Shown: piece after piece, positions 1 through 64,000 of the stretch
Position numbering within the stretch: the stretch's first letter is position 1
Layout: each line of letters opens with the position of its first letter
Source: Alcanivorax jadensis T9
GTDB lineage: Bacteria > Pseudomonadota > Gammaproteobacteria > Pseudomonadales > Alcanivoracaceae
NCBI RefSeq assembly: GCF_000756655.1
Contig: NZ_ARXU01000002.1
Coordinates: 1 to 64,000, forward strand
Direction: 5' to 3'
DNA: 64,000 nucleotides
Notes under the pieces: model-generated
Told to the model about the DNA's origin: nothing
What the model saw: the letters and a program-made list of their open reading frames with translations, nothing else
Database searches by the model: none
Made by a program: the position numbers and the translations under genes

Positions 1-104
1 CCACTATCTTTATTTAGCCAACAGGGGCAGGCCACCCATTTTCCATGGCCGATGGGAATTGGGAGACCTGACCCCACTGCTTTTGTGACCCCACTGCTCT
101 TTGG
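1..104. other. Non-coding window edge with a short direct repeat
   Basis: No gene is seen here. A 13-base direct repeat (TGACCCCACTGCT) lies at 69-81 and 86-98. The stop codon of the neighbouring minus-strand gene falls inside ATATAAC, which resembles the first half of an integron attC site, but no second half follows. This last cassette may therefore be truncated by an insertion or deletion. The interpretation is inference. Confidence 0.4.
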
Positions 105-869
105 TTATATCCAGCCTGAATTCGGTCGCTTTGTAGCCAACGTTAAAAAGCGGCTGGCTAAACCCTCTTTTAAACTCTCCAAGCCTTCACCATTGTTCAA
201 ATATTTGGCAAAACGATGGTGCCTTAAGTCGAACGGTACATCCTGCTCTGATTGAGTAATTGGCACCACATGTTTTCCCAACGTATGTGCGATACCAGCT
301 TCGTAAAATACGTTCGGATTCTTGCCTGTGAAGTCGCATACGACGATGTAAGACTTGAAAATGAGTGAAAACACATCTTGGATTACGGTCGAATGATCCC
401 AAATATTATCCGCTCTTTGGCACTCGAAACCTGCTTGTTGGGCAGCCGATACAATAGCGTTATAGACTCCGGCCATTGACGCGTCGAACGGCATCATGAC
501 CGAGATCAGGTTTGTATCAACAGGATCGCTGGGAACATTGAAGATGGTCGGGGAGAAAACTATTTTCCGGCCTTGCGCTACCTCACTAGAAACGTTCTCC
601 CCAGCATTGCCGCATGTTTTGTGAACATATTTCACGACAGTATCAAGATTCTCGTCTTCTTGACCTATCATCCTTCGCAGAAAGGTCAATGCCAAGCCGT
701 CATAATCAGGATCGCCAAAAGAGAGGCTCCGCAGCAGTCGAGGGTGCCTCTCGACCTCATCAATCATATTTGTGAGGGCACCAAGCTCGCGCCAATTTGA
801 CGAATCGAAATCCTGGACAATAGCGTCCTTGAGCTGGATCAAATCTTGTCCAGAGATACGCGAGGGCAT
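105..869 (-). CDS. TIR/nucleoside 2-deoxyribosyltransferase-like protein, putative defence effector
   Basis: A 254-residue cytoplasmic protein. Residues 1-90 are helical and contain HPRLLRSLSFGDPDYDG (42-58), resembling small helical adaptor domains found on bacterial conflict proteins. Residues 120-205 look like the nucleoside 2-deoxyribosyltransferase/TIR-like fold: MMPFD at 125-129 and CDFTGKNPNVFYEAG at 178-192, with Glu190 in the place of the catalytic glutamate. Proteins of this build often cleave nucleotides or NAD during antiphage responses, but the substrate here is unknown. The start has AAGGAG eight bases upstream. It is the last cassette of the array. The fold assignment is by motif only. 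Confidence 0.6.
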   Translation of the reverse strand: MPSRISGQDLIQLKDAIVQDFDSSNWRELGALTNMIDEVERHPRLLRSLSFGDPDYDGLALTFLRRMIGQEDENLDTVVKYVHKTCGNAGENVSSEVAQGRKIVFSPTIFNVPSDPVDTNLISVMMPFDASMAGVYNAIVSAAQQAGFECQRADNIWDHSTVIQDVFSLIFKSYIVVCDFTGKNPNVFYEAGIAHTLGKHVVPITQSEQDVPFDLRHHRFAKYLNNGEGLESLKEGLASRFLTLATKRPNSGWI

Positions 870-883
870 CCGAAAGTCTCCTT

Positions 884-922
884 AGATTACTGCCGCTTGT
901 CGGCAGCAGCGCCTTGTTATGA
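884..922 (-). repeat. attC-like site, degenerate
   Basis: On the minus strand the site starts with TCATAAC, which contains the TAA stop of the upstream gene. It then forms a perfect hairpin with arms CTGCCG/CGGCAG and loop ACAAG. The expected closing GTTRRRY half-site is degraded (GTAATCT). The loop region GACAAGC recurs in the attC-like site at 2662-2710, which supports a common family. Confidence 0.45.
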
Positions 923-1387
923 GCGTTTTAGCAGGGCTTTAACTGCATCGGAATATTCAAACCCTAGTTTTGCTGAAGGAGTCTCGGGTTCTGCATTTAG
1001 CTCACCTCCAGACAGAAGAAGATGTGCTTTCAAGGCTGCCAGTTCAATAGTTGCTTCTGGAGAGGGTTCGTCAAAAACTTCATCTATTAGGCGTTTCCGA
1101 ATACGAAACAGCTCTTCCGACTCCTTAATTGTCAACTCAATTTTCTGAGCCCTGCCAATATAGTTTAATGCCCAGAAAATAATAGAAAAAATACCTAACA
1201 CTCCAGCAGATACAGCAAATGGAGCAGCCTTAACCAATTCCAATATATCGATATTTTTTTCAGAAGCGGCTACCGACAATATTACTGTGTAGATAAGCAA
1301 GAACAGAATTAAAAATATCATTGCCGCAGGATTTCTAAATAAGTTCGCATAAATAGATAATGCAATGGGCTTTTTAATCTCACTCAT
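917..1387 (-). CDS. Small membrane protein with two transmembrane segments (cassette gene)
   Basis: A 156-residue protein not recognised as a known family. Two hydrophobic segments are visible at about residues 21-40 and 56-75. They are followed by a charged, probably helical cytoplasmic tail of about 80 residues. A ribosome binding site (AAAGGAT) precedes the ATG. The stop codon lies inside the attC-like half-site at 916-922, as is usual for cassette genes. Small two-helix membrane proteins are frequent in cassettes and in defence modules as membrane effectors or sensors, but nothing in the sequence proves such a role. Confidence 0.6.
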   Translation of the reverse strand: MSEIKKPIALSIYANLFRNPAAMIFLILFLLIYTVILSVAASEKNIDILELVKAAPFAVSAGVLGIFSIIFWALNYIGRAQKIELTIKESEELFRIRKRLIDEVFDEPSPEATIELAALKAHLLLSGGELNAEPETPSAKLGFEYSDAVKALLKRS

Positions 1388-1438
1388 TATTGAATCCTTT
1401 GAAATTTAATTTCCATACTCGCGGAACGGTTACTAAGC

Positions 1439-1486
1439 TCATAACGCCGCGCTCACCGGCTAGTCCGGCGCTATGCTTTGTTATAA
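1439..1486 (-). repeat. attC-like site
   Basis: Read on the minus strand the site begins TTATAAC (containing the stop codon of the upstream gene) and ends GTTATGA. The two ends pair at six of seven positions. Between them lies a GC-rich imperfect hairpin with arms built on GCGCCGG/CCGG..GCGC and loop ACTAG. This is the clearest attC candidate in the array. At 48 bases it is short for the class. Confidence 0.6.
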
Positions 1487-2632
1487 CACTTCTTTCACCA
1501 TTATTTCTTCTGTAAAGGCAAGCCCAAAATGCGGATCATCATATTGCAAACCAGAACCATTCTCCGCATAAACCCTACTTAGATGCTCTTCATATAGATC
1601 TGCAATGATCCCAAATGGTTTAAACGAAATTAACTTACTTCTTTCAAGCATGAATTCTTTCAATATTTCCCATGAATGAGCTCCTTCTGGGGCTGGGTTG
1701 GCTATAGAATCGAGAAAATAACCTCCACTTCTCATTGATTCAATGGCTGTACCCGTCATGCCACTCGCCCCCCATTCACTTATACATCGATATAGTTTTT
1801 CAGAAAAATCGTTTTCAATCTCTATAGTTTGTCGATGAAATTTCTCAAAAGGGTTTATATCCACAAATGTGACACTATATCTAGCAAGAGTGCCGTTTCT
1901 AAGGTCTTTCCATAAAAATGCGAATCCATGAGAATTTTTTTGTTGAGATTTACGGATAATTCTTTCAAACGACGCCTTTACTTGAAGTATATGCTTGTCT
2001 AACTCTTCTATAGGGTCACCTTGATGTATACCTTTTCCGTATATGCAGTACTGCATTCCAGAAAAACTATTAGATCGGAATTTAGTCTGCAGCTTATTCG
2101 TAAACAATATATTTGGTGGCAAGCACTCCAGCCTTAAAAAATCACTCTCAATTAATATTGGCCGCAGGCACAAAATTTTTTTCTTATGCCAAAATATTTC
2201 ATTAAACAAATAATTTTTAAGCAGTGTCGGCCACTCAGAAGAAATTACTATAAAAACCACATCTGTATCAGCAATCATTGGGAAGTGAGTTTTTATAGCA
2301 TTTGCATAAGCACCTAACTCCGTCCCTGCTTGTCTTGTTGCATTTTTTTCATTCTTTAGCTCAACAATAACAAATTTTTCAAAACCCGGGTCAAATAGTA
2401 GAAAATCTGGTTTTAACTGTTCCTTTTTAAATAGCGAAATATTCTCTTCCTCGGTAATTAGCACCGTTTCATACAGAGACTCTAGACAATAATCGTATGC
2501 GTCGATAATCAAATCTTCCTCTAGGGAAGTCCCTTTGTAGAAGTCGTGATCTTCAACAATTTCACTAAAGCCTCCGAATTTTCTCGCATATTCTGACAAT
2601 TTACGTTGCATCTCAGCTTCATTTACAAACAT
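1481..2632 (-). CDS. PD-(D/E)XK nuclease-like protein (cassette gene)
   Basis: A 383-residue protein. A nuclease-like core is visible at residues 74-115: Asp76 in KPDFLLFD, then Glu91-Leu-Lys93 in VIVELKN, followed by a helix with Thr99-Arg100-Gln101. This matches the D-X(10-20)-E-X-K pattern of PD-(D/E)XK enzymes. The remaining C-terminal 250 residues have no recognised domain. It could be a restriction-like or Shedu-like defence nuclease, but family membership cannot be settled by eye. It starts at ATG with AAAGGATG upstream and ends inside the attC-like site. The gene is AT-rich compared with the core genes. Confidence 0.6.
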   Translation of the reverse strand: MFVNEAEMQRKLSEYARKFGGFSEIVEDHDFYKGTSLEEDLIIDAYDYCLESLYETVLITEEENISLFKKEQLKPDFLLFDPGFEKFVIVELKNEKNATRQAGTELGAYANAIKTHFPMIADTDVVFIVISSEWPTLLKNYLFNEIFWHKKKILCLRPILIESDFLRLECLPPNILFTNKLQTKFRSNSFSGMQYCIYGKGIHQGDPIEELDKHILQVKASFERIIRKSQQKNSHGFAFLWKDLRNGTLARYSVTFVDINPFEKFHRQTIEIENDFSEKLYRCISEWGASGMTGTAIESMRSGGYFLDSIANPAPEGAHSWEILKEFMLERSKLISFKPFGIIADLYEEHLSRVYAENGSGLQYDDPHFGLAFTEEIMVKEVL

Positions 2633-2661
2633 TCATCATCCTTTGTTAGAATATGCAAGTG

Positions 2662-2710
2662 CTATAACGCCCGCCATCATGTGCTTGTCGCATGCATGGC
2701 ATTGTTAGGA
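2662..2710 (-). repeat. attC-like site
   Basis: On the minus strand it runs from TCCTAAC to GTTATAG and encloses an imperfect hairpin (GCCAT/ATGGC outer stem, TGC/GCA around a GACAA loop). The sequence just inside the closing half-site, GGCGGGCGTTATAG, closely resembles the 3' end of Vibrio-type attC sites. It separates the cassette genes at 2722-3279 and 1481-2632. Confidence 0.55.
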
Positions 2711-2721
2711 ATTTGCGCGAC

Positions 2722-3279
2722 CTAAACATCTACTTCGCGAGGATTTTTCAAGTAGACTTTTACAACATCCCCACGGGAAAGCCCCCAATTACTATTGCCT
2801 AAATCTGCTCTAATAGCTTGCAAAACAGCATCAACTGCCAGCAATGTATCCTTGGCCGATCCAGTCCCAGAATTTTCTCTAAAGCCGCTCCAAGCCCTAA
2901 TAACCTGGGGAGAAGCCCAGATAATCATACCTCTAGAGAGCTTCATGAACTGCTCCCTAAAGTCGTCAGGAAATTCATCTCCTTCTGGATCGAACTCCGC
3001 TGCTTTTTCCTCTGTCATAAAACGCTCAACAATATCGAAGAACGTTTCATAGACCTCGATTTTCGCAGGCCTGTGACTATCGGAAATTTCTTTAGCTTTT
3101 GAGTGCCATTGAGCATAAAGAATTCCGAAAAGACCAAAAAGTGCTGTTATTGATGCCGTTACAGCCTCCTTACCAAAACCCTTTATCAAGTCAAACAAGG
3201 CACCGACGCCGAACCATACAGCCGCACCAAAAGCAAGAAGCAGAAGAAATGCTAAAATTACTCGGATTACCTTTCTCAA
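2722..3279 (-). CDS. Membrane protein with two N-terminal transmembrane segments (first cassette gene)
   Basis: Not a recognised family. I place the start at TTG 3279 because GGGGGAG sits five bases upstream (3285-3291). Starts further upstream (3309, 3345) would cross the apparent cassette boundary at 3301-3307. The 185-residue product begins with two hydrophobic helices (about 7-25 and 38-56) followed by a soluble C-terminal region with helical character. If the array is read from high to low coordinates this is its first visible cassette. Function unknown. Confidence 0.55.
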   Translation of the reverse strand: MRKVIRVILAFLLLLAFGAAVWFGVGALFDLIKGFGKEAVTASITALFGLFGILYAQWHSKAKEISDSHRPAKIEVYETFFDIVERFMTEEKAAEFDPEGDEFPDDFREQFMKLSRGMIIWASPQVIRAWSGFRENSGTGSAKDTLLAVDAVLQAIRADLGNSNWGLSRGDVVKVYLKNPREVDV

Positions 3280-3300
3280 AGCTGCTCCCCCTATCCAGAT

Positions 3301-3307
3301 TCCTAAC
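3301..3307 (-). other. Putative cassette insertion boundary (GTTAGGA core)
   Basis: The minus-strand heptamer GTTAGGA fits the integron recombination core GTTRRRY at six of seven positions. A cassette starting at its TTAGGA would open about 10 bases before a strong ribosome binding site, which is normal cassette layout. The attC-like site closing this cassette starts with TCCTAAC, the reverse complement of this core. No attI or integrase gene is recognised upstream. Confidence 0.4.
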
Positions 3308-3654
3308 ATCGTATTCAATTGCAGATGCGATATATCACTTTCCAATATATCCCCGACCCAACTCTTTGCTCAAATCACGCCAAAACCCCACGGGCTCAAT
3401 GGATTACCACCAAAACAGCAACCACTCTCACCTGACTTTTCTTGCATTTTCGTGTTGAACGGGAAATTGAGTTCGGACTTTTCTTGCACCCCCAAACTCG
3501 AAAATTCACTTTATCTCAGCAACTTACAAAAATATGTAAGCCATATCCTACAAATTCAACTTGCGCGCGGATGAAAAACGGGCGGTGGAGTGGCCACATA
3601 TCAGGCCGACAATAAGCGGGACGCTTCGGGTACAACGGATGGATTGCGGTTTGC
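3308..3654. other. Intergenic region between cassette array and core genes
   Basis: No convincing gene is seen. On the minus strand it would hold any promoter for the cassette array. The stretch is AT-rich up to about 3560 and then becomes GC-rich, marking the change from foreign-looking to core DNA. No integrase fragment was found in any frame. Confidence 0.4.
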
Positions 3655-3735
3655 GTAGGGTGCACTGAGCCTGGGGTGAACTGCACGGCATGGGCGGGGA
3701 ATGGTGCAGTTCGCCTTAGGCTCAGTGCACCCTAC
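3655..3735. repeat. Long inverted repeat (32-base arms)
   Basis: Arms at 3655-3686 and 3704-3735 are complementary at 29 of 32 positions and enclose a 17-base loop. Each arm carries GTAGGGTGCACTGAGCC at its outer end. There is no T-tract, so it is not a standard terminator. It resembles a fossil palindromic element at the border of the cassette region. Confidence 0.75.
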
Positions 3736-3790
3736 TCGTTCGGTAGAGGGGTAGGTGCGGTAACGCTAGGCGCGCACGAGATGGAGTGCA

Positions 3791-4396
3791 TTACAGGCCT
3801 GCCAGACGCCGTGCCTGCCAGTAACGCTGGCGCCAGTAGGGATTGCTCAGAGAGGAAGTCATCACGCCCTGGCTGGAGGACGCATGGAGGAAATCGCCGT
3901 TGCCCATGTAGATGCCCACATGGCGGTTGCCGGGGCCGGTGCGGAAGAACACCAGGTCGCCCACGCGGATGTCGTCGCGCTTTACCTTTTCCCCGCTTCT
4001 TAGCAGTTCGAGGGTGGTGCGCGGTACTTCCATGCCCAGGCGGGACAGGAAGGTGAGGTAGACGAAGCCGGAGCAATCCACGCCGCGGGGGCTCAGGCCG
4101 CCGTAGCGGTAGGGGACGCCTTTCCAGTCTTCGTGCTGGGCTTGCAGGGAAACGCGCAGGGGCGGCGCTTCGGACATTACCTCTGCCACCAGCGCATCCA
4201 TTTCCTGCTGGGACTGGATATCCGGGGCCGTGTTGCCCGGGCTGGTTTTTTGCTTGGCACGGGTTGTTGCTGGGCCTTCAGGGGCCGATTCCGCGCCAGC
4301 GGGCATCCTGCCGGCACAGCCGGCCAGCAGGAGCAGCAAACAACTCAAAAGAGGAAGGGTGTGGCGCATGGAGGGATAAGGCAGTGGCAGGGCCAT
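3791..4396 (-). CDS. NlpC/P60-family lipoprotein peptidase
   Basis: A 201-residue exported cell-wall peptidase, predicted to cut peptide stems of peptidoglycan between D-Glu and the diamino acid. The N-terminus has a hydrophobic signal ending in the lipobox LAGC. The NlpC/P60 domain fills the C-terminal half: catalytic Cys in GVDCSGFVY, His in RHVGIYMG, and a polar third residue near FLHASSS. The start at 4396 is chosen because AGGAGG lies seven bases upstream; an in-frame ATG at 4369 would also leave the signal intact. It follows rpe after 28 bases on the same strand and may be cotranscribed. Confidence 0.88.
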   Translation of the reverse strand: MALPLPYPSMRHTLPLLSCLLLLLAGCAGRMPAGAESAPEGPATTRAKQKTSPGNTAPDIQSQQEMDALVAEVMSEAPPLRVSLQAQHEDWKGVPYRYGGLSPRGVDCSGFVYLTFLSRLGMEVPRTTLELLRSGEKVKRDDIRVGDLVFFRTGPGNRHVGIYMGNGDFLHASSSQGVMTSSLSNPYWRQRYWQARRLAGL

Positions 4397-4424
4397 TCGG
4401 TTCCCTCCTGAGCGGTGTAGGCCC

Positions 4425-5099
4425 TCAGGCCTGCGCCAGCTCCTCGCGCATTTGCTGGATGACCGCGGCGTAGTCGTCCTTGCCGAAGATGGCAGAACCG
4501 GCCACGAAGGTGTCGGCGCCGGCGGCGGCCACTTCACGGATGTTCTTCTCGGAGACGCCGCCGTCCACTTCCAGGCGGATGTCGTAGCCGCTGGCGTCGA
4601 TCATCTGGCGTACGACGCGGGTCTTGTCCAGGGTGGTGGGAATGAACTTCTGGCCGCCATAGCCCGGGTTCACGCTCATCAGCAGGATCATGTCCAGCTT
4701 GTCCATGACGTATTCCAGGCAGTCCGGGCGGGTGGCCGGGTTGAGGACCAGGCCGGCTTTGCAGCCGTGGCTCTTGATCAGCTGCAGGGAGCGGTCCACG
4801 TGCTGGCTGGCTTCCGGGTGAAAGGTGATGTAGCTGGCGCCGGCTTCGGCGAACGAGGTAATCAGGTCATCCACCGGGCTGACCATCAGGTGCACGTCGA
4901 TGGGGGCGGTGATGCCGTGGTCGCGCAGGGCCTTGCAGACCATGGGGCCGATGGTCAGGTTGGGCACGTAGTGGTTGTCCATCACGTCGAAGTGGATCAC
5001 GTCCGCCCCGGCGGCCAGCACGTTATCGCACTCTTCCCCGAGACGGGCGAAGTTGGCCGCGAGAATGGAGGGGGCGATCAGATAATCCTGCTTGGGCAT
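4425..5099 (-). CDS. rpe: Ribulose-phosphate 3-epimerase
   Basis: A 224-residue TIM-barrel enzyme interconverting ribulose 5-phosphate and xylulose 5-phosphate in the pentose phosphate pathway. Visible hallmarks are the start [10 protein letters not shown], the metal and catalytic residues in [21 protein letters not shown], the [11 protein letters not shown] loop, and the phosphate-binding EVDGGV and [12 protein letters not shown] segments. Length is normal for the family. AAGGA precedes the ATG. It lies downstream of murU with a REP-like hairpin between them. Confidence 0.97.
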
Positions 5100-5137
5100 G
5101 AGGGTTCCTTAAAATTCGTTTGTCGCGACAGCGTCAC

Positions 5138-5167
5138 TGTAGGAGTGGTCGTTCGACCGCTCCCACA
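5138..5167. repeat. REP-like hairpin
   Basis: TGTAGGAG followed by the near-perfect dyad GGAGTGGTCG/CGACCGCTCC, located between murU and rpe. The TGTAGGAGC-type edge recurs at the ends of the longer palindromic elements near 18.7, 39.8 and 61.7 kb. Confidence 0.65.
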
Positions 5168-5179
5168 CAAAAAATCGTT

Positions 5180-5845
5180 TCAGGGTCGGGCCAGCAATCG
5201 GTCCAGTTCGTCCAGGCGTTCCGGGGTGCCGATGTCCCACCATTGGCCGGGGTGGTGCTCACCGCTGACGGCATCGTCTGCCATGGCGGCGCGCAGCAGC
5301 GGCGCCAGTTTCGCTTCGCCATCGGGCATTTCGGCGAACAGGGCCGGGTCAAAACGGCCCATACCGGCATAGGTCAGCCTGGGTTCGCCATTATCGCGCA
5401 CCCGGCCCCCTTCTGTCAGATGAAAATCGCCGCCCGGGTGGTGGTCCGGATTATCCGCCAGCACCAGATGCACCGGGTCGGGCCGGTCTGCCACCAGCCG
5501 GGACAGGTCGTAGTCGGTCCAGATATCGCCGTTGACCAGCACAAAGGGCGCATCGCCCAGCAGCGGTAGCGCCCGGCGAATGCCGCCGGCGGTTTCCAGC
5601 GGGGTGCCTTCGTGGGAATAGAGAATCGGGATACCAAAGCGCCGGCCGTCGCCCAGGGTGGCGGCCAGCCGGTCGCCCAGCCAGCCGGTGTTGATCACCA
5701 GGGAGTCGATGCCGGCATCGCGCAGTTTCTCTATATGGTATTCGATCAACGCCTTGCCCCCCGCCTGCAGCAGCGGTTTGGGGGTGTGGTCGGTGAGTGG
5801 CCGCATGCGCTTGCCGTAGCCGGCGGCCAGGATCATGGCCTTCAC
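5180..5845 (-). CDS. murU: N-acetylmuramate alpha-1-phosphate uridylyltransferase
   Basis: A 221-residue sugar nucleotidyltransferase. In the pseudomonad recycling route it makes UDP-MurNAc from MurNAc-1-phosphate, bypassing de novo synthesis. The N-terminal signature [20 protein letters not shown] carries the UTP-binding loop, and [10 protein letters not shown] holds the metal-binding Asp. The GTG start at 5845 overlaps the amgK stop by four bases (GTGA), indicating translational coupling with the kinase that supplies its substrate. A start at the internal ATG 5836 is possible but would leave little before the nucleotide loop. Confidence 0.93.
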
Positions 5846-6846
5846 TCGTTGTCCTCGAGCTGATCCAGGATCCATTCCAGGTCCACCAGCTCCGGACGGC
5901 GGGCGATGGCGGTGCGCAGGTAGGCGAAGAATCGGGCTACATCGCCCAGGTATTTGGGTTTGCCGTCCCGGTGGCAGATGCGGGCAAAGATACCGATCAC
6001 CTTTAGGTGGCGCTGGGCGCCCATCAGATCGCAATCGCGCAGGAAGGTGTCGAAGTCCGCCGGCACCGGCAGGCCCGCGACGGTGGCCTTGTCGAAATAC
6101 TGGCGCAGCCAGCCCAGCACCCGCGCTTCCGGCCAGCTGATAAAGGCATCCTTGAACAGGCTGATCACGTCATAGCTGATGGGCCCGGCCACCGCATCCT
6201 GAAAGTCCAGCACCCCGGGGTTAGGATCGGACACCATCAGGTTGCGGGGCATGTAGTCCCGGTGCACGAACACCTGCGGTTGGGCCAGGGCCGATTCGAT
6301 CAGCACAGTGAACACCCGGTCCAGGCGCTGGCGCAGTTCGCCGGTGACCACCTTTTCCCGGTGGCGAAACAGGTACCACTGGGGGAACAGCTCCAGCTCC
6401 CGCTGCAGCAGGGCTTCGTCATAGACTGGCAGGCCGCTCACATCGGTATGCAACTGCTGGGTAATCAGGGTATCGATGGCGGCGCTGTACCAGGCATCCG
6501 CATTGTTCTCGTTCAGGGCGGTCAGCCAGGTTTCATTGCCCATATCGGTGAGCAGCAAAAAGCCCTGGTCCAGATCCTGATGGACGATCTCGGGCACATG
6601 CAGGCCGGCACGCTGAAGACGCTGGGCCACGTCGATAAAGGGGCGACAATCTTCCTGGGCCGGCGGCGCATCCATGGCGATCAGGCTGCGGCCACAATGC
6701 TGATAGCGAAAATAACGACGGAAACTGGCATCCGCGGAAGCCGGCTCACCCGCCACACTGGCACCGAGGTAAGTACTTACCCACTGGTCCAGGGCGACCT
6801 TGCGGGGGTCGGCCTTATTGTCGGATTTACTTTTATCAGGCTGCAT
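5842..6846 (-). CDS. amgK: N-acetylmuramate/N-acetylglucosamine kinase
   Basis: A 334-residue aminoglycoside-phosphotransferase-fold kinase that phosphorylates MurNAc (and GlcNAc) at the anomeric position for peptidoglycan recycling. The Brenner-type motif [11 protein letters not shown] and the metal-binding DFQDA are both intact. It forms a coupled pair with murU and is transcribed divergently from lptD across 90 bases. This head-to-head arrangement of amgK-murU with lptD-surA-pdxA-rsmA-apaGH is typical of Pseudomonas and relatives. AAGGAAGG precedes the ATG. Confidence 0.94.
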
Positions 6847-6936
6847 TGCCTTCCTTGTTCGATTACACTGCCGCTTTTACAGGGCGGAATTGCCGCCGCT
6901 GTACAAAACGGCCTTTTTACCTGTTCTGAGCAGCCG

Positions 6937-9219
6937 ATGCCACTGCCCGTACCACGAATTCTTATCCCCGGCCTGCTGCTTCTGGCAGGCACCAGCACCG
7001 CGGACAACGACCTGAACTGGGTTGACCGCGAAGAAATGGCCACGTTCCCTGCCGTGCAACAGCGCAGCATCCCGGAATGGTGTGGCGGCATCTACTATAA
7101 CCCGGCCGTGGGCATCCCCGTGGCAGGCAGCGACACCGTGGTCACCGCCGACCACTCCACCATGTCGCAGAACGGCCTGATCGAGCTGGACGGCGACGTG
7201 CTGATCGAACAGCCCGGCAGCCGCATTACCACTGACAGTGCGCAACTGGACCAGGCCACCGGCAAATTCCAGCTGGAAAACGGCATGCGCCTGGAAAGCG
7301 ACCAGGCCACCTTTATTGCCTCCAGCATGAGCGGCCAGACCCGCCGCAAGGAAGGCAGCCTGCTGGGTGTGCGCTATTCCCTGTTCAATACCGCCGCCCG
7401 CGGCAGCGCCGACTATATCTTCCTCAACGAAACCTCCACCACCATTACCCGCGGCACCTACACCACCTGTGCGCCGGGCTCCAGCGGCTGGTCGCTGGAA
7501 GGGGAACGGATTTATCTGGACCGGGAAAAGGGCTGGGGCGAAGCCAACAATGTGGTGCTGAAGGTAAAGAGCATGCCGATTTTCTGGCTGCCCTGGATGA
7601 CCTTCCCCATCGACGACCGCCGCAAGACCGGCCTGCTGTTCCCCACCATTGCTATCGGTGACAGCAGCGGCGGCCTGGACATTACCCAGCCGATCTACGT
7701 GAACATCCACCCACAGCTGGATGCCACCATCGGCCCCCGCTTTATTGATGGCCGTGGCCAGGGGGTGGACTCCGAATTCCGCTACCTGACGCCCTGGGGC
7801 CAGGGCGACATCAGCTATGGGGTGCTTTTCAACGACCGCAAATTCGATGACGAAGACAGGCAGGTGGCCCGCTGGACCCATAGCGGCAATATCAACCGCT
7901 GGAACCTGAAGACCGACTTCAATTACGTGTCCGATGACTTCTATTTCAAGGACCTGGACACCGGCCTGGAAATCAGCTCCCAGACCCACCTGCCCAGGCT
8001 GGCGGAGGCCCGCTATTACGGCCGTACCTGGCAGGTACTGGGGCGCATGCAGTCCTGGCAGACCATCGACCCGACCCTGGCGGATCAGGATCTGCCCTAC
8101 CGCCGCCTGCCCCAGTTGCAGCTCACCGGCGACCCGACCCTGTATGGCCCTCTGAAAGGGCTGTGGCTGTCCGATATCACCGCCTTTGAACGCAGTGGCT
8201 CCGATGAAAGCGGCAAAGCTACTGGCCTGCGGGCTCACATGGCTCCAGCCCTGAACCTGCGCCTGCAGAATTCCTGGGCTTACCTGGAGCCCCGCGCCCG
8301 GCTTTACCACACTCGCTATGAGCTGAGCAGCGTGGAGGCCAACGAGAAAGACAACCCGGATGTCACCACCTGGGGCGCCAGCGTGGATTCCGGGTTGTTC
8401 TTCGAGCGCCCCAGCCGCTGGTTTGGAGAGGACTTCACCCAGACCCTGGAGCCTCGCCTGTTCGTTAACAAGGTGGAATTCAAGAATCAGGACTTCCTGC
8501 CCAACTTTGACAGTCGCGAGCTCACCTTTTCCTACAACTCGCTGTTCCGGGAAAACCGCTTTATCGGCTACGACCGCATTGGTGACGAGGAAAAATTGGC
8601 GCTGGGCCTGACCAGCCGTTTCCTCCATGATGCCACCGGCCGCGAACAACTTCGGCTGCGACTGGCCCAGGGCTTCTACTTCGATGACCGAAGGGTTATC
8701 ACCGAGCAGACCGTGGAAGACCCCACCGATGACCAGACACCGCTGGTGGGTGACGCCCGATGGAACTTTGCCCGCGACTGGTACCTCTACACTGAAGCCC
8801 AATGGGATCTGGAAGAAAACGAGCGGGAACGCTCCAGCTTCCAGATTGGTTACAACGACCGGGAACGCCGGGTGGTCAATGTGGGCTATCACGACCGCCC
8901 CGAAGACGACATCCGCGAATCGGAACTCAGCGGCATCCTGCCAATTCATCGCCACTGGCGCATGGTAGGCCGCTGGATGTACGACCTGGAAAACAAGCGC
9001 ACCCTGGAAACCATAGCCGGGGCCGAATACCGCAATTGCTGCTGGAAACTGCGCCTGCTGAGTCAGCGGGAACTGGTGGATGATGATGGCGATGGCGATC
9101 TCGAAGCCGACAGCACCCTCTGGATACAAATCCAGATGGTTGGCCTGGGTGGCTTCGGCGGCCAGGTGGATTCCCTGCTGGAGCGCAGTATTCCGGGATA
9201 CAGGAGACAGTATGATTGA
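6937..9219 (+). CDS. lptD: LPS-assembly outer membrane protein LptD
   Basis: A 760-residue outer-membrane barrel that, with LptE, inserts lipopolysaccharide into the outer leaflet. The open frame runs back into amgK, but the start at 6937 yields a signal peptide (MPLPVPRILIPGLLLLAGTS). An OstA-type periplasmic domain follows from about residue 60, then the large barrel. The four conserved cysteines needed for the two interdomain disulfides are present: C49, C178 and the adjacent pair C701-C702. Its end overlaps surA by eight bases. Confidence 0.96.
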   Translation: MPLPVPRILIPGLLLLAGTSTADNDLNWVDREEMATFPAVQQRSIPEWCGGIYYNPAVGIPVAGSDTVVTADHSTMSQNGLIELDGDVLIEQPGSRITTDSAQLDQATGKFQLENGMRLESDQATFIASSMSGQTRRKEGSLLGVRYSLFNTAARGSADYIFLNETSTTITRGTYTTCAPGSSGWSLEGERIYLDREKGWGEANNVVLKVKSMPIFWLPWMTFPIDDRRKTGLLFPTIAIGDSSGGLDITQPIYVNIHPQLDATIGPRFIDGRGQGVDSEFRYLTPWGQGDISYGVLFNDRKFDDEDRQVARWTHSGNINRWNLKTDFNYVSDDFYFKDLDTGLEISSQTHLPRLAEARYYGRTWQVLGRMQSWQTIDPTLADQDLPYRRLPQLQLTGDPTLYGPLKGLWLSDITAFERSGSDESGKATGLRAHMAPALNLRLQNSWAYLEPRARLYHTRYELSSVEANEKDNPDVTTWGASVDSGLFFERPSRWFGEDFTQTLEPRLFVNKVEFKNQDFLPNFDSRELTFSYNSLFRENRFIGYDRIGDEEKLALGLTSRFLHDATGREQLRLRLAQGFYFDDRRVITEQTVEDPTDDQTPLVGDARWNFARDWYLYTEAQWDLEENERERSSFQIGYNDRERRVVNVGYHDRPEDDIRESELSGILPIHRHWRMVGRWMYDLENKRTLETIAGAEYRNCCWKLRLLSQRELVDDDGDGDLEADSTLWIQIQMVGLGGFGGQVDSLLERSIPGYRRQYD

Positions 9220-10540
9220 GAAAACGCTGCACGCTGCACGACGCACGCTGCACGCCAGACACACCCTGCTTGGCCTGCTGGCCATGGCCGTGCTGATGTT
9301 GCCGGCCTGGTCCCATGCCAAGGTGCAGATGCTTGACCGCATCGTGGCCGTGGTCAACGACGGCGCCATCATGGCCAGCGAGCTGGACGAGCGCATCAAC
9401 ACCATTGCCCTGCAATTTCAGGAAAAGGGCCAGCCACTACCGCCCCCGGCGGTGATGCGTGAGCAGGTGCTCGACCGCATGGTCCTTGAGCGCATGCAGC
9501 TGCAGCTGGCCGAACGGGGCGGCATCAAGGTAGACGACGCCACCCTCAATCAGGCCCTGGCCGGCATTGCCCGCCAGAACGGCATGACCCTGGAAGATTT
9601 CGCCGCCGCCCTGCGCCAGGACGGTTACGACTGGGCCCAGTTCCGCGAGCAGATCCGCCAGGACATGCTGATTTCCCGCCTGCAGCAGCGCAGCGTTGCC
9701 TCGCGCATCCGCATCACCGACCGGGAAGTGGACCGTTTCCTGAGCTCGGAAATGGGCAAGAAGATGTTCGAAGCCGACTTCCGCCTTGGCCATATTCTGG
9801 TGCGGCTCCCTGCCGGCGCCAGCCCGGAGCAAGTCCAGGCCGCCAAGCAGAAAGCCGAGAGCCTCGTGGAGCGCCTGAACCAGGGCAGTGACTTCCAGCA
9901 ACTGGCCACGTCGGAATCCGACGGTCCCAAAGCGCTGGAAGGCGGCGACCTGGGTTGGCGCCCGGCGGCCCAATGGCCGAGCCTGTTCGCAGAAACCGCC
10001 ATCGACATGAGCAAGGGCGAGATTTCCCAGCCGCTACGCTCCGGGGCCGGCTTCCATATCATCAAGATGATGGACCGCAAGGGCGGCATCGAAAAAGTGG
10101 TCACCCAGTACCAGGTCCGCCATGTACTGATCAAGGCCGATGCCCTGACCACTGCCCAGGAGGCGCGCTCAGAAGCCATGCGCCTGCACGACAGCATTGC
10201 CTCAGGCCAGCAAGAATTTACCGCCGTGGCAGCAGAGCATTCCGACGATCCGGGCAGTGCCCGTAACGGTGGCGAGCTGGGCTGGATCACCCAGGGCGAG
10301 ATGGTGCCGGAATTCGAGGACATGATGCTCAATACTCCGGTGGGCGAGCTGTCGCCGGTGTTCGAGAGCCAGTTCGGCTTTCACTTCCTGCGCGTGGACG
10401 GCACCCGCGACGCGGACATGAGCGAAGAATTCCGTCGCATGCAGGCCACCCAGGCCCTGCAGAAACGCCGCTTCGAGGAAGAGCTGGAAACCTGGCTGCA
10501 GGAGCAGCGCAGCGAATCCTACGTGGATATTCGCTTATGA
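9212..10540 (+). CDS. surA: Periplasmic chaperone and peptidyl-prolyl isomerase SurA
   Basis: A 442-residue periplasmic chaperone for outer-membrane proteins, including LptD. It has a signal peptide ending near SHA, the SurA N-terminal domain beginning VQMLDRIVAVVND, and two parvulin domains (around FRLGHILVRLP and YQVRHVLIKAD). The ATG at 9212 overlaps lptD and has AGGAG six bases upstream. Unusually, codons 5-15 are made of a short tandem repeat (GCTGCACG-type units) that adds a basic TLHAARRTLHA stretch before the signal core. Confidence 0.95.
   Translation: MIEKTLHAARRTLHARHTLLGLLAMAVLMLPAWSHAKVQMLDRIVAVVNDGAIMASELDERINTIALQFQEKGQPLPPPAVMREQVLDRMVLERMQLQLAERGGIKVDDATLNQALAGIARQNGMTLEDFAAALRQDGYDWAQFREQIRQDMLISRLQQRSVASRIRITDREVDRFLSSEMGKKMFEADFRLGHILVRLPAGASPEQVQAAKQKAESLVERLNQGSDFQQLATSESDGPKALEGGDLGWRPAAQWPSLFAETAIDMSKGEISQPLRSGAGFHIIKMMDRKGGIEKVVTQYQVRHVLIKADALTTAQEARSEAMRLHDSIASGQQEFTAVAAEHSDDPGSARNGGELGWITQGEMVPEFEDMMLNTPVGELSPVFESQFGFHFLRVDGTRDADMSEEFRRMQATQALQKRRFEEELETWLQEQRSESYVDIRL
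9224..9255 (+). repeat. Short tandem repeat translated into the SurA N-terminus
   Basis: Four copies of (A)CGCTGCACG/ACGCACG-type units lie just after the lptD stop codon and inside the surA signal peptide region. A different short repeat sits at the equivalent place in the next gene (10541-10570). Confidence 0.6.
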
Positions 10541-11541
10541 GTCTGACGTCTGACGTCGGACGTCTGACGCTAGAGCGTCCCATCGCCATCACCTGCGGGG
10601 ACCCCGCAGGTATCGGCCCCGATCTGGTCCTGACACTGCCCGCCTCCTTCCCGGATGCCCCGCTTGTTGCCATCGGCGACCGTGAGGTGTTGTCCCAGCG
10701 GGCCACGCAGCTGGGCCTGGAGGCGCCGCTTTCCGACTGGCAGCCAGGGCAACCGCTGACACCGGGCACCCTGCCGGTCTGGCACACCCCGGCCGGGGCG
10801 CCGGTGACCGCCGGCCAGCCCGATCCGGCGACCGCCAACGGCACGATCACCATGCTGGCCCGTGCCGCTCAGGGCTGCCTGGATGGCACCTTCGCTGCCA
10901 TGGTCACCGCTCCGGTGGCAAAGAATGTGATCTGCGACGGTGCCGATCCGGCCTTTACCGGCCATACCGAGTTTCTCGCCGCGCAGGCCGGGGTGGACCA
11001 GGTGGTGATGATGCTCACCGCCCGCGAACTGCGGGTGGCCCTGGTCACCACTCATCTGCCGCTCAGTCAGGTGTCCCGGGCAGTCACCGCAGATAGCCTG
11101 ACCCGCACCCTGACCATTCTGCGCGACGACCTGATCGGCAAGTACCGTATTGAGGAGCCCCGCATTCTGGTGCTCGGGCTTAACCCCCATGCCGGTGAAG
11201 GCGGCCATCTGGGCCGCGAAGAACTGGATGTGATTATCCCCACTCTGGACGCCCTGCGCGCCCAGGGCATGGCGCTCACCGGCCCGCTGCCGGCGGATAC
11301 CGCCTTTCAGCCCGACCTGTTGGCACAACACGATGCGGTGCTGGCCATGTACCACGACCAGGGCCTGCCCGTGCTCAAGTACGCCGGCTTTGGCGAAGCC
11401 ATCAATATCACCCTGGGGCTGCCCTTTATCCGCACTTCCGTGGACCATGGCACCGCCTTCGATCTGGCCGGCACCGGCCAGGCCAAGGCCGGCAGCCTGA
11501 TCGCCGCCACCCGACTCGCTCTGGAGCTTGCCGCCACATGA
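10537..11541 (+). CDS. pdxA: 4-hydroxythreonine-4-phosphate dehydrogenase
   Basis: A 334-residue NAD-dependent enzyme oxidising 4-phosphohydroxy-threonine in pyridoxal 5'-phosphate synthesis. The conserved start RPIAITCGDPAGIGPD, the metal-binding histidines (GHTEFLA, MYHDQGLPVLK) and the SVDHGTAFDLAG segment are present. The ATG overlaps the surA stop (ATGA). Codons 2-12 come from a GACGTCTGACG-type repeat, giving an unusual leader before the family's normal N-terminus. The true start could lie later if that leader is not used, but no better start is seen. Confidence 0.95.
   Translation: MSLTSDVGRLTLERPIAITCGDPAGIGPDLVLTLPASFPDAPLVAIGDREVLSQRATQLGLEAPLSDWQPGQPLTPGTLPVWHTPAGAPVTAGQPDPATANGTITMLARAAQGCLDGTFAAMVTAPVAKNVICDGADPAFTGHTEFLAAQAGVDQVVMMLTARELRVALVTTHLPLSQVSRAVTADSLTRTLTILRDDLIGKYRIEEPRILVLGLNPHAGEGGHLGREELDVIIPTLDALRAQGMALTGPLPADTAFQPDLLAQHDAVLAMYHDQGLPVLKYAGFGEAINITLGLPFIRTSVDHGTAFDLAGTGQAKAGSLIAATRLALELAAT
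10541..10570 (+). repeat. Short tandem repeat translated into the PdxA N-terminus
   Basis: Three to four units of GTCTGACGTC/GTCGGACGTC begin directly after the surA stop codon and are read as part of pdxA. Confidence 0.6.
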
Positions 11542-12332
11542 CAGAACACCGCACCCGCAAACGTTTCGGCCAGCACTTTCTGCACGACCGCAATCTGGTG
11601 GACCTGATGGTGCGTACCCTGGGGCTGCAGAAAGACGACACCCTGGTGGAAATCGGCCCCGGCCGCGGCGCGCTCACCTACCCGCTGCTGGAAGATATCC
11701 CTCACCTGCATGTGGTCGAGCTGGACCGGGACCTGATCGCCCTGCTGCGCCAGGAAAACAGCCCGGAGCGGCTGACCATCCACGAAAGCGACGCCCTGCG
11801 CTTCGATTTCCGCACCCTGAAGCCGGCGGACAAGCCGCTGCGGGTGATCGGCAACCTGCCCTACAACATCTCCACCCCGCTGATCTTTCACCTGCTCAGC
11901 CAGGCGGACGCCATCAGCGACATGACCTTCATGTTGCAGAAAGAAGTGGTAGACCGCCTCACCGCCAGCCCCGGTACCCGTGACTGGGGGCGCCTGTCGA
12001 TCATGGTGCAGTACCACTGCCAGGCGGATTACCTGTTCTTTGTGCCCCCGGAAGCCTTCAGCCCGCCGCCCCGGGTAGATTCCGCCGTGGTCCGGCTGAT
12101 TCCCCATGCCAGCCCGCCCCACCCGGCGGACGACGAAGAGCACCTGCGCCGGCTGGTGGCCCAGGCCTTCACTCAACGACGCAAGGCGATCCGCAATAGT
12201 CTAAAATCACAGGTCACGCTGGATCAGTTCGAGCAGGCTGGCATTGACGCCGGCCTGCGTCCGGACCAGCTCTCCGTGGCAGACTATGTGGCCTTGGCCA
12301 ATATCACCCGACCGGACAGCGCCAAGGCCTGA
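11538..12332 (+). CDS. rsmA: 16S rRNA dimethyladenosine transferase
   Basis: A 264-residue SAM-dependent enzyme (KsgA) that dimethylates two adjacent adenines near the 3' end of 16S rRNA. It has the N-terminal KRFGQHFLHD, the SAM-binding VEIGPGRGALT, and the catalytic NLPYN motif. The start overlaps the pdxA stop by four bases, so the pair is coupled. Length and order (pdxA-rsmA-apaG-apaH) are standard for gammaproteobacteria. Confidence 0.97.
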   Translation: MTEHRTRKRFGQHFLHDRNLVDLMVRTLGLQKDDTLVEIGPGRGALTYPLLEDIPHLHVVELDRDLIALLRQENSPERLTIHESDALRFDFRTLKPADKPLRVIGNLPYNISTPLIFHLLSQADAISDMTFMLQKEVVDRLTASPGTRDWGRLSIMVQYHCQADYLFFVPPEAFSPPPRVDSAVVRLIPHASPPHPADDEEHLRRLVAQAFTQRRKAIRNSLKSQVTLDQFEQAGIDAGLRPDQLSVADYVALANITRPDSAKA

Positions 12333-12408
12333 CCGTTCTCTGCTACACCTAAGCCTGACAACATCGGCTCACAATCCATTCAGAGCGATTCACATCAACG
12401 GAGCAAAC

Positions 12409-12786
12409 ATGACCCCGCGCCACAATATCCAGGTTTCGGTAGATACCGAGTTTCTCGCCGATCAGAGCGATCCGGACAGCCTGCGCTGGGTGTTTGCCTA
12501 CCACATCACCATTCGCAACGAGGGTAGCGTCAGCGCCCGTCTGCTGACCCGCCACTGGGTGATCACCGATGGCGAAGAGCGCGTTCAGGAAGTCCACGGC
12601 GAAGGCGTCATCGGCGAACAGCCACACATCGCACCGGGGCAGACCTTTTCCTACACCAGCGGTGCCATTCTGGAAACCGAAGTGGGCAGTATGCGCGGCA
12701 GTTACCAGATGATTGGAGAAGATGGCACACACTTCGACGCACACGTTCCCATGTTCACCCTGGCGGTACCGCATGCGTTGCATTGA
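12409..12786 (+). CDS. apaG: ApaG domain protein (Co2+/Mg2+ efflux-associated)
   Basis: A 125-residue single-domain protein with a fibronectin-III-like beta-sandwich. Characteristic segments are FAYHITIRNEG, LLTRHWVITD and GVIGEQPHIAPGQTFSYTSG. Its exact role is unclear; mutants of homologues affect magnesium/cobalt resistance. GGAG lies six bases before the ATG at 12409. It sits between rsmA and apaH as usual. Confidence 0.95.
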   Translation: MTPRHNIQVSVDTEFLADQSDPDSLRWVFAYHITIRNEGSVSARLLTRHWVITDGEERVQEVHGEGVIGEQPHIAPGQTFSYTSGAILETEVGSMRGSYQMIGEDGTHFDAHVPMFTLAVPHALH

Positions 12787-12788
12787 CC

Positions 12789-12877
12789 CGGGACGCCAGA
12801 CTCAAAACGCCAGACGCCTTATCCTGCCAAGACCCTGTCCATCTTGCCGGGGAGAGTTAAGCGCGTCAGGCGTCCCG
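12789..12877. repeat. Inverted repeat after apaG stop codon
   Basis: Arms at 12789-12801 and 12865-12877 are complementary at 12 of 13 positions. Between them is a further direct repeat of the ACGCCAGAC unit. The first arm starts three bases after the apaG stop. The units resemble the GACGTCTGACG repeat at the surA-pdxA junction. Confidence 0.5.
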
Positions 12878-12897
12878 CGTTATGCCGGAGGCGCCCT

Positions 12898-13704
12898 GTG
12901 AGCGATTACGCCATCGGTGATTTGCAGGGTTGCCTGGAGCCTTTCAACTGTCTGCTTGAGCGTATCGGTTTCAATGCGGATCGCGACCGGCTGTTCCTGG
13001 CAGGCGACCTGGTCAACCGGGGCCCGGATTCCCTGGGGACCCTGCGCCGGGTTTATGAGCTGCGCGAGAATGTGCACGCCGTACTGGGCAACCACGACCT
13101 GCACCTGCTGGCGGTAGCCCAGGGCAGCACCGACAGCCGCCGCAAGGACACCCTCACGGATATCCTCGAGGCACCGGACCGCGATGCGCTACTGGGCTGG
13201 CTGCAGAACTGCCCGCTAATGGTGGATATACCGGAACATCAGGCGGTGATGACCCATGCCGGCATTCCACCACTATGGACACTGGCACAGGCCCGAGGCC
13301 GGGCCAGAGAAGTGGAACAGGTACTTCGCAGTTCACAGGCCAACGAGTTTTTTGCCAATATGTACGGCAACCAACCGGCGGGCTGGGACGACGGCCTGGC
13401 AGGATCAGAGCGCTGGCGGGTAATCACCAATCATTTTACCCGCATGCGTTTTGTCAACGAGGCTGGCGAGCTGGACCTGACCAGCAAGGGCGAACCCGAT
13501 GCCCCCCCGGAAGGCTTCATGCCCTGGTTCCACCATCCCCGTCGTCTCAGCGGCGACACGCGCATCCTGTTCGGGCACTGGGCCGCCCTTGAAGGCCACG
13601 CAGACATGTTGCAGGTAGAAGCGCTGGACACCGGTTGCGTCTGGGGCGGCAGCCTCACCGCCCTGCGCCTGGATGACCTGACGCGGATTGCGTGCCACTG
13701 CTGA
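12898..13704 (+). CDS. apaH: Diadenosine tetraphosphatase
   Basis: A 268-residue metallophosphatase that splits Ap4A symmetrically into two ADP. All phosphoesterase signatures are present: GDLQGC near the start, GDLVNRGPDS, GNHDLHLL, and the C-terminal GHWA. The GTG at 12898 is preferred over the upstream in-frame ATG because GGAGG is seven bases upstream and the family starts directly with (S)xYAIGDLQG. It ends the lptD-apaH run; no terminator is obvious downstream. Confidence 0.96.
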   Translation: MSDYAIGDLQGCLEPFNCLLERIGFNADRDRLFLAGDLVNRGPDSLGTLRRVYELRENVHAVLGNHDLHLLAVAQGSTDSRRKDTLTDILEAPDRDALLGWLQNCPLMVDIPEHQAVMTHAGIPPLWTLAQARGRAREVEQVLRSSQANEFFANMYGNQPAGWDDGLAGSERWRVITNHFTRMRFVNEAGELDLTSKGEPDAPPEGFMPWFHHPRRLSGDTRILFGHWAALEGHADMLQVEALDTGCVWGGSLTALRLDDLTRIACHC

Positions 13705-13902
13705 CGCCTCACACTACTGAAGACAACCTGCCATCAGCGGCCGCCATCCCCAGAGACCGCTATTCACATCAGCCAGCCGGAACCAGTCGCAGACAATTCC
13801 TTGTAACGCCTACCGATTTCGAAACCGCCACAGCAATAGTTAAACCGAACACAACCAAAAGCCCTTCCCGGCTGGCAATAGTCCTGGACCCCATTGCAAC
13901 GC

Positions 13903-14820
13903 TCAACTGTCAATTTGCAGCTGCCTGAGCGACCGTCGTACCCGATGATCCCCCAGAACAAACAGAGACAACGCCAATACAATCACAGCCGCACCGATCA
14001 GCACCATACCGCCCAGACTTTCCCCATTAAGCAAACTCCCCAGCGTCAGGGCCAACACCGGGGTGATCAACGTCACCAGAGCCACGGTGGCCGCAGGCAG
14101 CCGCGACAAAATCTGGAAATAACAATAGAAGCCCAGCAGTGACCCAAACAGCGCCAGATAGACAATGGCGGACAGCCCGCGCAGATCACCGCTGTAGGCA
14201 AAGGACTGGCCGGCAATCAGCATGGCCAATGCGTAGCACGGCAATGACAATATCAGGCCGCCAACGGTCTGCTGCATGGGCTGCAGACCGGCACCCACCC
14301 GCTGCACGGCAATGCCGCCACCGGCAAACAGGGTCACCGCAGACAACATCCACAACAGCCCCGTACCACGCTCGCCCAGGTCAGCGCCGGCCAACAGGCC
14401 CGCCAGGCTTTCATCAAACACCAGTGCCAGCCCGAGCAAACCCAGCAAGCAGGCGCTCCAGTGCCAGCCATTCAGCCGCACACTGCCCGGCAAAGATTGC
14501 ATCATCAGCCCGGAAAGCAATGGCGCCAAACCGAAAATTACCGAAATTAGACCGGAGGGCAGGTGTGTGGCCGCCATGTAGCTACACGCCATGGCACCGA
14601 AAATACCGGGCAAGGCAACGGTATAACTGAGCACAGCGCGACCATGCAGGGGCAGACGCTGACGCTTCCAGCACAACCACAGCAAACCCAGCAGCGCAGC
14701 AATCGCCATACGCACGCCGGCTGCCGCCAGCGGTGCCATGGCATCACCACTCCATTTAATCCCCAGCGGCGTGGTTGCCCACACCGCCACTACGATCAAA
14801 TACGCTGCCAGGGTTGGCAT
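13903..14820 (-). CDS. EamA/DMT-family transporter
   Basis: A 305-residue inner-membrane permease with about ten hydrophobic helices arranged as two EamA repeats (roughly residues 3-130 and 145-290). The substrate is unknown; relatives export amino acids or metabolites. The start at 14820 has AAGGAG six bases upstream. Upstream of it lies a 180-base palindromic element, so its promoter may have been altered by that insertion. The closing segment (HRVRRSLRQLQIDS) is a basic cytoplasmic tail. Confidence 0.88.
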   Translation of the reverse strand: MPTLAAYLIVVAVWATTPLGIKWSGDAMAPLAAAGVRMAIAALLGLLWLCWKRQRLPLHGRAVLSYTVALPGIFGAMACSYMAATHLPSGLISVIFGLAPLLSGLMMQSLPGSVRLNGWHWSACLLGLLGLALVFDESLAGLLAGADLGERGTGLLWMLSAVTLFAGGGIAVQRVGAGLQPMQQTVGGLILSLPCYALAMLIAGQSFAYSGDLRGLSAIVYLALFGSLLGFYCYFQILSRLPAATVALVTLITPVLALTLGSLLNGESLGGMVLIGAAVIVLALSLFVLGDHRVRRSLRQLQIDS

Positions 14821-14842
14821 GTCGTTCTCCTTGGTTGAGGAG

Positions 14843-15022
14843 CAAGTTGAAAGTTCAAAGTTGAAAGACGCGGTGGATACTGGTGCCAACCGACAACCTC
14901 CTCAGCCACGCCGCAAAGCGAGAAAACCATGTTTCACACTCTTTACCTTTGCGGCGAGGTGGTCGCGATCAATGATTGGCAGCTGCCTTGCACGCGCTTT
15001 TCAACTTTGAACTTTCAACTTG
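14843..15022. repeat. 180-base element with perfect 24-base terminal inverted repeats
   Basis: The ends (14843-14866 and 14999-15022) are perfect inverted copies built from CAAGTTGAAAGTTC-type units. The interior carries no open frame of note. A related but less perfect element of 206 bases lies at 20608-20813. The size, terminal repeats and lack of coding suggest a MITE-like or REP-like element. Confidence 0.7.
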
Positions 15023-15058
15023 CAACTGATTAACGACCTGCCACCTTTCCAAAAACAC

Positions 15059-15096
15059 AAAAAAGGCCGCAGGTCAGGGACACTGCGGCCTTTTTG
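15059..15096. terminator. Rho-independent terminator, bidirectional
   Basis: A 13-base perfect stem (AAAAAGGCCGCAG/CTGCGGCCTTTTT) encloses a 10-base loop, with A/T tracts on both sides. It lies upstream of cca and downstream of no current plus-strand gene, so it may be the remnant of a lost gene or insulate cca from upstream transcription. Confidence 0.85.
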
Positions 15097-15236
15097 CAGA
15101 ACTGAAATTATCAGTCACACAGCCGCAATCCCTGCGCACGCCATTTGCGTGCACAGCGGTCTGCGACCAGCCTGTGTAGTTTCAGTACGATAGAAAGCAT
15201 GCGACCATTCTGTCCAAGATAACGAGAGCGCACAAG

Positions 15237-16475
15237 ATGAAAATTTATCTGGTGGGTGGTGCCGTGCGGGATGCGTTGCTGGGACTGCCGGTGACAGAAA
15301 GAGACTGGGTCGTCGTCGGTGCCACGCCGGACGAGATGCAAGCCAAGGGGTTTCGCCCGGTGGGGCAGGATTTTCCCGTCTTTCTGCACCCGAAAACCCA
15401 GGAGGAATACGCTCTGGCCCGCACGGAACGTAAATCCGGCCATGGCTATGGCGGCTTTACCTTCCATGCCTCCCCCGATGTCAGCCTGGACGACGATCTG
15501 GTGCGCCGTGACCTGACCATCAACGCCATGGCCCAGGAAGAAGGCGGCCAGGTGTTTGATCCCTTCAACGGCCGCATGGACCTGAAGGCCCGCCTGCTCC
15601 GCCATGTCTCCCCTGCCTTTGCAGAAGACCCCTTGCGGGTATTGCGGGTAGCGCGGTTTGCTGCCCGCTACCACTGGCTGGGTTTTCGGATAGCCGATGA
15701 CACCCTAGCACTGATGCGGCAGCTGGCTGACAGCGGCGAGCTGGATTATCTGGTGCCGGAACGGGTCTGGAAGGAAACCAGCCGGGCGCTGATGGAGCGG
15801 GACCCGCAGGTGTTCTTTCAGGTGTTGCATGCCTGTGGCGCCCTGAAAGTACTGTTACCGGAACTGGCCGCGCTGGATGGGGTTCCGCAACCGGAGCAGC
15901 ACCATCCGGAAGTGGATACGCTGGTGCATCAATGGCTGTGTCTGCAACAGTCCAGTCGACTGAACCTGCCGTTGACGGCCCGTTACGCTGTGCTTTGTCA
16001 TGATCTGGGTAAGGGCAAAACGCCCGAGGAAGAATGGCCCCGGCATATCGCCCACGAAATTCGTAGCGCCCGGCTGGCAAAAACCGTGTCCAAGCGCTGG
16101 CGCGTCCCCAAGGACGCCGCCACCCTGGCGGCCCTGGTGGCGGAATACCATACCCACTGCCACCGGGCCCTGGAGCTGAAACCCGCCACGGTCTGGAAGC
16201 TGCTGAAAACGTTGGACGTAATACGCCGACCGGAACGGCTGGAGGGTTTTCTGCTCGCCTGCGAAGCCGATGCTCGCGGTCGTACCGGCCTGGAAAATCG
16301 CCCCTACCCCCAGGTGGATTACCTGCGTGGTGCGGCGCAGGCAGCCAGCAATATTGATGTTGCCGCACTGCGCCAGAGCGGTATCGAAGGGCCCGAACTG
16401 GGCGAGGCCATTGAAAAAGCTCGCATTCATGCAATCTCGGAGTTTAAAAAAACATGGCAGACCCCGTTGCCCTGA
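15237..16475 (+). CDS. cca: Multifunctional CCA tRNA nucleotidyltransferase
   Basis: A 412-residue enzyme adding or repairing the 3' CCA of tRNAs. The nucleotidyltransferase head is clear ([31 protein letters not shown]), as is the RNA-binding neck ([16 protein letters not shown]). The C-terminal half contains an HD domain with CHDLGKG, giving the additional phosphohydrolase activity of the gammaproteobacterial long form. The last 22 bases overlap the next gene. Length is typical for this form. Confidence 0.97.
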
Positions 16476-17191
16476 TTACCGGTAGCGCCCGTCGCATCGG
16501 CGCAGAAATCGTTCGTACCCTGCATGCCAATGGCATGCGGGTCATCATTCATTATCGCAACAGCGGACAAGAGGCTCAGGCCCTGGCGGACAGCCTGAAT
16601 ACCTCGCGCCCGGATAGCGCAGCCATTCTTCAGGCGGATCTGGATCAGCCCGACCAGGTGCGGCAACTGGCCCAGGATGCCCTGGCCTGCTTCGGTCGCA
16701 TGGATCTGCTGGTCAACAATGCCTCCAGCTTCTATCCGACCCCCGTCGATCAGGCCGATGATGCCGACTGGGACAGACTGGTTCACAGCAACCTGCGCGC
16801 CCCCTTTATTCTCAGCCAGAAACTGGCCGGCGCACTGCGCCAGCAGCAAGGCAGTATTATCAATATTGTGGATGTCTACGCGGAAAAACCGCTACAAACC
16901 CATACCCTGTATTGCATGGCCAAGGCCGGACTGGCGATGATGACCCGCAGCCTGGCCCGCGAACTGGGTCCGGATATCCGCGTCAACGGCGTATCACCGG
17001 GTCCCATACTGTGGCCGGAGGCCGGGCAGATGAATCAGCAAGAGATTCAGGATGCCACTGCACTGAAACGCTGCGGCACACCGCAGGATATTGCCCAAAC
17101 CGTCTTGTGGCTGGGTACACAGGCGCCGTTTGTGACCGGCCAGATTCTGGCTGTAGACGGGGGACGCTCACTCACATTACAGGGAAGTTAA
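16454..17191 (+). CDS. Pteridine reductase-like short-chain dehydrogenase
   Basis: A 245-residue SDR. Cofactor motif [17 protein letters not shown] and the catalytic YCMAK are present. The arginine in TGSARRIG is typical of NADPH-dependent pteridine reductases (FolM/PTR1 type), which reduce dihydromonapterin or dihydrofolate. Location between cca and the folK-folB pair supports a folate/pterin role. It overlaps the cca end by 22 bases, so it is probably in the same operon. Substrate is inferred from family and context. Confidence 0.8.
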
Positions 17192-17211
17192 ACGTTTTCA
17201 GGGGGAGCAGA

Positions 17212-17637
17212 ATGAAAGGACTCATTACACTACTGGCATTGCTGCCACTGCTCGCCAGTGCAGAGGTGTACCGCTGGCAGGATGCCGACGGTAACTGGCA
17301 CTTTGGCGATCAGCCGCCGCAGGAACAGCACGAGACACTGGACATCAAGGCGCCGCCCAAGATCGGCCAGGGCGAGCGAGTCCGCGAAATCAATGAACGC
17401 GCCTTAAGACTTCGACAAAGCGAAAAGGCACAGCAAAAAGAGCAAGCCTCAGAACAGCAAAAACAACAGAACGCCATAGCCAGGCAATGCCGGGAGGCCA
17501 AAGCACGGCTGAAACGCTTGCACGGCCGTTTCGTCTATCATGATGAGGATGGCTCCGTGAGCCATCCCACGCTGGACCAGGTGGAAATCGACAAGCAAGA
17601 GGTCCGCCAGTGGATTCAACAAAACTGCACATCCTGA
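17212..17637 (+). CDS. DUF4124-domain exported protein
   Basis: A 141-residue protein with a signal peptide (MKGLITLLALLPLLASA). A DUF4124 domain follows (EVYRWQDADGNWHFGDQPP), then a highly charged, Gln/Lys/Glu-rich coiled-coil stretch at about residues 70-105. GGGGGAG precedes the ATG. DUF4124 domains are small periplasmic modules of unknown function. The next gene starts on the last base of its stop codon and carries the same domain, so the two are tandem relatives at the N-terminus. Confidence 0.82.
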   Translation: MKGLITLLALLPLLASAEVYRWQDADGNWHFGDQPPQEQHETLDIKAPPKIGQGERVREINERALRLRQSEKAQQKEQASEQQKQQNAIARQCREAKARLKRLHGRFVYHDEDGSVSHPTLDQVEIDKQEVRQWIQQNCTS

Positions 17638-18560
17638 TGCGGCTCTTTCTCTGCATGGTGACGCTGGCAACGTCACTGGTTGCCTATGGGGATATTTACC
17701 AGTGGCGCGACGACAACGGCAAGCTGCACTTTGGTGACCGCCCACCGGAGCAGTCGACCAGCGAAAAAATCACACCGAAAACATCACCTGCCATACAGGA
17801 ACTGGACATTACGGTTCTGCACCAAGACTTCACCCTGCCCGATGCCGATGGTCTTCATGACGGCACCTTGCAGGCAATCCGCAGCATCTACCGGCGTTAT
17901 CGCAGCGATTTCGGTCTGGACCTGCATGGCACCGCTGAAGTGAACCTGTACCTGTTCAAACGACAAGCAGATTTCCGACAGTGGATGGTCGATCGCATCG
18001 GTACCAGCAACCCCAACTATGCGGGCGTCTTTATTCCCGCCAGCAATGAAGTGGCCGTGTGGCGCTGGGGAAACGATCAGCAAGTGGCACAAACTATCCT
18101 CCATGAAAGCAGCCATGTGCTTCTGTATCAGTTATCCCCGGCCTCCCCGGTCTGGCTGCATGAAGGACTGGCCCAGTATTTCCAGACCCTGGAAGTGCAG
18201 CCCGATGGCCGTCTGAAAGTGGGTACTCTGCCCGACGCTCAAGCCCGCATCCAGCAATGGATAGATGAGGGGCGGCTGATCACCCTCCGCCAATACCTTT
18301 CTTTGGATGATGCCCAGTGGCGGCGCATGGCCCACCAACTCGATGCCATCCCCTACACGGTCGCCTGGGCAACTACGGCTTTTCTGATGTCAAAGCCTGT
18401 CGGTCGCAGCACATTGCGCAAGCTGCTTCAGGAACTGGAAAAAACCGACCGCCGCCCCACGCTGAGAAGGATCGACCAGATCTATCCGGGTGGGCTGACA
18501 CGGCTGGAGTATGATTTTTTCCGCTGGGCGCAGAGTGACATGGCACCGCATTGGTATTGA
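17637..18560 (+). CDS. Exported DUF4124 plus gluzincin-type metallopeptidase-like protein
   Basis: A 307-residue predicted periplasmic protein. The ATG at 17637 overlaps the preceding stop (TGATG), and gives a signal peptide MRLFLCMVTLATSLVAYG. Residues 20-40 form a DUF4124 motif (YQWRDDNGKLHFGDRPPEQ). The C-terminal part carries HESSHVLLYQL followed by HEGLAQYFQ, the HExxH...E zinc arrangement of peptidase-MA-like enzymes. Substrate is unknown. Coupling with the previous DUF4124 protein suggests they act together on the same envelope target. Confidence 0.8.
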   Translation: MRLFLCMVTLATSLVAYGDIYQWRDDNGKLHFGDRPPEQSTSEKITPKTSPAIQELDITVLHQDFTLPDADGLHDGTLQAIRSIYRRYRSDFGLDLHGTAEVNLYLFKRQADFRQWMVDRIGTSNPNYAGVFIPASNEVAVWRWGNDQQVAQTILHESSHVLLYQLSPASPVWLHEGLAQYFQTLEVQPDGRLKVGTLPDAQARIQQWIDEGRLITLRQYLSLDDAQWRRMAHQLDAIPYTVAWATTAFLMSKPVGRSTLRKLLQELEKTDRRPTLRRIDQIYPGGLTRLEYDFFRWAQSDMAPHWY

Positions 18561-18649
18561 ACACAGCGGTAGGCTGCAACGCGAGAAAGGTTCAGTAAAA
18601 CGATCACCGTCCTGCCAGCGAACACAGGTTCAGCGCCCTATAAAGCTGG
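18561..18649 (+). other. Intergenic spacer before palindromic element
   Basis: No gene or terminator is evident. It belongs to a 393-base non-coding gap between the peptidase gene and folK, most of which is filled by the element at 18650-18896. Confidence 0.4.
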
Positions 18650-18896
18650 CTACAAAGCCGCTGTAGGAACGGAGCGTAGCGGAGTAACGCACGAAGTTCC
18701 GTGCGGCCCGAAGGGTGAGCGCAGCGAATAACACCTCTTGAGGGACGAATCCGAGCCTGGGCGAGGCGACAGAGATCGAGGTGCCGGCCATTCTTTCTGA
18801 AACCTGTCGAGTCCTGAGATTCCTGATCGCCCTCCGGGCGATTTCCACGCAAGCGTGGTTCGCCATGCAAGCATAGCTCCTACAGAGGCTTTGTAG
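18650..18896. mobile_element. MITE-like palindromic element, copy 1
   Basis: A 247-base non-coding element bounded by 19-base inverted repeats (18650-18668 and 18878-18896, one mismatch) containing CTGTAGGA. The interior holds a core starting GAAACCTGTCGAGTCCTGAG at 18799, also found at 39876 and 61779, and a CGCAAGCG hairpin. Three copies with the same core and similar edges but different left halves suggest a non-autonomous mobile family. No transposase is present in the window. Confidence 0.7.
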
Positions 18897-18943
18897 AGAA
18901 CAGGGGGCGGATCAATTTCTGGCCATTCCTTATCCCAAAAGCC

Positions 18944-18956
18944 TAGCTCGTAGCTA
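18944..18956. repeat. TAGCTACGAGCTA repeat at the folK stop codon
   Basis: On the minus strand the repeat TAGCTACGAGCTA begins exactly with the TAG stop codon of folK. The same 13-mer begins with the stop codon of the gene at 40034, and one base after the stop at 32232. Confidence 0.65.
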
Positions 18957-19460
18957 CGCCTCCAGCTCCACCACCCACAATGCCTGTCCGGAAAAATCTG
19001 TCTCTTCCAGCAACTGCCGGTAGGATTTGCCGATTTCCGGGTGGATGGCGTCGGGAGCCAGATCCACCAGGGGCTTGAGAACAAAGGCGTGCTTGAGGAT
19101 TTCGTCACGGGGAAGTTGCACCCCGTCGATATCGCCGGTGAGGTCGTTGTAAGTGAGAATGTCGATATCCAGGGTCCGGCTGGAAAATTTCTTTTCCCCA
19201 CGCACCCTGCCATGGTCTTTTTCCATATCGCGCAAGACGGCGGCCAGCTCACCCACGGACAAGGCAGTGTCGATTCCGACCACCAGGTTGTAGAAGGCAT
19301 CGCCAGAAAAACCCACCGCTTCGCTTTCGTACACCGGGCTGACCGCCAACTCACCGAAGGCGGCAGCCAGTGCCTGCAGACCGGAACGGATATTGTGCTC
19401 CCGGTCGATATTGGAGCCCAGGCTAAGGTACACCCGGGCGGATTGATCCGTATTACCCAT
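18954..19460 (-). CDS. folK: 6-hydroxymethyl-7,8-dihydropterin pyrophosphokinase
   Basis: A 168-residue folate-pathway enzyme transferring pyrophosphate from ATP to the pterin. YLSLGSNI at the N-terminus, the pterin-binding region around YESEAVGF, and the ATP/Mg motif RTLDIDILTYND are conserved. The start overlaps the folB stop by eight bases; the two encode consecutive steps. Its TAG stop is also the first codon of a dispersed repeat, so the extreme C-terminus (VVELEA) may have been reshaped. Confidence 0.95.
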   Translation of the reverse strand: MGNTDQSARVYLSLGSNIDREHNIRSGLQALAAAFGELAVSPVYESEAVGFSGDAFYNLVVGIDTALSVGELAAVLRDMEKDHGRVRGEKKFSSRTLDIDILTYNDLTGDIDGVQLPRDEILKHAFVLKPLVDLAPDAIHPEIGKSYRQLLEETDFSGQALWVVELEA

Positions 19461-19815
19461 TGGGTTTTTGACCCCTTTCGATGATCACGCCCACATCCCG
19501 CGACCCACGCAGGGCGCCGGGCTTACTCAGCCGCAGTTTCAGCCAGGGCACATTGAATTCACCAATCACCAGCTGAGCCACGTTTTCCGCCAGGGTTTCC
19601 ACCAGCTGGAATTCGCTGCCTTCGATAAACGCAATCACACGCTTGCCGATGGCCTTGTAGTCCAGCGCATCGTCGATATGGTCCGACGCCGCGCCTTTGC
19701 GGATATCCGCTGCCATTTCCAGATCCAGGCTGACAGTCTGACGAATACGCCGCTCCCAGTCGAAAATCCCGATCACGGTATCCACTTTCAAATCATTGAT
19801 ATAAACAATGTCCAT
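19453..19815 (-). CDS. folB: Dihydroneopterin aldolase
   Basis: A 120-residue enzyme producing 6-hydroxymethyl-dihydropterin from dihydroneopterin. The family start MDIVYINDLKVDTVIGIFDWER, the catalytic Lys in LDYKAIGKRV, and the C-terminal KPGALRGSRDVGVIIER are present. GAGGG precedes the ATG. It is transcribed with folK and divergently from plsY across about 180 bases. Confidence 0.95.
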   Translation of the reverse strand: MDIVYINDLKVDTVIGIFDWERRIRQTVSLDLEMAADIRKGAASDHIDDALDYKAIGKRVIAFIEGSEFQLVETLAENVAQLVIGEFNVPWLKLRLSKPGALRGSRDVGVIIERGQKPNG

Positions 19816-19992
19816 ACTCGCCCTCTTGGCGCAGATTTCACGGGGAAGCGACTTTCCATCTTCATGAATCCCACTTTGGGCAATCAGATGTTACGCTTGC
19901 AACGCAGGCAGGCGTGTCGCCATGTGTACAATTAACGCCTGCCAAGCATGCAGAATTCGCCACCCCGGCGATGTGAAGGGAGATTATAGCCG

Positions 19993-20607
19993 GTGCAAGC
20001 AGGGACATTACAGGATGTGTGGTATTGGTTGCTGCCATTGTGCGTGGCCGGCTATCTGATGGGCTCCATTTCCAGTGCGATTCTGGTGTGCCGACTGTTC
20101 GGCTACCCGGACCCGCGCACCGAGGGCTCCAACAACCCCGGCGCCACCAATGTGCTGCGTATCGGCGGCAAGCCCGCCGCAGCGCTGACACTGCTGGGGG
20201 ACGTACTCAAAGGGGTGGTCCCGGTGGTGCTGGCCCACTACCTGGGCATGGGCCCGTTCGTGGCCGCACTGGTGGGTACCTTTGCCTTTCTCGGCCATCT
20301 GTTTCCGGTGTTTTTCCACTTCCAGGGCGGCAAGGGTGTGGCCACAGCCTTCGGCCTATTGTTTGCCCTGCACTGGCCCAGCGGCCTGGTGGCGGGTGTC
20401 GTCTGGCTGCTGGTCTTCGCCCTCACCCGCATTTCGTCCCTGGCCTCATTAAGCGCCTTCGTGGTTGCCCCGGCCTGCATCTTCGCCTGGCTGCCCCAGG
20501 CCTTCTGGCCGATGCTGGCACTGTCACTGGTCATGATCCTGCGCCATCGCAGCAACCTGCAAAAACTCCTGCGCGGGGAAGAACTGGGGTTCAGGAAGAA
20601 GGATTGA
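19993..20607 (+). CDS. plsY: Glycerol-3-phosphate acyltransferase PlsY
   Basis: A 204-residue integral membrane enzyme that acylates glycerol 3-phosphate using acyl-phosphate, the first step of phospholipid synthesis. Three conserved cytoplasmic motifs are seen: GSISSAILVCR, GSNNPGATN and GGKGVAT. The start is GTG, with AGGGAG about ten bases upstream. The TGA stop is followed immediately by a dispersed repeat (GTTGCAAG...). Divergent folB and convergent tsaD flank it, the usual neighbourhood. Confidence 0.95.
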   Translation: MQAGTLQDVWYWLLPLCVAGYLMGSISSAILVCRLFGYPDPRTEGSNNPGATNVLRIGGKPAAALTLLGDVLKGVVPVVLAHYLGMGPFVAALVGTFAFLGHLFPVFFHFQGGKGVATAFGLLFALHWPSGLVAGVVWLLVFALTRISSLASLSAFVVAPACIFAWLPQAFWPMLALSLVMILRHRSNLQKLLRGEELGFRKKD

Positions 20608-20813
20608 GTTGCAAGTTTCAAGTTGAAAGTTACAAGGCGCGGATCACGGCAGCAGCCAACCGTTAACCAGTATCGCCGCGCCTCTGGGGAAGGAAAGCGC
20701 TCCCTCGTATCTTTGTGCTCGTTTCTTTAGTGCCTGGCGGCGCGGATCAGAAGTTGCCGAATAGCACCGGAATTGGCTCGCGCCTTGCGGCTTTCAACTT
20801 TCAACTTGCAACT
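20608..20813. repeat. 206-base element with CAAGTTGAAAG inverted ends
   Basis: Imperfect inverted arms (about 20608-20641 and 20779-20813) use the same GTTGCAAGTTGAAAG vocabulary as the element at 14843-15022. The left arm begins at the base after the plsY stop codon. The right arm reaches 20 bases into tsaD and encodes its last residues. The interior shows no gene. Confidence 0.65.
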
Positions 20814-21831
20814 TCTCCAGCTCCGTCAGCGGCCAGCGCGGCCGGACCTTGATGGGTAACTCCGCACTTTCCCCCGCCTGCAGGCGCAGGGCGCCGGCAA
20901 AGGCGATCATGGCGCCATTGTCGGTGCAGTACTGAGGCGCGGGGTAGAACACCTGCACTCCACGCTTCTTCATCTGCTCGGCCAGCTTGGCCCGCAACGC
21001 CCGATTGGCACTGACGCCGCCAGCCATTACCAGCCGCTTGTCGCCAGTCTGCTCCACCGCCCGGCGACACTTGATTACCAGGGTATCCACTGACGCTTCT
21101 TCGAACGCCAGGGCAATATCTGCCCTGTCCTGCTCGCTGAGCGCATCCTTGCCGCCCAGGTCGTTGATGGTATTGAGTGTGAACGTCTTCAGGCCAGAAA
21201 AGCTCATATCCAGGCCAGGGCGGTCCGTCATCGGTCGAGGGAAGCGGAACCGCCCCGGTGTCCCTTTTTCCGCCAGCGCGGCAATGCGCGGGCCACCGGG
21301 ATAGCCCAACCCCATCATCTTGGCCGCCTTGTCAAAGGCCTCACCGGCGGCATCATCCACGGATTCACCGAGAATGGCGTAATCACCCAGTGAGCGGGCC
21401 TCGAGCAACAGGGTATGGCCACCACTGACCAGCAGGGCGACAAAGGGAAAGGCCGGCGCATCGGGCTCCAGCAATGGCGCCAGCAGGTGGCCTTCCATAT
21501 GGTGCACTTCCACGGCGGGGATCCCCCAGCCAAAGGCCAGTGAACGGGCCACGCCGGCGCCCACCAGCAACGCTCCCGCCAAACCCGGACCCGCAGTATA
21601 GGCAATACCATCAAGCTGATCCGCAGTGGTATCGGCGTCCGCCATCACCTGTTTCACTAGGGGCAGTACCCGCTGCACATGGTCGCGGCTGGCCAGCTCC
21701 GGCACCACGCCGCCAAAGCGGGCATGCATCTCCACCTGGCTGTACAGGGCCTGTCCCAGCAGACCGGCATCGGTGTCATAAATGGCCACCCCGGTCTCGT
21801 CACAGCTTGATTCAATACCCAATACACGCAT
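20794..21831 (-). CDS. tsaD: tRNA N6-adenosine threonylcarbamoyltransferase
   Basis: A 345-residue ASKHA-fold enzyme completing t6A37 synthesis on ANN-decoding tRNAs. The start [19 protein letters not shown], the metal-binding HHMEGH, and the nucleotide loops ([20 protein letters not shown]) are intact. The start at 21831 matches the family; the frame extends further upstream without support. The last residues (KLQVES) are encoded by the dispersed GTTGCAAGTTGAAAG repeat, so the native C-terminus has been replaced or extended. Confidence 0.96.
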
Positions 21832-21882
21832 GATGCTCACCCCTTGAAATACGGGCGCCATGATAGCGCCGGACGACCGGAT

Positions 21883-21910
21883 TTGCATTTATTCCTAACT
21901 CAGGTAGAAT
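21883..21910 (+). promoter_or_regulatory. Sigma-70 promoter for rpsU
   Basis: TTGCAT and TAGAAT separated by 16 bases, about 80 bases upstream of rpsU, in the divergent spacer with tsaD. It matches the expected main promoter of the rpsU-dnaG-rpoD block. Confidence 0.6.
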
Positions 21911-21991
21911 CCCCGCCTTCGCCGCACCCGGGACCACCTGAGCCCGCGGCGAATCCATATAACCCAAAGACTTTTAGGAAGGTGATTCTTC

Positions 21992-22207
21992 ATGCCTCAG
22001 GTGAAGGTGAAAGAAGGCGAACCGTTTGATGTGGCCCTGCGCCGTTTCAAGCGTGGCTGTGAAAAAGCGGGTGTTCTCTCTGAAGTGCGTCGTCGCGAGC
22101 AATATGAGAAGCCCACCCAAGAGCGTAAGCGCAAACGTGCCGCAGCCGTCAAGCGTCACCTTAAGAAACTGCAGCGTGAGCAGCTTGCACGCAAACGTCT
22201 CTACTAA
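21992..22207 (+). CDS. rpsU: 30S ribosomal protein bS21
   Basis: A 71-residue, very basic ribosomal protein of the small subunit platform. [17 protein letters not shown] and the Arg/Lys-rich C-terminus ([12 protein letters not shown]) are characteristic, and the ending RKRLY is standard. It opens the macromolecular synthesis block followed by yqeY, dnaG and rpoD. AGGAAGGTG precedes the start. Confidence 0.98.
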
Positions 22208-22220
22208 GGTAGACGTCTGA

Positions 22221-22667
22221 ATGAGTGCGCTCAAAGAGCAGCTCACTGCAGCCATGAAAGACGCCATGCGTGCTAAAGAAAAGGCACGTCTTGGCGTTTT
22301 TCGTATGGCGCTGTCAGCGATCAAGCAAATCGAAGTAGATGAGCGCATCGAGCCCGATGACGCCCGTGTACTGGCGTTGCTCGACAAGCTGATCAAGCAG
22401 CGCAAGGATTCTGCGACTCAATACCGCGATGCGGGCCGTCCGGAACTGGCGGAAACCGAAGAAGCGGAAATCGTAGTACTCCAGGAATTCCTCCCCACCC
22501 AACTGAGCGACGCAGAAGTGGACGCTCTAATTGATGATGCCATCTCCCAGACCGGTGCCGCTGGCATGCAGGACATGGGCAAGGTAATGGGCATCCTCAA
22601 GCCGCAACTGCAGGGCCGTGCCGACATGGGCGCCGCCAGTGGCAAGGTTCGCGCCAAGCTGAACTGA
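22221..22667 (+). CDS. GatB/YqeY domain protein
   Basis: A 148-residue protein with the YqeY fold related to the tRNA-binding tail of GatB. The motif RMALSAIKQIEVDERIEPDD and the C-terminal GKVMGILKPQLQGRADM are typical. Its role is unsettled; a link with tRNA-dependent amidation has been proposed from the domain. It starts 13 bases after rpsU and is probably cotranscribed with it. The rpsU-yqeY-dnaG order is common in pseudomonads. Confidence 0.93.
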   Translation: MSALKEQLTAAMKDAMRAKEKARLGVFRMALSAIKQIEVDERIEPDDARVLALLDKLIKQRKDSATQYRDAGRPELAETEEAEIVVLQEFLPTQLSDAEVDALIDDAISQTGAAGMQDMGKVMGILKPQLQGRADMGAASGKVRAKLN

Positions 22668-22804
22668 TCCCCACGGTCACCCAGCCTGACCGGTTTTATT
22701 CGACTCTTTTCCTCTCAATCCATACTGACTTCGTACGGCGAACGGAACTACCGCCAGTTACCGCTTTCTGTTTGAATAGCCTCCCATCTGGCAGAATCTG
22801 ACCC

Positions 22805-24706
22805 ATGGCACGCATTCCGGAAAATTTCGTACAGGACCTGTTAGCCCGCACCGACCTGGTGGAGCTGATCGACTCCCGCGTGCCCCTGAAAAAAACCGGC
22901 CGCAACTACAGCGCCTGCTGCCCCTTCCATCAGGAAAAGACCCCGTCGTTCACGGTCGCCCCGGACAAGCAGTTCTACTACTGCTTTGGCTGCGGCGCTT
23001 CCGGCAATGCGGTGGGCTTCCTGATGGAATACGAACATCAGAGCTTCCCGGAAGCAGTGAAACAGCTTGCTGGCCGCGCCGGCATGGAAGTGCCGGAAAG
23101 CCGCCCGGAAACCCCCGCCGACCGTCAGAAAAAAGACCGCCTGCAGTCCCTCTACGACCTGCTCAGCCGGGCCGAAAAGTTTTATTGCCAGCAACTGCGC
23201 CAGGCGCCGGAAAAGCAGAAAGCGGTCACCTATCTGAAGGGGCGGGGACTCAGCGGGGAAATCGCCAAACGCTTCGGGGTCGGCTTTGCGCCACCGGGTT
23301 ACGACAATCTGATTGGCGGTTTGTCGCTTACCGAAGCCGGTCTGGAGCAGGCCCTGACCGCCGGTTTGCTGGTGCGCCGGGACGACACCGGGCGCACCTA
23401 TGACAAGTTTCGCGACCGCATTATCTTTCCGATCCGTGACTCCCGTGGGCGTACCATCGGCTTTGGTGGACGGGTACTCGGCGACGGCAAACCCAAATAC
23501 CTGAACAGCCCGGAAACCCCGGTCTTTCACAAGGGCCAGGAGCTCTACGGTCTGTGGGAATGGCGTCAGAGCCGCGATCGCAGCGACCGGCTCTACGTGG
23601 TGGAAGGCTACATGGACGTGATCGCCCTGGCCCAGCACGGAGTGCCCAATGTGGTCGCCACCCTGGGCACTTCCACCAGCGAAGATCACGCCCGCAAGCT
23701 GTTCCGCCAGGTCAACGAAGTCGTGCTCTGCTTTGACGGCGACAAGGCCGGGGTCAGTGCCGCCTGGCGCGCCCTGGAATCCCTGCTGCCGGCACTGGAC
23801 GACGGCAAACAGGTGCGCTTCCTGTTCCTGCCGGACGGCGAGGACCCGGATACTCTGGTCCGACAACAGGGCCCGGAAGCCCTGCGGGCGCTCACGGATA
23901 AGGCCGACGCGCTCTCCACCTACCTGTTCCGGCATTTGTCCGAAGGCCTGGATCTGGCCACGGTGGACGGTCGCGCCCGTCTGGCCCGACTGGCCCTGCC
24001 CTACCTGGACAAGCCCGCCGGACCGGTCTACCGGGCACTGCTTACCCAGGAACTGTCGCAGCTGACTCGTCTGGACAAGGAGTCGCTGACGCAATTGAAG
24101 CCGGCCCCCAAAACGGGGCCTGCTCCAGCCCCGCGCCCCAGGCCCGAGCCGGCACCGCATGACGACTTCATGCCCATGGATGGCGGTGAATCGATGCCGC
24201 CACCGGACGACTACTACCCGGCAGATAACCACTACTCGCCACGACCTCCCAGCCGCCCCGCCCGCTACCAGGATGGCAGCCGCAAGGGCCCCATGACCCT
24301 GCCGGAACGGCTGGTATTGGTACTGCTGGATTACCCGGAGCTGGTGGAAGCGCACCCTCTTCCCGACGGTGTAGAGCTACTCCCCATGCCCCACATCGAC
24401 CTGCTGATACAGGTGGCCGGCCTGTGCCGGCAGAATCATGGGCCCGCCGCCCTGCTGGGCGCCCTGATGGCACTGGAACAGGGCGAAACCCTGTCCCGTC
24501 TGCTCAAGGCCAGCCTCAAACCGCCCATGCAGAAAGAGATGGCCGCACGACTGTGGCAGGATGCCCTATCCCAGCTGGAAGTCGCCCGCCTGGAAGCCGC
24601 CCTTCACGAAATGGAGCAGGCCGGCATCCCCGACACCGCCCAGTGGCAGGAGCTGCACAGAGCCCTGGCCGAAGCTCGCCAGCACGCTCGCCAGCCTCTC
24701 AACTAG
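22805..24706 (+). CDS. dnaG: DNA primase
   Basis: A 633-residue primase synthesising RNA primers at the replication fork. The N-terminal CHC2 zinc ribbon is complete (C39, H42, C60, C63), followed by the TOPRIM core with VVEGYMDVIALAQ and the acidic CFDGDKAG. A Pro-rich linker (about residues 440-500) joins a C-terminal helicase-binding domain. It sits 137 bases after yqeY. No strong ribosome binding site precedes the ATG, which suits low expression of primase relative to its neighbours. Confidence 0.97.
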   Translation: MARIPENFVQDLLARTDLVELIDSRVPLKKTGRNYSACCPFHQEKTPSFTVAPDKQFYYCFGCGASGNAVGFLMEYEHQSFPEAVKQLAGRAGMEVPESRPETPADRQKKDRLQSLYDLLSRAEKFYCQQLRQAPEKQKAVTYLKGRGLSGEIAKRFGVGFAPPGYDNLIGGLSLTEAGLEQALTAGLLVRRDDTGRTYDKFRDRIIFPIRDSRGRTIGFGGRVLGDGKPKYLNSPETPVFHKGQELYGLWEWRQSRDRSDRLYVVEGYMDVIALAQHGVPNVVATLGTSTSEDHARKLFRQVNEVVLCFDGDKAGVSAAWRALESLLPALDDGKQVRFLFLPDGEDPDTLVRQQGPEALRALTDKADALSTYLFRHLSEGLDLATVDGRARLARLALPYLDKPAGPVYRALLTQELSQLTRLDKESLTQLKPAPKTGPAPAPRPRPEPAPHDDFMPMDGGESMPPPDDYYPADNHYSPRPPSRPARYQDGSRKGPMTLPERLVLVLLDYPELVEAHPLPDGVELLPMPHIDLLIQVAGLCRQNHGPAALLGALMALEQGETLSRLLKASLKPPMQKEMAARLWQDALSQLEVARLEAALHEMEQAGIPDTAQWQELHRALAEARQHARQPLN

Positions 24707-24789
24707 GAAAAACACATAAATATATGATTTTCTTAGAAAAACAAACTGACAATAATTCAGCACCATCAGGCCGGTAGTCTTGCAATTAC

Positions 24790-24818
24790 TGGCCGAGATC
24801 CCCATATACCGGTATAAT
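24790..24818 (+). promoter_or_regulatory. Promoter upstream of rpoD with palindromic -10 region
   Basis: A TATAAT -10 at 24813-24818 with a weak -35 (TGGCCG, 24790-24795) at 17 bases. The -10 is embedded in the perfect 12-base palindrome TATACCGGTATA (24805-24816), which could be an operator. It would allow rpoD expression independent of dnaG. Confidence 0.55.
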
Positions 24819-24889
24819 ACGCCGTTTTCCCACGCCACAATCCGCTAGTCAGCCACGGCAAGCTAGCACGACGTTACGGGCTTTATTGC

Positions 24890-26794
24890 ATGACGACTCA
24901 AAAGCAGCAGCAACAATCCCAGCTGAAGCAGTTGATCGCGCTCGGCAAGGAACAGGGTTACCTGACCTACGCCGAAGTGAATGACCACTTGCCGGAGTCC
25001 ATTACCGACACCGATCAGGTGGAAGACATCATTCAGATGATCAACGACATGGGCATCACCGTGGTGGAAAAAGCCGCCGATGCCGATCAGTTGATGATCG
25101 AGGAAAGTGCTGACAGCACCGACGAAGTTGCCGCCGAAGAAGCTGCCGCTGTTCTCGCCTCTGTAGAGAGCGAGCCCGGCCGCACCACCGACCCGGTGCG
25201 CATGTACATGCGCGAAATGGGCACGGTGGAACTGCTGACCCGTGAAGGCGAAATTGAAATCGCCAAACGTATTGAGGAAGGCACACGGGAAGTCCTGCAC
25301 GCCCTGGCTTTCTGGCCCGGCGCTGTGGACATGCTGATTACCGAATATGCCCGCGTGGAAAACGAGGAGCGCAAGCTCACCGACATTATCGCCGGTTACC
25401 TTGATCCCAATGATGACGGCGCCGCCGCCACCAATGCCAACAAGGAACCGACTTTCGCAGAAAAAGCCAAGAAAGCCGCTGAAGCGAAAGAGAAAGCCAA
25501 AGAGAACGGCGATGACGACGACGCTGACAAAAAAGACAGCGACGACGATGATGACGATGAAGATGAAGGCGGTCTGGATCCGGTACTGGCGGCAGAGCGT
25601 TTTGCCGAGCTGAAAAAACTGCACGAGAAAGCCGAACGCGCCCTCAAGCGCAACGGCCGTGATCATGCCAGCTCCGCCAAAGCCCTGGAAGCCCTGGCCG
25701 AGCACTTCACCCTGTTCAAGTTGGTCCCGCGCATCTATGACGAAATGCTGGTCGGCGCGCGCAACAACCTGGACCTGGTGCGCAAGTTCGAGCGTCAGAT
25801 CATGACCTCCGCCATCCGCCGCGGCGGCATGGATCGTCGGGACTTCATCAAACTGTTCCCCGGCAATGAAACCAACATGGGCTGGGTCGATCAGCAACTG
25901 AAAACCAAAAAAGGCAAGAGCATTGCCGACAAGCTGAGTGTCGTCAAAGAAGACATTCAGCGTGCGCAGCGCAAGATCACCACCGTCGAGGAAATCATTG
26001 GCCTGCCGGTAGGTGACATCAAGGAAATCAACCGCCGCATTTCCATCGGTGAAGCCAAGGCTCGCCGTGCCAAGAAGGAAATGGTGGAAGCCAACCTGCG
26101 TCTGGTAATTTCCATCGCCAAGAAATACACCAACCGCGGCCTGCAGTTCCTCGACCTGATTCAGGAAGGCAACATCGGCCTGATGAAAGCCGTGGACAAG
26201 TTCGAATACCGTCGCGGTTACAAGTTCTCCACCTATGCCACTTGGTGGATTCGCCAGGCCATTACCCGCTCTATCGCCGACCAGGCGCGCACCATCCGGA
26301 TTCCGGTGCACATGATAGAGACGATCAACAAGATCAACCGGGTACAGCGTCAGATGCTCCAGGAAATGGGCCGCGAACCGACTCCGGAAGAACTGGGCGT
26401 GCGCCTGGAAATGCCGGAAGACAAGGTCCGCAAGGTACTGAAGATCGCCAAAGAGCCGATCTCCATGGAAACCCCCATCGGTGACGATGAAGATTCCAGC
26501 CTCGGAGACTTTATCGAGGACGGCAACATGGAATCCCCGGTGGATTCCGCCACGTCCCTGGGCCTGGAAGAAGCCACCCGCGACGTGCTGGCCAACCTGA
26601 CTGCTCGGGAAGCCAAGGTCCTGCGCATGCGTTTCGGTATCGACATGAACACTGACCACACCCTTGAGGAAGTGGGCAAGCAGTTCGATGTCACCCGGGA
26701 GCGTATCCGTCAGATAGAGGCCAAGGCGCTGCGCAAGCTGCGTCACCCCAGCCGCAGCGAACACCTGCGCAGCTTCCTGGATGGCGACCTTTAA
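24890..26794 (+). CDS. rpoD: RNA polymerase primary sigma factor (sigma-70)
   Basis: A 634-residue housekeeping sigma factor. Region 1.1 begins at residue 10 ([24 protein letters not shown]). A non-conserved region includes an acidic run at about residues 205-226. Region 2 contains [24 protein letters not shown] and [12 protein letters not shown] for -10 recognition. Region 4 ends with the helix-turn-helix [20 protein letters not shown]. The start matches pseudomonad homologues. A strong terminator and a tRNA gene follow. Confidence 0.98.
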
Positions 26795-26808
26795 CGCTTG
26801 AAAAAAAT

Positions 26809-26843
26809 TGCCGGCCCCCGAATAATCGGCGGCCGGCATTTTA
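26809..26843 (+). terminator. Rho-independent terminator of rpoD
   Basis: Eight-base GC-rich stem TGCCGGCC/GGCCGGCA around a 14-base loop, followed by TTTTATT, 15 bases after the rpoD stop. Confidence 0.85.
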
Positions 26844-26862
26844 TTGTCCTTCCGTTTTTTTC

Positions 26863-26939
26863 GGGCCTATAGCTCAGCTGGTTAGAGCAGTCGACTCATA
26901 ATCGATTGGTCCCAGGTTCAAGTCCTGGTGGGCCCACCA
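26863..26939 (+). tRNA. tRNA-Ile (anticodon CAU, lysidine type)
   Basis: A 77-base cloverleaf with encoded CCA. Acceptor stem GGGCCTA/TGGGCCC, D-arm GCTCAGCTGGTTAGAGC, T-arm with GGTTCAAGTCC. The anticodon CAT lies at 26897-26899 within GACTCATAATC. The GACTCATAATC loop context and acceptor sequence match the minor isoleucine tRNA that TilS modifies to read AUA, and this tRNA follows rpoD in pseudomonads. A methionine tRNA is the alternative by anticodon alone. Confidence 0.88.
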
Positions 26940-27067
26940 ATTCCCTTGTTATCTCGCACATTTGTGGCGTAAAGCATAAGTTGCCCGAAACTGGCGACTT
27001 GTACTTCGCAGGCCGCATAAAGTGACCGCCACACCTTTATTTTTAACAGGTTATCGCCGCCCTTTAG

Positions 27068-27094
27068 AAAAAAGCGGCCCCATCTGGACCGCTT
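27068..27094 (-). terminator. Terminator for the minus-strand lipoprotein gene
   Basis: On the minus strand AAGCGGTCC pairs with GGGGCCGCTT (imperfect) and is followed by a run of T, 17-40 bases after the stop at 27111. Confidence 0.65.
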
Positions 27095-27110
27095 GCATAC
27101 CACTCACTGA

Positions 27111-28565
27111 TTACCTTATCGGCTGGAAGCGCATCAGGTCATCAATACTGGGCGGTGTCCGGAACTCGGAGAACAGGGGAACGGGTGAAAACAGTTCGGG
27201 CCAGTTTTCTTCGCTGGGCGCAAACTCCATGACAATACGCGTCTGCAATTCATAACCCTCATTCTCGTCACCTTTACGCTTCTGCACGGTGATCTTTGCT
27301 GGCGCGCCCTGTCTGTAGGAGACCAGCGTTCGCTCCCAGGGGACGTTGGAGTCACTAGCAACACGGTCAACCTGCTTCAATTTCCCATCGTTGTAGTAAC
27401 TGTACCTGCGCATTATCGAGCCGAAGTAGCCGACTTCAGAGAGCCTGCCGTTGCTGTCATAGTGATAACTCTCACGCGTTTCATGCCGGTCGTCTTCTGT
27501 GTCCCAAATCCCGTCTTTACTGTAGGAACTCCGCACCATGGACGTCACTTGCTCTGACGCATTGAAGAGATAAGAATCGTAATAGTGTCCCGACTCAGGA
27601 CCGGCATCGGCGGTGCCGGGATGGACGATCACGCGATCGGCCAGGCGAGTGGCGGTGTAGTTGTACAAGTCTGCGGTCGTTGAGCCGTTGTAGCGTTGAA
27701 CATCCTGTTCGACGCTATCGCCCAGATAGCGATAGGACCGTGTTTGGCGAGCGGAAGAGCATCCCCTCAGCAGCTTGAGGGAGACGGCAATGGGAGCCAC
27801 CTCCATGCAGTACTCATCCAACACAGCCGTCCAGGTGCTATCGGCAGCGAGGTCAATGCTCAAAGGGCGCTGCTCGGCATCGAAGATGACGGTATTAGTT
27901 TGCGTATGGTCGACGATGGCTGGCAGATCAGGCTCATCCACAGTCGCAAGGTCGATATCAGAGGTAAATTCTGACAACGCCAATATCTCCGCAACCGTCG
28001 TGTCCAGGCCGACAAATTCGTAGTCGATCACCTCCGTTGCGGTCCCGCCAAAATGCTCAAGGTCGGCATTGATGGAGTAACTGAAAATAAAGTCCGAGCT
28101 AGGCGTGAACAGGCCGGTGACGTATCCGGACTCTTGCTGTAGCCGTCGTCCGCTACGCACCGGGCACTTCATCGGGCCATTATTCGAAAGACCTAGTACC
28201 GCCAGTGCTGTAGCGCCCGTAGCCGAACCTGACATACCGAGAAAATACAGATCCGGATAGCGCAGCAACGGGGTCGACGCCGACATGTACTGGCACTGAA
28301 GATAGGGATGAGACGTATCATCCCCGGTAGCCCAGGCCATATCTGGCCCGACAGATTGCAGCTGCACGTTAATCGTCAGTTCGTCGGGGTATTGGAACTG
28401 CATACGCGCCACCGGCTCGCCGTCAGCGTCATAAAAATAGGCGCGGCTTGGTGCGCTGCTTGTGGTTTCCGTGACGGCGCCGCCACTGGATGAAGAGCCT
28501 CCTCCACAGCCGGTCGCCATCAGGGCGACCAGGCATGCCAGGCTGTAGCGCAGTGTTGTTGTCAT
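27111..28565 (-). CDS. Uncharacterised lipoprotein with C-terminal YD-like strands
   Basis: A 484-residue exported protein that I do not recognise. The signal ends in a lipobox (MATGC) followed by a Gly/Ser-rich linker. The C-terminal third contains repeated short strands (SYRYLGDS, ESYHYDSNGRLSEVGYFG, RYSYYNDGKLKQVDRV) that resemble the YD-type units of Rhs-like proteins, without a toxin domain. The middle is acidic. It stands alone on the minus strand between tRNA-Ile and a DUF808 gene, with its own terminator. Its base composition looks slightly less GC-rich than the core genes. Confidence 0.65.
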   Translation of the reverse strand: MTTTLRYSLACLVALMATGCGGGSSSSGGAVTETTSSAPSRAYFYDADGEPVARMQFQYPDELTINVQLQSVGPDMAWATGDDTSHPYLQCQYMSASTPLLRYPDLYFLGMSGSATGATALAVLGLSNNGPMKCPVRSGRRLQQESGYVTGLFTPSSDFIFSYSINADLEHFGGTATEVIDYEFVGLDTTVAEILALSEFTSDIDLATVDEPDLPAIVDHTQTNTVIFDAEQRPLSIDLAADSTWTAVLDEYCMEVAPIAVSLKLLRGCSSARQTRSYRYLGDSVEQDVQRYNGSTTADLYNYTATRLADRVIVHPGTADAGPESGHYYDSYLFNASEQVTSMVRSSYSKDGIWDTEDDRHETRESYHYDSNGRLSEVGYFGSIMRRYSYYNDGKLKQVDRVASDSNVPWERTLVSYRQGAPAKITVQKRKGDENEGYELQTRIVMEFAPSEENWPELFSPVPLFSEFRTPPSIDDLMRFQPIR

Positions 28566-28817
28566 AATGCTGTCCGAGAGATGTCAGGCTGAATAGCAGC
28601 CTACTGATGGTGATGGCCGCGAGCAGCGATGTCACTTTTAATGGCAGCGCCGCCTTATCAATCCGGTGACGCGCATCTTCGTTTATTTTTCCCCGGGTGC
28701 ATAATAATCCACTTTCCCGAAACGATCATGCTCACACCCAACAGAGTCTGACGGGGCATGTAAACGCACGAACACGCTCAGCGCTCGCAATCATTTGATA
28801 CTCAACGCTTTGACAGC
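28566..28817. other. Intergenic region, nothing recognised
   Basis: About 250 bases upstream of the lipoprotein gene and downstream of DUF808. No terminator, repeat or open frame was convincing. Confidence 0.4.
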
Positions 28818-29738
28818 TTATTTATCGAGGAGCTTGCTGATTCCGGAAACCGCCATCAGCACGATAGTTCCTGCCAGTACGCCGCCCACCAGGTTGATCA
28901 GCAACGGCACCAGCCATGACACGGCTCCCGCCATTTCCTGCAAAGCGTGAATCCAGTCATGGGAGCCGGGGATACCGTGCACCAGAATCCCGCCACCCAC
29001 CAGGAACATGGCGGCGGTACCAACCACGGACAGGGTCTTCATCAGCCACGGCGCCACCGTCAGAATGGCTTGCCCGAAGGCAATACGGGCCCCTGCAGCG
29101 GTCCTGTCCGCGGGCGTCTGCATCAGATGCTGGCCGGCATCGTCCAGCTTCACGATGCCCGCTACCAGCGAGTACACGCCCACCGTCATCAATACTGCAA
29201 TGGCGCAGATAGCCGCCACCTGTACGCCAAAAGTGGCGCTTTGCACTGCCCCCAGAGAAATCACGATGATTTCCGCCGAGAGAATAAAGTCTGTGCGGAT
29301 TGCCCCCTTGATCTTGGACTTCTCGAAGGCCACCAGATCCACGCTTTCATCGCTCAGCGCCTGCAGGCGATGCTGATGCTCTGCCTCTTTCTCATCTCGA
29401 CCATGCAGAAACTTGTGGAGCAGTTTTTCACAGCCCTCATAACAGAGGTAAGCGCCCCCTACCATGAGCAGCGGTGTAATCAGCCAGGGCAGGAACACAC
29501 TGATCAGCAACGCGGCCGGCACCAGAATCAGTTTGTTGACGAAAGATCCCTTGGCCACCGCCCAAACCACAGGCAGTTCCCGGTCTGCTTTCACACCGGA
29601 CACCTGCTGCGCATTCAGCGCCAGATCATCCCCCAGCACACCGGCGGTTTTCTTTGCTGCCACCTTGGTCATTACCGATACGTCATCGAGAATGGTGGCA
29701 ATATCATCAAGCAATGCCAGCAAGCTGGTTCCGGCCAT
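28818..29738 (-). CDS. DUF808-family inner membrane protein
   Basis: A 306-residue polytopic membrane protein of the YedI/DUF808 family. The diagnostic N-terminus [29 protein letters not shown] (only key residues: [23 protein letters not shown]) and the segment [18 protein letters not shown] are present, with about seven to eight membrane helices. Function is unknown in the family. AAAGGAG precedes the ATG. It is divergent from the phosphopantetheinyl transferase gene across 142 bases. Confidence 0.9.
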
Positions 29739-29880
29739 GAGACTCTCCTTTCAATAATCAGTACGTCTGTGCGCAGATACCGCACCGAGTCTACCGGCAC
29801 TTACTTCTCAACGCACCGCGCCCCCTCTTTACGCCGCGAGTTTGCTATAGTGCAGCAAAGCCATCGACAGCCCATAAATC

Positions 29881-30573
29881 ATGCCGGAATATCAGCGCCC
29901 ACAATGCCTATCCAATATTCATCGCGAGGAAATTGCCGATGGACTGGTCCGTGTTGGCTGCCACTATGAAATCGAAAAATTGCGTGATGACAGCTTCCTG
30001 CGGACGGATATTCCTTTACCGGCCTCGCTGACATCTTCGGTCGACAAGCGCAAAACCGAATACCTGGCCGGGCGCTGGTGCGCCCGGGAGGCGCTTCGGA
30101 TTCTGGGCTTCGAGGGGATTCCGGGCATGGGCGCCGATAGAGCCCCCGTCTGGCCTGGCGGTACCGTAGGCAGTATTACCCACAGCAAGGGCACGGCCGA
30201 GGTCATGGTGGCAGATGCCCGGCACTGGCTGGCAGTGGGAGTGGATACCGAGCAATGGCTAACTGCAGAACGCGCAGACCGCCTGTGCCGTGAATTGCTG
30301 ACCAGCGAGGAAAGGGACAACCTGAAAGGGCTCACCCCGATACAACGGGCGAACCGGATCACCCTGATCTTTTCCGCCAAGGAATGTCTGTTCAAGGCGC
30401 TCTACCCCCTGACCGGTAAACGCTTTCACTTCCATGACGCCGCCCGCCGCAACCCGCGCTCACTCACCCTGCTGACAACGCTGACATCGCAATGGAAGCA
30501 CGGTACCGAGGTGCCCTTTCGCTGGCGAGAACGTCAACAGGGCGTACTCAGCTGGATTGCCTTGCCACGTTAG
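29881..30573 (+). CDS. 4'-phosphopantetheinyl transferase (EntD/Sfp type)
   Basis: A 230-residue enzyme that attaches phosphopantetheine from CoA to carrier-protein serines. All family motifs are present: RKTEYLAGRWCAREAL, GSITHSKG, the metal-binding VGVDTE, and the catalytic FSAKECLFKALYP. No synthase gene is visible nearby, so it may serve a distant polyketide or nonribosomal system, or the lipid carrier proteins. A TetR gene follows on the same strand after 166 bases. Confidence 0.92.
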   Translation: MPEYQRPQCLSNIHREEIADGLVRVGCHYEIEKLRDDSFLRTDIPLPASLTSSVDKRKTEYLAGRWCAREALRILGFEGIPGMGADRAPVWPGGTVGSITHSKGTAEVMVADARHWLAVGVDTEQWLTAERADRLCRELLTSEERDNLKGLTPIQRANRITLIFSAKECLFKALYPLTGKRFHFHDAARRNPRSLTLLTTLTSQWKHGTEVPFRWRERQQGVLSWIALPR

Positions 30574-30739
30574 CCATTCAGCCACTCTTTACCGCGAGCC
30601 TTGCGGGATCGATATCACCGACATCACCTTAGCGGCTGCCGACACTCAGCCAAGGCCGGCAAAGCACAATAGACAGGGTTTATTGCTAACACACCGCATG
30701 CTCAGTACCATTTCTCAAAATTAACTCTTCGGCCTTTTA

Positions 30740-31354
30740 ATGCAGCAGCAGCCCCTTAGCCAACGCGGCCAGAAACGCCGAGAAGCTATTCTTGAAGCCG
30801 CCACCGATGCTTTTCTTCAGCACGGATATGAAGGCACCACTCTGGATATGATCATCACCCAGGCCGGCGGCTCCCGGCGCAGTCTCTATGACTATTTTGG
30901 TGACAAGCAAGGACTATTCGGCGCGGTGATTCGTTATCACGCCGACAAGTTGGTCGAAGAAATCCGCTCTATCGATGTCACTGGCATGTCTGCCCGCGAG
31001 GGGCTGACGATGCTGGCAAATAACTTTGTGTTCGCCCTGCTGGAGCCGCTCAATCTGGAGTTATACCGCCTACTGATCACCCAGGCCCCGACCTTTCCGG
31101 ATCTCGGACGCACGGTCTACCAGGCCGGGCCGGAATTACTACTGAGTGAGCTGGAACAATATTTGAAACACCTGCAGCGAGAGGGACAACTGCCTGCCAA
31201 GCTGCCTACCCCACACACCGCCCGTCAGTTCCTGGGCATGGTCAAGGCGGAGTTCCAACTATGCGCCCTGCTGGCCCCGGAGCAACTACCACCAAAGAGT
31301 GCGATCAGCGCACATGTTCAGGACTGCGTAACATTCTTGTTAGACAACCGTTAG
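30740..31354 (+). CDS. TetR-family transcriptional regulator
   Basis: A 204-residue repressor-type protein. The N-terminal helix-turn-helix is clear (REAILEAATDAFLQHGYEGTTLDMI, then GGSRRSLYDYFGDKQGLFGAVI by key residues). The C-terminal ligand domain resembles the AcrR-C type (LELYRLLITQAPTFPDLGR). The ligand and operator are unknown. It stands between the phosphopantetheinyl transferase and endonuclease I genes without close spacing to either. No palindrome that could be its operator is obvious in its immediate upstream region. Confidence 0.88.
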   Translation: MQQQPLSQRGQKRREAILEAATDAFLQHGYEGTTLDMIITQAGGSRRSLYDYFGDKQGLFGAVIRYHADKLVEEIRSIDVTGMSAREGLTMLANNFVFALLEPLNLELYRLLITQAPTFPDLGRTVYQAGPELLLSELEQYLKHLQREGQLPAKLPTPHTARQFLGMVKAEFQLCALLAPEQLPPKSAISAHVQDCVTFLLDNR

Positions 31355-31460
31355 TCCTGCCATTGGCACCTTTCATCACCCCGGTATACATTATAATTAG
31401 ATGTCACTCTGGCTTTGGGGGCTAAGATGGCAAGAGCAGACATGTGACGGGGCTCACAAT

Positions 31461-32096
31461 ATGAATAAGTTTTCACTGGTGCTGCTGGCATTCTTCTTGC
31501 CTGTAGCTACCAGCTTTGGCGACACACCTGAGAAGATGTTTCTCGAGCAGGTATACGCCAACGGCGGCAAAACGCTGTATTGCCAGGAAGCGTTCCAGGC
31601 CGATGATCGGGTTTCTTTAGAACACATCTATGACGAGCGCCGGCTTGCGCAACATTTCGGCTGCCGAACCAGCCGGTTGTGCCAGAGCAGTCACCAGTTT
31701 GTCGAGGTCTCACGGGACCGCCACAGCCTATTTCCGGTAACTCGACATGCAGAGCTTGACCGTCGCAGAACCCTCTTGGGCGATCTGCCAGCCACCACAG
31801 CCACGGATCCGCAGTGTGGTTACAAGCAAGCCTTTCAGGTATTCGAGCCACCAAAGTCCGCCAAGGGAGATGTGGCCAGGGCCATGCTGTATCTGTATGA
31901 CAGATATGACATCCCCTTGCTTGGCACCCTGGAGATGTACCAACGCTGGCACCGGGATGACCCGGTGGACGACGAGGAACGTCGCCGCAACAACGTGATC
32001 GAGCAGGTGCAGGGTAACCGTAACCCTTTCATAGATGATCCGAATCGGGCGGATTCACTACAGGGCAGTTCGCCGCTGAATATGCAGTTTCCGTAA
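31461..32096 (+). CDS. Endonuclease I family protein (EndA/Vvn-like), exported
   Basis: A 211-residue secreted or periplasmic non-specific nuclease candidate. The ATG at 31461 gives a signal peptide MNKFSLVLLAFFLPVATSFG. The beta-beta-alpha-metal core is seen as SLEHIYDERRL (Glu-His, aligning with the catalytic EHVVP of EndA) and DRHSLFP, aligning with DMHNLQP. The C-terminal AMLYLYDRY..MYQRWHRDDPVDDEERRRN (key residues) is strongly family-like. The asparagine that binds metal in the HNL motif is serine here, so activity is uncertain. Confidence 0.82.
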   Translation: MNKFSLVLLAFFLPVATSFGDTPEKMFLEQVYANGGKTLYCQEAFQADDRVSLEHIYDERRLAQHFGCRTSRLCQSSHQFVEVSRDRHSLFPVTRHAELDRRRTLLGDLPATTATDPQCGYKQAFQVFEPPKSAKGDVARAMLYLYDRYDIPLLGTLEMYQRWHRDDPVDDEERRRNNVIEQVQGNRNPFIDDPNRADSLQGSSPLNMQFP

Positions 32097-32102
32097 GGGC
32101 AG

Positions 32103-32131
32103 CTACGAGCAGCTAGCTTCTAGCTTCAGGA
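32103..32131. repeat. AGCTACGAG/AGCTAGCTTC repeat cluster
   Basis: AGCTACGAGCAGCTAGC and TCTAGCTTC units begin six bases after the endonuclease stop codon. They belong to the same family as the TAGCTACGAGCTA repeats at 18944, 32211 and 40024. Confidence 0.55.
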
Positions 32132-32174
32132 AAGCATCCAGCTAACGATCAGCCTTTTGGCCCCGCGCCACCCC

Positions 32175-32209
32175 AAAAAAAACCGCGCCCGTGAGGGTGC
32201 GGTTTTTTT
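32175..32209. terminator. Bidirectional Rho-independent terminator
   Basis: AAAAAAACCGCGCCC pairs with GGGTGCGGTTTTTTT around a GTGA loop. It serves the convergent endonuclease I and acyl-CoA dehydrogenase genes. Confidence 0.88.
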
Positions 32210-32210
32210 G

Positions 32211-32231
32211 TAGCTCGTAGCTCGTAGCTAT
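32211..32231. repeat. TAGCTACGAGCTA tandem repeat next to a stop codon
   Basis: On the minus strand two and a half units of TAGCTACGAGC start one base after the TAA of the acyl-CoA dehydrogenase gene. Confidence 0.6.
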
Positions 32232-34007
32232 TTAGAACAACTCGCCGTCCAGACCCATCATGGTATCCGCGCCACTCTTGATCTGAGCATACAAGGCATG
32301 GGCCTTGGGCAGAATGCGCTGGAAGTAGTACTGGCAGGTGATGCGCTTGGCCTTGGCGAAGTCATCATCACGACCATCGGTGGCCGCCAGCATCTGCGCC
32401 CAGAGCCAGGCGTAGAGCACATAGCCGAACAGGTCCAGATATTCCACCGCGGCAGCGCTGATCGCGTCCGGGTTATTGCCTGCCTGGGACAGCAGTTCGT
32501 GGGTGGCGTCCTTAAGCAGGGCCAGTGCCGCCTGCAGCTCGCTGCTGATGGCAGCCAGTTGGCCATTACCGCTGTTTTCTTCAACCCAGGCCTGGGCATC
32601 GGCCAGGAACGCATCCACGGATTTACCGCCGTTACGGGCGACTTTACGGCCCGCCAGGTCCAGCGCCTGAATACCGTTGGTGCCTTCATAGATCTGGGAA
32701 ATCCGGCAATCGCGCACGAACTGCTCCATGCCCCACTCACGAATATAACCGTGGCCACCGAAGACCTGCTGCCCGGTGATAGTGGTATCCAGACCGCGAT
32801 CGGTGAAGAAGGCCTTGGCTACCGGTGTCAGCAGGGCCACCCGGTCTTCCGCCTTTTTCTTGGCGTCCGCGTCTTCGCTGAACTTGGCAGTGTCCAGCTG
32901 CATGCCCACGTAGGCAGCCAGCGCACGGCCACCCTCATTGATGGCACGCATGTTCATCAGCATGCGCCGTACGTCACCGTGAACAATGATCGGGTCCGCC
33001 GGGCCATTGGGATTTTTTGCGCCGGTGGCGCTGCGGCCCTGCAGGCGCTCGCGGGCATAGTCCACCGCGCTCTGGTAGCTCACTTCACCCAGGCCCAGGC
33101 CCTGCAGGCCGATGGAAAGGCGCTCGTAGTTCATCATGGTGAACATGCAGGCCAACCCCTGGTTCGGTTCGCCGATGATCCAGCCCTTGGCGTCGTCGAA
33201 GTTCATCACGCAGGTAGCCGAGCCCTTGATGCCCATCTTGTGTTCGATGGAGCCACAGGTCGCACCGTTGCCCTCACCCGCGTTGTTGTCCGCGTCGGGC
33301 AGGAATTTGGGTACCAGGAACAGGGAAATCCCCTTGGAGCCAGCCGGGGCATCCGGCAGCTTCGCCAGCACCAGGTGAATGTGGTTGCTGGTCATGTCGT
33401 GCTCACCACCGGTGATGAAGATCTTGGTGCCGGTGATGTTGAAGGAACCGTCGTCGTTGGGCTCGGCCTTGGTGCGCAGAATACCCAGATCGGTACCGGA
33501 GTGAGGCTCGGTCAGGCACATGGTGCCGCTCCACTCACCACTGTAGAGCTTGGGCAGGTACTGCTCTTTCAGTTCCTGGCTGGCGTGGGCATCGATGGCC
33601 AGGCAAGCGCCGCTGGTGAGCGCTGGGTAGAGGGCGAAGGAGGAACAGGCGCTGTGCATCATTTCCTCGAACAGCACCGCCAGGGACTTGGGCATGCCCT
33701 GGCCACCGAATTCCGGATTACCGGAAAACGCGCTCCAGCCATTTTCCGCAAAGGTCTTGAAGGCATCCTTGAAACCGTCCGGGGTGGTCACTTCACCGTC
33801 GTTCCAGGTGCAGCCCTGCTCGTCACCGTTACGGTTCAGCGGGAACAGCAGGCCTTCGGTCATCTTGCCCGCTTCTTCCAGAATGGCGTCGGACAGGTCG
33901 CGGGTAACCTCGGCGGTGGCAGGCATGGAGGCCCACAGCTGATCCGCTTTGAACACATCGTTGAGAACAAAACGCATGTCCTCGAGGGGCGCTTTATAGG
34001 TCGCCAT
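32232..34007 (-). CDS. Acyl-CoA dehydrogenase, long DmdC/PA0507-type
   Basis: A 591-residue FAD enzyme for the first step of beta-oxidation. It has the acyl-CoA dehydrogenase core (MCLTEPHSGTDLG substrate/FAD segment, ITGTKIFITGGEHD, and IYEGTNGIQALDL with the catalytic Glu) plus the extra C-terminal domain typical of ~600-residue DmdC-like enzymes. ATG 34007 is preferred over GTG 34013 because GGGAG is spaced eight bases away. A close paralogue lies at 36319-38115. Substrate chain length cannot be read from sequence; fatty or alkane-derived acyl-CoA is inferred. Confidence 0.93.
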   Translation of the reverse strand: MATYKAPLEDMRFVLNDVFKADQLWASMPATAEVTRDLSDAILEEAGKMTEGLLFPLNRNGDEQGCTWNDGEVTTPDGFKDAFKTFAENGWSAFSGNPEFGGQGMPKSLAVLFEEMMHSACSSFALYPALTSGACLAIDAHASQELKEQYLPKLYSGEWSGTMCLTEPHSGTDLGILRTKAEPNDDGSFNITGTKIFITGGEHDMTSNHIHLVLAKLPDAPAGSKGISLFLVPKFLPDADNNAGEGNGATCGSIEHKMGIKGSATCVMNFDDAKGWIIGEPNQGLACMFTMMNYERLSIGLQGLGLGEVSYQSAVDYARERLQGRSATGAKNPNGPADPIIVHGDVRRMLMNMRAINEGGRALAAYVGMQLDTAKFSEDADAKKKAEDRVALLTPVAKAFFTDRGLDTTITGQQVFGGHGYIREWGMEQFVRDCRISQIYEGTNGIQALDLAGRKVARNGGKSVDAFLADAQAWVEENSGNGQLAAISSELQAALALLKDATHELLSQAGNNPDAISAAAVEYLDLFGYVLYAWLWAQMLAATDGRDDDFAKAKRITCQYYFQRILPKAHALYAQIKSGADTMMGLDGELF

Positions 34008-34039
34008 TTGCACATCTCCCGAAAGTTGGCAGGGCGCAA

Positions 34040-34085
34040 ATTTTAGGCAGGCAGGGCCTCAGGTAACAGGGTTATTTGTGACCCG
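34040..34085 (-). promoter_or_regulatory. Putative promoter of acyl-CoA dehydrogenase gene 1 with shared upstream box
   Basis: On the minus strand a TAAAAT -10 lies at 34045-34040. The 13-mer CGGGTCACAAATA lies at 34085-34073, 27 bases upstream of the -10. The identical 13-mer is 28 bases upstream of a TAAGAT in front of the paralogue at 38115. No good -35 is seen, suggesting activator dependence. Confidence 0.5.
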
Positions 34086-34204
34086 CCGTTCATGGGCGCC
34101 GCCGCTAACGCAAGAATCACGCTTTGTGGGTGAAATTGGGAACATTGAGGGCTGTTTACGCACTTTTGCCTTCATTTGCGCCGTATTCAAATAAAGCCTT
34201 ATGC

Positions 34205-34576
34205 CTATTCCAGCGGCTCCGGTCGGCGCCACATCCACAGCAATACCGCGCAGAGAAACAGCGGAACAGCGATTTTCACGTAATCCGGCGCCGTAGACAG
34301 GCTGATCAGGCCGATACTGATTAACATCATGGTGGAGGCGGCGCACTTGGCGCGGCGGGGAATGGCACGCTGTTCGCGCCACTGACGGATGTGGCCACCG
34401 TGGCGGGGATGGTGCAACAACCAGTGTTCAAGCTGTGGCCAGCCATGGCTGCCCGCCCAGGCGGCCAGCAACAGAAAGACCACGGTCGGCATACCCGGGA
34501 CCACCACACCGATCATGCCCAGCAGAACGAACAGGATCGCCGTTGAGCGCCAACAAAGCACCCTGACTGTCTCCAT
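34205..34576 (-). CDS. DUF454-family inner membrane protein (YbaN-like)
   Basis: A 123-residue membrane protein. The signature GMIGVVVPGMPTVVFLLLAAW, then SHGWPQLEHWLLHHPRHGGHIRQWR (key residues), identifies DUF454. It has three to four membrane segments. Function is unknown in the family. The ATG at 34576 has GGAGGGGAG just upstream. It lies between the two acyl-CoA dehydrogenase loci on the same strand. Confidence 0.9.
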   Translation of the reverse strand: METVRVLCWRSTAILFVLLGMIGVVVPGMPTVVFLLLAAWAGSHGWPQLEHWLLHHPRHGGHIRQWREQRAIPRRAKCAASTMMLISIGLISLSTAPDYVKIAVPLFLCAVLLWMWRRPEPLE

Positions 34577-34646
34577 GTCTCCCCTCCTTAGAACAGGCAA
34601 TCGCCCCGCGAGAGAGTCATTACAGCATGCCCGATTTTCGGGGAAT

Positions 34647-34673
34647 AAAAAAACCCGCCAAACGGCGGGTTTT
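34647..34673 (-). terminator. Rho-independent terminator of the DUF945 gene
   Basis: On the minus strand AAAACCCGCC/GGCGGGTTTT closes a four-base loop and runs into a T-tract, six bases beyond the stop at 34679. Confidence 0.85.
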
Positions 34674-34678
34674 GCGGA

Positions 34679-36175
34679 TCAATCGACTTGGTAAGCCAAC
34701 GGATCGTCCAGGGCCGTCTCCGCTTCAGCCGCCTCCGGAGTGCCAGCAGGCCCGGAAACCGCTTTCATGCGCTCCTGCAGCTCTTCAGCGCTCACTAGCT
34801 GGCCATTGAGGCTCAGGGCGCCGCCATTGGCGCTGATCACACTGCTCCAGCGCTCGCCCTGCCTTTCCACCACGCCCTGCTCGGCCAGGGCTGTCAGCCT
34901 GGCGACGTAGGACGCCGGCACCAGTGACTCGTGCATATCCACGCGCACCTGCACATCCAGCATCTGCTGAATCTGCGCCTCACTGAGTGCCATCAGCTCG
35001 TCAGCCGGCAGGTTGTTGCCATCCAGCCCCAGGTAACGGGCCTTGCTGTCGACGGTGAGCTGTCGCTCGCCCTGGTGGTCCACCAGCATCTGCAGTGACA
35101 ACTCACTGTCACCCGGATGCAGCAGTTGTTCCGCAGCCACCTGGGTCATTTCTGCCAGCAAGGTCTGGATACGAGCCATCTGCTGTTCCATATCCTGCTC
35201 GCCATTGCCGGTCAGGGCGCCCATCAGTGCCCGGGTCTGGATTTCATCCATCTCCCGGTTGAGTGCGTGCACCTTGACCAGTGCCTGCCGGTCCAGACCG
35301 GCGTAGTCCATGCCCAGGTAAGCGCTGTCCATGGGCAGCGGCACCATTGGCCCGCTGATATTCTCCAACCATAAGCGGCTGTCGCCGCTAAGCGTATCAC
35401 CGTGATCCTTACTGTTGCCCTGCAGGGTCAGATCAAACGCCAGCATCGGCTGCTCCCCCTGGGACCAGCGCAACTGCTTGCCGGCCAGGTTAATATCCGC
35501 CAGCGGTAACTCACCGCCCAGCATGGCAACGATATCCACGGCGCCAGTGAGTGAATCCACCGCGAAACCCATTTTCGGGGAGGACACATCCAGCCCCTGC
35601 AGGGACAGGTAAGTGTTGACCGGATAGGTATCAGCGGTTGGCCGCAACACGTCCAGCTGCAACTCTTCGAGCACCACCTTGCCCATGGGTGCCTCCAGAT
35701 TTACCGGCGACACCGCCACCTTCATGGTCAGGCTGCCATCAAAGCCATAGCGGCTGTAACCGGTCACCGGCGGCTTGCCCTGAAAGATCTCATTGACCAT
35801 GGCCGCCATTTCCGGGGGCAGCTCACTCAGATCCAGGACTTCCTCACTGGCGGCAATCCCCACAAACAGGCCCTCATCGGTCCAGGCGAAGGGACCGTGG
35901 TGAATGGTGCTCAGGGAGCAGATTTGCCCGGACAACATCGCCATGTTCGGATTGGATGCCAGCTCGCCCTGGGCGATCAGGCAGGTCACCGCCTCGGACC
36001 GAAACAGCCCGCGATCATAACGAAGCACGTCAAAGACAATATCGCTCTGCCCCGGAATCACTTCCAGGCCGGCCACTTCGTCGCGAACCAGCGTCTCGGC
36101 GCGCATGCCCACATAAAACGTGGCCCCCAGCCACGCCACAACCAGCACCACAATCAGTGCAACAACCTTCTTCAT
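34679..36175 (-). CDS. DUF945 (YdgA-like) membrane-anchored periplasmic protein
   Basis: A 498-residue protein with a single N-terminal anchor helix (KKVVALIVVLVVAWLGATFY) and a long periplasmic DUF945 region. The typical opening after the anchor is present (EVIPGQSDIVFDVLRYDRGLF by key residues). The family is uncharacterised; members are inner-membrane-anchored and AsmA-like in build. ATG 36175 is chosen because of GAGGGGG eight bases upstream. It has its own terminator. Confidence 0.86.
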   Translation of the reverse strand: MKKVVALIVVLVVAWLGATFYVGMRAETLVRDEVAGLEVIPGQSDIVFDVLRYDRGLFRSEAVTCLIAQGELASNPNMAMLSGQICSLSTIHHGPFAWTDEGLFVGIAASEEVLDLSELPPEMAAMVNEIFQGKPPVTGYSRYGFDGSLTMKVAVSPVNLEAPMGKVVLEELQLDVLRPTADTYPVNTYLSLQGLDVSSPKMGFAVDSLTGAVDIVAMLGGELPLADINLAGKQLRWSQGEQPMLAFDLTLQGNSKDHGDTLSGDSRLWLENISGPMVPLPMDSAYLGMDYAGLDRQALVKVHALNREMDEIQTRALMGALTGNGEQDMEQQMARIQTLLAEMTQVAAEQLLHPGDSELSLQMLVDHQGERQLTVDSKARYLGLDGNNLPADELMALSEAQIQQMLDVQVRVDMHESLVPASYVARLTALAEQGVVERQGERWSSVISANGGALSLNGQLVSAEELQERMKAVSGPAGTPEAAEAETALDDPLAYQVD

Positions 36176-36265
36176 GGATATATCCCCCTCATCCCTGTGA
36201 CGTCTTTTTTGTGTCGACACTATAACGAAAAACCACCGTTTACGTAGCCTGGGCGGTTTTCAGGC

Positions 36266-36301
36266 AAAAAAAAGCCCGCCGAACAAGGGCGGGCTTTTTT
36301 T
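36266..36301 (-). terminator. Rho-independent terminator of acyl-CoA dehydrogenase gene 2
   Basis: AAAAAAAGCCCGCC/GGCGGGCTTTTTTT around a short loop, 18 bases past the stop at 36319. A/T tracts on both sides make it usable from either strand. Confidence 0.88.
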
Positions 36302-36318
36302 CTGGCACTGACGCCGGA

Positions 36319-38115
36319 TCAGAACGCGAAGTGTTCTGCGTCCAGTTCCATCAGGCAGTCCAGGCCGCCTTCGATGGCGCCCTTGTGACCGGCCGCACGC
36401 GGCAGGATGCGCTTGAAGTAGAACTTGGCCGTGCTGATCTTGGCCTTGTAGAAGTCCTCATCACCAGCACCGGATTCCAGCGCAGCGTGTGCCACGGCTG
36501 CCATGCGGGCCCACAGGTAGGCCAGGGTCACGTAGCCGGAATACATCAGGTAATCCACGGAAGCGGCACCCACATAATCCGGATTCTGCATGGCCTGCAT
36601 GCCGATGGCCTGGGTCAGCTCGCCCCATTCCTTGTTGTAAGCGGCCAGCGGCTCCAGCAGTTCCTTCAGGTCCGCATTGTCCGCGTTGGTTTCGCCGAAC
36701 TTGTGCACGACCTTGGTGAAGTTACGCAGGGCCTGACCCTGGGTCATCATGACTTTACGACCCAGCAGATCCAGCGCCTGAATGCCGGTGGTGCCTTCGT
36801 ACAGGGTGGAGATACGCGCATCACGCACGTTCTGTTCCATGCCCCATTCACGGATAAAGCCGTGGCCACCGTAGATCTGCACACCGTGGTTGGCCGCTTC
36901 CAGACCGGCTTCGGTCACGAACGCCTTGGCGATTGGCGTCAACAGGGCCATCAGATCGTCGGCTTCCTTGCGGGCCGCCTCATCTTTCTCCAGCTTCACC
37001 TTGTCACCCAGCTGGGCGCACAGGTACACCAGTGCACGACCACCTTCGGCGAACGCCTTGGAAGTCAGCAGCATACGACGCACGTCCGGGTGAACGATGA
37101 TCGGGTCGGCGGGGCCTTCCGGGTTTTTCGGGCCGGACAGGCTGCGCATGGCCAGACGATCCTTGGCGTAGGTCAGGCCACCCTGGAAACCCAGCTCGGC
37201 ATGGGCAACACCCTGAATGGCGGTACCCAGACGGGCAAAGTTCATAAAGGTGAACATGCAGTTCAGGCCTTTGTTTTCCGGGCCGATCAGGTAACCGGTG
37301 GCGCCGTCGAAGTTCATTACGCAGGTGGCGGATGCCTTGATGCCCATCTTGTGTTCGATGGAACCACAGGTCACCGCATTGCGCTCGCCCACACCGCCGT
37401 TGCCGTCGGTGAGAAACTTGGGAACGATGAACAGGGAAATACCCTTGGTGCCTTTGGGCGCATCAGGCAGGCGAGCCAGTACGATATGGACGATGTTCTC
37501 GGCCATGTCATGCTCACCAGCAGAGATAAAGATCTTGGTGCCGGTGATGCTGTAGGAGCCGTCTGCGTTGGGCTCGGCCTTGGATTTCAGAATACCCAGG
37601 TCAGAACCACAGTGGGGTTCGGTCAGGCACATGGTGCCGGTCCACTCACCGCTGGTCAGCTTCGGCAGGTAGCCATTTTTCTGCTCGTCGGTACCGTGCT
37701 CTTCAATGGTCGCCACCGCACCGTGGGACAGGCCCGGGTACATGCTCCAGGACCAGTTGGCGGTACCGGTCATTTCAGAGATAGCGATGCCAGCGGAGCC
37801 GGGCAGGCCCTGACCGCCGAATTCCGGATCGCCGCCCATGGCCGGCCAACCACCTTCCACATACTTGGCGTAGGCTTCCTTGAAACCTTTCGGCGTGGTT
37901 ACCACACCGTTGTCGAAACCACAGCCTTCCTCATCACCGGAACGGTTCAGGGGAGCCAGCTCGTTTTCGGAAAACTTGGCGCCTTCTTCCAGAAAGGCAT
38001 TCAGCAGTTCGCTGTTGATCTCTTCCAGACCCAGACCCTGGTAGTGGCCGTCCATGTCCAGGACTTCATTCAGTACAAAGCGCATATCGCGCAGGGGAGC
38101 CTTGTAATCCGGCAT
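36319..38115 (-). CDS. Acyl-CoA dehydrogenase, long DmdC/PA0507-type (paralogue 2)
   Basis: A 598-residue FAD enzyme paralogous to the product of 32232-34007. It has the same opening (YKAPLRDMRFVLNEVLDMDGHY), MCLTEPHCGSDLG, the YEGTTGIQALDL catalytic-Glu region, and a C-terminal extension. AGGGAG lies seven bases before ATG 38115. Two dehydrogenases of this type with related promoters suggest overlapping chain-length ranges in fatty acid or alkane degradation. Tandem PsrA-like boxes lie upstream. Confidence 0.93.
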   Translation of the reverse strand: MPDYKAPLRDMRFVLNEVLDMDGHYQGLGLEEINSELLNAFLEEGAKFSENELAPLNRSGDEEGCGFDNGVVTTPKGFKEAYAKYVEGGWPAMGGDPEFGGQGLPGSAGIAISEMTGTANWSWSMYPGLSHGAVATIEEHGTDEQKNGYLPKLTSGEWTGTMCLTEPHCGSDLGILKSKAEPNADGSYSITGTKIFISAGEHDMAENIVHIVLARLPDAPKGTKGISLFIVPKFLTDGNGGVGERNAVTCGSIEHKMGIKASATCVMNFDGATGYLIGPENKGLNCMFTFMNFARLGTAIQGVAHAELGFQGGLTYAKDRLAMRSLSGPKNPEGPADPIIVHPDVRRMLLTSKAFAEGGRALVYLCAQLGDKVKLEKDEAARKEADDLMALLTPIAKAFVTEAGLEAANHGVQIYGGHGFIREWGMEQNVRDARISTLYEGTTGIQALDLLGRKVMMTQGQALRNFTKVVHKFGETNADNADLKELLEPLAAYNKEWGELTQAIGMQAMQNPDYVGAASVDYLMYSGYVTLAYLWARMAAVAHAALESGAGDEDFYKAKISTAKFYFKRILPRAAGHKGAIEGGLDCLMELDAEHFAF

Positions 38116-38182
38116 CTCAAATCTCCCTAAAGAAACGGTGACAATGAGGCGGGCCATGGGCCCGCCATAATTTGGGACGCTA

Positions 38183-38229
38183 ATCTTAGGTCAGGGCTCC
38201 TGCACCGCTCTACCCCTATTTGTGACCCG
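38183..38229 (-). promoter_or_regulatory. Putative promoter of acyl-CoA dehydrogenase gene 2 with shared upstream box
   Basis: On the minus strand TAAGAT at 38188-38183 serves as -10. The 13-mer CGGGTCACAAATA at 38229-38217 is identical to the one upstream of the paralogue and at nearly the same distance (28 against 27 bases). Confidence 0.5.
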
Positions 38230-38234
38230 TGAGT

Positions 38235-38261
38235 CAAACAAGCGTTTGAAACTACCGTTTG
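38235..38261. promoter_or_regulatory. Tandem PsrA-like operator boxes
   Basis: CAAAC-AAGC-GTTTG (38235-38248) and GAAAC-TACC-GTTTG (38248-38261) share one base. Both fit the (G/C)AAAC-N(2-4)-GTTT(G/C) consensus of the fatty-acid-responsive repressor PsrA of Pseudomonas. They lie just upstream of the shared promoter box. No PsrA gene is identified in the window. Confidence 0.5.
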
Positions 38262-38391
38262 CCTCTCTAGTTAACTGTTTTAACAGCTTTTTCGTAAAAA
38301 AAGGCCGGAGTTGCGGCGGCATCCTCTCCCCTGCCGTGGACATTGGGTATACTCGCCAAAGACTGCTGAATGACTGCTTAGGAATCCGCCA

Positions 38392-38580
38392 ATGATTGAT
38401 ACCAACCTGCTAGACATCCTGGTTTGCCCGGTCAGCAAGGCACCCCTGATCTATGACGACAAGGCCGGCGAACTCAAGTGCAAGGCCAGTGGTCTGGCCT
38501 ATCCGGTGCGTGACGGTATTCCCGTCATGCTGGAGGATCAGGCTCGCTCAATGAGCAACGAGGAAGTCAGCAACCTGTAA
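38392..38580 (+). CDS. Trm112-family protein
   Basis: A 62-residue protein. [17 protein letters not shown] and the C-terminal [14 protein letters not shown] match the YcaR/Trm112 family. These are small zinc-ribbon-like proteins that in other organisms activate methyltransferases. Only one of the usual cysteine positions of the eukaryotic type is seen in the first motif, as in many proteobacterial members. AGGAAT precedes the ATG. The pldA gene follows after 52 bases. Confidence 0.9.
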
Positions 38581-38632
38581 CTGGATGCTGGCCGTGCCAG
38601 ACGGAAATATCGGCAACGTAAAGGATCACTGC

Positions 38633-39730
38633 ATGTACAAGTCCCTGGTGCTGGCCCTGACATTGATCAGCGCCTCTCTCTGTGTCGCCACCCTCCATGC
38701 CGAAGAAAGCCCGCAAGCATCCGAACGTGAGAAAGAGGAAAATGCCCAGGCATCAGACAGTGATAGTGCCCCGGTGCCGGATGAATCAACGGAGGCCATG
38801 AGCAAAACCCAGCAGCAGAACGATTGCCTGTTGCGAAGTGCTCAGACTGCCAATGAGCAGGTCACCCTGAAAGAGCTGCGCGGCTGGTGCCAGAACGGCG
38901 AAGAACTGCCCGGGGATCGCACCAACGAGGATGCCCTGCGCGCCCGCCTGGCGCTGGAAAACACCACCCGAGGCAACCCCTTTGTGATTACCCCGCACCG
39001 CCGCAATTACCTGCTGCCGTACAGCTACTGGTCCAACCGCCAGTGGAATGACCCCGACAAGGATGACCGGGACCTGCAGCCCAACGAGGTGAAGTTCCAG
39101 CTCTCACTCAAGGCGCCCCTGAAGGAAAACATCGTCGACGATGTGACCTTGTGGATGGCGTTCACCGGTACCTTCTTCTGGCAGGCCTACAACAGCGAGA
39201 TCTCCGCGCCGTTTCGGGAAACCAATTACGAGCCGGAAATCTTTATTTCCAAGCCTATCGACTGGCAGATTGGCCCACTGGATTCCGAACTGCTGGTGGC
39301 CGGCTTCAACCACCAATCCAATGGCCGCGATGTGCCGGTGTCGAGAAGCTGGAACCGGGTGTTCATGAATTACGTCTTCAAGACCGGCGACTACTACTGG
39401 TCCGTGAAACCCTGGTACCGGATTCCCGAAGAAGAGAAAGACGACCCCCTGGAGACCTCCGGTGACGATAACCCGGACATCGAAAAGTTCATGGGCAATT
39501 TCGAGCTGGAAGTAGCCTACCCATTCCGCAACCACGTACTGGAACTGATGGTGCGTAACAACTTGCGCTCCGACAACAAGGGCGCCGGCCGCATCAACTA
39601 TTCTTTCCCGCTCAGCAAGCGTTTCAAGGGGCTGGTTCAGGTGTTCAGTGGCTATGGGGATTCGCTGATCAACTACGACGATTACGAAAACCGTTTCAGC
39701 TTCGGGATTTTGCTGACCGACTCGTTGTAA
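38633..39730 (+). CDS. pldA: Outer membrane phospholipase A
   Basis: A 365-residue outer-membrane barrel enzyme hydrolysing phospholipids that reach the outer leaflet. The ATG at 38633 gives a signal peptide and has AAGGA eight bases upstream. After an acidic, low-complexity N-terminal region (about residues 25-60) the barrel carries the catalytic motif GFNHQSNGRDV, with the His-Ser pair and following Asn, and SRSWNRVF downstream. The N-terminal extension is longer than in E. coli PldA. A palindromic element follows the gene. Confidence 0.92.
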   Translation: MYKSLVLALTLISASLCVATLHAEESPQASEREKEENAQASDSDSAPVPDESTEAMSKTQQQNDCLLRSAQTANEQVTLKELRGWCQNGEELPGDRTNEDALRARLALENTTRGNPFVITPHRRNYLLPYSYWSNRQWNDPDKDDRDLQPNEVKFQLSLKAPLKENIVDDVTLWMAFTGTFFWQAYNSEISAPFRETNYEPEIFISKPIDWQIGPLDSELLVAGFNHQSNGRDVPVSRSWNRVFMNYVFKTGDYYWSVKPWYRIPEEEKDDPLETSGDDNPDIEKFMGNFELEVAYPFRNHVLELMVRNNLRSDNKGAGRINYSFPLSKRFKGLVQVFSGYGDSLINYDDYENRFSFGILLTDSL

Positions 39731-39790
39731 GAGACAACGCCGGAAAAATTTTGCAGGAGCGCCGCTCGCGGCGCGATTCAGGCGAAAGAA

Positions 39791-39974
39791 CCGGGCTTCG
39801 CTGTAGGAGCCATGCTTGCATGGCGAACCGAGCGTAGCGAGGCGGCACAGATCAACCTAGCCGCCATTCTTTTCTGAAACCTGTCGAGCTCTGAGACTCC
39901 TGATCTCCCTCCGGCCGATTTCCGCGCAAGCGCGGTTCGCCATGCAAGCATGGGCTCCTACCGCGGCTTCGTAG
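39791..39974. mobile_element. MITE-like palindromic element, copy 2
   Basis: Inverted ends (about 39802-39829 and 39934-39962) contain TGTAGGAGCCATGCTTGC and enclose the family core beginning GAAACCTGTCGAG at 39876. It shares core and right end with the copy at 18650-18896. It fills the 303-base gap between pldA and the DUF3570 gene. Confidence 0.7.
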
Positions 39975-40023
39975 AAATACCGAGGTCCGAGGAACTTTCC
40001 ATCCTTTCCCTATCCAACCAGCG

Positions 40024-40036
40024 TAGCTCGTAGCTA
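40024..40036. repeat. TAGCTACGAGCTA repeat at a stop codon
   Basis: On the minus strand the 13-mer starts with the TAG stop of the DUF3570 gene, as it does at folK (18944-18956). Confidence 0.65.
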
Positions 40037-41161
40037 ATACCACAACGTAAACAGCAGTCGGGTTACCGTGGCATCAAAGCTGTACAGCGGTTCGGTGCCC
40101 GGGGTGGAAGCGACGCGAATGTCGCGGAAATTCTCGTAGTCAAAGCTGAAGCGATCCACCCACAGATTCAGCCCCGCCCGGTCGAAGGTGTCCCAGTTTG
40201 ATTTGCTGAATTCGAAGCCAATCCCCACCCCCACCACGGTAGAGCTGAATTCGCTGAGTTCCTTGTCTCTGGCAAGAAAATTCTGGGCATTCTGGAATGG
40301 AAATAGATCCGCATAAAAATCCGCCTGGCCTTGCTGGTAGGCCCGGTAACGCCCTTCCAGAGTCCACTTTCCTCCCAGCGGCTGTATCAGCTTCAATTGC
40401 CAGCTATTGGCATCAATACCCCAGGAATCGTTATACAGCCGGTACTCGCCATGCAGGCCGGCCCGCCAGGGCAAGTAGTAGGACAGCCGTAACGAGGTAG
40501 CTTCACTGGTACGGGTTTCTGGATAGCGCTCCGGCTCAAAGCTGTAATTGCCACCACCCGTCAAATAACGCACGGAGCGGTAGGGATTGTTCAGGTAGCC
40601 TTCATCGGTGATCAGCTCATGGCCCAGGCTAGCCCTCAGATTGCGGGTCAGAATCTGCGATATATTGATCCGAAAATGCTGCCGATCGGCTTCTTCAGCG
40701 AAGGTATTATCATCACTTCGAAACACTTCATCCCAGCCTTTCGAATAGCCAAAGCTCAGGGTTGTCAGATCGCCAAAGAAATCCTGGCTCATGTCAAAGT
40801 GTACCGAGTTCGCCTCGAAATCATTTTCTTCGCTGTTGGCGTAACTTAACGAATAGATGGCCTTGCCATGCAGGTAATCCACGCCAACACTTTTCTCGGT
40901 GCGCTCTTCTGAGTAAGGACTGGCACTGACCAGCACATCAATGGAAGCAGCGGAGACTTCATCCACATAATAATTGGCATGCACCGCTACCTTGTCGGCC
41001 ACCGACTTTCTTACCAGCACCGACGGGCCATTGATTTTCATACCGCCCCCCTCGTACTGGTGGTACAGCACATCAAGCCGATCCTCCGGCAATACCGAGG
41101 CTTGCAACAACGCGCTTGAACAGATCAGCACTCCCACCAGCAACGTACGCATCAGTTGCAT
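40034..41161 (-). CDS. DUF3570 outer-membrane barrel protein
   Basis: A 375-residue exported protein with a signal peptide (MQLMRTLLVGVLICSSALLQAS). Alternating beta-strands continue to a C-terminal aromatic ending (LLFTLWY) typical of outer-membrane barrels. The opening LPEDRLDVLYHQYEGGGMKINGPSVLVRKS (key residues) is characteristic of DUF3570. GGAGG lies six bases before the ATG, which overlaps the DUF4266 gene by ten bases. It is the last gene of a five-gene run (SH3-barrel, barrel, TlpA, DUF4266, DUF3570). Function is unknown; transport or anchoring for a redox system is inference. Confidence 0.85.
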   Translation of the reverse strand: MQLMRTLLVGVLICSSALLQASVLPEDRLDVLYHQYEGGGMKINGPSVLVRKSVADKVAVHANYYVDEVSAASIDVLVSASPYSEERTEKSVGVDYLHGKAIYSLSYANSEENDFEANSVHFDMSQDFFGDLTTLSFGYSKGWDEVFRSDDNTFAEEADRQHFRINISQILTRNLRASLGHELITDEGYLNNPYRSVRYLTGGGNYSFEPERYPETRTSEATSLRLSYYLPWRAGLHGEYRLYNDSWGIDANSWQLKLIQPLGGKWTLEGRYRAYQQGQADFYADLFPFQNAQNFLARDKELSEFSSTVVGVGIGFEFSKSNWDTFDRAGLNLWVDRFSFDYENFRDIRVASTPGTEPLYSFDATVTRLLFTLWY

Positions 41162-41373
41162 CCGCAGCCTCCACCGGCACTGCCTTCCGCCCCACGCATG
41201 CTTTCCCGCGCCTGATGCACATGGCCCATGTAGCTTTCCGCCACCGGATGGGCAGACACGTTCATCACCGGGTCCGCCAGGCGGGCACGCTCGTAGGGCT
41301 TTAGCCAGGGTTTTACGGCACAGCCGCTGGCGGTGAACGCCAGCAATAGCACAAGACCGGAGAGACGCATCAT
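41152..41373 (-). CDS. DUF4266 small lipoprotein ending in GGGCGCN
   Basis: A 73-residue lipoprotein. The signal MMRLSGLVLLLAFTASGC ends in a lipobox. The mature part carries the family pattern CAVKPWLKPYERARLADPVM and ends in GSAGGGCGCN, with two cysteines in a Gly-rich tail. ATG 41373 has GGAG five bases upstream; an ATG at 41388 overlapping the tlpA-like stop is the alternative. It is tightly coupled to both neighbours. The Cys-Gly-Cys tail could bind metal, form a thioether or disulfide, or be modified, but none is shown. Confidence 0.85.
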   Translation of the reverse strand: MMRLSGLVLLLAFTASGCAVKPWLKPYERARLADPVMNVSAHPVAESYMGHVHQARESMRGAEGSAGGGCGCN

Positions 41374-41384
41374 TCCCACTCCAT

Positions 41385-41879
41385 TCATTCCAGCACCAGC
41401 GCCTTCACCTGGTCTTCGTATTTATCCATATAGCCGTCCTTGTAACCACGATGGTGATGACGGACCACACCATTACGGTCAATCAGTACGGTGGTGGGCA
41501 TGGCATCCACGCCATAGGTTTCACTGGTACTGTTCTGCGGATCAAACAACACCGGGAAGGTCACCGGAATCTTGTCCAAAAGACGATCCGCCTGGTCACG
41601 ATTCTCATCCAGGTTAACGCCCAGCACGGTGAAGCCGTAGTCGCGATACTCCTGATAAAGATCGTCCAGCAACGGCATTTCGGTACGGCAGGGTCCGCAC
41701 CAGGAGGCCCAGAAATTCAGCAGAATCACGGTTCCCCGCTGCTCGCTTAGCTTCAGGTTGCTGCCATCCAGGGTCTTGAGCGTAAAGTCCGGTGCTGGCG
41801 CACCTTCCTCTGCGGCAAGCGCATTGCTGGAAAAAATCAGCGCCAACGCGCCTATCACTAGCATCAGTGTCTTTTTCAT
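41385..41879 (-). CDS. TlpA-like periplasmic thioredoxin
   Basis: A 164-residue exported thiol-disulfide oxidoreductase. A signal peptide (MKKTLMLVIGALALIFSSNALA) is followed by a thioredoxin fold with the active site NFWASWCGPCRTEMP and the cis-proline region DAMPTTVLIDRNG. GGGGGAG is five bases before ATG 41879. It lies between a predicted barrel and the Cys-containing DUF4266 lipoprotein, near several c-type cytochrome genes. Likely duties are reducing haem-binding cysteines or acting on the DUF4266 tail (inference). Confidence 0.92.
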   Translation of the reverse strand: MKKTLMLVIGALALIFSSNALAAEEGAPAPDFTLKTLDGSNLKLSEQRGTVILLNFWASWCGPCRTEMPLLDDLYQEYRDYGFTVLGVNLDENRDQADRLLDKIPVTFPVLFDPQNSTSETYGVDAMPTTVLIDRNGVVRHHHRGYKDGYMDKYEDQVKALVLE

Positions 41880-41903
41880 TATTGCTCCCCCCATTTCTTA
41901 TTT

Positions 41904-42566
41904 TCAGAAAAACAGACTGACACCCGCGGTCAGCTCCAGATTGTGCGTGGTCTTATCCTCGCCAAGCACATCCAGATTAAAGATATGGTCTTTCATATCC
42001 ACCCGCACGGCGATCAAATCATTGACCAGCAGGCGGTAACCCACACCGACCCCCAGGGTGAAATGCTCTTCGCCGGCGAAATCGGTAATCCCGGCTCCAC
42101 CAAGCAGATAAAGGGCGTTATTGAACGTTCGTCCGCCAGACAGAAAGGCCTCGCCGGGTAGCAGGTTGTACCCCACCGACGCCTGGTAATAAGTGAACTC
42201 ACGCTCATCATCATTCAGCAGACGCACCCCCGCATTAAGGGTTTCGAAACTGGTTTCTCCAGCCTCGGCGCGGCCCAGCACTGCCTCGAAGAACACATCC
42301 TCGGACAAGTGATAGTCCAGCCGCACGCCCACCACTGGCTGAGCACCAAAATCTTCAATCGAGAGAATGCCTGCGTACACACCCGCCTCGAAGTTTTCGC
42401 TATCGATATCCGCTTCCTTGATACGACGCCGCTCGATTTGCGGATCCAGTACCGATTCCGGGTCTGCGTCGCGCACAGCGGATGTATCGTCTGCCGTTTC
42501 AGCTATTGCTCCTGCCGGGAGTAATAGAGGCAGGATCAGAAAAGCAGGGAGAAACCGAGTTTCCAT
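41904..42566 (-). CDS. Predicted outer-membrane beta-barrel protein
   Basis: A 220-residue exported protein. A signal peptide (about residues 1-22) is followed by an acidic, charged stretch (IERRRIKEADIDSENFEAG). An eight-stranded-type barrel begins at GVYAGILSIEDFG and ends in the outer-membrane signature VSLFF. This pattern resembles the outer-membrane beta-barrel domain family found with SH3-barrel partners. It overlaps the preceding gene by 31 bases. Function unknown. Confidence 0.82.
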   Translation of the reverse strand: METRFLPAFLILPLLLPAGAIAETADDTSAVRDADPESVLDPQIERRRIKEADIDSENFEAGVYAGILSIEDFGAQPVVGVRLDYHLSEDVFFEAVLGRAEAGETSFETLNAGVRLLNDDEREFTYYQASVGYNLLPGEAFLSGGRTFNNALYLLGGAGITDFAGEEHFTLGVGVGYRLLVNDLIAVRVDMKDHIFNLDVLGEDKTTHNLELTAGVSLFF

Positions 42567-43279
42567 TCTTCCAGATTCCGGTTGTCGTTTTCTTCGGTGA
42601 ACAGCACATAACTTCGGTATTCACCCCGTAATACAAAACCGCGAGCCAGGTAGGCCTTCAGCCCGGCGCCGGCAAAAGCCAGCGTTTCGTCACGATTTTC
42701 CGGGCGCACCAATGTCGCCCGGGGTTCAATACTGGCGCGGCCGGTTCCCAGCATCGTATAGGGAGAGATTCTCCAGCGCGGAAACAGCTGATGCTGAAGG
42801 TTGAAATCAATCAGCTTGGTATTGGAAAAATTCCCACTGGCCTGGGTAAACATCGCCTCGGCAGTGAGGTTTTCTGTGAACCGGTAGCCAAGCCCCACCG
42901 CCAGCGAGGTGACACCTTCAAGTTCTCCCGCCAGCACCGATGCCTGCCAGTGCCCACCAGTAAAATCCTCGTGACCCAGATTCTGCAGTTCCGGTGTCTC
43001 ACCGCTGCCGTCCAGGGTAGACAGTAACGCCTTGCGAGGCACCCAGCCGATGCGGCCACGGGCGGTTTCAACCTTGATCCAGCCGGCGCGCTGGAACAGC
43101 AGGGTCAGCGGCGCATGGCGCTCTACCACATGGAAAACCGGGTAACCGCGACCGGGCCCGGTATGGATATCCACATAGGGCTCCGCAACCTTGACTTGCA
43201 AGGGAGGTGACGGTTCGGATGAAACCGCTTTTACCGGTAACAGCACCAGCATGGATAACAACACAACTACAAGGCGCAA
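42536..43279 (-). CDS. SH3-domain plus outer-membrane beta-barrel protein
   Basis: A 247-residue exported protein. A bacterial SH3 domain lies in the first half (VKVAEPYVDIHTGPGRGYPVFHVV by key residues, and KVETARGRIGWVPRKAL). A barrel like that of the next gene follows, ending LGFSLLF. I favour the TTG start at 43279, with GGGGAG nine bases upstream and a clean signal peptide (RLVVVLLSMLVLLPVKA). The upstream ATG at 43324 falls inside a strong hairpin. SH3 domains often bind cell-wall peptides, so it may tie the barrel to peptidoglycan. Confidence 0.8.
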   Translation of the reverse strand: MRLVVVLLSMLVLLPVKAVSSEPSPPLQVKVAEPYVDIHTGPGRGYPVFHVVERHAPLTLLFQRAGWIKVETARGRIGWVPRKALLSTLDGSGETPELQNLGHEDFTGGHWQASVLAGELEGVTSLAVGLGYRFTENLTAEAMFTQASGNFSNTKLIDFNLQHQLFPRWRISPYTMLGTGRASIEPRATLVRPENRDETLAFAGAGLKAYLARGFVLRGEYRSYVLFTEENDNRNLEEWKLGFSLLF

Positions 43280-43313
43280 CGGGTGCGTCTCCCCTTTCAA
43301 TCGGACATCAAAT

Positions 43314-43344
43314 AAGCCCGGCATGTCGATTCCGGGCTTGTTTT
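43314..43344. terminator. Hairpin between HzsA-like gene and barrel operon
   Basis: AAGCCCGG/CCGGGCTT with a ten-base loop, followed by GTTTT on the plus strand and TTATTTG on the minus strand. It may attenuate minus-strand transcription from the HzsA-like gene into the barrel genes. It covers the alternative ATG at 43324. Confidence 0.5.
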
Positions 43345-43365
43345 CATGGCAAGAATTTTACGCCA

Positions 43366-43392
43366 TTCGCCTTGCGAACAAGGCTCCAACGG
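43366..43392. repeat. REP-like unit (CCGTTGG-GCCTTG family)
   Basis: On the minus strand CCGTTGGAGCCTTGTTCGC then AAGGCGAA forms a short hairpin. Related units occur at 51475-51503, 53177-53195 and 53232-53257. Confidence 0.5.
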
Positions 43393-43424
43393 CACCAGTC
43401 AGGTTATCCAGACTTGGCGCTTTA

Positions 43425-46034
43425 TCAGTTTTCGGGCACCCGGAACGGGTCGTTATAGAGCTGCGCCCCAAGATCGGCCCATTCCGCCAGCAACCGCAAT
43501 TCTTCCACCTTCAGCCAGTCGTCATGGGCACCGCCCTGTACAAAGATATCAAAGAATGCGTCGGAATTGCGCGCCTGGCCAGCCCGAATGAGTGCCGAGA
43601 CCGGCACGGTTTCCGTCACCGGAACAGGATTACCCATGTTATCCAGAATCAGCTCCCCGTCTTCATCAGTTTGGTAAACCACATTGCCTTCACCGTCAGT
43701 GACGATCTCCAGCCGGTCGACCAAGGCGCCGTCTTCCAGCACCAGCTCGTTGTCATTGAACAGCAGTTCCCGGTAGCTGGTGGGCTGTAACGGCTGATCT
43801 GCAGACGCCTCACCAGTGAGCTCCAGCTGCGCCGGCGGCACCTGCAACGCATTCATGGCATCCCGGCGATTATGGCAAGAAGAACAGGTAACATCCTGCA
43901 GGCTGCCACCCACGTCCGCCTGGCGTGGCAGATCCCAAAGCGGCTGAATGTGGTCCTGATAATGAATCACCGTGCGGCATTCCGCCTGCCATTGCTGCTG
44001 ACAGGGCACCGGGGCAGGCGCCAGTGTCTGCAGGTCCGCATAGGCCAGCAACAGGTCTTCAGCCGGAGCCGGATCGCTCCAGGCATCAAAGCCGCGCATA
44101 TCAATGGCCGGGATTTCCCGTTCCGGATAGAGCCGGGTGAGCGCCTGAGCCATGGTTTCGCCGGCATCGGCAAACCCGACCACATCGGTGCGGGTATTTG
44201 GGAAGGGCTGCCCGGTCAGGGGAGCACCCGCATTGATCGAAGGTGCCATGCCATCAGTACGGCCATGGGGCAACGGCGAATTGTTGGCGTGGCAGCCCTG
44301 GCATTGCAGGGTTTCGCCCGGGCGCAGATTGATCCATGCACCATGACGGCTGTACACCGCCTTGCCCGTGGCATCGACCAATTGCAGGCCCAGCGGCGCG
44401 TCAGCGGGTACCCGCGCTCGCACCGAGCCGTCCGGCTCTACCGGCACATAGCCGACAATTTCGCGCATGCCGAAATTAGCCGCCCGCCCGAACTGGGCTC
44501 CGGCGATATCCCGGACATCCTCGTCGGGGATCAACACGCCCTTGGTAATCCGCAGAAAACGCACCTGCCGCTCTTCCGGGGCCACCAGGGAAGGATCCCG
44601 GAACTGCTCGAGCGTGGAAATACCGGGAAGCCGAGGGTTATTGAAACTGACAAACCGGCTATCCATGTCGTAGACACTGCGAATATCCAGTCGCGCCAGG
44701 TTGTCTTCAGCGAGGGCATCGTCCCGCTCATTGGCCACGGCCTGCGTTGGCAGGGTTCGCGACGTTGCCACAGCCAGTTCTGTGACCCAGAGATTCGCCT
44801 GCGGGGTGACCACTGGCCGCTGAGTTCCCTCGGCCGGGTCCAGAATCCATAGACCGAAGGCAGGCGGTGCTTCCGGCAGTCCCTGATTTAGATACTCGGC
44901 GGTACAGGGCCGCAGGGTTTGCCCCTCCCGCAAGCGACAGGGAGACCAGGCGATCAAAAAACGACCGGAGCCATCATCCATGCTCACCAAATCCGCCAGT
45001 CGCCCTTCCACCGCCACGGCATCACCCAAAGAGCTGGCCGGGCCCGGCAACGCCTGCTCTGCCTGACTACCAACCCGACCAAACAGCGGGCCCTCACGAT
45101 TCACGAAGTTGCCAATATCGATGGCCAGCGGCTGCATCTGCCCGGCTCCGGCCTCGCGCAAACGTGCAGCGGTGAGCAGACGACCATCGCCCATGAGCGA
45201 GAGGGGCAGGAATTCCCGAGTGCGATTATTACCGGCGTCATGGCTATCGGCACCGTATAGGGGGGTAAGCCCGGTTCCGTCCGGGTTAACCCGGTACAGA
45301 TCAAAGCGGTTTTCATTATCCTTGTTATCCCAGCGCAGGAAGATCACCCGCCCATCGCGGCCCACCAGGGGCGCCACATCATGGCTCATATTGAATGTGA
45401 TCTGCTCAATCTCCACGCCGTCCGCACTCATCACGTGCAGGGCGAAGGCATAAGTATCACGGCCTTCTTCCAGCGGGGTGAACTGGGGCTTGCCCTCATC
45501 CAGCAACCTGGCCCGGGCCTGGCGCTGGCGGGTTGAGGCAAACACGATACGGCCATCGGGCAAATAGGCCGGATAGCGATCCTGGCCTTCTTCTGCGCGC
45601 AGGTCGCTGCTGATCAGCCGTCGCGCGACGCCCGTTTGAAAATCATATTCCCACAGGTTCCAGGTAGGCTGCTCATCCTCATCTGCATCGACAATTTCCG
45701 GCGCCCGAGCGGAAAATAGCAGACGACTGCCGTCGTAGCTCATGGTGAGATCACGGACGTCGTGGCCGGAACCGAAGATCGTCGTGGAGACATCACGAGT
45801 AACAGCACGGGAGGAAGCGCTATCACGCACCATCAGCCTGGCCCCGGCCTGGAACGCTGCCGGTTCTTCCAGGGACTCAACCACAATCTCACCGTCGTCA
45901 TCCCTGGGCAGCGAACGCTGCACATACGCCACCGGGATATCGGTTACCGTGGGGTCCTTCTGCTGATCCCCCCCGTCCATGCCTCCGCAGCCGCTTATCC
46001 CCACAAGCAGACCCAGCAGGACAGGTACCCTCAT
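43425..46034 (-). CDS. HzsA-related di-haem lipoprotein with beta-propeller
   Basis: An 869-residue exported lipoprotein (signal ending in lipobox ISGC). The N-terminal half has TolB/WD40-like propeller repeats (DGSRLLFSAR, DGRIVFASTR, DGRVIFLRWDN). The middle resembles the hydrazine synthase alpha-subunit family (REIVGYVPVEPDGSVRARVPAD). Two c-type haem sites follow, CQGCH at about residue 578 and CSSCH at about 717. ATG 46034 is preferred over GTG 46043. It is divergent from the DUF1588-like haem gene. Anammox chemistry is not implied; such proteins occur widely in unrelated bacteria. Confidence 0.85.
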   Translation of the reverse strand: MRVPVLLGLLVGISGCGGMDGGDQQKDPTVTDIPVAYVQRSLPRDDDGEIVVESLEEPAAFQAGARLMVRDSASSRAVTRDVSTTIFGSGHDVRDLTMSYDGSRLLFSARAPEIVDADEDEQPTWNLWEYDFQTGVARRLISSDLRAEEGQDRYPAYLPDGRIVFASTRQRQARARLLDEGKPQFTPLEEGRDTYAFALHVMSADGVEIEQITFNMSHDVAPLVGRDGRVIFLRWDNKDNENRFDLYRVNPDGTGLTPLYGADSHDAGNNRTREFLPLSLMGDGRLLTAARLREAGAGQMQPLAIDIGNFVNREGPLFGRVGSQAEQALPGPASSLGDAVAVEGRLADLVSMDDGSGRFLIAWSPCRLREGQTLRPCTAEYLNQGLPEAPPAFGLWILDPAEGTQRPVVTPQANLWVTELAVATSRTLPTQAVANERDDALAEDNLARLDIRSVYDMDSRFVSFNNPRLPGISTLEQFRDPSLVAPEERQVRFLRITKGVLIPDEDVRDIAGAQFGRAANFGMREIVGYVPVEPDGSVRARVPADAPLGLQLVDATGKAVYSRHGAWINLRPGETLQCQGCHANNSPLPHGRTDGMAPSINAGAPLTGQPFPNTRTDVVGFADAGETMAQALTRLYPEREIPAIDMRGFDAWSDPAPAEDLLLAYADLQTLAPAPVPCQQQWQAECRTVIHYQDHIQPLWDLPRQADVGGSLQDVTCSSCHNRRDAMNALQVPPAQLELTGEASADQPLQPTSYRELLFNDNELVLEDGALVDRLEIVTDGEGNVVYQTDEDGELILDNMGNPVPVTETVPVSALIRAGQARNSDAFFDIFVQGGAHDDWLKVEELRLLAEWADLGAQLYNDPFRVPEN

Positions 46035-46237
46035 TATTTTCACCGTTCGTCCGTTTTTTTCTGGTTTGTGTCAGTATCGCGAATCTGTTGTTGATTTTCT
46101 GGGCCCCAATTCACAGAGCCTGATGCAGAATGTCATGGACAATGATTGCGGGAAACGGGAAATCTGTTAAACGGTCGATCTGTACTGCCAATCAATGACA
46201 GACGGACGACAGCGTATCAAAGAAAAAGGATACAGCC
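46035..46237. promoter_or_regulatory. Divergent intergenic region of the redox cluster
   Basis: About 200 AT-rich bases between the two divergent arms of the cluster must contain both promoters. No consensus pair stood out by eye. AAAGGATACAGCC gives the ribosome binding site for the plus-strand gene. Confidence 0.4.
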
Positions 46238-47422
46238 ATGAAAGGCTATCGGGGGATATTTCTGGTGACGCTGGCTCTCAGCTTGCCTGTGACAGGCATG
46301 GCCAACAGTCGCGACCAGGCACAACGCATTCACAATCGTCTGGCGGGTGTACCGGCGGATGCTGCCACGCTCACTACCATGGCCAACCTGATCCAGGGCA
46401 ACCCTACCAGCGGCCCCCGTGACGCGGCGGAACTGGCCATGGACCACCCGGCGTTCTATAACGTCACTGTCAAGCAGTTCGCCACACCGTGGACCAATGA
46501 GGCCCAGGATGTGTTCGCGCCATTGAATGACTATACCGCCACGGTAATCGGTGCCATTCGCGATGATCTGGACTTTCGGCGAATCCTCTACGATGACCTG
46601 CTTTACGTGGGCAACGTCACCCCAGCGGCGTCTGCGGACAGCAATGCCCATTACCGCAACCTGGAGATTCAGCACGCCAATCTGGCCGATGTGCTTTCCG
46701 CCAGCAGCCAGGCCAGCCAGTACGGCACGCCGTCACAGGCCGTTGCCGGGGTGCTGACCACCCGTGCCGCTGCCAACGCCTTTTTCTATGCCGGCACCAA
46801 CCGGGCCATGCTGCGCTTCACCCTGATGAACCATCTCTGTCGTGACCTGGAACAGGTGCAGGACACCACTCGCCCCTCCGACCGCATCCGTCAGGATGTC
46901 AGCCGCAGCCCCGGCGGCGACAGCCGTATTTTCCGCAACAACTGCATCAGCTGTCACAGCGGCATGGACCCGCTGGCCCAGGGCTTTGCCTACTACGACT
47001 GGGAAGGCCCGCAGGAAGGCGATGGTGGCCGCATGGTCTACAACACCAGCGCCGATCCGGATACCGGCACCCGGGTGCAGGGCAAATATCTGATCAACAG
47101 CAACAACTTCCCCTGGGGGTACATCACCCCGGACGACAACTGGGACAACTACTGGCGAAAAGGCCCCAATGCCAACCTGGGCTGGGACCCGAATCTGAAC
47201 GGCAGTGGCAGCGGCGCCGCCAGCCTGGGCCGGGAACTGGCCCACAGCGATGTTTTCGCCACTTGCCAGGCGGAGAAGGTTTTTCAGGCGGTGTGCCTGC
47301 GCAAACCCGCAGACAGTGCCGACACCTCTCAGCTTGAGAACATGACGAGCCAGTTCAAAAACGATAACTACCGCATGAAGACGCTGTTTGCCGATGCGGC
47401 CACCTACTGCATGGGGGACTGA
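46238..47422 (+). CDS. DUF1588/DUF1585-like mono-haem exported protein
   Basis: A 394-residue protein with a signal peptide (about residues 1-22). One c-type haem site, CISCH (C236-H240), lies in NNCISCHSGMDPLAQGFAYYDWEG by key residues. This is like the DUF1588 pattern in planctomycete-type cytochromes, where CxxCHxxMDPxGFA is typical. A DUF1585-like ending follows (GRELAHSDVFATCQAEKVF). It is shorter than the planctomycete proteins and lacks a separate cytochrome domain at the N-terminus. First gene of the plus-strand arm; the next gene starts four bases after its stop. Confidence 0.8.
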   Translation: MKGYRGIFLVTLALSLPVTGMANSRDQAQRIHNRLAGVPADAATLTTMANLIQGNPTSGPRDAAELAMDHPAFYNVTVKQFATPWTNEAQDVFAPLNDYTATVIGAIRDDLDFRRILYDDLLYVGNVTPAASADSNAHYRNLEIQHANLADVLSASSQASQYGTPSQAVAGVLTTRAAANAFFYAGTNRAMLRFTLMNHLCRDLEQVQDTTRPSDRIRQDVSRSPGGDSRIFRNNCISCHSGMDPLAQGFAYYDWEGPQEGDGGRMVYNTSADPDTGTRVQGKYLINSNNFPWGYITPDDNWDNYWRKGPNANLGWDPNLNGSGSGAASLGRELAHSDVFATCQAEKVFQAVCLRKPADSADTSQLENMTSQFKNDNYRMKTLFADAATYCMGD

Positions 47423-47426
47423 GGCG

Positions 47427-49877
47427 ATGCGATACTTACCACTTGCCAGCGCTCTCCTGGCCGCGTTGATCAGCGGCTGTGGCGGCAGCAGCAGCGGCTC
47501 CGACACCACCCCGAACGTTAACAATGGGGGCGGCAACAACAACGTCAACTACGACGGCCCTGCACCACGCAATGCTGACGTCTCCGCTTTCAAGATCTAT
47601 ATCTGGAACAATATGGTCAGCGAGCAGCGCTGCGGCGCCTGTCACCGCGATCAGCAGCCTGCCTTCCTGCAGACCGGCGATATCAACCAGGCCTATGCAG
47701 CAGCCAACCCGCTGATCAACCTTAACCAGCCAGCGTCCTCGCAGATGGTGCAGAAAGTCGCCGGTGGGCATAACTGCTGGGAATCTGATTCGCAATTCTG
47801 CGCCGATCAGATCAGTACCTGGATCAGCGCCTGGGCTGGCGAAAGTCTGGGGCTGGGGGGCGGCACCACGGAACTGGAAGAACCGCCGATCAAGGACCCG
47901 GGCAACAGCAAGAATTTCCCCCAGGACCCGAGCCTGTTCCAGACCCATGTCTATCCGTTGCTGGACGACCATTGCAGCGACTGTCACCAGAGTGATGCCA
48001 ACACCCCCCAGGGCCCCTATCTGGCTGCAGATGATGTGAACGAGGCATACACGGCCGTGCGCAGCAAGATCGACCTGAACAGCCCGGAATTGAGCCGTCT
48101 GGTAGAGCGTCTCGGTGAAGACAGCCACAACTGCTGGAGCGATAACTGCGACAGTGATGCCCTGGCCATGGAAAATGCCATTCGCGCCATGGCGAACGCC
48201 ATTGTCCCTACCGCCCCCGATAACGATCTGGTGCTGAGCAAATCACTCAATGTGGACGATGGCACCCTGGCCGCCGGCGGCGGCCGTTACGAGAGCAACA
48301 TCATCGCCCGCTATGAATTCAAGACCGGGGAAGGCCTCACCGCCTTCGACAGCTCCGGAGTAGACCCGTCCATCCACCTGCAATTCAATGGCGACGTCAC
48401 CTGGGAAGGCGGCTGGGGCATTCGTCTCAACAACGGCAAAGCCCAGGGCAGCACCGCCACCAGCAAGAAGCTCAGTGACATGATCCGCACCACCGGCGAA
48501 CTGACCCTGGAAGCCTGGCTGGTGCCCGCCAGCACCGGCCAGGATGATGCCCATATCATCAGTTACTCCGCCGGCCCGGATGCCCGCAACCTGACACTGG
48601 CGCAAAGCGGCAGCAATTATCAGCTGTTCCAGCGTATCGGCGAAGCCACTGACGGCAACGGCGAACCGGTGCTGGAAACGGCTGACGATCCGCTGCAGGC
48701 CAGCCTGCAGCACGTGGCGGTGACCTTCGACCCGGTAAACGGCCGACAGATCTATATCAATGGTGCCCGCAACGGCGCCACCGATCCGGTCATCCCCGCC
48801 CTGCTCAACACCTGGGATGACACCTTCGCTTTAGTCCTGGGCAACGAAGCCTCCAGTGACCGCCCCTGGGAAGGGGTAATCCGTTTCGCCGCCATCCATA
48901 ACCGGGCACTCACTGAAGAACAGATTCGCACCAACTTCGACGCCGGCGTCGGCGAGCGTTATTTCCTGCCCTTCTACATCGGTCATCTGATCGACCAGCC
49001 CGGCGCCTATGTGGTGTTCGAAGTGTCCCGCTTCGATAACTTCAGCTACCTGTTCGCCGCGCCCTACTTCATCAACCTGGAGCAGGACATCGTCAGCGAA
49101 GAAGTCCCCCTGGCCGGCCTACGTCTGGGCATCAATGGACAGGTACCGGATGTGGCACAAGCCTTCGCCACCCTGGACACAGAGATCGGCGGCGACGGCT
49201 ACAGCGAACAGGGAGAAACCCTGTCCCGCCTGGGCACCTTGCTGCCGGTGGAGCAGGGCCAGGACAACGATGAATTCTTCCTGACCTTCGAGCGGCTGGG
49301 TAGCCATACCCATGTGCACACTGAACCGCAGCCCTTGCCGTTGACCCCTAACGAATACGGCGAACAACCACTGGCAGGGCTACGCAACTTTGCCGAAATC
49401 AACGCCACCATGAGTGTGCTTACCGGAGTACCAGAGGGTTATGGAGACGTGCCGGACACCTATCAGCGCCTGCGCACCCAGCTTCCCAGCGAGGAAAACA
49501 TTGAAGCCTTCCTCACTGCTCATCAGGTCGGCGTGGCGCAGCTGTCGATCGAGTACTGCAACGCCCTGGTGGAAGCCGAGCGCACCAATGATGGCAGCAT
49601 CACACCCCTGTTCTCAGGGCTGAACTACAACGTTGGTGCCGACACCATTACCCAGCAACAATGGCGGGACTGGGTCATTTCACCATTGTTTGAACGCATG
49701 GTCGGCAACGGCCAGGCGGATCAGCCAGCCCGGGCCGATGTGGAGGGGGAACTGGAAAGCCTGCTGTTCAACACCAATCTGACACAGTGCAGCAGTGACT
49801 GCGTGGAACGCACCGCCACCGCGGCAAAGGCGGCCTGTGCCGCCATGCTGGGCAGTGCCACCATGCTGATGCAATAA
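47427..49877 (+). CDS. Di-haem lipoprotein with LamG-like domain
   Basis: An 816-residue exported lipoprotein with lipobox LISGC (Cys18) and a Gly/Asn/Ser linker. Two c-type haem sites appear early: CGACH (C69-H73) and CSDCH (C183-H187). Residues from about 290 to 440 form a concanavalin/LamG-like sandwich (TTGELTLEAWLVP, HVAVTFDPVNGRQIYINGARNG by key residues). The C-terminal 350 residues are unassigned and contain several cysteines near the end (QCSSDCVERT). LamG domains usually bind glycans or proteins. Coupled tightly to the genes on both sides. Confidence 0.83.
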   Translation: MRYLPLASALLAALISGCGGSSSGSDTTPNVNNGGGNNNVNYDGPAPRNADVSAFKIYIWNNMVSEQRCGACHRDQQPAFLQTGDINQAYAAANPLINLNQPASSQMVQKVAGGHNCWESDSQFCADQISTWISAWAGESLGLGGGTTELEEPPIKDPGNSKNFPQDPSLFQTHVYPLLDDHCSDCHQSDANTPQGPYLAADDVNEAYTAVRSKIDLNSPELSRLVERLGEDSHNCWSDNCDSDALAMENAIRAMANAIVPTAPDNDLVLSKSLNVDDGTLAAGGGRYESNIIARYEFKTGEGLTAFDSSGVDPSIHLQFNGDVTWEGGWGIRLNNGKAQGSTATSKKLSDMIRTTGELTLEAWLVPASTGQDDAHIISYSAGPDARNLTLAQSGSNYQLFQRIGEATDGNGEPVLETADDPLQASLQHVAVTFDPVNGRQIYINGARNGATDPVIPALLNTWDDTFALVLGNEASSDRPWEGVIRFAAIHNRALTEEQIRTNFDAGVGERYFLPFYIGHLIDQPGAYVVFEVSRFDNFSYLFAAPYFINLEQDIVSEEVPLAGLRLGINGQVPDVAQAFATLDTEIGGDGYSEQGETLSRLGTLLPVEQGQDNDEFFLTFERLGSHTHVHTEPQPLPLTPNEYGEQPLAGLRNFAEINATMSVLTGVPEGYGDVPDTYQRLRTQLPSEENIEAFLTAHQVGVAQLSIEYCNALVEAERTNDGSITPLFSGLNYNVGADTITQQQWRDWVISPLFERMVGNGQADQPARADVEGELESLLFNTNLTQCSSDCVERTATAAKAACAAMLGSATMLMQ

Positions 49878-49887
49878 GGGGAAAATC

Positions 49888-51468
49888 ATGAAACGTCACT
49901 TTCTAAAAAAACGTACCCAGCCCCTGCATCCGGATGCACCCTTGTTGAATCTGGGCCACGGCAAACCGGTCAGCCGCCGGGACATGCTGGGCCGCGGCTT
50001 GCTCACCGGCGCAGCGTTCGGCAGCGTCGGCATGTTCGGCCTGTTCAGTAACCCTCGCGAAGCCATGGCGGCATTGTCCAGTGATCTGGAAGGCATGAAA
50101 ACCGACTGCGGCATCGCCGCCGCCGGGGCCGGCAAGATCCCCTTCATCTGTTTTGATCTCGCCGGTGGCGCTAACATTGCCGGCTCCAACGTGCTGGTTG
50201 GTGGCGAGGGAGGACAACAGGACCTTCTCAGCAGTGCGGGTTATTCCAAGCTTGGGCTACCGGGCAACCTGGCACCCAATAATGACCCGGGCACCATCAA
50301 TACCGAGCTGGGGCTGGCATTCCATAGTGACTCCCCTTTTCTGCTTGGCATTCTCGACAAGGCACCAAACGCCACCGCCAATGTGAATGGCTGCGTGATC
50401 CCGGCACGCTCGGAAAACGATACCGCCAATAATCCCCACAACCCCATGTACGGTATTTTCAATGCCGGTGCGGACGGCGAACTACTGTCGTTGATAGGCT
50501 CTCGCAGCTCCATATCCGGTGGCAACTCCATGTCCCCGGATGCGTCCATCATCGCCTCAGCCCGTCCCACCAAGGTAGACCGGCGCTCCGATGTAACCGG
50601 CCTGGTAGACACCGGCAAACTGGTCGGACTGCTCGATCAGGCCGATGCCGTGTCGGTAATGGAATCCATCGCCCGCATCAGCCACAAACGCATCGACCGC
50701 ATCGACAGTGGTCTTACCAATACCAACCGCCGCGACAACCTGCGCAACCTGCTGCGTTGTGGTTATGTGGAAGCGGCAGATATCACCGACCGCTACGGCG
50801 ACCCTTCCACCCTGGATATCCGCCAGGACATGGACATTCTCGGCATCTTCTCGGACGCCGAGTTGAACGATCGGGAGTTTGAGAAAACGGCCTCGGTGAT
50901 GAAGCTGGTGGTCAACGGCTACGCCGGTGCCGGTTGTATCAGCATGGGTGGTTTCGACTATCACACCGGCGAACGGGGAACCGGTGAAATCCGCGACCGC
51001 CGTGCCGGGCGGTGCATGGGAGCCTGCCTGGAGTACGCTCGCCGCAAGGGAGTGCCACTGATGATTTATGTGTTCAGTGATGGCTCCGTGGCCAGCAACG
51101 GGCGCATCGATGACTCTGCCGAAGGACGTGGCAAGGGCGAATGGACTGGCGATAATTCATCGACCGCGGCGTCCTTCTTTCTCGTTTACGACCCCAATGG
51201 CCGCCCCACCCTCAATACGGCGGGCAGCACGGCGGAACAACATCAGCAGCTGGGCTGGATGCGCCCGGATGCCTCGGTGGAAACCGCTGGCACCCCGGCC
51301 GCCAACAACGTCAACCTGTTAGCGGAAACCGTGTGGCTGAACTACATGGCGCTTCATGGTGAGCAGGGCTTGTTCTCGGAGAAGTTCCCCAATCACAGTC
51401 TGGGCAACAGCGACTCCATGGACCGGCTTACCGCCTTCGAGCCCATCGTTAGTGGTACCATTACCTGA
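49888..51468 (+). CDS. DUF1501-like protein with Tat signal
   Basis: A 526-residue exported protein. The N-terminus has a twin-arginine motif SRRDML (29-34) followed by a hydrophobic stretch (LLTGAAFGSVGMFGLF). That would route it folded through Tat. The rest resembles DUF1501 (alkaline-phosphatase-like fold), with FDLAGGANIAGSNVLVGG near the start, GGFDYHTGERGTGEI, and MIYVFSDGSVASNG. In planctomycetes DUF1501 genes commonly sit beside DUF1592/1588-type cytochrome genes, and the same pairing is seen here. Substrate unknown. Confidence 0.82.
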   Translation: MKRHFLKKRTQPLHPDAPLLNLGHGKPVSRRDMLGRGLLTGAAFGSVGMFGLFSNPREAMAALSSDLEGMKTDCGIAAAGAGKIPFICFDLAGGANIAGSNVLVGGEGGQQDLLSSAGYSKLGLPGNLAPNNDPGTINTELGLAFHSDSPFLLGILDKAPNATANVNGCVIPARSENDTANNPHNPMYGIFNAGADGELLSLIGSRSSISGGNSMSPDASIIASARPTKVDRRSDVTGLVDTGKLVGLLDQADAVSVMESIARISHKRIDRIDSGLTNTNRRDNLRNLLRCGYVEAADITDRYGDPSTLDIRQDMDILGIFSDAELNDREFEKTASVMKLVVNGYAGAGCISMGGFDYHTGERGTGEIRDRRAGRCMGACLEYARRKGVPLMIYVFSDGSVASNGRIDDSAEGRGKGEWTGDNSSTAASFFLVYDPNGRPTLNTAGSTAEQHQQLGWMRPDASVETAGTPAANNVNLLAETVWLNYMALHGEQGLFSEKFPNHSLGNSDSMDRLTAFEPIVSGTIT

Positions 51469-51474
51469 CGGCAA

Positions 51475-51503
51475 CCGTTGGAGCTTTGCGAGCAAAGCTC
51501 CAA
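51475..51503. repeat. REP-like hairpin after the DUF1501 gene
   Basis: CCGTTGGAGCTTTG then CGAG then CAAAGCTCCAA forms a perfect 11-base stem. There is no T-tract. It begins six bases after the stop codon at 51468. Confidence 0.6.
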
Positions 51504-51531
51504 TATCTACACACTGGTCCCGGATACACCG

Positions 51532-52506
51532 ATGCATCGCCCTCGCCCGCTTCGCTCCCTGCTTGCCAGCCTGCTACTGCTGCTGGCGCTCCCCGTGCAC
51601 GCCGACTGGCAACAACACGATTGGGATGTGATGGGCACCCGCGCCAGTGTTTCCCTGTGGTCAGAGAGCAATGCCGCTCCCCTTTTCCAGCAACTGGAAG
51701 CGGAAATGGAGCGGCTCAACCAGTTACTGTCGCCCTGGGTGGAAGACAGTGAACTGGCTCGGCTTAACCAGCGTGGCCATGAAAAACCGCAAACCATCAG
51801 CCCCGAGTTCTATCGGTTACTGGAACGGTCCCTGCATTTCTATCAGCTCACCGACGGCGCCTTCGACATTACCTTTGCCAGTGCCGGCCATCTCTATGAC
51901 TACCGGGAAGGTAAGGCGCCAAACGCTTCCCAGCTAGCCGATGCGGCCGAGCACATCGGCGCCGACCGCATTGAGTTACTGCCGAATCACCGGGTGCGCT
52001 ATCGCACACCCGGCACCCGCATCGATCTGGGCGGCATCGCCAAGGGCTATGCCATCGACCGGGGTATCGCGCTGTTGAAAGAGGCGGGTATTAAGCATGC
52101 CTGGCTGTCCCTGGGCGGTGACAGTTATGTGCTCGGTGACCACCGGGGTCGCCCCTGGGAAGTGGGCATCCAGCACCCTCGTAACCAGGAGAAGGTGGCC
52201 ATGCGCCTGCCCATCAGCGACCTGGCCATGTCCACCTCCGGCGATTACCAACGCTACTTCATCCGTGATGGCCGCCGCATCCACCACATCCTGTCACCGC
52301 AGACCGGCAAGAGTATCGATGGTCTGGCCAGCGTTACCGTGCTCGCGGACAACAGCCTGGATGCGGATGCTCTCTCCACAAGTGTCTTTGTGCTGGGAGT
52401 AGAAAAAGGCCTGGCGCTGATCAACCGGCTAGCGGATACCTCGGCCATCATCATCGACCGCAACGGCAATGTTTTTTATTCCGACGATTTAACGACACCG
52501 GAGTAA
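51532..52506 (+). CDS. FAD:protein FMN transferase (ApbE family)
   Basis: A 324-residue exported enzyme (signal LLASLLLLLALPVHA). ApbE proteins cleave FAD and attach FMN covalently to a Ser/Thr of target proteins. Family segments are intact: MGTRASVSLW, TDGAFDITFASAGHLYDY (key residues), RIDLGGIAKGYAIDRG, the metal-binding SLDADALSTSVFVLG. The start at 51532 gives the signal peptide. It closes the plus-strand arm of the redox cluster. No consensus DxxSGAT acceptor was noticed in the neighbouring proteins. Confidence 0.92.
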   Translation: MHRPRPLRSLLASLLLLLALPVHADWQQHDWDVMGTRASVSLWSESNAAPLFQQLEAEMERLNQLLSPWVEDSELARLNQRGHEKPQTISPEFYRLLERSLHFYQLTDGAFDITFASAGHLYDYREGKAPNASQLADAAEHIGADRIELLPNHRVRYRTPGTRIDLGGIAKGYAIDRGIALLKEAGIKHAWLSLGGDSYVLGDHRGRPWEVGIQHPRNQEKVAMRLPISDLAMSTSGDYQRYFIRDGRRIHHILSPQTGKSIDGLASVTVLADNSLDADALSTSVFVLGVEKGLALINRLADTSAIIIDRNGNVFYSDDLTTPE

Positions 52507-52543
52507 CGGTGGATGACGCCTACGGCTAATCCATCCTACGGGT

Positions 52544-53155
52544 CTACGGGCGGGTGACCAGCCAGGTGCCGGCGCCGATCATGGTGCCGCCAGCGACGAT
52601 GCTCAGAGGTTGTTGCAAACCGGGATTGCGATGGCGGGTAATCCGTTGGGCCAGTAATGCGTACACAGCCTTAATCCCGCCCACACTGAAAACCGTAATC
52701 AGCAGCACCGCGACAAGATCCATCGCATCCGGCGAGTGCATATCCACAAACAGGGGAAACAGGCTGGCATAGAAAACGATGGCCTTGATGTCGCCCAGGG
52801 TCACCGCCAGGCCGGCGAGAAAACTGACGGTCCTGCTACCACCGGCAAACGGTTCGACTTGCAATGCAGCCCCACGATGCCGGATCAGGTTGATGCCGAA
52901 CCACACCAGCCAGAGCCCGGCGGCAATACGGACCAGGGCAAACAAACCACCCAGTTGCTGGGCCAGCTCGCTCATTCCCCACAGGGCAAGCGCAGCGAAC
53001 AACAGATCCGCCACCACAATACCCGCGGCCACCCACAGGCCCTGCGACAATCCCAGCCGGGCAGAACGCACCACTACCAGGGCCACACTGGTGCTGGGCA
53101 GTGCCGCCAGCACCATCATCACCGGCATCAGTAACAGTAACCCGTATCCATCCAT
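52544..53155 (-). CDS. LysE/RhtB-family exporter
   Basis: A 203-residue inner-membrane protein with about six helices. The N-terminal half (VARSARLGLSQGLWVAAGIVVADLLFA by key residues) and LAGLAVTLGDIKAIVFYASLFPLF are typical of LysE-type amino acid exporters. The substrate is not predictable. ATG 53155 is chosen because AGGG is seven bases upstream; the upstream ATG at 53161 lacks spacing. REP-like units lie in its upstream region, separating it from the TPR gene. Confidence 0.85.
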   Translation of the reverse strand: MDGYGLLLLMPVMMVLAALPSTSVALVVVRSARLGLSQGLWVAAGIVVADLLFAALALWGMSELAQQLGGLFALVRIAAGLWLVWFGINLIRHRGAALQVEPFAGGSRTVSFLAGLAVTLGDIKAIVFYASLFPLFVDMHSPDAMDLVAVLLITVFSVGGIKAVYALLAQRITRHRNPGLQQPLSIVAGGTMIGAGTWLVTRP

Positions 53156-53176
53156 GGCCATGCCCTGCGATAAAAC

Positions 53177-53257
53177 CCGTTGCCTTGCGAACAAGACCCC
53201 CACTAAATCGTTGGTCTCGACACAAACAACACCGTTGGCGCCTTGCTGGCAAGGCGA
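53177..53257. repeat. Pair of REP-like units
   Basis: CCGTTGCCTTGCGAACAAG (53177-53195) and CCGTTGGCGCCTTGCTGGC plus AAGGCGAA (53232-53257) belong to the same family as the units at 43366 and 51475. They fill most of the gap between the LysE and TPR genes. Confidence 0.5.
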
Positions 53258-53273
53258 AGAGGCCGATTCCCTC

Positions 53274-55139
53274 TTACTCTATGGGCGCCTCGGAACCACC
53301 AGCCGGCGGCTCACGCCGGGTCCGCAACGCCTTGTTGTACAGATCGGCCAGTCCTTCATGGGCTGCCGCACTGAAACGCTTCAACCGCTTGCGGGTCACT
53401 GTGACCTGCTCAAACGCGGACGCCTGCAGGGAATATTGCTGACGCCGCATCAGCCGCTCACCGCGCTTTTGCAAGCTGGCCAGCTCCTGCTCCAGAGCGG
53501 GCAGTTCCTGGCGGAAAAAATCCAGCCGCTGGACCCGGTTACTCGCCACCATGACCCGGCTACGCAATTCACGGGTCTGGTCGAGCATGGCGCTGATGTC
53601 GTTCAGTTCCTGCTGGCGCTGCCACTGGCGAGGCACGATATCCTGCTGCATTTCCCACAAAAGAACCCCCTTGTAGAAATCCAGCTTGGCGGTCATATCC
53701 GGCCGTTTACGCTTGCCCCAACTCCGGGTTTTGCGTTCGGCCTCCTGCTGAGCCTGCCAAAGACGCTGCTCATCGTCAGTGGCAAAAGGCAGCGGCTCCT
53801 GATCAGATACAGCAGTCCGGTAATCACCCTGCAGGCGGGTAAGGCGACCCTGAAAATCTTGCTGTGACAATTCCCGCAGCAGGGCCTGAGCCTGGGGCCT
53901 GACTTCCTGATGCTTGCGCTCATGGGCGTCGAGCATGGTCTGCATGGAGGGCAAGGTATTCTGCCATTGAGTCAGCAGATTCCGTTGGCGCATCAGCTCA
54001 TGGTAGTTGTGCCAGCCATGCTGGAACTCCCTGGTGGCAAACCATTCGTAGAAAGTCGGAAAACTCTTCACCCGCTTTGGTAAAAACGGCGGCACCGGGT
54101 CCATGGCGGTGGACCAGCGTGGCTCACCGACCATTTCCGTAAACCAGTCACCATTGGCAATCCGCGCCTCCACTTCCAGCAGGTACTCTTCCAGCCCGTC
54201 GAAGCGTTCCAGCGCAGTCTGGAAAGCCTGACGAGCAGAACGCTGATCGCCCATCTGTTCGTACAGATAGGGGATCGCCAGCTGCGCTTCCTGCACGGTG
54301 GAACGCTGGATCGATTTACGGTCCAGTTTCTGCAGCACCGGCAACGCCCTGGCCGGCTGATTCTCGATCAACAGGGCACGGGCGTAGAGCAGCAGGGAGA
54401 CATCAGCGAACGGCCCTTCCAGGCGGGCATCGCGCAGCAGCTGCAAAGCACGGTCCTCCTGATCGCTGCGCAGCATGTAAATCGCCAGCGCCAGCATGGC
54501 CTTGTCCTTGATCGCGTTTACCTCCTGCGCACCGGGCGGCAGGTTGGCTAGTTCCCACAACCATTCCTGGCCCAGACCAGGGTGCTTGCCGTTGATCCAG
54601 CTGATCGCCAGGTTATAGCGCAGGTAGGCATTGAGCGGGTGATTAGCGGCAAAGGCATCCAGGGATTCCGCCGCCTCTTCATAGCGGCCCAGACGCATCA
54701 GCACCCGCGCCCGCAGGCTGTGGTAAACCTCTTGCAGGTCCTCAGGCTGCGTACCGGCCTGCTGCTCAAGAGTTTCCAAAGCGCGAGCGTATTTCTGTTG
54801 TCGGTAGTAAAGCCCGGCCAGATGAATCCAGGCCCGCTGGGCCACCTCGCCACTGACCTGCTGGTCCAGCAACGCACTGAACACCCGCTCGGCATCCTCC
54901 GGCATACCGTAGGCGCTGTACATGGCGCCCAGCAGCACTTCCAGATCTGCCCGGTGCACATCCACCTCGCCGCGCTCAAGGGCCATCTGTGCCCGCGTCA
55001 GGGCAGCGAAGTAATCCCCCTGCAGATAGAGATATGCCACCTCCCCATAGGCCAACTCCTGCACCTGATGCGGTTTGTCCAGCCGCCCCCAGGCCAGTGA
55101 GCTGATCAGCAACAACACCACGCCAGACCACTTCAGCAT
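53274..55139 (-). CDS. TPR-repeat exported protein
   Basis: A 621-residue protein with a signal peptide (MLKWSGVVLLLISSLAWG) and a series of TPR-like helices in the first 320 residues (LALERGEVDVHRADLEVLLGAMY, GLYYRQQKYARALETLEQQ by key residues). The C-terminal third is rich in Gln/Arg/Glu and probably forms coiled coils (about 440-600). The start at 55139 is set by the signal peptide; the frame stays open upstream. It starts seven bases after the preceding gene, so the two are an operon. Probably a periplasmic scaffold; function unknown. Confidence 0.8.
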   Translation of the reverse strand: MLKWSGVVLLLISSLAWGRLDKPHQVQELAYGEVAYLYLQGDYFAALTRAQMALERGEVDVHRADLEVLLGAMYSAYGMPEDAERVFSALLDQQVSGEVAQRAWIHLAGLYYRQQKYARALETLEQQAGTQPEDLQEVYHSLRARVLMRLGRYEEAAESLDAFAANHPLNAYLRYNLAISWINGKHPGLGQEWLWELANLPPGAQEVNAIKDKAMLALAIYMLRSDQEDRALQLLRDARLEGPFADVSLLLYARALLIENQPARALPVLQKLDRKSIQRSTVQEAQLAIPYLYEQMGDQRSARQAFQTALERFDGLEEYLLEVEARIANGDWFTEMVGEPRWSTAMDPVPPFLPKRVKSFPTFYEWFATREFQHGWHNYHELMRQRNLLTQWQNTLPSMQTMLDAHERKHQEVRPQAQALLRELSQQDFQGRLTRLQGDYRTAVSDQEPLPFATDDEQRLWQAQQEAERKTRSWGKRKRPDMTAKLDFYKGVLLWEMQQDIVPRQWQRQQELNDISAMLDQTRELRSRVMVASNRVQRLDFFRQELPALEQELASLQKRGERLMRRQQYSLQASAFEQVTVTRKRLKRFSAAAHEGLADLYNKALRTRREPPAGGSEAPIE

Positions 55140-55146
55140 GTTCGCC

Positions 55147-55644
55147 TCAGCGCCAGTCACGGAACAGGAGACGAGGCTGCTGTTTGGCCTTGTCATCCTC
55201 AATATGCAGCTGAACGAAATGGCGGCCATGGCGCTTTTCAAACTGCCCGGTGACACCCCGTCGAATTTCCCTGTCCTCTGGCCCCATGCCGGTCACAAAG
55301 GCGGTGATTTCGTGCTCGCCGTTTTTCACGTTGGCCAGCGCCAGTCGCTGCACCGCACCATTTTTCAGGGCCCGGATTTCCCGCTCGGTGTACAGATGGC
55401 TGGCCAGGACTTCGCCATCCAGCTCCAGAGTAATGCTGTCCGGCTGGAAGTAATGGCCCACATCCAGGGACACATAGATGCCCACCTGGGTATCGGCAGG
55501 AAACAGCAGTTCCTCCTCCAGCAATAGCAGACGCTTATTGACTTCCAGTACGTCGCGCTTGAAGTCCGCCAGCTCCTGATCCAGCTCGGCCCCCTGAATC
55601 TGGCTGGCAACCAGCATCAATAGCAACACTACTACTTGGCGCAT
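55147..55644 (-). CDS. Small exported protein paired with the TPR protein
   Basis: A 165-residue protein with signal peptide MRQVVVLLLMLVASQIQG, then a helical stretch (ELADFKRDVLEVNKRLLLLEEELLF) and a beta-rich domain (VGIYVSLDVGHYFQPDSITLELDG by key residues). The latter looks like an immunoglobulin-like or PEGA-like sandwich. The family is not recognised. It is the first gene of a two-gene operon with the TPR protein, suggesting a periplasmic complex. It is divergent from an SDR gene across 125 bases. Confidence 0.75.
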   Translation of the reverse strand: MRQVVVLLLMLVASQIQGAELDQELADFKRDVLEVNKRLLLLEEELLFPADTQVGIYVSLDVGHYFQPDSITLELDGEVLASHLYTEREIRALKNGAVQRLALANVKNGEHEITAFVTGMGPEDREIRRGVTGQFEKRHGRHFVQLHIEDDKAKQQPRLLFRDWR

Positions 55645-55769
55645 TGCGCTCCCCCAATCCCGATGGTTTTTTGGCAATCTACCATAGCCATGCGACTTTG
55701 ACTGTTGCGATCGTCACACCTGATCGGTTCTTCACGTTAACTTGTCCGATCAACGGCGATTCTTCGTCC

Positions 55770-56525
55770 ATGACACCCCCATCGCTTCCCTATCCAGTAC
55801 TGATTACCGGTGCCAGCTCTGGCATCGGTCTGGCACTCACTCGCCTTCATCTGGCGCGAGGAGATCAGGTTATCGCCAGCAGCCGCGACCCTGACAGCTC
55901 GCCGCTGGCGGCACTGACCGCCCGGCATGACACGTTGACGCTGGTGGCGGCGGATCTGACCGACCCACAGGGGCCTGCAGGGCTCGCCGAGGAAGTCAAA
56001 ACACACACAGAGCATCTGTCGCGAGTGATTCATTGTGCCGGGGTGCTACACGATACCCGCCGGAATCTGTCACCGGAAAAGCGACTGGAAGATCTGTCGC
56101 TAGAGAGCCTGGAATACAGTTTCCGACTGAACGCCTGGGCCCCGATGCTGCTGGCCCGCAGCCTGCTGCCACAGCTACGCCGCCAGCCGGCAACCTTCGC
56201 CGCCATCTCTGCCCGGGTCGGCAGTATTACCGACAACCATCTCGGCGGCTGGTACAGCTATCGCAGCAGCAAGGCAGCGCTGAACCAACTGATGCGCACC
56301 TTTGCCGTGGAGGCTCGACGCCGGGCTCCTCAGCTCACCCTGCTGGCATTGCATCCTGGCACCACTGACACCCCACTATCCGCTCCCTTCCAGTCCCGGG
56401 TCCCGGAAGAAAAGCTGTTTTCTGCAGACTGGGTGGCAGAGCAATTGACAGTTCAGCTGGACCAGGCAACACCGGAACAGAGCGGCAGTTTTATTAACTG
56501 GCGGGGCGATCCGCTACCCTGGTAG
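55770..56525 (+). CDS. Short-chain dehydrogenase/reductase
   Basis: A 251-residue classical-type SDR. The cofactor motif is TGASSGIGLAL, followed by ASSRD and a YSYRSSKAAL catalytic segment with Tyr and Lys four residues apart. The serine usually before the Tyr falls in AAISARVGSI. The start at 55770 places the cofactor loop near the N-terminus as expected. Substrate unknown. It resembles the CsgA/C-factor-like SDRs of gammaproteobacteria. Confidence 0.87.
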   Translation: MTPPSLPYPVLITGASSGIGLALTRLHLARGDQVIASSRDPDSSPLAALTARHDTLTLVAADLTDPQGPAGLAEEVKTHTEHLSRVIHCAGVLHDTRRNLSPEKRLEDLSLESLEYSFRLNAWAPMLLARSLLPQLRRQPATFAAISARVGSITDNHLGGWYSYRSSKAALNQLMRTFAVEARRRAPQLTLLALHPGTTDTPLSAPFQSRVPEEKLFSADWVAEQLTVQLDQATPEQSGSFINWRGDPLPW

Positions 56526-56588
56526 CAGATACAAATTTTCCACACTTGTCGCTTGCCATACCCTGCCTGCTCGCGCCACTATCAACGG

Positions 56589-56611
56589 GCTGATACACAA
56601 TGTGTATCAGC
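56589..56611. promoter_or_regulatory. Perfect palindrome, operator-like
   Basis: Arms GCTGATACACA and TGTGTATCAGC flank a single central A. There is no T-tract, so it is more like a protein-binding site than a terminator. It lies 64 bases past the SDR stop and 193 bases before the LEA14-like gene. Its binding protein is unknown. Confidence 0.5.
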
Positions 56612-56614
56612 ACT

Positions 56615-56701
56615 CATGCCGGCGGCCCGGTCAGGATGCCGCGCCATGCGCGCCCCATCAGGGGCGCGGTGGCGTGGCGGGAGATCGGGCCGTTCGGCAT
56701 G
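56615..56701. other. 87-base highly self-complementary region
   Basis: The outer arms CATGCCGGCGGCCCGGTC and GATCGGGCCG..CGGCATG pair with one bulge. The inner part folds into a second stem with GCGCCCC-ATCA-GGGGCGC at its tip. It could be a structured RNA element in the LEA14 leader, a small RNA, or a REP-like palindrome. No coding frame explains it. Confidence 0.5.
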
Positions 56702-56803
56702 CACCTATCCCGCTTCACCCCCGCGACGAATCATCTGCCCTTCATTGATGCAACTTTCCCGCTATGCTTGCCTCTAACAGAGCCAATGCCAAGGAGTTCG
56801 GGA

Positions 56804-57265
56804 ATGAAAAAAGTACTTTCGCTATGGCTGATCACGGCCACCATCGTGCTGGCGGGCTGTCAACGACTGGGGTCGCTGGAGGCGCCGGAAGTCAGCGTAT
56901 CCGGCATTGCCCTCAACAGTATCAGCCTGTTTGAACAGGAATGGGGGCTCACTTTGCGTGCCCGCAATCCCAATGACCGGGAACTGACGCTGAAGAGCCT
57001 GGACTATGAGATCTTTATCAACGGCGAAAAGTTTGCCCGCGGCCTCACCGGCGACAGCGTCACCCTGCCCGCCATGGGCGATGCCCAAGTGACCACCACG
57101 ATTACCACCAGCCTGCTGAGCAGCCTCAAACAGTTGCAGAAAATCCAGCAGCAACAGGACAAGCCGCTGCAGTATCGCCTGGTCGGCAAAGCCAGAGTCG
57201 CCGGGGTACCCTTGCCCCTGTCCTTCGACAAGGAAGGCGAAATGAAACTGCCGGCGATGCCTTGA
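56804..57265 (+). CDS. LEA14/WHy-domain lipoprotein
   Basis: A 153-residue lipoprotein with signal MKKVLSLWLITATIVLAGC and lipobox LAGC. The mature domain matches the LEA type-2/WHy fold (SISLFEQEWGLTLRARNPNDRELTLKSLDYEIFINGE by key residues). These domains occur in desiccation and envelope-stress proteins. AAGGAG is seven bases before the ATG. A 24-base inverted repeat element follows the gene. Confidence 0.88.
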   Translation: MKKVLSLWLITATIVLAGCQRLGSLEAPEVSVSGIALNSISLFEQEWGLTLRARNPNDRELTLKSLDYEIFINGEKFARGLTGDSVTLPAMGDAQVTTTITTSLLSSLKQLQKIQQQQDKPLQYRLVGKARVAGVPLPLSFDKEGEMKLPAMP

Positions 57266-57283
57266 CCCTTCTTTGAAAAGCAT

Positions 57284-57437
57284 TTTTTTACCACAGAGGG
57301 CACAGAGCACACCGAGATAGAACAGTGGTGTTACCTGTGCCCTTAGTGGTTAACCAGACAGCTTCTCGTTTGCTTGATAGTTCCCAACCCAAACCGATTT
57401 TTCCCTCAGTGTCCTCTGTGCCCTCTGTGGTAAAAAA
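57284..57437. repeat. 154-base element with perfect 24-base inverted ends
   Basis: Arms at 57284-57307 and 57414-57437 are perfect inverted copies built on ACCACAGAGGGCACAGAG with T/A tails. The right arm ends at the base before the stop codon of the AraC-family gene. The A/T tracts would let it act as a bidirectional terminator, but the 106-base spacer is unusual for that. Confidence 0.7.
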
Positions 57438-58445
57438 TCACTTCCCCTGACGCTCGCGTCGAAACCGGGCCGGAGTCTGCCCGGTCCAGCGGCGGAAAGC
57501 ATGATTGAAGTTGGAGAGTTCGGAGAAACCCAGTCGATCGCTGATCTCTTCCATGCCCAGCCCGCCCAGAATCAACCACTGCTCCGCCAGCATCCGTCGC
57601 ACTTCATCGAGCAACTCCCGGTAACCGGTGCCCTCAGTGCGCAGCTGCCGACGCAGTGTGCGACTGGTCACACCCAACTCTGATGCCATGGCTTCCATAT
57701 CCGGAAAGCGGCCCGGCTGGCTAAGCAGGCGGCGGCGCACCCGTAACGCCACCCCACCCTGTCGATAGCGCTGCACCAGCAGTTGCTGGCATTGCTCCTC
57801 GCAGAGCCGGGCGGTAACCGGGTTGGCCTGAGGCAAGGGCATATCCAGAAGACCAGCGACAAACCGGGCCTGACTGTGAGACTGATCGAAACAGGGCGGC
57901 AACCCGAAAATAGCGGTAAACGGCGCAGGATCCTGCTCAGGCAATCGCAGGGCCAGGGAGGACAGCGGAATACGGCTGGCGAACAATTCTTCCTGGACCA
58001 TCATCACCGCGCTGGCATCCCGTGCCAGCAGGTAGGGGCGAATGGTTTCCGGTAACCCGCTGTCATCCAGGATCAACACCGCCTCCCCCTGCTCCTCCTC
58101 AAGGCGGATATCCAGGAAGGCAAAGGTCAGATCCAGATAGCGCACCCCCAGCTCCACCGCCTGCCGAAAGGTAGGGCTACTGAGCAGGGCAAAGCCCCAC
58201 ACCCCGTAACTGCTCAGGTGATAACGCTGCCCCATGGCCAGGCCATGTCTGACCGGATCATCCAGCTGCGCACAAAGGTTCTCCACCACCCGGCGCTCCT
58301 GGGCCCGCTCAATGGTCGCCTCCGGCCGATGCAGCATTGCCGGGTCAATATCGCTGCCTGCCAGACAGGCCTGCGCGTCCAGCCCCTGTTCGGCGGCGTA
58401 GGCCATTTGCAGGCGCACACTGGTGATGGCACGACGTACATCCAT
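57438..58445 (-). CDS. AraC-family transcriptional regulator
   Basis: A 335-residue regulator of the type with an N-terminal arabinose-binding-like domain and a C-terminal double helix-turn-helix. The latter is seen as MASELGVTSRTLRRQLRTEG and EEISDRLGFSELSNFNHAFRRW. ATG 58445 is chosen as the first good start (MDVRRAITSVRLQ); the frame stays open upstream. It is divergent from the monooxygenase operon across 93 bases, so it probably controls it. Inducer unknown. Confidence 0.88.
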   Translation of the reverse strand: MDVRRAITSVRLQMAYAAEQGLDAQACLAGSDIDPAMLHRPEATIERAQERRVVENLCAQLDDPVRHGLAMGQRYHLSSYGVWGFALLSSPTFRQAVELGVRYLDLTFAFLDIRLEEEQGEAVLILDDSGLPETIRPYLLARDASAVMMVQEELFASRIPLSSLALRLPEQDPAPFTAIFGLPPCFDQSHSQARFVAGLLDMPLPQANPVTARLCEEQCQQLLVQRYRQGGVALRVRRRLLSQPGRFPDMEAMASELGVTSRTLRRQLRTEGTGYRELLDEVRRMLAEQWLILGGLGMEEISDRLGFSELSNFNHAFRRWTGQTPARFRRERQGK

Positions 58446-58538
58446 GAAATGTCCGCTTCCCACAATTTTCTGTCCCAGAATGCCATAAACAAGACGTATC
58501 CGTCCCGTTAGAGTAACCATCAATAAAAGACTATTGGG

Positions 58539-60005
58539 ATGTTTACCATGCAAGTGACCCACAACGTGGTGATTATCGGTGCCGGCTTCGGCGGACTCGG
58601 CATGGCCATTCGCCTGAAAGCCCAGGGCGAAGAGAATATTTTGATGATCGAGAAAGGCCACGACGTGGGTGGCTGCTGGCGCGACAACACCTACCCTGGC
58701 GCCGCCTGCGATGTGCCTTCCCATCTGTATTCGTTTTCCTTCGAGCGCCATTACCCGTGGAGCCGCCGCTTCGCGCCGCAACAGGAAATCTTTTCCTACC
58801 AGCAATACTGTGCGCGCAAGTACGACCTGTACCGGCATATCCGCTTCAACACGGAAGTCGCCGACGCCCGCTACCAGGATGAAGACGGCATCTGGGAATT
58901 GACCCTGACCAACGGTGACACCCTCACTACCCGGGTACTGATCACCGCCACCGGCCAGCTCAACCAGCCCGCCTACCCGCCGCTGTCCGGTATCGAGGAT
59001 TTCGCTGGTGCGCATTTCCACAGCGCCCGCTGGGACCACGACGTGGACCTGACCGGCAAAACCGTGGCCGTGGTGGGCACTGGCGCCAGCGCCATCCAGT
59101 TCGTGCCGGAAGTGGCCAAGGTGGCCGGCAAAGTAAAACTGTTCCAGCGCTCCGCTGCCCATGTGATTGCCAAACCGGATCGCGCCTACAGCAAACTGGA
59201 ACACCAGGTACTGAGCAAGGCACCCATTACCCAGACCCTGGACCGGCTACGCATTTATGCCACCAACGAATCACGGGCCCTGGGCTTTACCACTTTCCAG
59301 AAGGCCATGAAGGTGTACGAGTGGCTGTTCAGTCGGCACCTGAAGCAGCAGATCAAGGATCCCGCCCTGCGCGAGAAACTGACCCCGGATTACCCCATGG
59401 GCTGCAAGCGCATTCTGATGTCCAACGATTACTACCCGGCCCTGGCACAGGACCATGTGGAGGTGATCAACCACGGCATCAGTTCGGTGGACCAGCGCGG
59501 CCTCACCGACAGCACCGGCACACATCACGACGCCGATGTGATCATCTACGGCACCGGCTTCAAAGCCACCGACTTTCTCACCCCCATGACCATTACCGGC
59601 CGTGACGGGGCAGACCTGAACGCGGTGTGGAAAGATGGCGCCGAAGCCTACCTGGGTATCACCGTGCGCGGCTTTCCCAACCTGTTCATGCTCTATGGCC
59701 CCAACACCAATCTAGGCCACAACTCCATCATCTACATGCTGGAAAGCCAGATTCACTACATCCTGCAATGTGTAGCGGAGATGGACGAACAGGGCATCAA
59801 GGCACTGGAAGTCCGCGACCGGGTTCAGGAAGACTTCAACAAGAAGGTGCAGGACAAAATCAGCAATACCGTCTGGGACAAGGGTTGTCATAGCTGGTAC
59901 AAAACCGAAAGCGGCAAGAACACCAACAACTGGCCCGGCTTCACCTTCGACTACCGCCGCCAGACACGGACCCTGGATTTGAATGACTATGAGCTCCTTC
60001 GTTGA
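58539..60005 (+). CDS. Flavin-containing Baeyer-Villiger monooxygenase (AlmA-like)
   Basis: A 488-residue FAD/NADPH monooxygenase. FAD motif GAGFGG (14-19), the Baeyer-Villiger fingerprint FAGAHFHSARWD (155-166), and a second Rossmann motif VVGTGASA (about 184-191) are intact. Family members insert oxygen into ketones; AlmA relatives act in long-chain alkane use. The ATG at 58539 or the one nine bases later could be the start. It overlaps an esterase gene, and an SDR follows. That arrangement suits ketone to ester to alcohol and acid conversion. The AlmA label is inferred from family and host type. Confidence 0.88.
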   Translation: MFTMQVTHNVVIIGAGFGGLGMAIRLKAQGEENILMIEKGHDVGGCWRDNTYPGAACDVPSHLYSFSFERHYPWSRRFAPQQEIFSYQQYCARKYDLYRHIRFNTEVADARYQDEDGIWELTLTNGDTLTTRVLITATGQLNQPAYPPLSGIEDFAGAHFHSARWDHDVDLTGKTVAVVGTGASAIQFVPEVAKVAGKVKLFQRSAAHVIAKPDRAYSKLEHQVLSKAPITQTLDRLRIYATNESRALGFTTFQKAMKVYEWLFSRHLKQQIKDPALREKLTPDYPMGCKRILMSNDYYPALAQDHVEVINHGISSVDQRGLTDSTGTHHDADVIIYGTGFKATDFLTPMTITGRDGADLNAVWKDGAEAYLGITVRGFPNLFMLYGPNTNLGHNSIIYMLESQIHYILQCVAEMDEQGIKALEVRDRVQEDFNKKVQDKISNTVWDKGCHSWYKTESGKNTNNWPGFTFDYRRQTRTLDLNDYELLR

Positions 60006-60921
60006 ACGAATCAGCCGGGCCCAGTCCGGCACCCAGCAATTGCTGGCCGGCGCCCTGCGCCAGTCCCTGGCAATGCTGTTCAAACCGGTGGCCAACCCCC
60101 GCTTCAGCGTCAAGACACAGCGGCGCTGGCTGGACATCATGGCCAAAACCACGCTGGTCGCCCGGGATGTACCCTGCCATGAGGCTCCCCTGGGGGACGT
60201 ACCCTGCCGGCACTATGCGCCGCTGAATGCCCAAGGCACCGTGCTTTATCTGCACGGTGGTGGTTATGTGGCTGGCAGCCCGGAAAGCCACCGCTCGGTT
60301 ACCTCGCACCTGGCAAAATTCGCCAATGCCCGCGTGGTCGTACCGGACTACCGGCTGGCTCCGGAGCATGCCTGCCCCGCCGCCATCGAGGATGCCGTGG
60401 CTGTGTATCAAGCCCTGCTGGCAGAGGGCGTGGACCCGGCTACCCTGACCATCGCCGGCGATTCCGCTGGCGGCGGTCTTGCCCTGGCCGCCCTGCAAGC
60501 CCTGAAAGCGGAAAAGATCGCCTTGCCCAGCAGCACCATCCTGATTTCTCCCTGGGTGGACCTGAGCCTCAACGACCTGTTCGACACTGACCGGGACATC
60601 ATGCTCAGCCACGCCTGGCTGGCCAGTGCCGCTGGCGCCTATGGCGGTGATGATCCGACTCGCCCGGCCTGCTCCCCGCTCAATGGCGACCTGACGGGCC
60701 TGCCTCCGGTATTGATCCAGTCCGGTAGCGACGAGATCCTGCTCAACGACAGCCACCGCCTGTGCGCCGCCCTGAACGACGCCGGCACCCCGGCCCGTCT
60801 GCAGGTACACCCGCAACGCTGGCATGATTTCCAGCTCCACGCCGGTGTACTGGCCGATGCGGATCAGGCGCTGATGACCTGCGCCCGCTTTATCCACCAA
60901 CACTGGAACCCCGCAGCATGA
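59983..60921 (+). CDS. Alpha/beta hydrolase of the hormone-sensitive lipase family
   Basis: A 312-residue esterase. The oxyanion motif HGGGYVAG (about 91-98), the nucleophile elbow GDSAGGG (159-165), and the C-terminal His in WHDFQLH mark the HSL/family IV group. It overlaps the monooxygenase end by 23 bases and the SDR start by four. Position between these two suggests it hydrolyses the ester formed by the monooxygenase. ATG 59983 or 59989 may be used. Confidence 0.92.
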   Translation: MTMSSFVERISRAQSGTQQLLAGALRQSLAMLFKPVANPRFSVKTQRRWLDIMAKTTLVARDVPCHEAPLGDVPCRHYAPLNAQGTVLYLHGGGYVAGSPESHRSVTSHLAKFANARVVVPDYRLAPEHACPAAIEDAVAVYQALLAEGVDPATLTIAGDSAGGGLALAALQALKAEKIALPSSTILISPWVDLSLNDLFDTDRDIMLSHAWLASAAGAYGGDDPTRPACSPLNGDLTGLPPVLIQSGSDEILLNDSHRLCAALNDAGTPARLQVHPQRWHDFQLHAGVLADADQALMTCARFIHQHWNPAA

Positions 60922-61676
60922 AACGCATCCTGATCACCGGCGCCGCCAGTGGCATCGGCCTGACCACCGCCAAACACTTCCACGAGAAAGGCTGGCGAGT
61001 GGGCCTGACCGACGTCAACGACACCGCCCTGGTGCGGCTGGCGAAGGAACTGGACAACAGCTGGTATCGGCCCCTGGACGTGACCGACAGCATTGCCTGT
61101 CAGCATGCCTGCAGAGACTTTGCTGAAGACGGCGGTATCGACGTGCTGTTCAACTGTGCCGGTATTCTGCGCATGGGACCCTTTGAGTCCATCAGCGCGG
61201 AACAACACAAGCAGATCATCGACATCAACGTGACCGGCCTGATCAACATGAGCCTGGCTGCCCACCCCTTCCTGCAAGATAGCAAGGCCGCCGCGGTGAT
61301 CAACATGAGTTCCGCCTCGGCCCTGTACGGGGTGCCGCATCTAGCCTCCTATTCCGCCAGCAAGTTCGCGGTGCGTTCGCTCACCGAATCGCTGAATATC
61401 GAATGGGGTCGGCAGGGCATCCGCGTGGTCGATATCATGCCGCCGTTCGTGAAGACCCCCATGGTGGAAAAGGCCAGCTTCCGGGCACCGGTGGTGGACC
61501 GCATGGGCGTCAACCTGAGCGCCGACGATGTGGCCAAAAAGGTCTGGCAGGCCGCCAATGAAAAAGTCCCGGTACACAACCCGGTGGGCCTCACCTTCAA
61601 ACTGATCAAGCTCCTCGACAAAGCCCTGCCCAGCGCCTCGACACGGTTGTTCATGAGCTTTCTGAGTCGGGACTGA
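60918..61676 (+). CDS. Short-chain dehydrogenase/reductase of the monooxygenase operon
   Basis: A 252-residue SDR with TGAASGIGL, NCAGI, the catalytic YSASK, and a C-terminal extension with hydrophobic character (LTFKLIKLLDKALPSASTRLFMSF). Its ATG overlaps the hydrolase stop (ATGA). In operons of this build the SDR usually makes the ketone for, or oxidises the alcohol from, the Baeyer-Villiger reaction. Exact substrate unknown. Confidence 0.9.
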   Translation: MKRILITGAASGIGLTTAKHFHEKGWRVGLTDVNDTALVRLAKELDNSWYRPLDVTDSIACQHACRDFAEDGGIDVLFNCAGILRMGPFESISAEQHKQIIDINVTGLINMSLAAHPFLQDSKAAAVINMSSASALYGVPHLASYSASKFAVRSLTESLNIEWGRQGIRVVDIMPPFVKTPMVEKASFRAPVVDRMGVNLSADDVAKKVWQAANEKVPVHNPVGLTFKLIKLLDKALPSASTRLFMSFLSRD

Positions 61677-61688
61677 CCCTCCCACCTC

Positions 61689-61863
61689 TGTAGGAGCGGC
61701 GCTCTCTGTGCCCCGCGGGTATGAGCCGCGAATGGGGCGTGGCGGCCCCCTTCCGGGTTATCGGTGCTCTACTCGGAGAAACCTGCCGAGCCCTGCAATC
61801 CCTGATCGCCCATGGCCGATTCCCTCGCAAGCGAGGGTTCGCGGCTCGAGCGCCGCTCCTACG
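61689..61863. mobile_element. MITE-like palindromic element, copy 3
   Basis: Ends TGTAGGAGCGGCGCT (61689-61703) and AGCGCCGCTCCTAC (61849-61862) are inverted copies. The core starting GAAACCTGCCGAGCCCTG at 61779 and the CGCAAGCG hairpin match copies at 18650 and 39791. It lies between two convergent genes. Confidence 0.68.
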
Positions 61864-61880
61864 ACGGAGGTGATAGCAAG

Positions 61881-62339
61881 CTACTCCCCGGCCTGAGGAG
61901 CCTGAAAAGTAATCTTCACCTTCCTCCGCCCCCATTCCCGGGCCGCCTGCACATCCTCGCCCATGTAGATATCGATCTTCTTTTTCCAGCGCCAGTGCAT
62001 CTTGTCCTTCACCACCCAGGTACCGGGCAGGCCTTCGATCTGCAGCTGCGCGTTATGACCCAGCCCCATGGGAATCAGATCCCGCGACACCGCAATGGAC
62101 TTCATTCCTGGTTTGAGGCGATCCCCCCAGGCAGCCAGGGCATGGTCCGCTCCCGCCCCCTGGCCGTGCAGGGAATTGTAGGCCGTGGCAGTGACCATCA
62201 TGGTCACCGTGTTCGGTGCGGGCTCGGCAGGCTTGCGCTGATCCGCTTCGCACCGCGCCACCAGCCAGGTCAGTGCCACCAGCACCAGGGTAAAATCGGC
62301 GGCATTCACTCGCCGTTGCGGGCTGACTGCTAGGCTCAT
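61881..62339 (-). CDS. 3D-domain protein with N-terminal membrane anchor
   Basis: A 152-residue protein with one hydrophobic segment (FTLVLVALTWLVA) and a C-terminal 3D domain, named for three conserved Asp residues. AVSRDLIPMG, VVKDKM and KKIDIYMG hold the three aspartates. 3D domains occur in cell-wall-active and MltA-related proteins. GGAG lies nine bases upstream of ATG 62339. Its start codon is only three bases from that of the divergent hydrolase gene. Confidence 0.82.
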   Translation of the reverse strand: MSLAVSPQRRVNAADFTLVLVALTWLVARCEADQRKPAEPAPNTVTMMVTATAYNSLHGQGAGADHALAAWGDRLKPGMKSIAVSRDLIPMGLGHNAQLQIEGLPGTWVVKDKMHWRWKKKIDIYMGEDVQAAREWGRRKVKITFQAPQAGE

Positions 62340-62342
62340 GGC

Positions 62343-63233
62343 ATGATTCTCCGTCTGGTCACTCTTATTATGCTTCACGGTCTGCTGTCGGCCTGCAACC
62401 TGGTTTCCGACAAGAGGGCGGAGGACACGGCTGCGCCCGCAGCCCTCACCGACACCCTGCGCCACTGGCAACCCGCCGACAATCCCGATGCGGTGATCCT
62501 TGGCCTGCACAGCTTTGGCGATTACGGCGCTGCCTTCGACGCGCTGGGCCCCTACTTTGCCGACAACGGACACCTGCTGGTCAGTTATGACCAGGCCGGG
62601 TTCGGCGAACGCGCCCAGCAAGGGCAGTGGGCCGGGGAAGACCAGCTGGTGTCAGAAGCGGTCTATCAGATCGAGCAACTCTATGAACGCTATCAGCGCC
62701 CGGTGTTCCTGGTGGGTGAAAGTCTGGGAGGCGCCGTGGCGATGCTGGCAGCGCTGGAGGTGCCTGACAAAGTGGCCGGAATAGTGCTCGCCGGGCCTGC
62801 TGTGCGCGAGGGCATCCGCCTGCGCTACGGCTGGAATGCCGCCATCGCCAGCGCCGCCTTTCTGGCTCCCGGATACCAGCTGACGGTAAACCGCGACCCC
62901 GATGACCCCAACCTGGCGGCTGACAGCGCCCAACGTCTGGCAAACGACCCTCGGGTGATCCGCGAAGTCCGCATGGATGCCTACTGGGGGCTGATCCAGC
63001 TGGCCGACAGTGCCAGCGACCAGGCGCCATCATTACAGGTGCCCTCGCTGCTGCTCTATGGCGGCAAGGATAACTCCGTGCCGGCAGCCGGCATCAACCA
63101 TCTGCACGACCACCTTGCCGACCGAGGCGAGTACCGCTTCTACCCCCAGGGCCCGCACCTGCTGCTGCAGGGGCCACAGTGGCAAAACGTCGCCGACCAT
63201 ATTCTCGACTGGGTCGCCCGCACTTCCCCCTGA
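62343..63233 (+). CDS. Alpha/beta hydrolase, monoglyceride-lipase-like lipoprotein
   Basis: A 296-residue hydrolase. A signal (MILRLVTLIMLHGLLSAC) ends in a lipobox-like LLSAC. The fold follows: GLHSFGDY oxyanion region, nucleophile elbow VGESLGGA, acid in YGGKDNSVP, and the His in GPHLLLQ. This resembles lysophospholipase/monoglyceride lipase proteins. It is divergent from and almost touching the 3D gene, so its promoter must lie inside that gene. Confidence 0.85.
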   Translation: MILRLVTLIMLHGLLSACNLVSDKRAEDTAAPAALTDTLRHWQPADNPDAVILGLHSFGDYGAAFDALGPYFADNGHLLVSYDQAGFGERAQQGQWAGEDQLVSEAVYQIEQLYERYQRPVFLVGESLGGAVAMLAALEVPDKVAGIVLAGPAVREGIRLRYGWNAAIASAAFLAPGYQLTVNRDPDDPNLAADSAQRLANDPRVIREVRMDAYWGLIQLADSASDQAPSLQVPSLLLYGGKDNSVPAAGINHLHDHLADRGEYRFYPQGPHLLLQGPQWQNVADHILDWVARTSP

Positions 63234-63294
63234 GATTGGCCTCACAGGACACAGCCATGCTGTTAAGCTGGCGCAAACCCTAGCGGAGCAAACC

Positions 63295-64000
63295 ATGAGC
63301 AAGCGTGTTCTGATTACCGGCGGCAATTCCGGCATCGGCTACTGTACCGCCGAACAACTGGCCGGCCACGGCGCGGAAGTGTCCCTGGCCTGTCGCGACC
63401 AGACCAAGGGCCAGGCCGCCATCGCTCGCATCAAGAACCGCCATCCGGACGCCAAAGTGCGACTGTTTCCGCTGGACCTTTCCGATCTGGAAAATGTGCG
63501 CGACAACGCGGCTCTGATCTACCGCGAACTCGGTGAACTGGACGTGCTGATCAACAACGCCGGCGTGGTGCCGACCCAGCAGGAATTCACCCGCGACGGC
63601 TACGAAATGCAGTTCGGCGTCAATTACCTGGCCCCGGTGCTGTTCACCCACCTGATGTTGCCGTTGCTGAAGAAAGGCAACCAGCCGCGCATTCTGCACG
63701 TGGCGTCCGTAGCCCACTGGCTCGGGCGCATCAACAAGAAAACCTGGCGTGGGCGCAAGCCCTACCTGGTAATGGATGCCTACGGCCAATCGAAACTGGG
63801 CAACATCCTGTTCAGCAATGTGCTCGCCGAGCACCTGCAGGAGCTCGGCATCACCAGCAACGCCCTGCACCCGGGAGGCGTGGACACACCGATATTCCGC
63901 CATGTCCCCAAGGCCGCCATGGCCCTGATCCGCCCGACCCTCACCACCCCGGAAAAAGCCGCCACCCTGCCCGTCAGCCTGGCCCTGGATCCGCAGTACG
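63295..64000 (+). CDS. Retinol-dehydrogenase-like SDR, partial at window end
   Basis: The reading frame opens at ATG 63295 and is still open at the last base, giving about 235 residues. The start SKRVLITGGNSGIGYCTAEQ carries the cofactor motif, followed by LACRDQTKG, INNAGV, VASVAHW and the catalytic YGQSK, then LHPGGVDTPIF. This is the pattern of retinol dehydrogenase/WWOX-like SDRs common in hydrocarbon and lipid-degrading bacteria. GCGGAGCAAACC supplies the ribosome binding site. The C-terminus lies outside the window. Confidence 0.88.
   Translation, partial: MSKRVLITGGNSGIGYCTAEQLAGHGAEVSLACRDQTKGQAAIARIKNRHPDAKVRLFPLDLSDLENVRDNAALIYRELGELDVLINNAGVVPTQQEFTRDGYEMQFGVNYLAPVLFTHLMLPLLKKGNQPRILHVASVAHWLGRINKKTWRGRKPYLVMDAYGQSKLGNILFSNVLAEHLQELGITSNALHPGGVDTPIFRHVPKAAMALIRPTLTTPEKAATLPVSLALDPQY

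Follow-up and report, generated by a model that had tools for sequence, protein, structure and literature searches.

The Agl-Glt/Nfs machines of Myxococcus move slime or spore-coat polymer (PMC3858216), and the Agl/Glt core has been described in gammaproteobacteria as a standalone complex of unknown function (PMC3169522, PMC3858216). Seven genes of one region encode this core, and non-myxobacteria have one gene more (PMC3169522, PMC3858216, PMC4488436). A flavinylation gene set consisting of ApbE, DUF3570, a thioredoxin-like protein and DUF4266 has been reported as the 'DsbD systems' and their DsbD-less variants (Meheust et al. 2021, PMC8238504): a DsbD gene lies in some DUF3570 flavinylation clusters and is absent from others, for DUF3570 systems the authors report 25 gene clusters containing a VIT1 iron transporter, and ApbE flavinylates the DUF3570 protein of Chlorobium luteolum at two serines. 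In the main text of that report the terms TPR, ExbB, gliding and hydrazine do not appear. Planctomycete-type cytochromes (PSCyt/PSD) may carry Laminin_G_3 or other carbohydrate-binding domains and have conserved unknown neighbours (PMC5615132). In hydrazine synthase alpha, Tyr591 is a ligand of the haem iron; key residues are not conserved in the non-anammox homologues studied (PMC12758564). Among titles and abstract starts of open-licence PMC papers we found none joining the Agl/Glt core with ApbE, DUF3570 or HzsA-like genes; an earlier mention elsewhere is possible.

An earlier note on the window (the whole 64,000-nucleotide stretch of DNA that was analysed, from the marine oil degrader Alcanivorax jadensis T9) had placed a ten-gene extracytoplasmic redox cluster in it. 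The list of open reading frames agrees: the HzsA-like gene and five others lie on the minus strand and the remaining four on the plus strand (Table 1). Pfam and NCBIfam scores bore out the families claimed for the minus arm and for the HzsA-like, LamG and ApbE proteins, and where at least five CxxCH sites had been counted, the haem proteins hold five (HzsA-like two, DUF1588-like one, LamG two). Export was judged by eye from signal peptides and lipoboxes, without a signal-peptide program. The system extends beyond the ten genes, with u3 and u1 (53274-55677) as two more members; u1 is a second TPR copy, the other copy lying in the motor operon, and u3 matches no Pfam or NCBIfam family. The upstream phospholipase A1 gene (38585-39730) was rejected as a member, since among the 34 stretches L031-L064 only L031 has it next to the cluster. 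Promoter-like sites did not exceed those in shuffles (7 vs 5.7 expected), and terminator-like sites numbered 22 vs 15.0 expected (sd 3.8), a scan not used as evidence.

Table 1. Features of the cluster and its two additional genes, with positions in the window.
Feature	Position	Strand	Basis
DUF3570 outer-membrane barrel, candidate FMN acceptor	40034..41161	-	PF12094 125.6 bits
DUF4266 small lipoprotein, CxC tail (GGGCGCN)	41152..41388	-	PF14086 57.3 bits
TlpA-like periplasmic thioredoxin, WCGPC	41385..41894	-	AhpC-TSA 109.7 bits
OMP_myx_plus outer-membrane beta-barrel	41904..42566	-	TIGR04565 162.9 bits, cut-off 60
SH3 domain + outer-membrane beta-barrel	42536..43324	-	SH3_3 29.2 bits; OMP_b-brl 33.3 bits
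HzsA-like beta-propeller lipoprotein, two c-type haem motifs	43425..46043	-	HZS_alpha 60.5 bits
Divergent intergenic region between arms, 194 bp	46044..46237	none	sequence
Mono-haem DUF1588/DUF1585-like (planctomycete-type) secreted protein	46238..47422	+	PF07624 25.9 bits; PF07627 16.6 bits
LamG di-haem lipoprotein	47388..49877	+	Laminin_G_3 75.2 bits
Tat-exported protein, probably alkaline-phosphatase/DUF1501-like fold	49888..51468	+	Foldseek, hhalign, RR motif
ApbE, FAD:protein FMN transferase	51478..52506	+	PF02424 278.6 bits
u1, TPR periplasmic protein, GltC-like size	53274..55256	-	conserved neighbour; TPR match
u3, small exported partner of u1	55147..55677	-	conserved neighbour

The divergent cluster is strictly conserved in Gammaproteobacteria. 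From named relatives 80 loci were fetched, and in all 63 that were long enough the divergent layout is kept; all nine genes other than ApbE are present in 56/63, with DUF3570 in 63/63 and DUF4266 in 62/63, and ApbE lies in or near 34/63 clusters. The feature is far from chance. The earlier note would have been refuted had the families not been found together elsewhere; they do co-occur in relatives, and the note stands on this point. Of the 56 named loci flanked on each side by 9.5 kb or more, u1-u3 and ApbE were both absent from 10. Among named-relative proteins above the length limit, CxxCH counts are constant in the HzsA-like (80/80), DUF1588-like (78/78) and LamG (71/71) families. In the order set, where distant paralogues and cut genes are also counted, HzsA-like proteins carry two motifs in 27/35, three in 5, and none or one in 3. 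The thiol motifs are equally stable: the WCxxC of the TlpA-like protein is present in 64/64 named relatives and the CxC tail of DUF4266 in 75/75, as well as in 24/25 proteins of the order set.

The earlier statement that no named pathway fits was too strong, as the minus arm together with ApbE resembles the published flavinylation gene set (PMC8238504). The same four gene kinds occur together, the DUF4266 protein has a C-terminal CXC, and ApbE, DUF3570 and DUF4266 genes lie clustered in the window, the combination by which membership of such a system is recognised. Unlike the systems described in that report, the thioredoxin is TlpA/AhpC-TSA-like and not of the PF13899 type (13.2 bits vs a cut-off of 27), and HzsA-like, LamG, DUF1588-like and Tat proteins and two barrel genes are added; no Pfam match to DsbD was obtained among the ten proteins. 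The strict [S/T]GA[S/T] flavinylation motif is found at neither DUF3570 site in the window, which read SAAS and VSAS instead, whereas A72 S73 and A80 S81 are invariant in 71 aligned sequences. Glycine occurs at site 1 in 20/74 named relatives and at site 2 in 0/74; among 25 DUF3570 proteins of the order set, SGAS stands at site 1 in 3 and at site 2 in 5. Because the strict motif is missing though the acceptor serines are kept, the protein may be said, from its sequence, to work like a member of a flavinylation system, and we do not file it as a proven one. Its AlphaFold model (pLDDT 92.3) has 16 predicted strands, and the candidate flavin sites Ser73 and Ser81 are predicted to lie in a loop on the long-loop side, assigned as the outer side from loop lengths in that model. 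Foldseek matches are porin-like and include PelBC, a polysaccharide secretin and AlgE; barrel size alone may account for these.

The other two barrel genes stand in tandem and are related through TIGR04565, which the OMP_myx_plus protein matches with 162.9 bits and the SH3-barrel product with 38.6 bits, below cut-off. By arrangement and size, the OMP_myx_plus barrel is a candidate GltA/GltB-like protein.

The profile of the HzsA-like family matches hydrazine synthase alpha (5c2v, E 1.6e-18), with which it shares a propeller, a middle haem domain and a C-terminal haem domain in the same order (PMC12758564), and this domain similarity is what would speak for hydrazine-type nitrogen chemistry. 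In 23 aligned sequences the lipobox Cys19 and both CxxCH motifs are invariant. Unlike the synthase subunit, the window protein is a lipoprotein, none of the ten proteins matches the beta- or gamma-subunit models of Pfam/NCBIfam, and the position of Tyr591 (+4 after CxxCH) holds tyrosine in 0/23 sequences, being Ser in the window and otherwise Ser, Thr, Arg or Leu. We rejected hydrazine synthase function because the tyrosine ligand is missing, and the lack of conservation of key residues in the non-anammox homologues of PMC12758564 also weighs against such chemistry, whose probability we put close to nil.

On the plus arm, the DUF1588-like protein scores 25.9 bits for PSD2/DUF1585, just over the cut-off of 25.8, and 16.6 bits for DUF1588 against a cut-off of 27, and the true start of the LamG gene is probably the internal ATG near 47427. 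DUF1501 and DUF1552 proteins are the usual neighbours of planctomycete-type cytochromes. The DUF1501 label that the Tat protein had received was not confirmed: the protein has no Pfam match and 0/19 alignment members match PF07394 (E up to 10), and the name is retained here for a probable fold only. Its RR motif is present in 68/71 relatives. The AlphaFold model has a pLDDT of 69 and gave weak Foldseek matches (best E 0.033), the best 50 of which belong, as read from their titles, to the alkaline-phosphatase superfamily. Local hhalign of the Tat profile against 10 DUF1501 proteins aligned the GGFDxH...SD motif (E 0.0062, probability 6%), global mode gave nothing, and a PDB sequence search with the family profile returned one chance-level match. 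The fold is probably alkaline-phosphatase/DUF1501-like. As in the planctomycete-type cytochromes of PMC5615132, LamG and DUF1588/1585-like haem proteins stand beside a conserved protein; unlike there, the domains are split over two genes, the Tat partner lies below Pfam detection, and the genes are linked to barrels and ApbE.

The cluster travels together with an operon for TPR, ExbB, ExbD and TonB-like proteins that resembles the Agl/Glt core complex of gammaproteobacteria. Beside the cluster itself the window has only u3/u1; the full core lies elsewhere in the same genome (L066, G000:C1). There, one MotA/TolQ gene (TolQ 63.8 bits) and two ExbD/TolR genes (TolR 23.7 and 40.0 bits) lie beside a GltG-type protein, the arrangement by which a core is identified. 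The AgmX/PglI C-terminal domain scores 56.8 bits (cut-off 40), the GltG model 48.5 bits, below its full-length cut-off, and the GltE model 42.5 bits against an equivalog cut-off of 225; the remaining two, candidates for GltD and GltC, are TPR proteins that match no Glt model. The gene row reads u1 u2 u4 u8 u10 u7 u6 u5, plus u3, in line with seven genes and an extra one, and we infer that u8 is the extra gene of the published non-myxobacterial core. In a quick tree, u2 of this genome groups with other, mostly standalone cores. The likeness to Agl-Glt/Nfs of Myxococcus and to the gammaproteobacterial core (PMC3169522, PMC3858216) extends to TolQ-like and two TolR-like proteins, a GltG-type TonB-like protein, TPR proteins, one small extra gene and tandem paralogous outer-membrane barrels. 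Unlike Agl-Glt/Nfs, the core is partnered with haem, flavin and thiol proteins and in the window's genome occupies another locus, and we claim no gliding. Core genes and cluster share a locus in Marinobacter, Alteromonadaceae, Shewanella, Microbulbifer and one Alcanivorax (L077), and in four genomes ApbE lies beside the core (L194-L197) and was not seen beside the cluster (L035, L037, L038, L040).

Across 115 genomes of the order, the core is present in 29/29 with a strong HzsA-like match (Fisher p 1.7e-18) and in 24/24 that are Tat-positive (p 1.8e-14), and across 229 genomes of the class in 31/33 Tat-positive ones (p 4.9e-21), all by tests that ignore kinship. The two class genomes with Tat and no core are G147 and G115; G147, a single contig in which the HzsA-like gene is broken into two pieces and has no labelled minus-arm gene as a neighbour, represents a decayed cluster. 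In three genomes of the order (G078, G081, G082), whose HzsA-like match is weak, no match to the core was obtained. The cluster is nearly never seen without the core among the sampled relatives, a near-obligate co-occurrence. Conversely, of the 40 order genomes with the core, 16 have no Tat gene and 11 no strong HzsA-like match, so the core has other uses besides the cluster; families f14, f16, f17 and f29 contain the core both with and without Tat.

Because the cluster almost never occurs without the core in the genomes sampled, the two probably work together. The earlier note had proposed a periplasm-to-surface redox system anchored by barrels: its redox part fits the genes and their conservation, whereas it gave the barrels only an anchoring part and overlooked the Agl/Glt-type motor/TPR core. 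This core makes a redox module of a proton-driven envelope machine likelier than a plain electron conduit, and with moderate confidence we regard the ten genes plus u3/u1 as the outer-membrane and surface module of such an envelope-spanning machine of Agl/Glt-Nfs type. In physical partnership with the cluster, the ExbB/ExbD-like motor and the TonB-like GltG-type protein (G000:C1) would energise the machine, and TPR proteins would hand movement on to the two tandem barrels. TlpA and the CxC lipoprotein may feed or drain electrons, and ApbE would place FMN on the DUF3570 barrel, with its acceptor serines facing outward. The putative surface haem lipoproteins (the HzsA-like propeller and the lectin-like LamG protein), together with the DUF1588-like cytochrome, may swap electrons with an outside partner such as a surface polymer; the Tat protein would be a partner enzyme or scaffold of the planctomycete-type cytochromes, and the machine would act on a cargo. 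More speculatively, and rather doubtfully, it may represent a new class of envelope machine in which a proton-driven motor of Agl/Glt type is joined to an outer-membrane module wired with flavin and haem, tying surface mechanical or transport work to outside electron exchange. If so, the coupled machine would supply the function that the gammaproteobacterial core has lacked. The near-obligate gene partnership turns both questions into one test in marine genera that can be cultured, among them Marinobacter, Alcanivorax and Microbulbifer.

Other functions would account for part of these data. Reduction of ferric iron at the surface for assimilation would be in keeping with the VIT1-containing clusters among DUF3570 systems (PMC8238504), yet no iron-transporter family was found among the ten neighbour groups common to at least three loci (u3, u8 and u9 having no informative family); iron uptake was rejected on this ground and appears improbable. 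Handling of a surface polymer or adhesin by the machine, with haem, flavin and thiol serving only folding, sensing or structure and no net electron transfer, is also unlikely. The polymers moved by known Agl-Glt/Nfs machines (PMC3858216), the LamG domain and weak alkaline-phosphatase-like fold, which suit carbohydrate chemistry, and the PelBC, secretin and AlgE matches, within the reservation on barrel size, agree with such a role. Against it stand the constant haem and thiol motifs in named relatives and a flavin transferase in or near more than half of the clusters.

Slightly ahead of polymer handling, though still unlikely, is a self-contained periplasm-to-surface electron conduit, as in the earlier note, with the core merely accompanying it because the same marine life on surfaces favours both. 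A conduit could be built from the cytochromes, CxxC/CxC proteins, ApbE and barrels without further parts, the full core is unlinked to the cluster in the window's genome, the 10/56 loci mentioned above show neither u1-u3 nor ApbE, and the close relative L071 is named as a biocathode isolate. However, two CxxCH motifs are the most that any of the ten proteins carries, and the ten thus include no MtrA-like multihaem wire. The joint redox machine is favoured instead by the core's presence in all strong HzsA-like order genomes and nearly all Tat-positive class genomes, by its sharing a locus with the cluster in several genera, and by ApbE accompanying the core in four genomes.

The ten open reading frames that the earlier note had claimed for the divergent cluster were all recovered by ORF calling and profiles (see the table), in a genome of 3.63 Mb of which the window is the initial 64 kb of contig C2. 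The note's naming of the Tat-exported protein (Tat) as DUF1501 is not borne out by Pfam, with none of 19 alignment members belonging to that family. The nearest named relatives of the window are Alcanivorax, and the top HzsA-like match in the scan of named genomes (96% identity) came from the metagenome-assembled Alcanivorax Biocath_Gamma_021.

Features of the window and recurring neighbour genes (from u1-u10), with window positions where available
Feature	Position	Strand	Content	Basis
Cluster	40034-52506		ten open reading frames	ORF calling and profiles
Minus arm		-	SH3 plus barrel, OMP_myx_plus barrel, TlpA-like, DUF4266, DUF3570	Pfam/NCBIfam profiles
HzsA-like lipoprotein	between the arms	-		profiles
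Plus arm		+	DUF1588/1585-like mono-haem, LamG di-haem lipoprotein, Tat protein, ApbE	profiles
Tat protein	49888-51468	+
Second u3 and u1 copy	53274-55677
Contig start	1-4000		43-45% GC (contig 60%)
u1, u2, u4			TPR proteins	profile
u5			TonB-like protein with AgmX/PglI C-terminal domain	profile
u6, u7			ExbD/TolR	profile
u8			short gene, about 100 residues	no family by profile
u10			MotA/TolQ/ExbB	profile

The cluster is genuine and strictly conserved across a wide range of Gammaproteobacteria. A family-alignment scan of named genomes returned at least 540 relatives of the HzsA-like protein, of which the best 80 were retained; all 80 read as Gammaproteobacteria, and their loci were labelled by profiles built in this analysis. 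Sixty-three loci extend 7 kb or more on the plus-arm side and 4.5 kb or more on the opposite side, the remaining 17 being excluded as too short. The 63 do not represent independent events, since they stem from the closest of the relatives, several contigs are shared with the order sample described below and two genomes occur twice among the 80. In 63/63 the Tat, LamG and DUF1588-like genes run opposite in direction to the HzsA-like, SH3-barrel, OMP barrel and DUF3570 genes; DUF4266 is present in 62, TlpA in 56 and ApbE in 34, and all nine non-ApbE genes occur together in 56, which bears out the co-occurrence of these families elsewhere. For named-locus proteins that pass a length limit, the number of CxxCH motifs is constant, with two in the HzsA-like (80/80) and LamG (71/71) proteins and one in the DUF1588-like protein (78/78), as are the CxC tail of DUF4266 (75/75) and the WCxxC motif of TlpA (64/64). 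When 115 genomes from the window's order were searched with the HzsA-like protein, 32 showed a match, which was weak in three. Five marker genes chosen for the full divergent layout are carried by 18 of the 34 larger stretches, some of which lie on short contigs or are paralogous loci, and HzsA-like sequences of this wider set, cut genes and distant paralogues included, have two CxxCH motifs in 27 of 35 cases, three in five and none or one in three.

Clustering of ORFs neighbouring the cluster loci defined the recurring genes u1-u10. In the window's genome a complete row u3 u1 u2 u4 u8 u10 u7 u6 u5 was found at G000:C1 (locus L066), with the AgmX/PglI domain at 56.8 bits (cut-off 40) and GltG, GltJ and GltE at 48.5, 34.8 and 42.5 bits, each under its full-length cut-off; the second u3 and u1 copy within the window is separated from ApbE by one LysE-type gene. 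The gene content of this row matches the gammaproteobacterial 'core complex' of Luciano et al., which in the available text of PMC3169522 comprises gltC, gltD, gltE and gltG with aglR, aglQ and aglS in one region with one additional gene, its function in Gammaproteobacteria being given as unknown. In Myxococcus the paralogous outer-membrane barrels GltB and GltA form an outer-membrane subcomplex with the TPR protein GltC (available text of PMC4488436). TIGR04565 (162.9 and 38.6 bits) shows the window's two barrels to be related, and from arrangement and size we infer that they may be GltA/GltB homologues.

Scored as a u2 match with E up to 1e-20, the core is present in 40 of the 115 order genomes, 12 more with weak TPR-like matches being left uncounted. 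The core occurs in every genome whose HzsA-like match is strong (29 genomes, E up to 1e-25) and in every genome with Tat (24 genomes; Fisher p 1.7e-18 and 1.8e-14 respectively, uncorrected for kinship). No case of Tat without core was seen among the 115, and where the HzsA-like match was weak (three genomes) the u2 search gave no core match. Tat is absent from 16 and a strong HzsA-like match from 11 of the 40 core-bearing genomes. Across a class sample of 229 genomes, Tat was found in 33, u2 in 55 and both in 31 (p 4.9e-21), in a search that scored at most three candidates per genome and was repeated for the two Tat-positive misses alone. In one miss (G115) Tat is a fragment, on a contig of 3.7 kb; the other (G147) is a single-contig genome in which u2 was not found on repeat search. 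Its locus (L210, G147:C1:1988000-2007900) carries the DUF1588-like, LamG and Tat trio and an HzsA-like gene split into two fragments, with no minus-arm gene labelled in the 20-kb stretch around the latter, and has the appearance of a system copy in decay. Within family f1 the core is found in both Tat genomes and in neither of the two Tat-less ones, and in families f14, f16, f17 and f29 Tat-bearing and Tat-less genomes both have it. Tat occurred in 8 of a phylum sample of 398 genomes, all of the same class, the number outside the class among the 398 being unstated.

Direct continuation of the cluster into the core was seen in Marinobacter (e.g. L088, L098, L116, L124) and several Alteromonadaceae, where DUF3570 is followed by u3, u1, u2 and u4, and by u10 where the stretch is long enough. 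In Microbulbifer (L092, L101) u3, u1 and u2 are found on the far side of ApbE and Tat, and the cluster of an Alcanivorax bin (L077, among the 17 short loci) continues into u3 u1 u2 u4. The HzsA-like gene, minus arm and entire core of G326 form a single block, with the plus-arm trio about 50 kb off on the same contig (L215, L216). Evidence against the idea comes from a quick u2 tree (68 proteins), in which the core of the Alcanivorax studied here falls among other, mostly standalone cores, so that the partnership is less direct in this genome. Tallied over the 20 of 24 Tat-bearing order genomes with long stretches, ApbE adjoins the redox cluster in nine, adjoins the core and is unseen at the cluster in four (G004, G057, G058, G083) and is seen at neither in seven. 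None of 11 core loci of Tat-less genomes (L151-L158, L165, L208, L209; some stretches 10-15 kb) showed ApbE; in Tat-less G006 and G049, however, it adjoins the HzsA-like gene, and both the minus arm and the core lie alongside (L048, L050).

Within the samples searched, the gene partnership of cluster and core has good support. The favoured reading makes the cluster the redox-bearing module, for outer membrane and surface, of a proton-driven machine of the Agl/Glt type, of which the chemistry, cargo and flavin are putative. Among titles and abstract starts listed by searches of the open-licence literature, no paper joining cluster and core was found.

ApbE, DUF3570, a thioredoxin-like protein and DUF4266 form a published flavinylation gene set, and FMN was shown on two [S/T]GA[S/T] serines of Chlorobium luteolum DUF3570 (available text of PMC8238504), whereas the sites in the window's DUF3570 read SAAS and VSAS. 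Site 1 in 74 named relatives is SSAS (22), SAAS (20), SGAS (19), TSAS (11), TGAS (1) or TAAS (1), and Gly at the second position of site 2 was found in none of the 74; SGAS occurs at site 1 in three and at site 2 in five of 25 order-set sequences. The candidate acceptor serines are present in 71/71 aligned sequences, and flavinylation of DUF3570 is likely, as predicted from gene context. The AlphaFold model is a 16-stranded barrel (pLDDT 92.3) with its four longest loops on one side (side means 11.4 vs 4.0 residues) and both serines within one long loop, residues 70-84. Since the termini of outer-membrane barrels are usually periplasmic, this position would put the candidate flavins either outside or at the mouth of the pore. 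Foldseek matches of the model were porins and transport barrels, including the polysaccharide barrels PelBC, 4y25 and AlgE.

The HzsA-like family profile matched hydrazine synthase alpha (E 1.6e-18) and, weakly, TolB propellers. A counterpart of Tyr591, the haem-iron ligand of hydrazine synthase, was absent in 23/23 aligned HzsA-like sequences, in agreement with the clade I-III non-anammox homologues, likewise reported without it in the available text of PMC12758564. His567, His698 and His840 are invariant in the alignment and could be haem ligands.

Several loci depart from the standard arrangement. An extra small exported protein, u9, stands beside the HzsA-like gene and/or minus arm in L048, L050, L055, L062, L214 and L216, five of which are without the LamG/Tat trio at that place; the member read, from L048, has a CxxxxCH motif. 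In L051-L054, L063 and L207 a divergent HzsA-like gene directly follows the core's TonB-like u5, with no other redox-cluster gene labelled except an OMP barrel in L207, perhaps a minimal cluster-core partnership. A second, diverged set of SH3-barrel, DUF4266, DUF3570 and OMP-barrel genes adjoins a nearly full core in L196 (G058:C40), with ApbE on the side away from this set, in a genome that also has a standard cluster (L038). ORFs with 21 and 3 CxxCH motifs adjoin the motor core in L161 (G031:C193), the former a predicted large multihaem cytochrome. The contig start of the window is possibly a defence island: it encodes an AbiJ_NTD5 protein, matched in its later part by a TIR effector model, and a second protein that weakly matches a YhcG-type nuclease.
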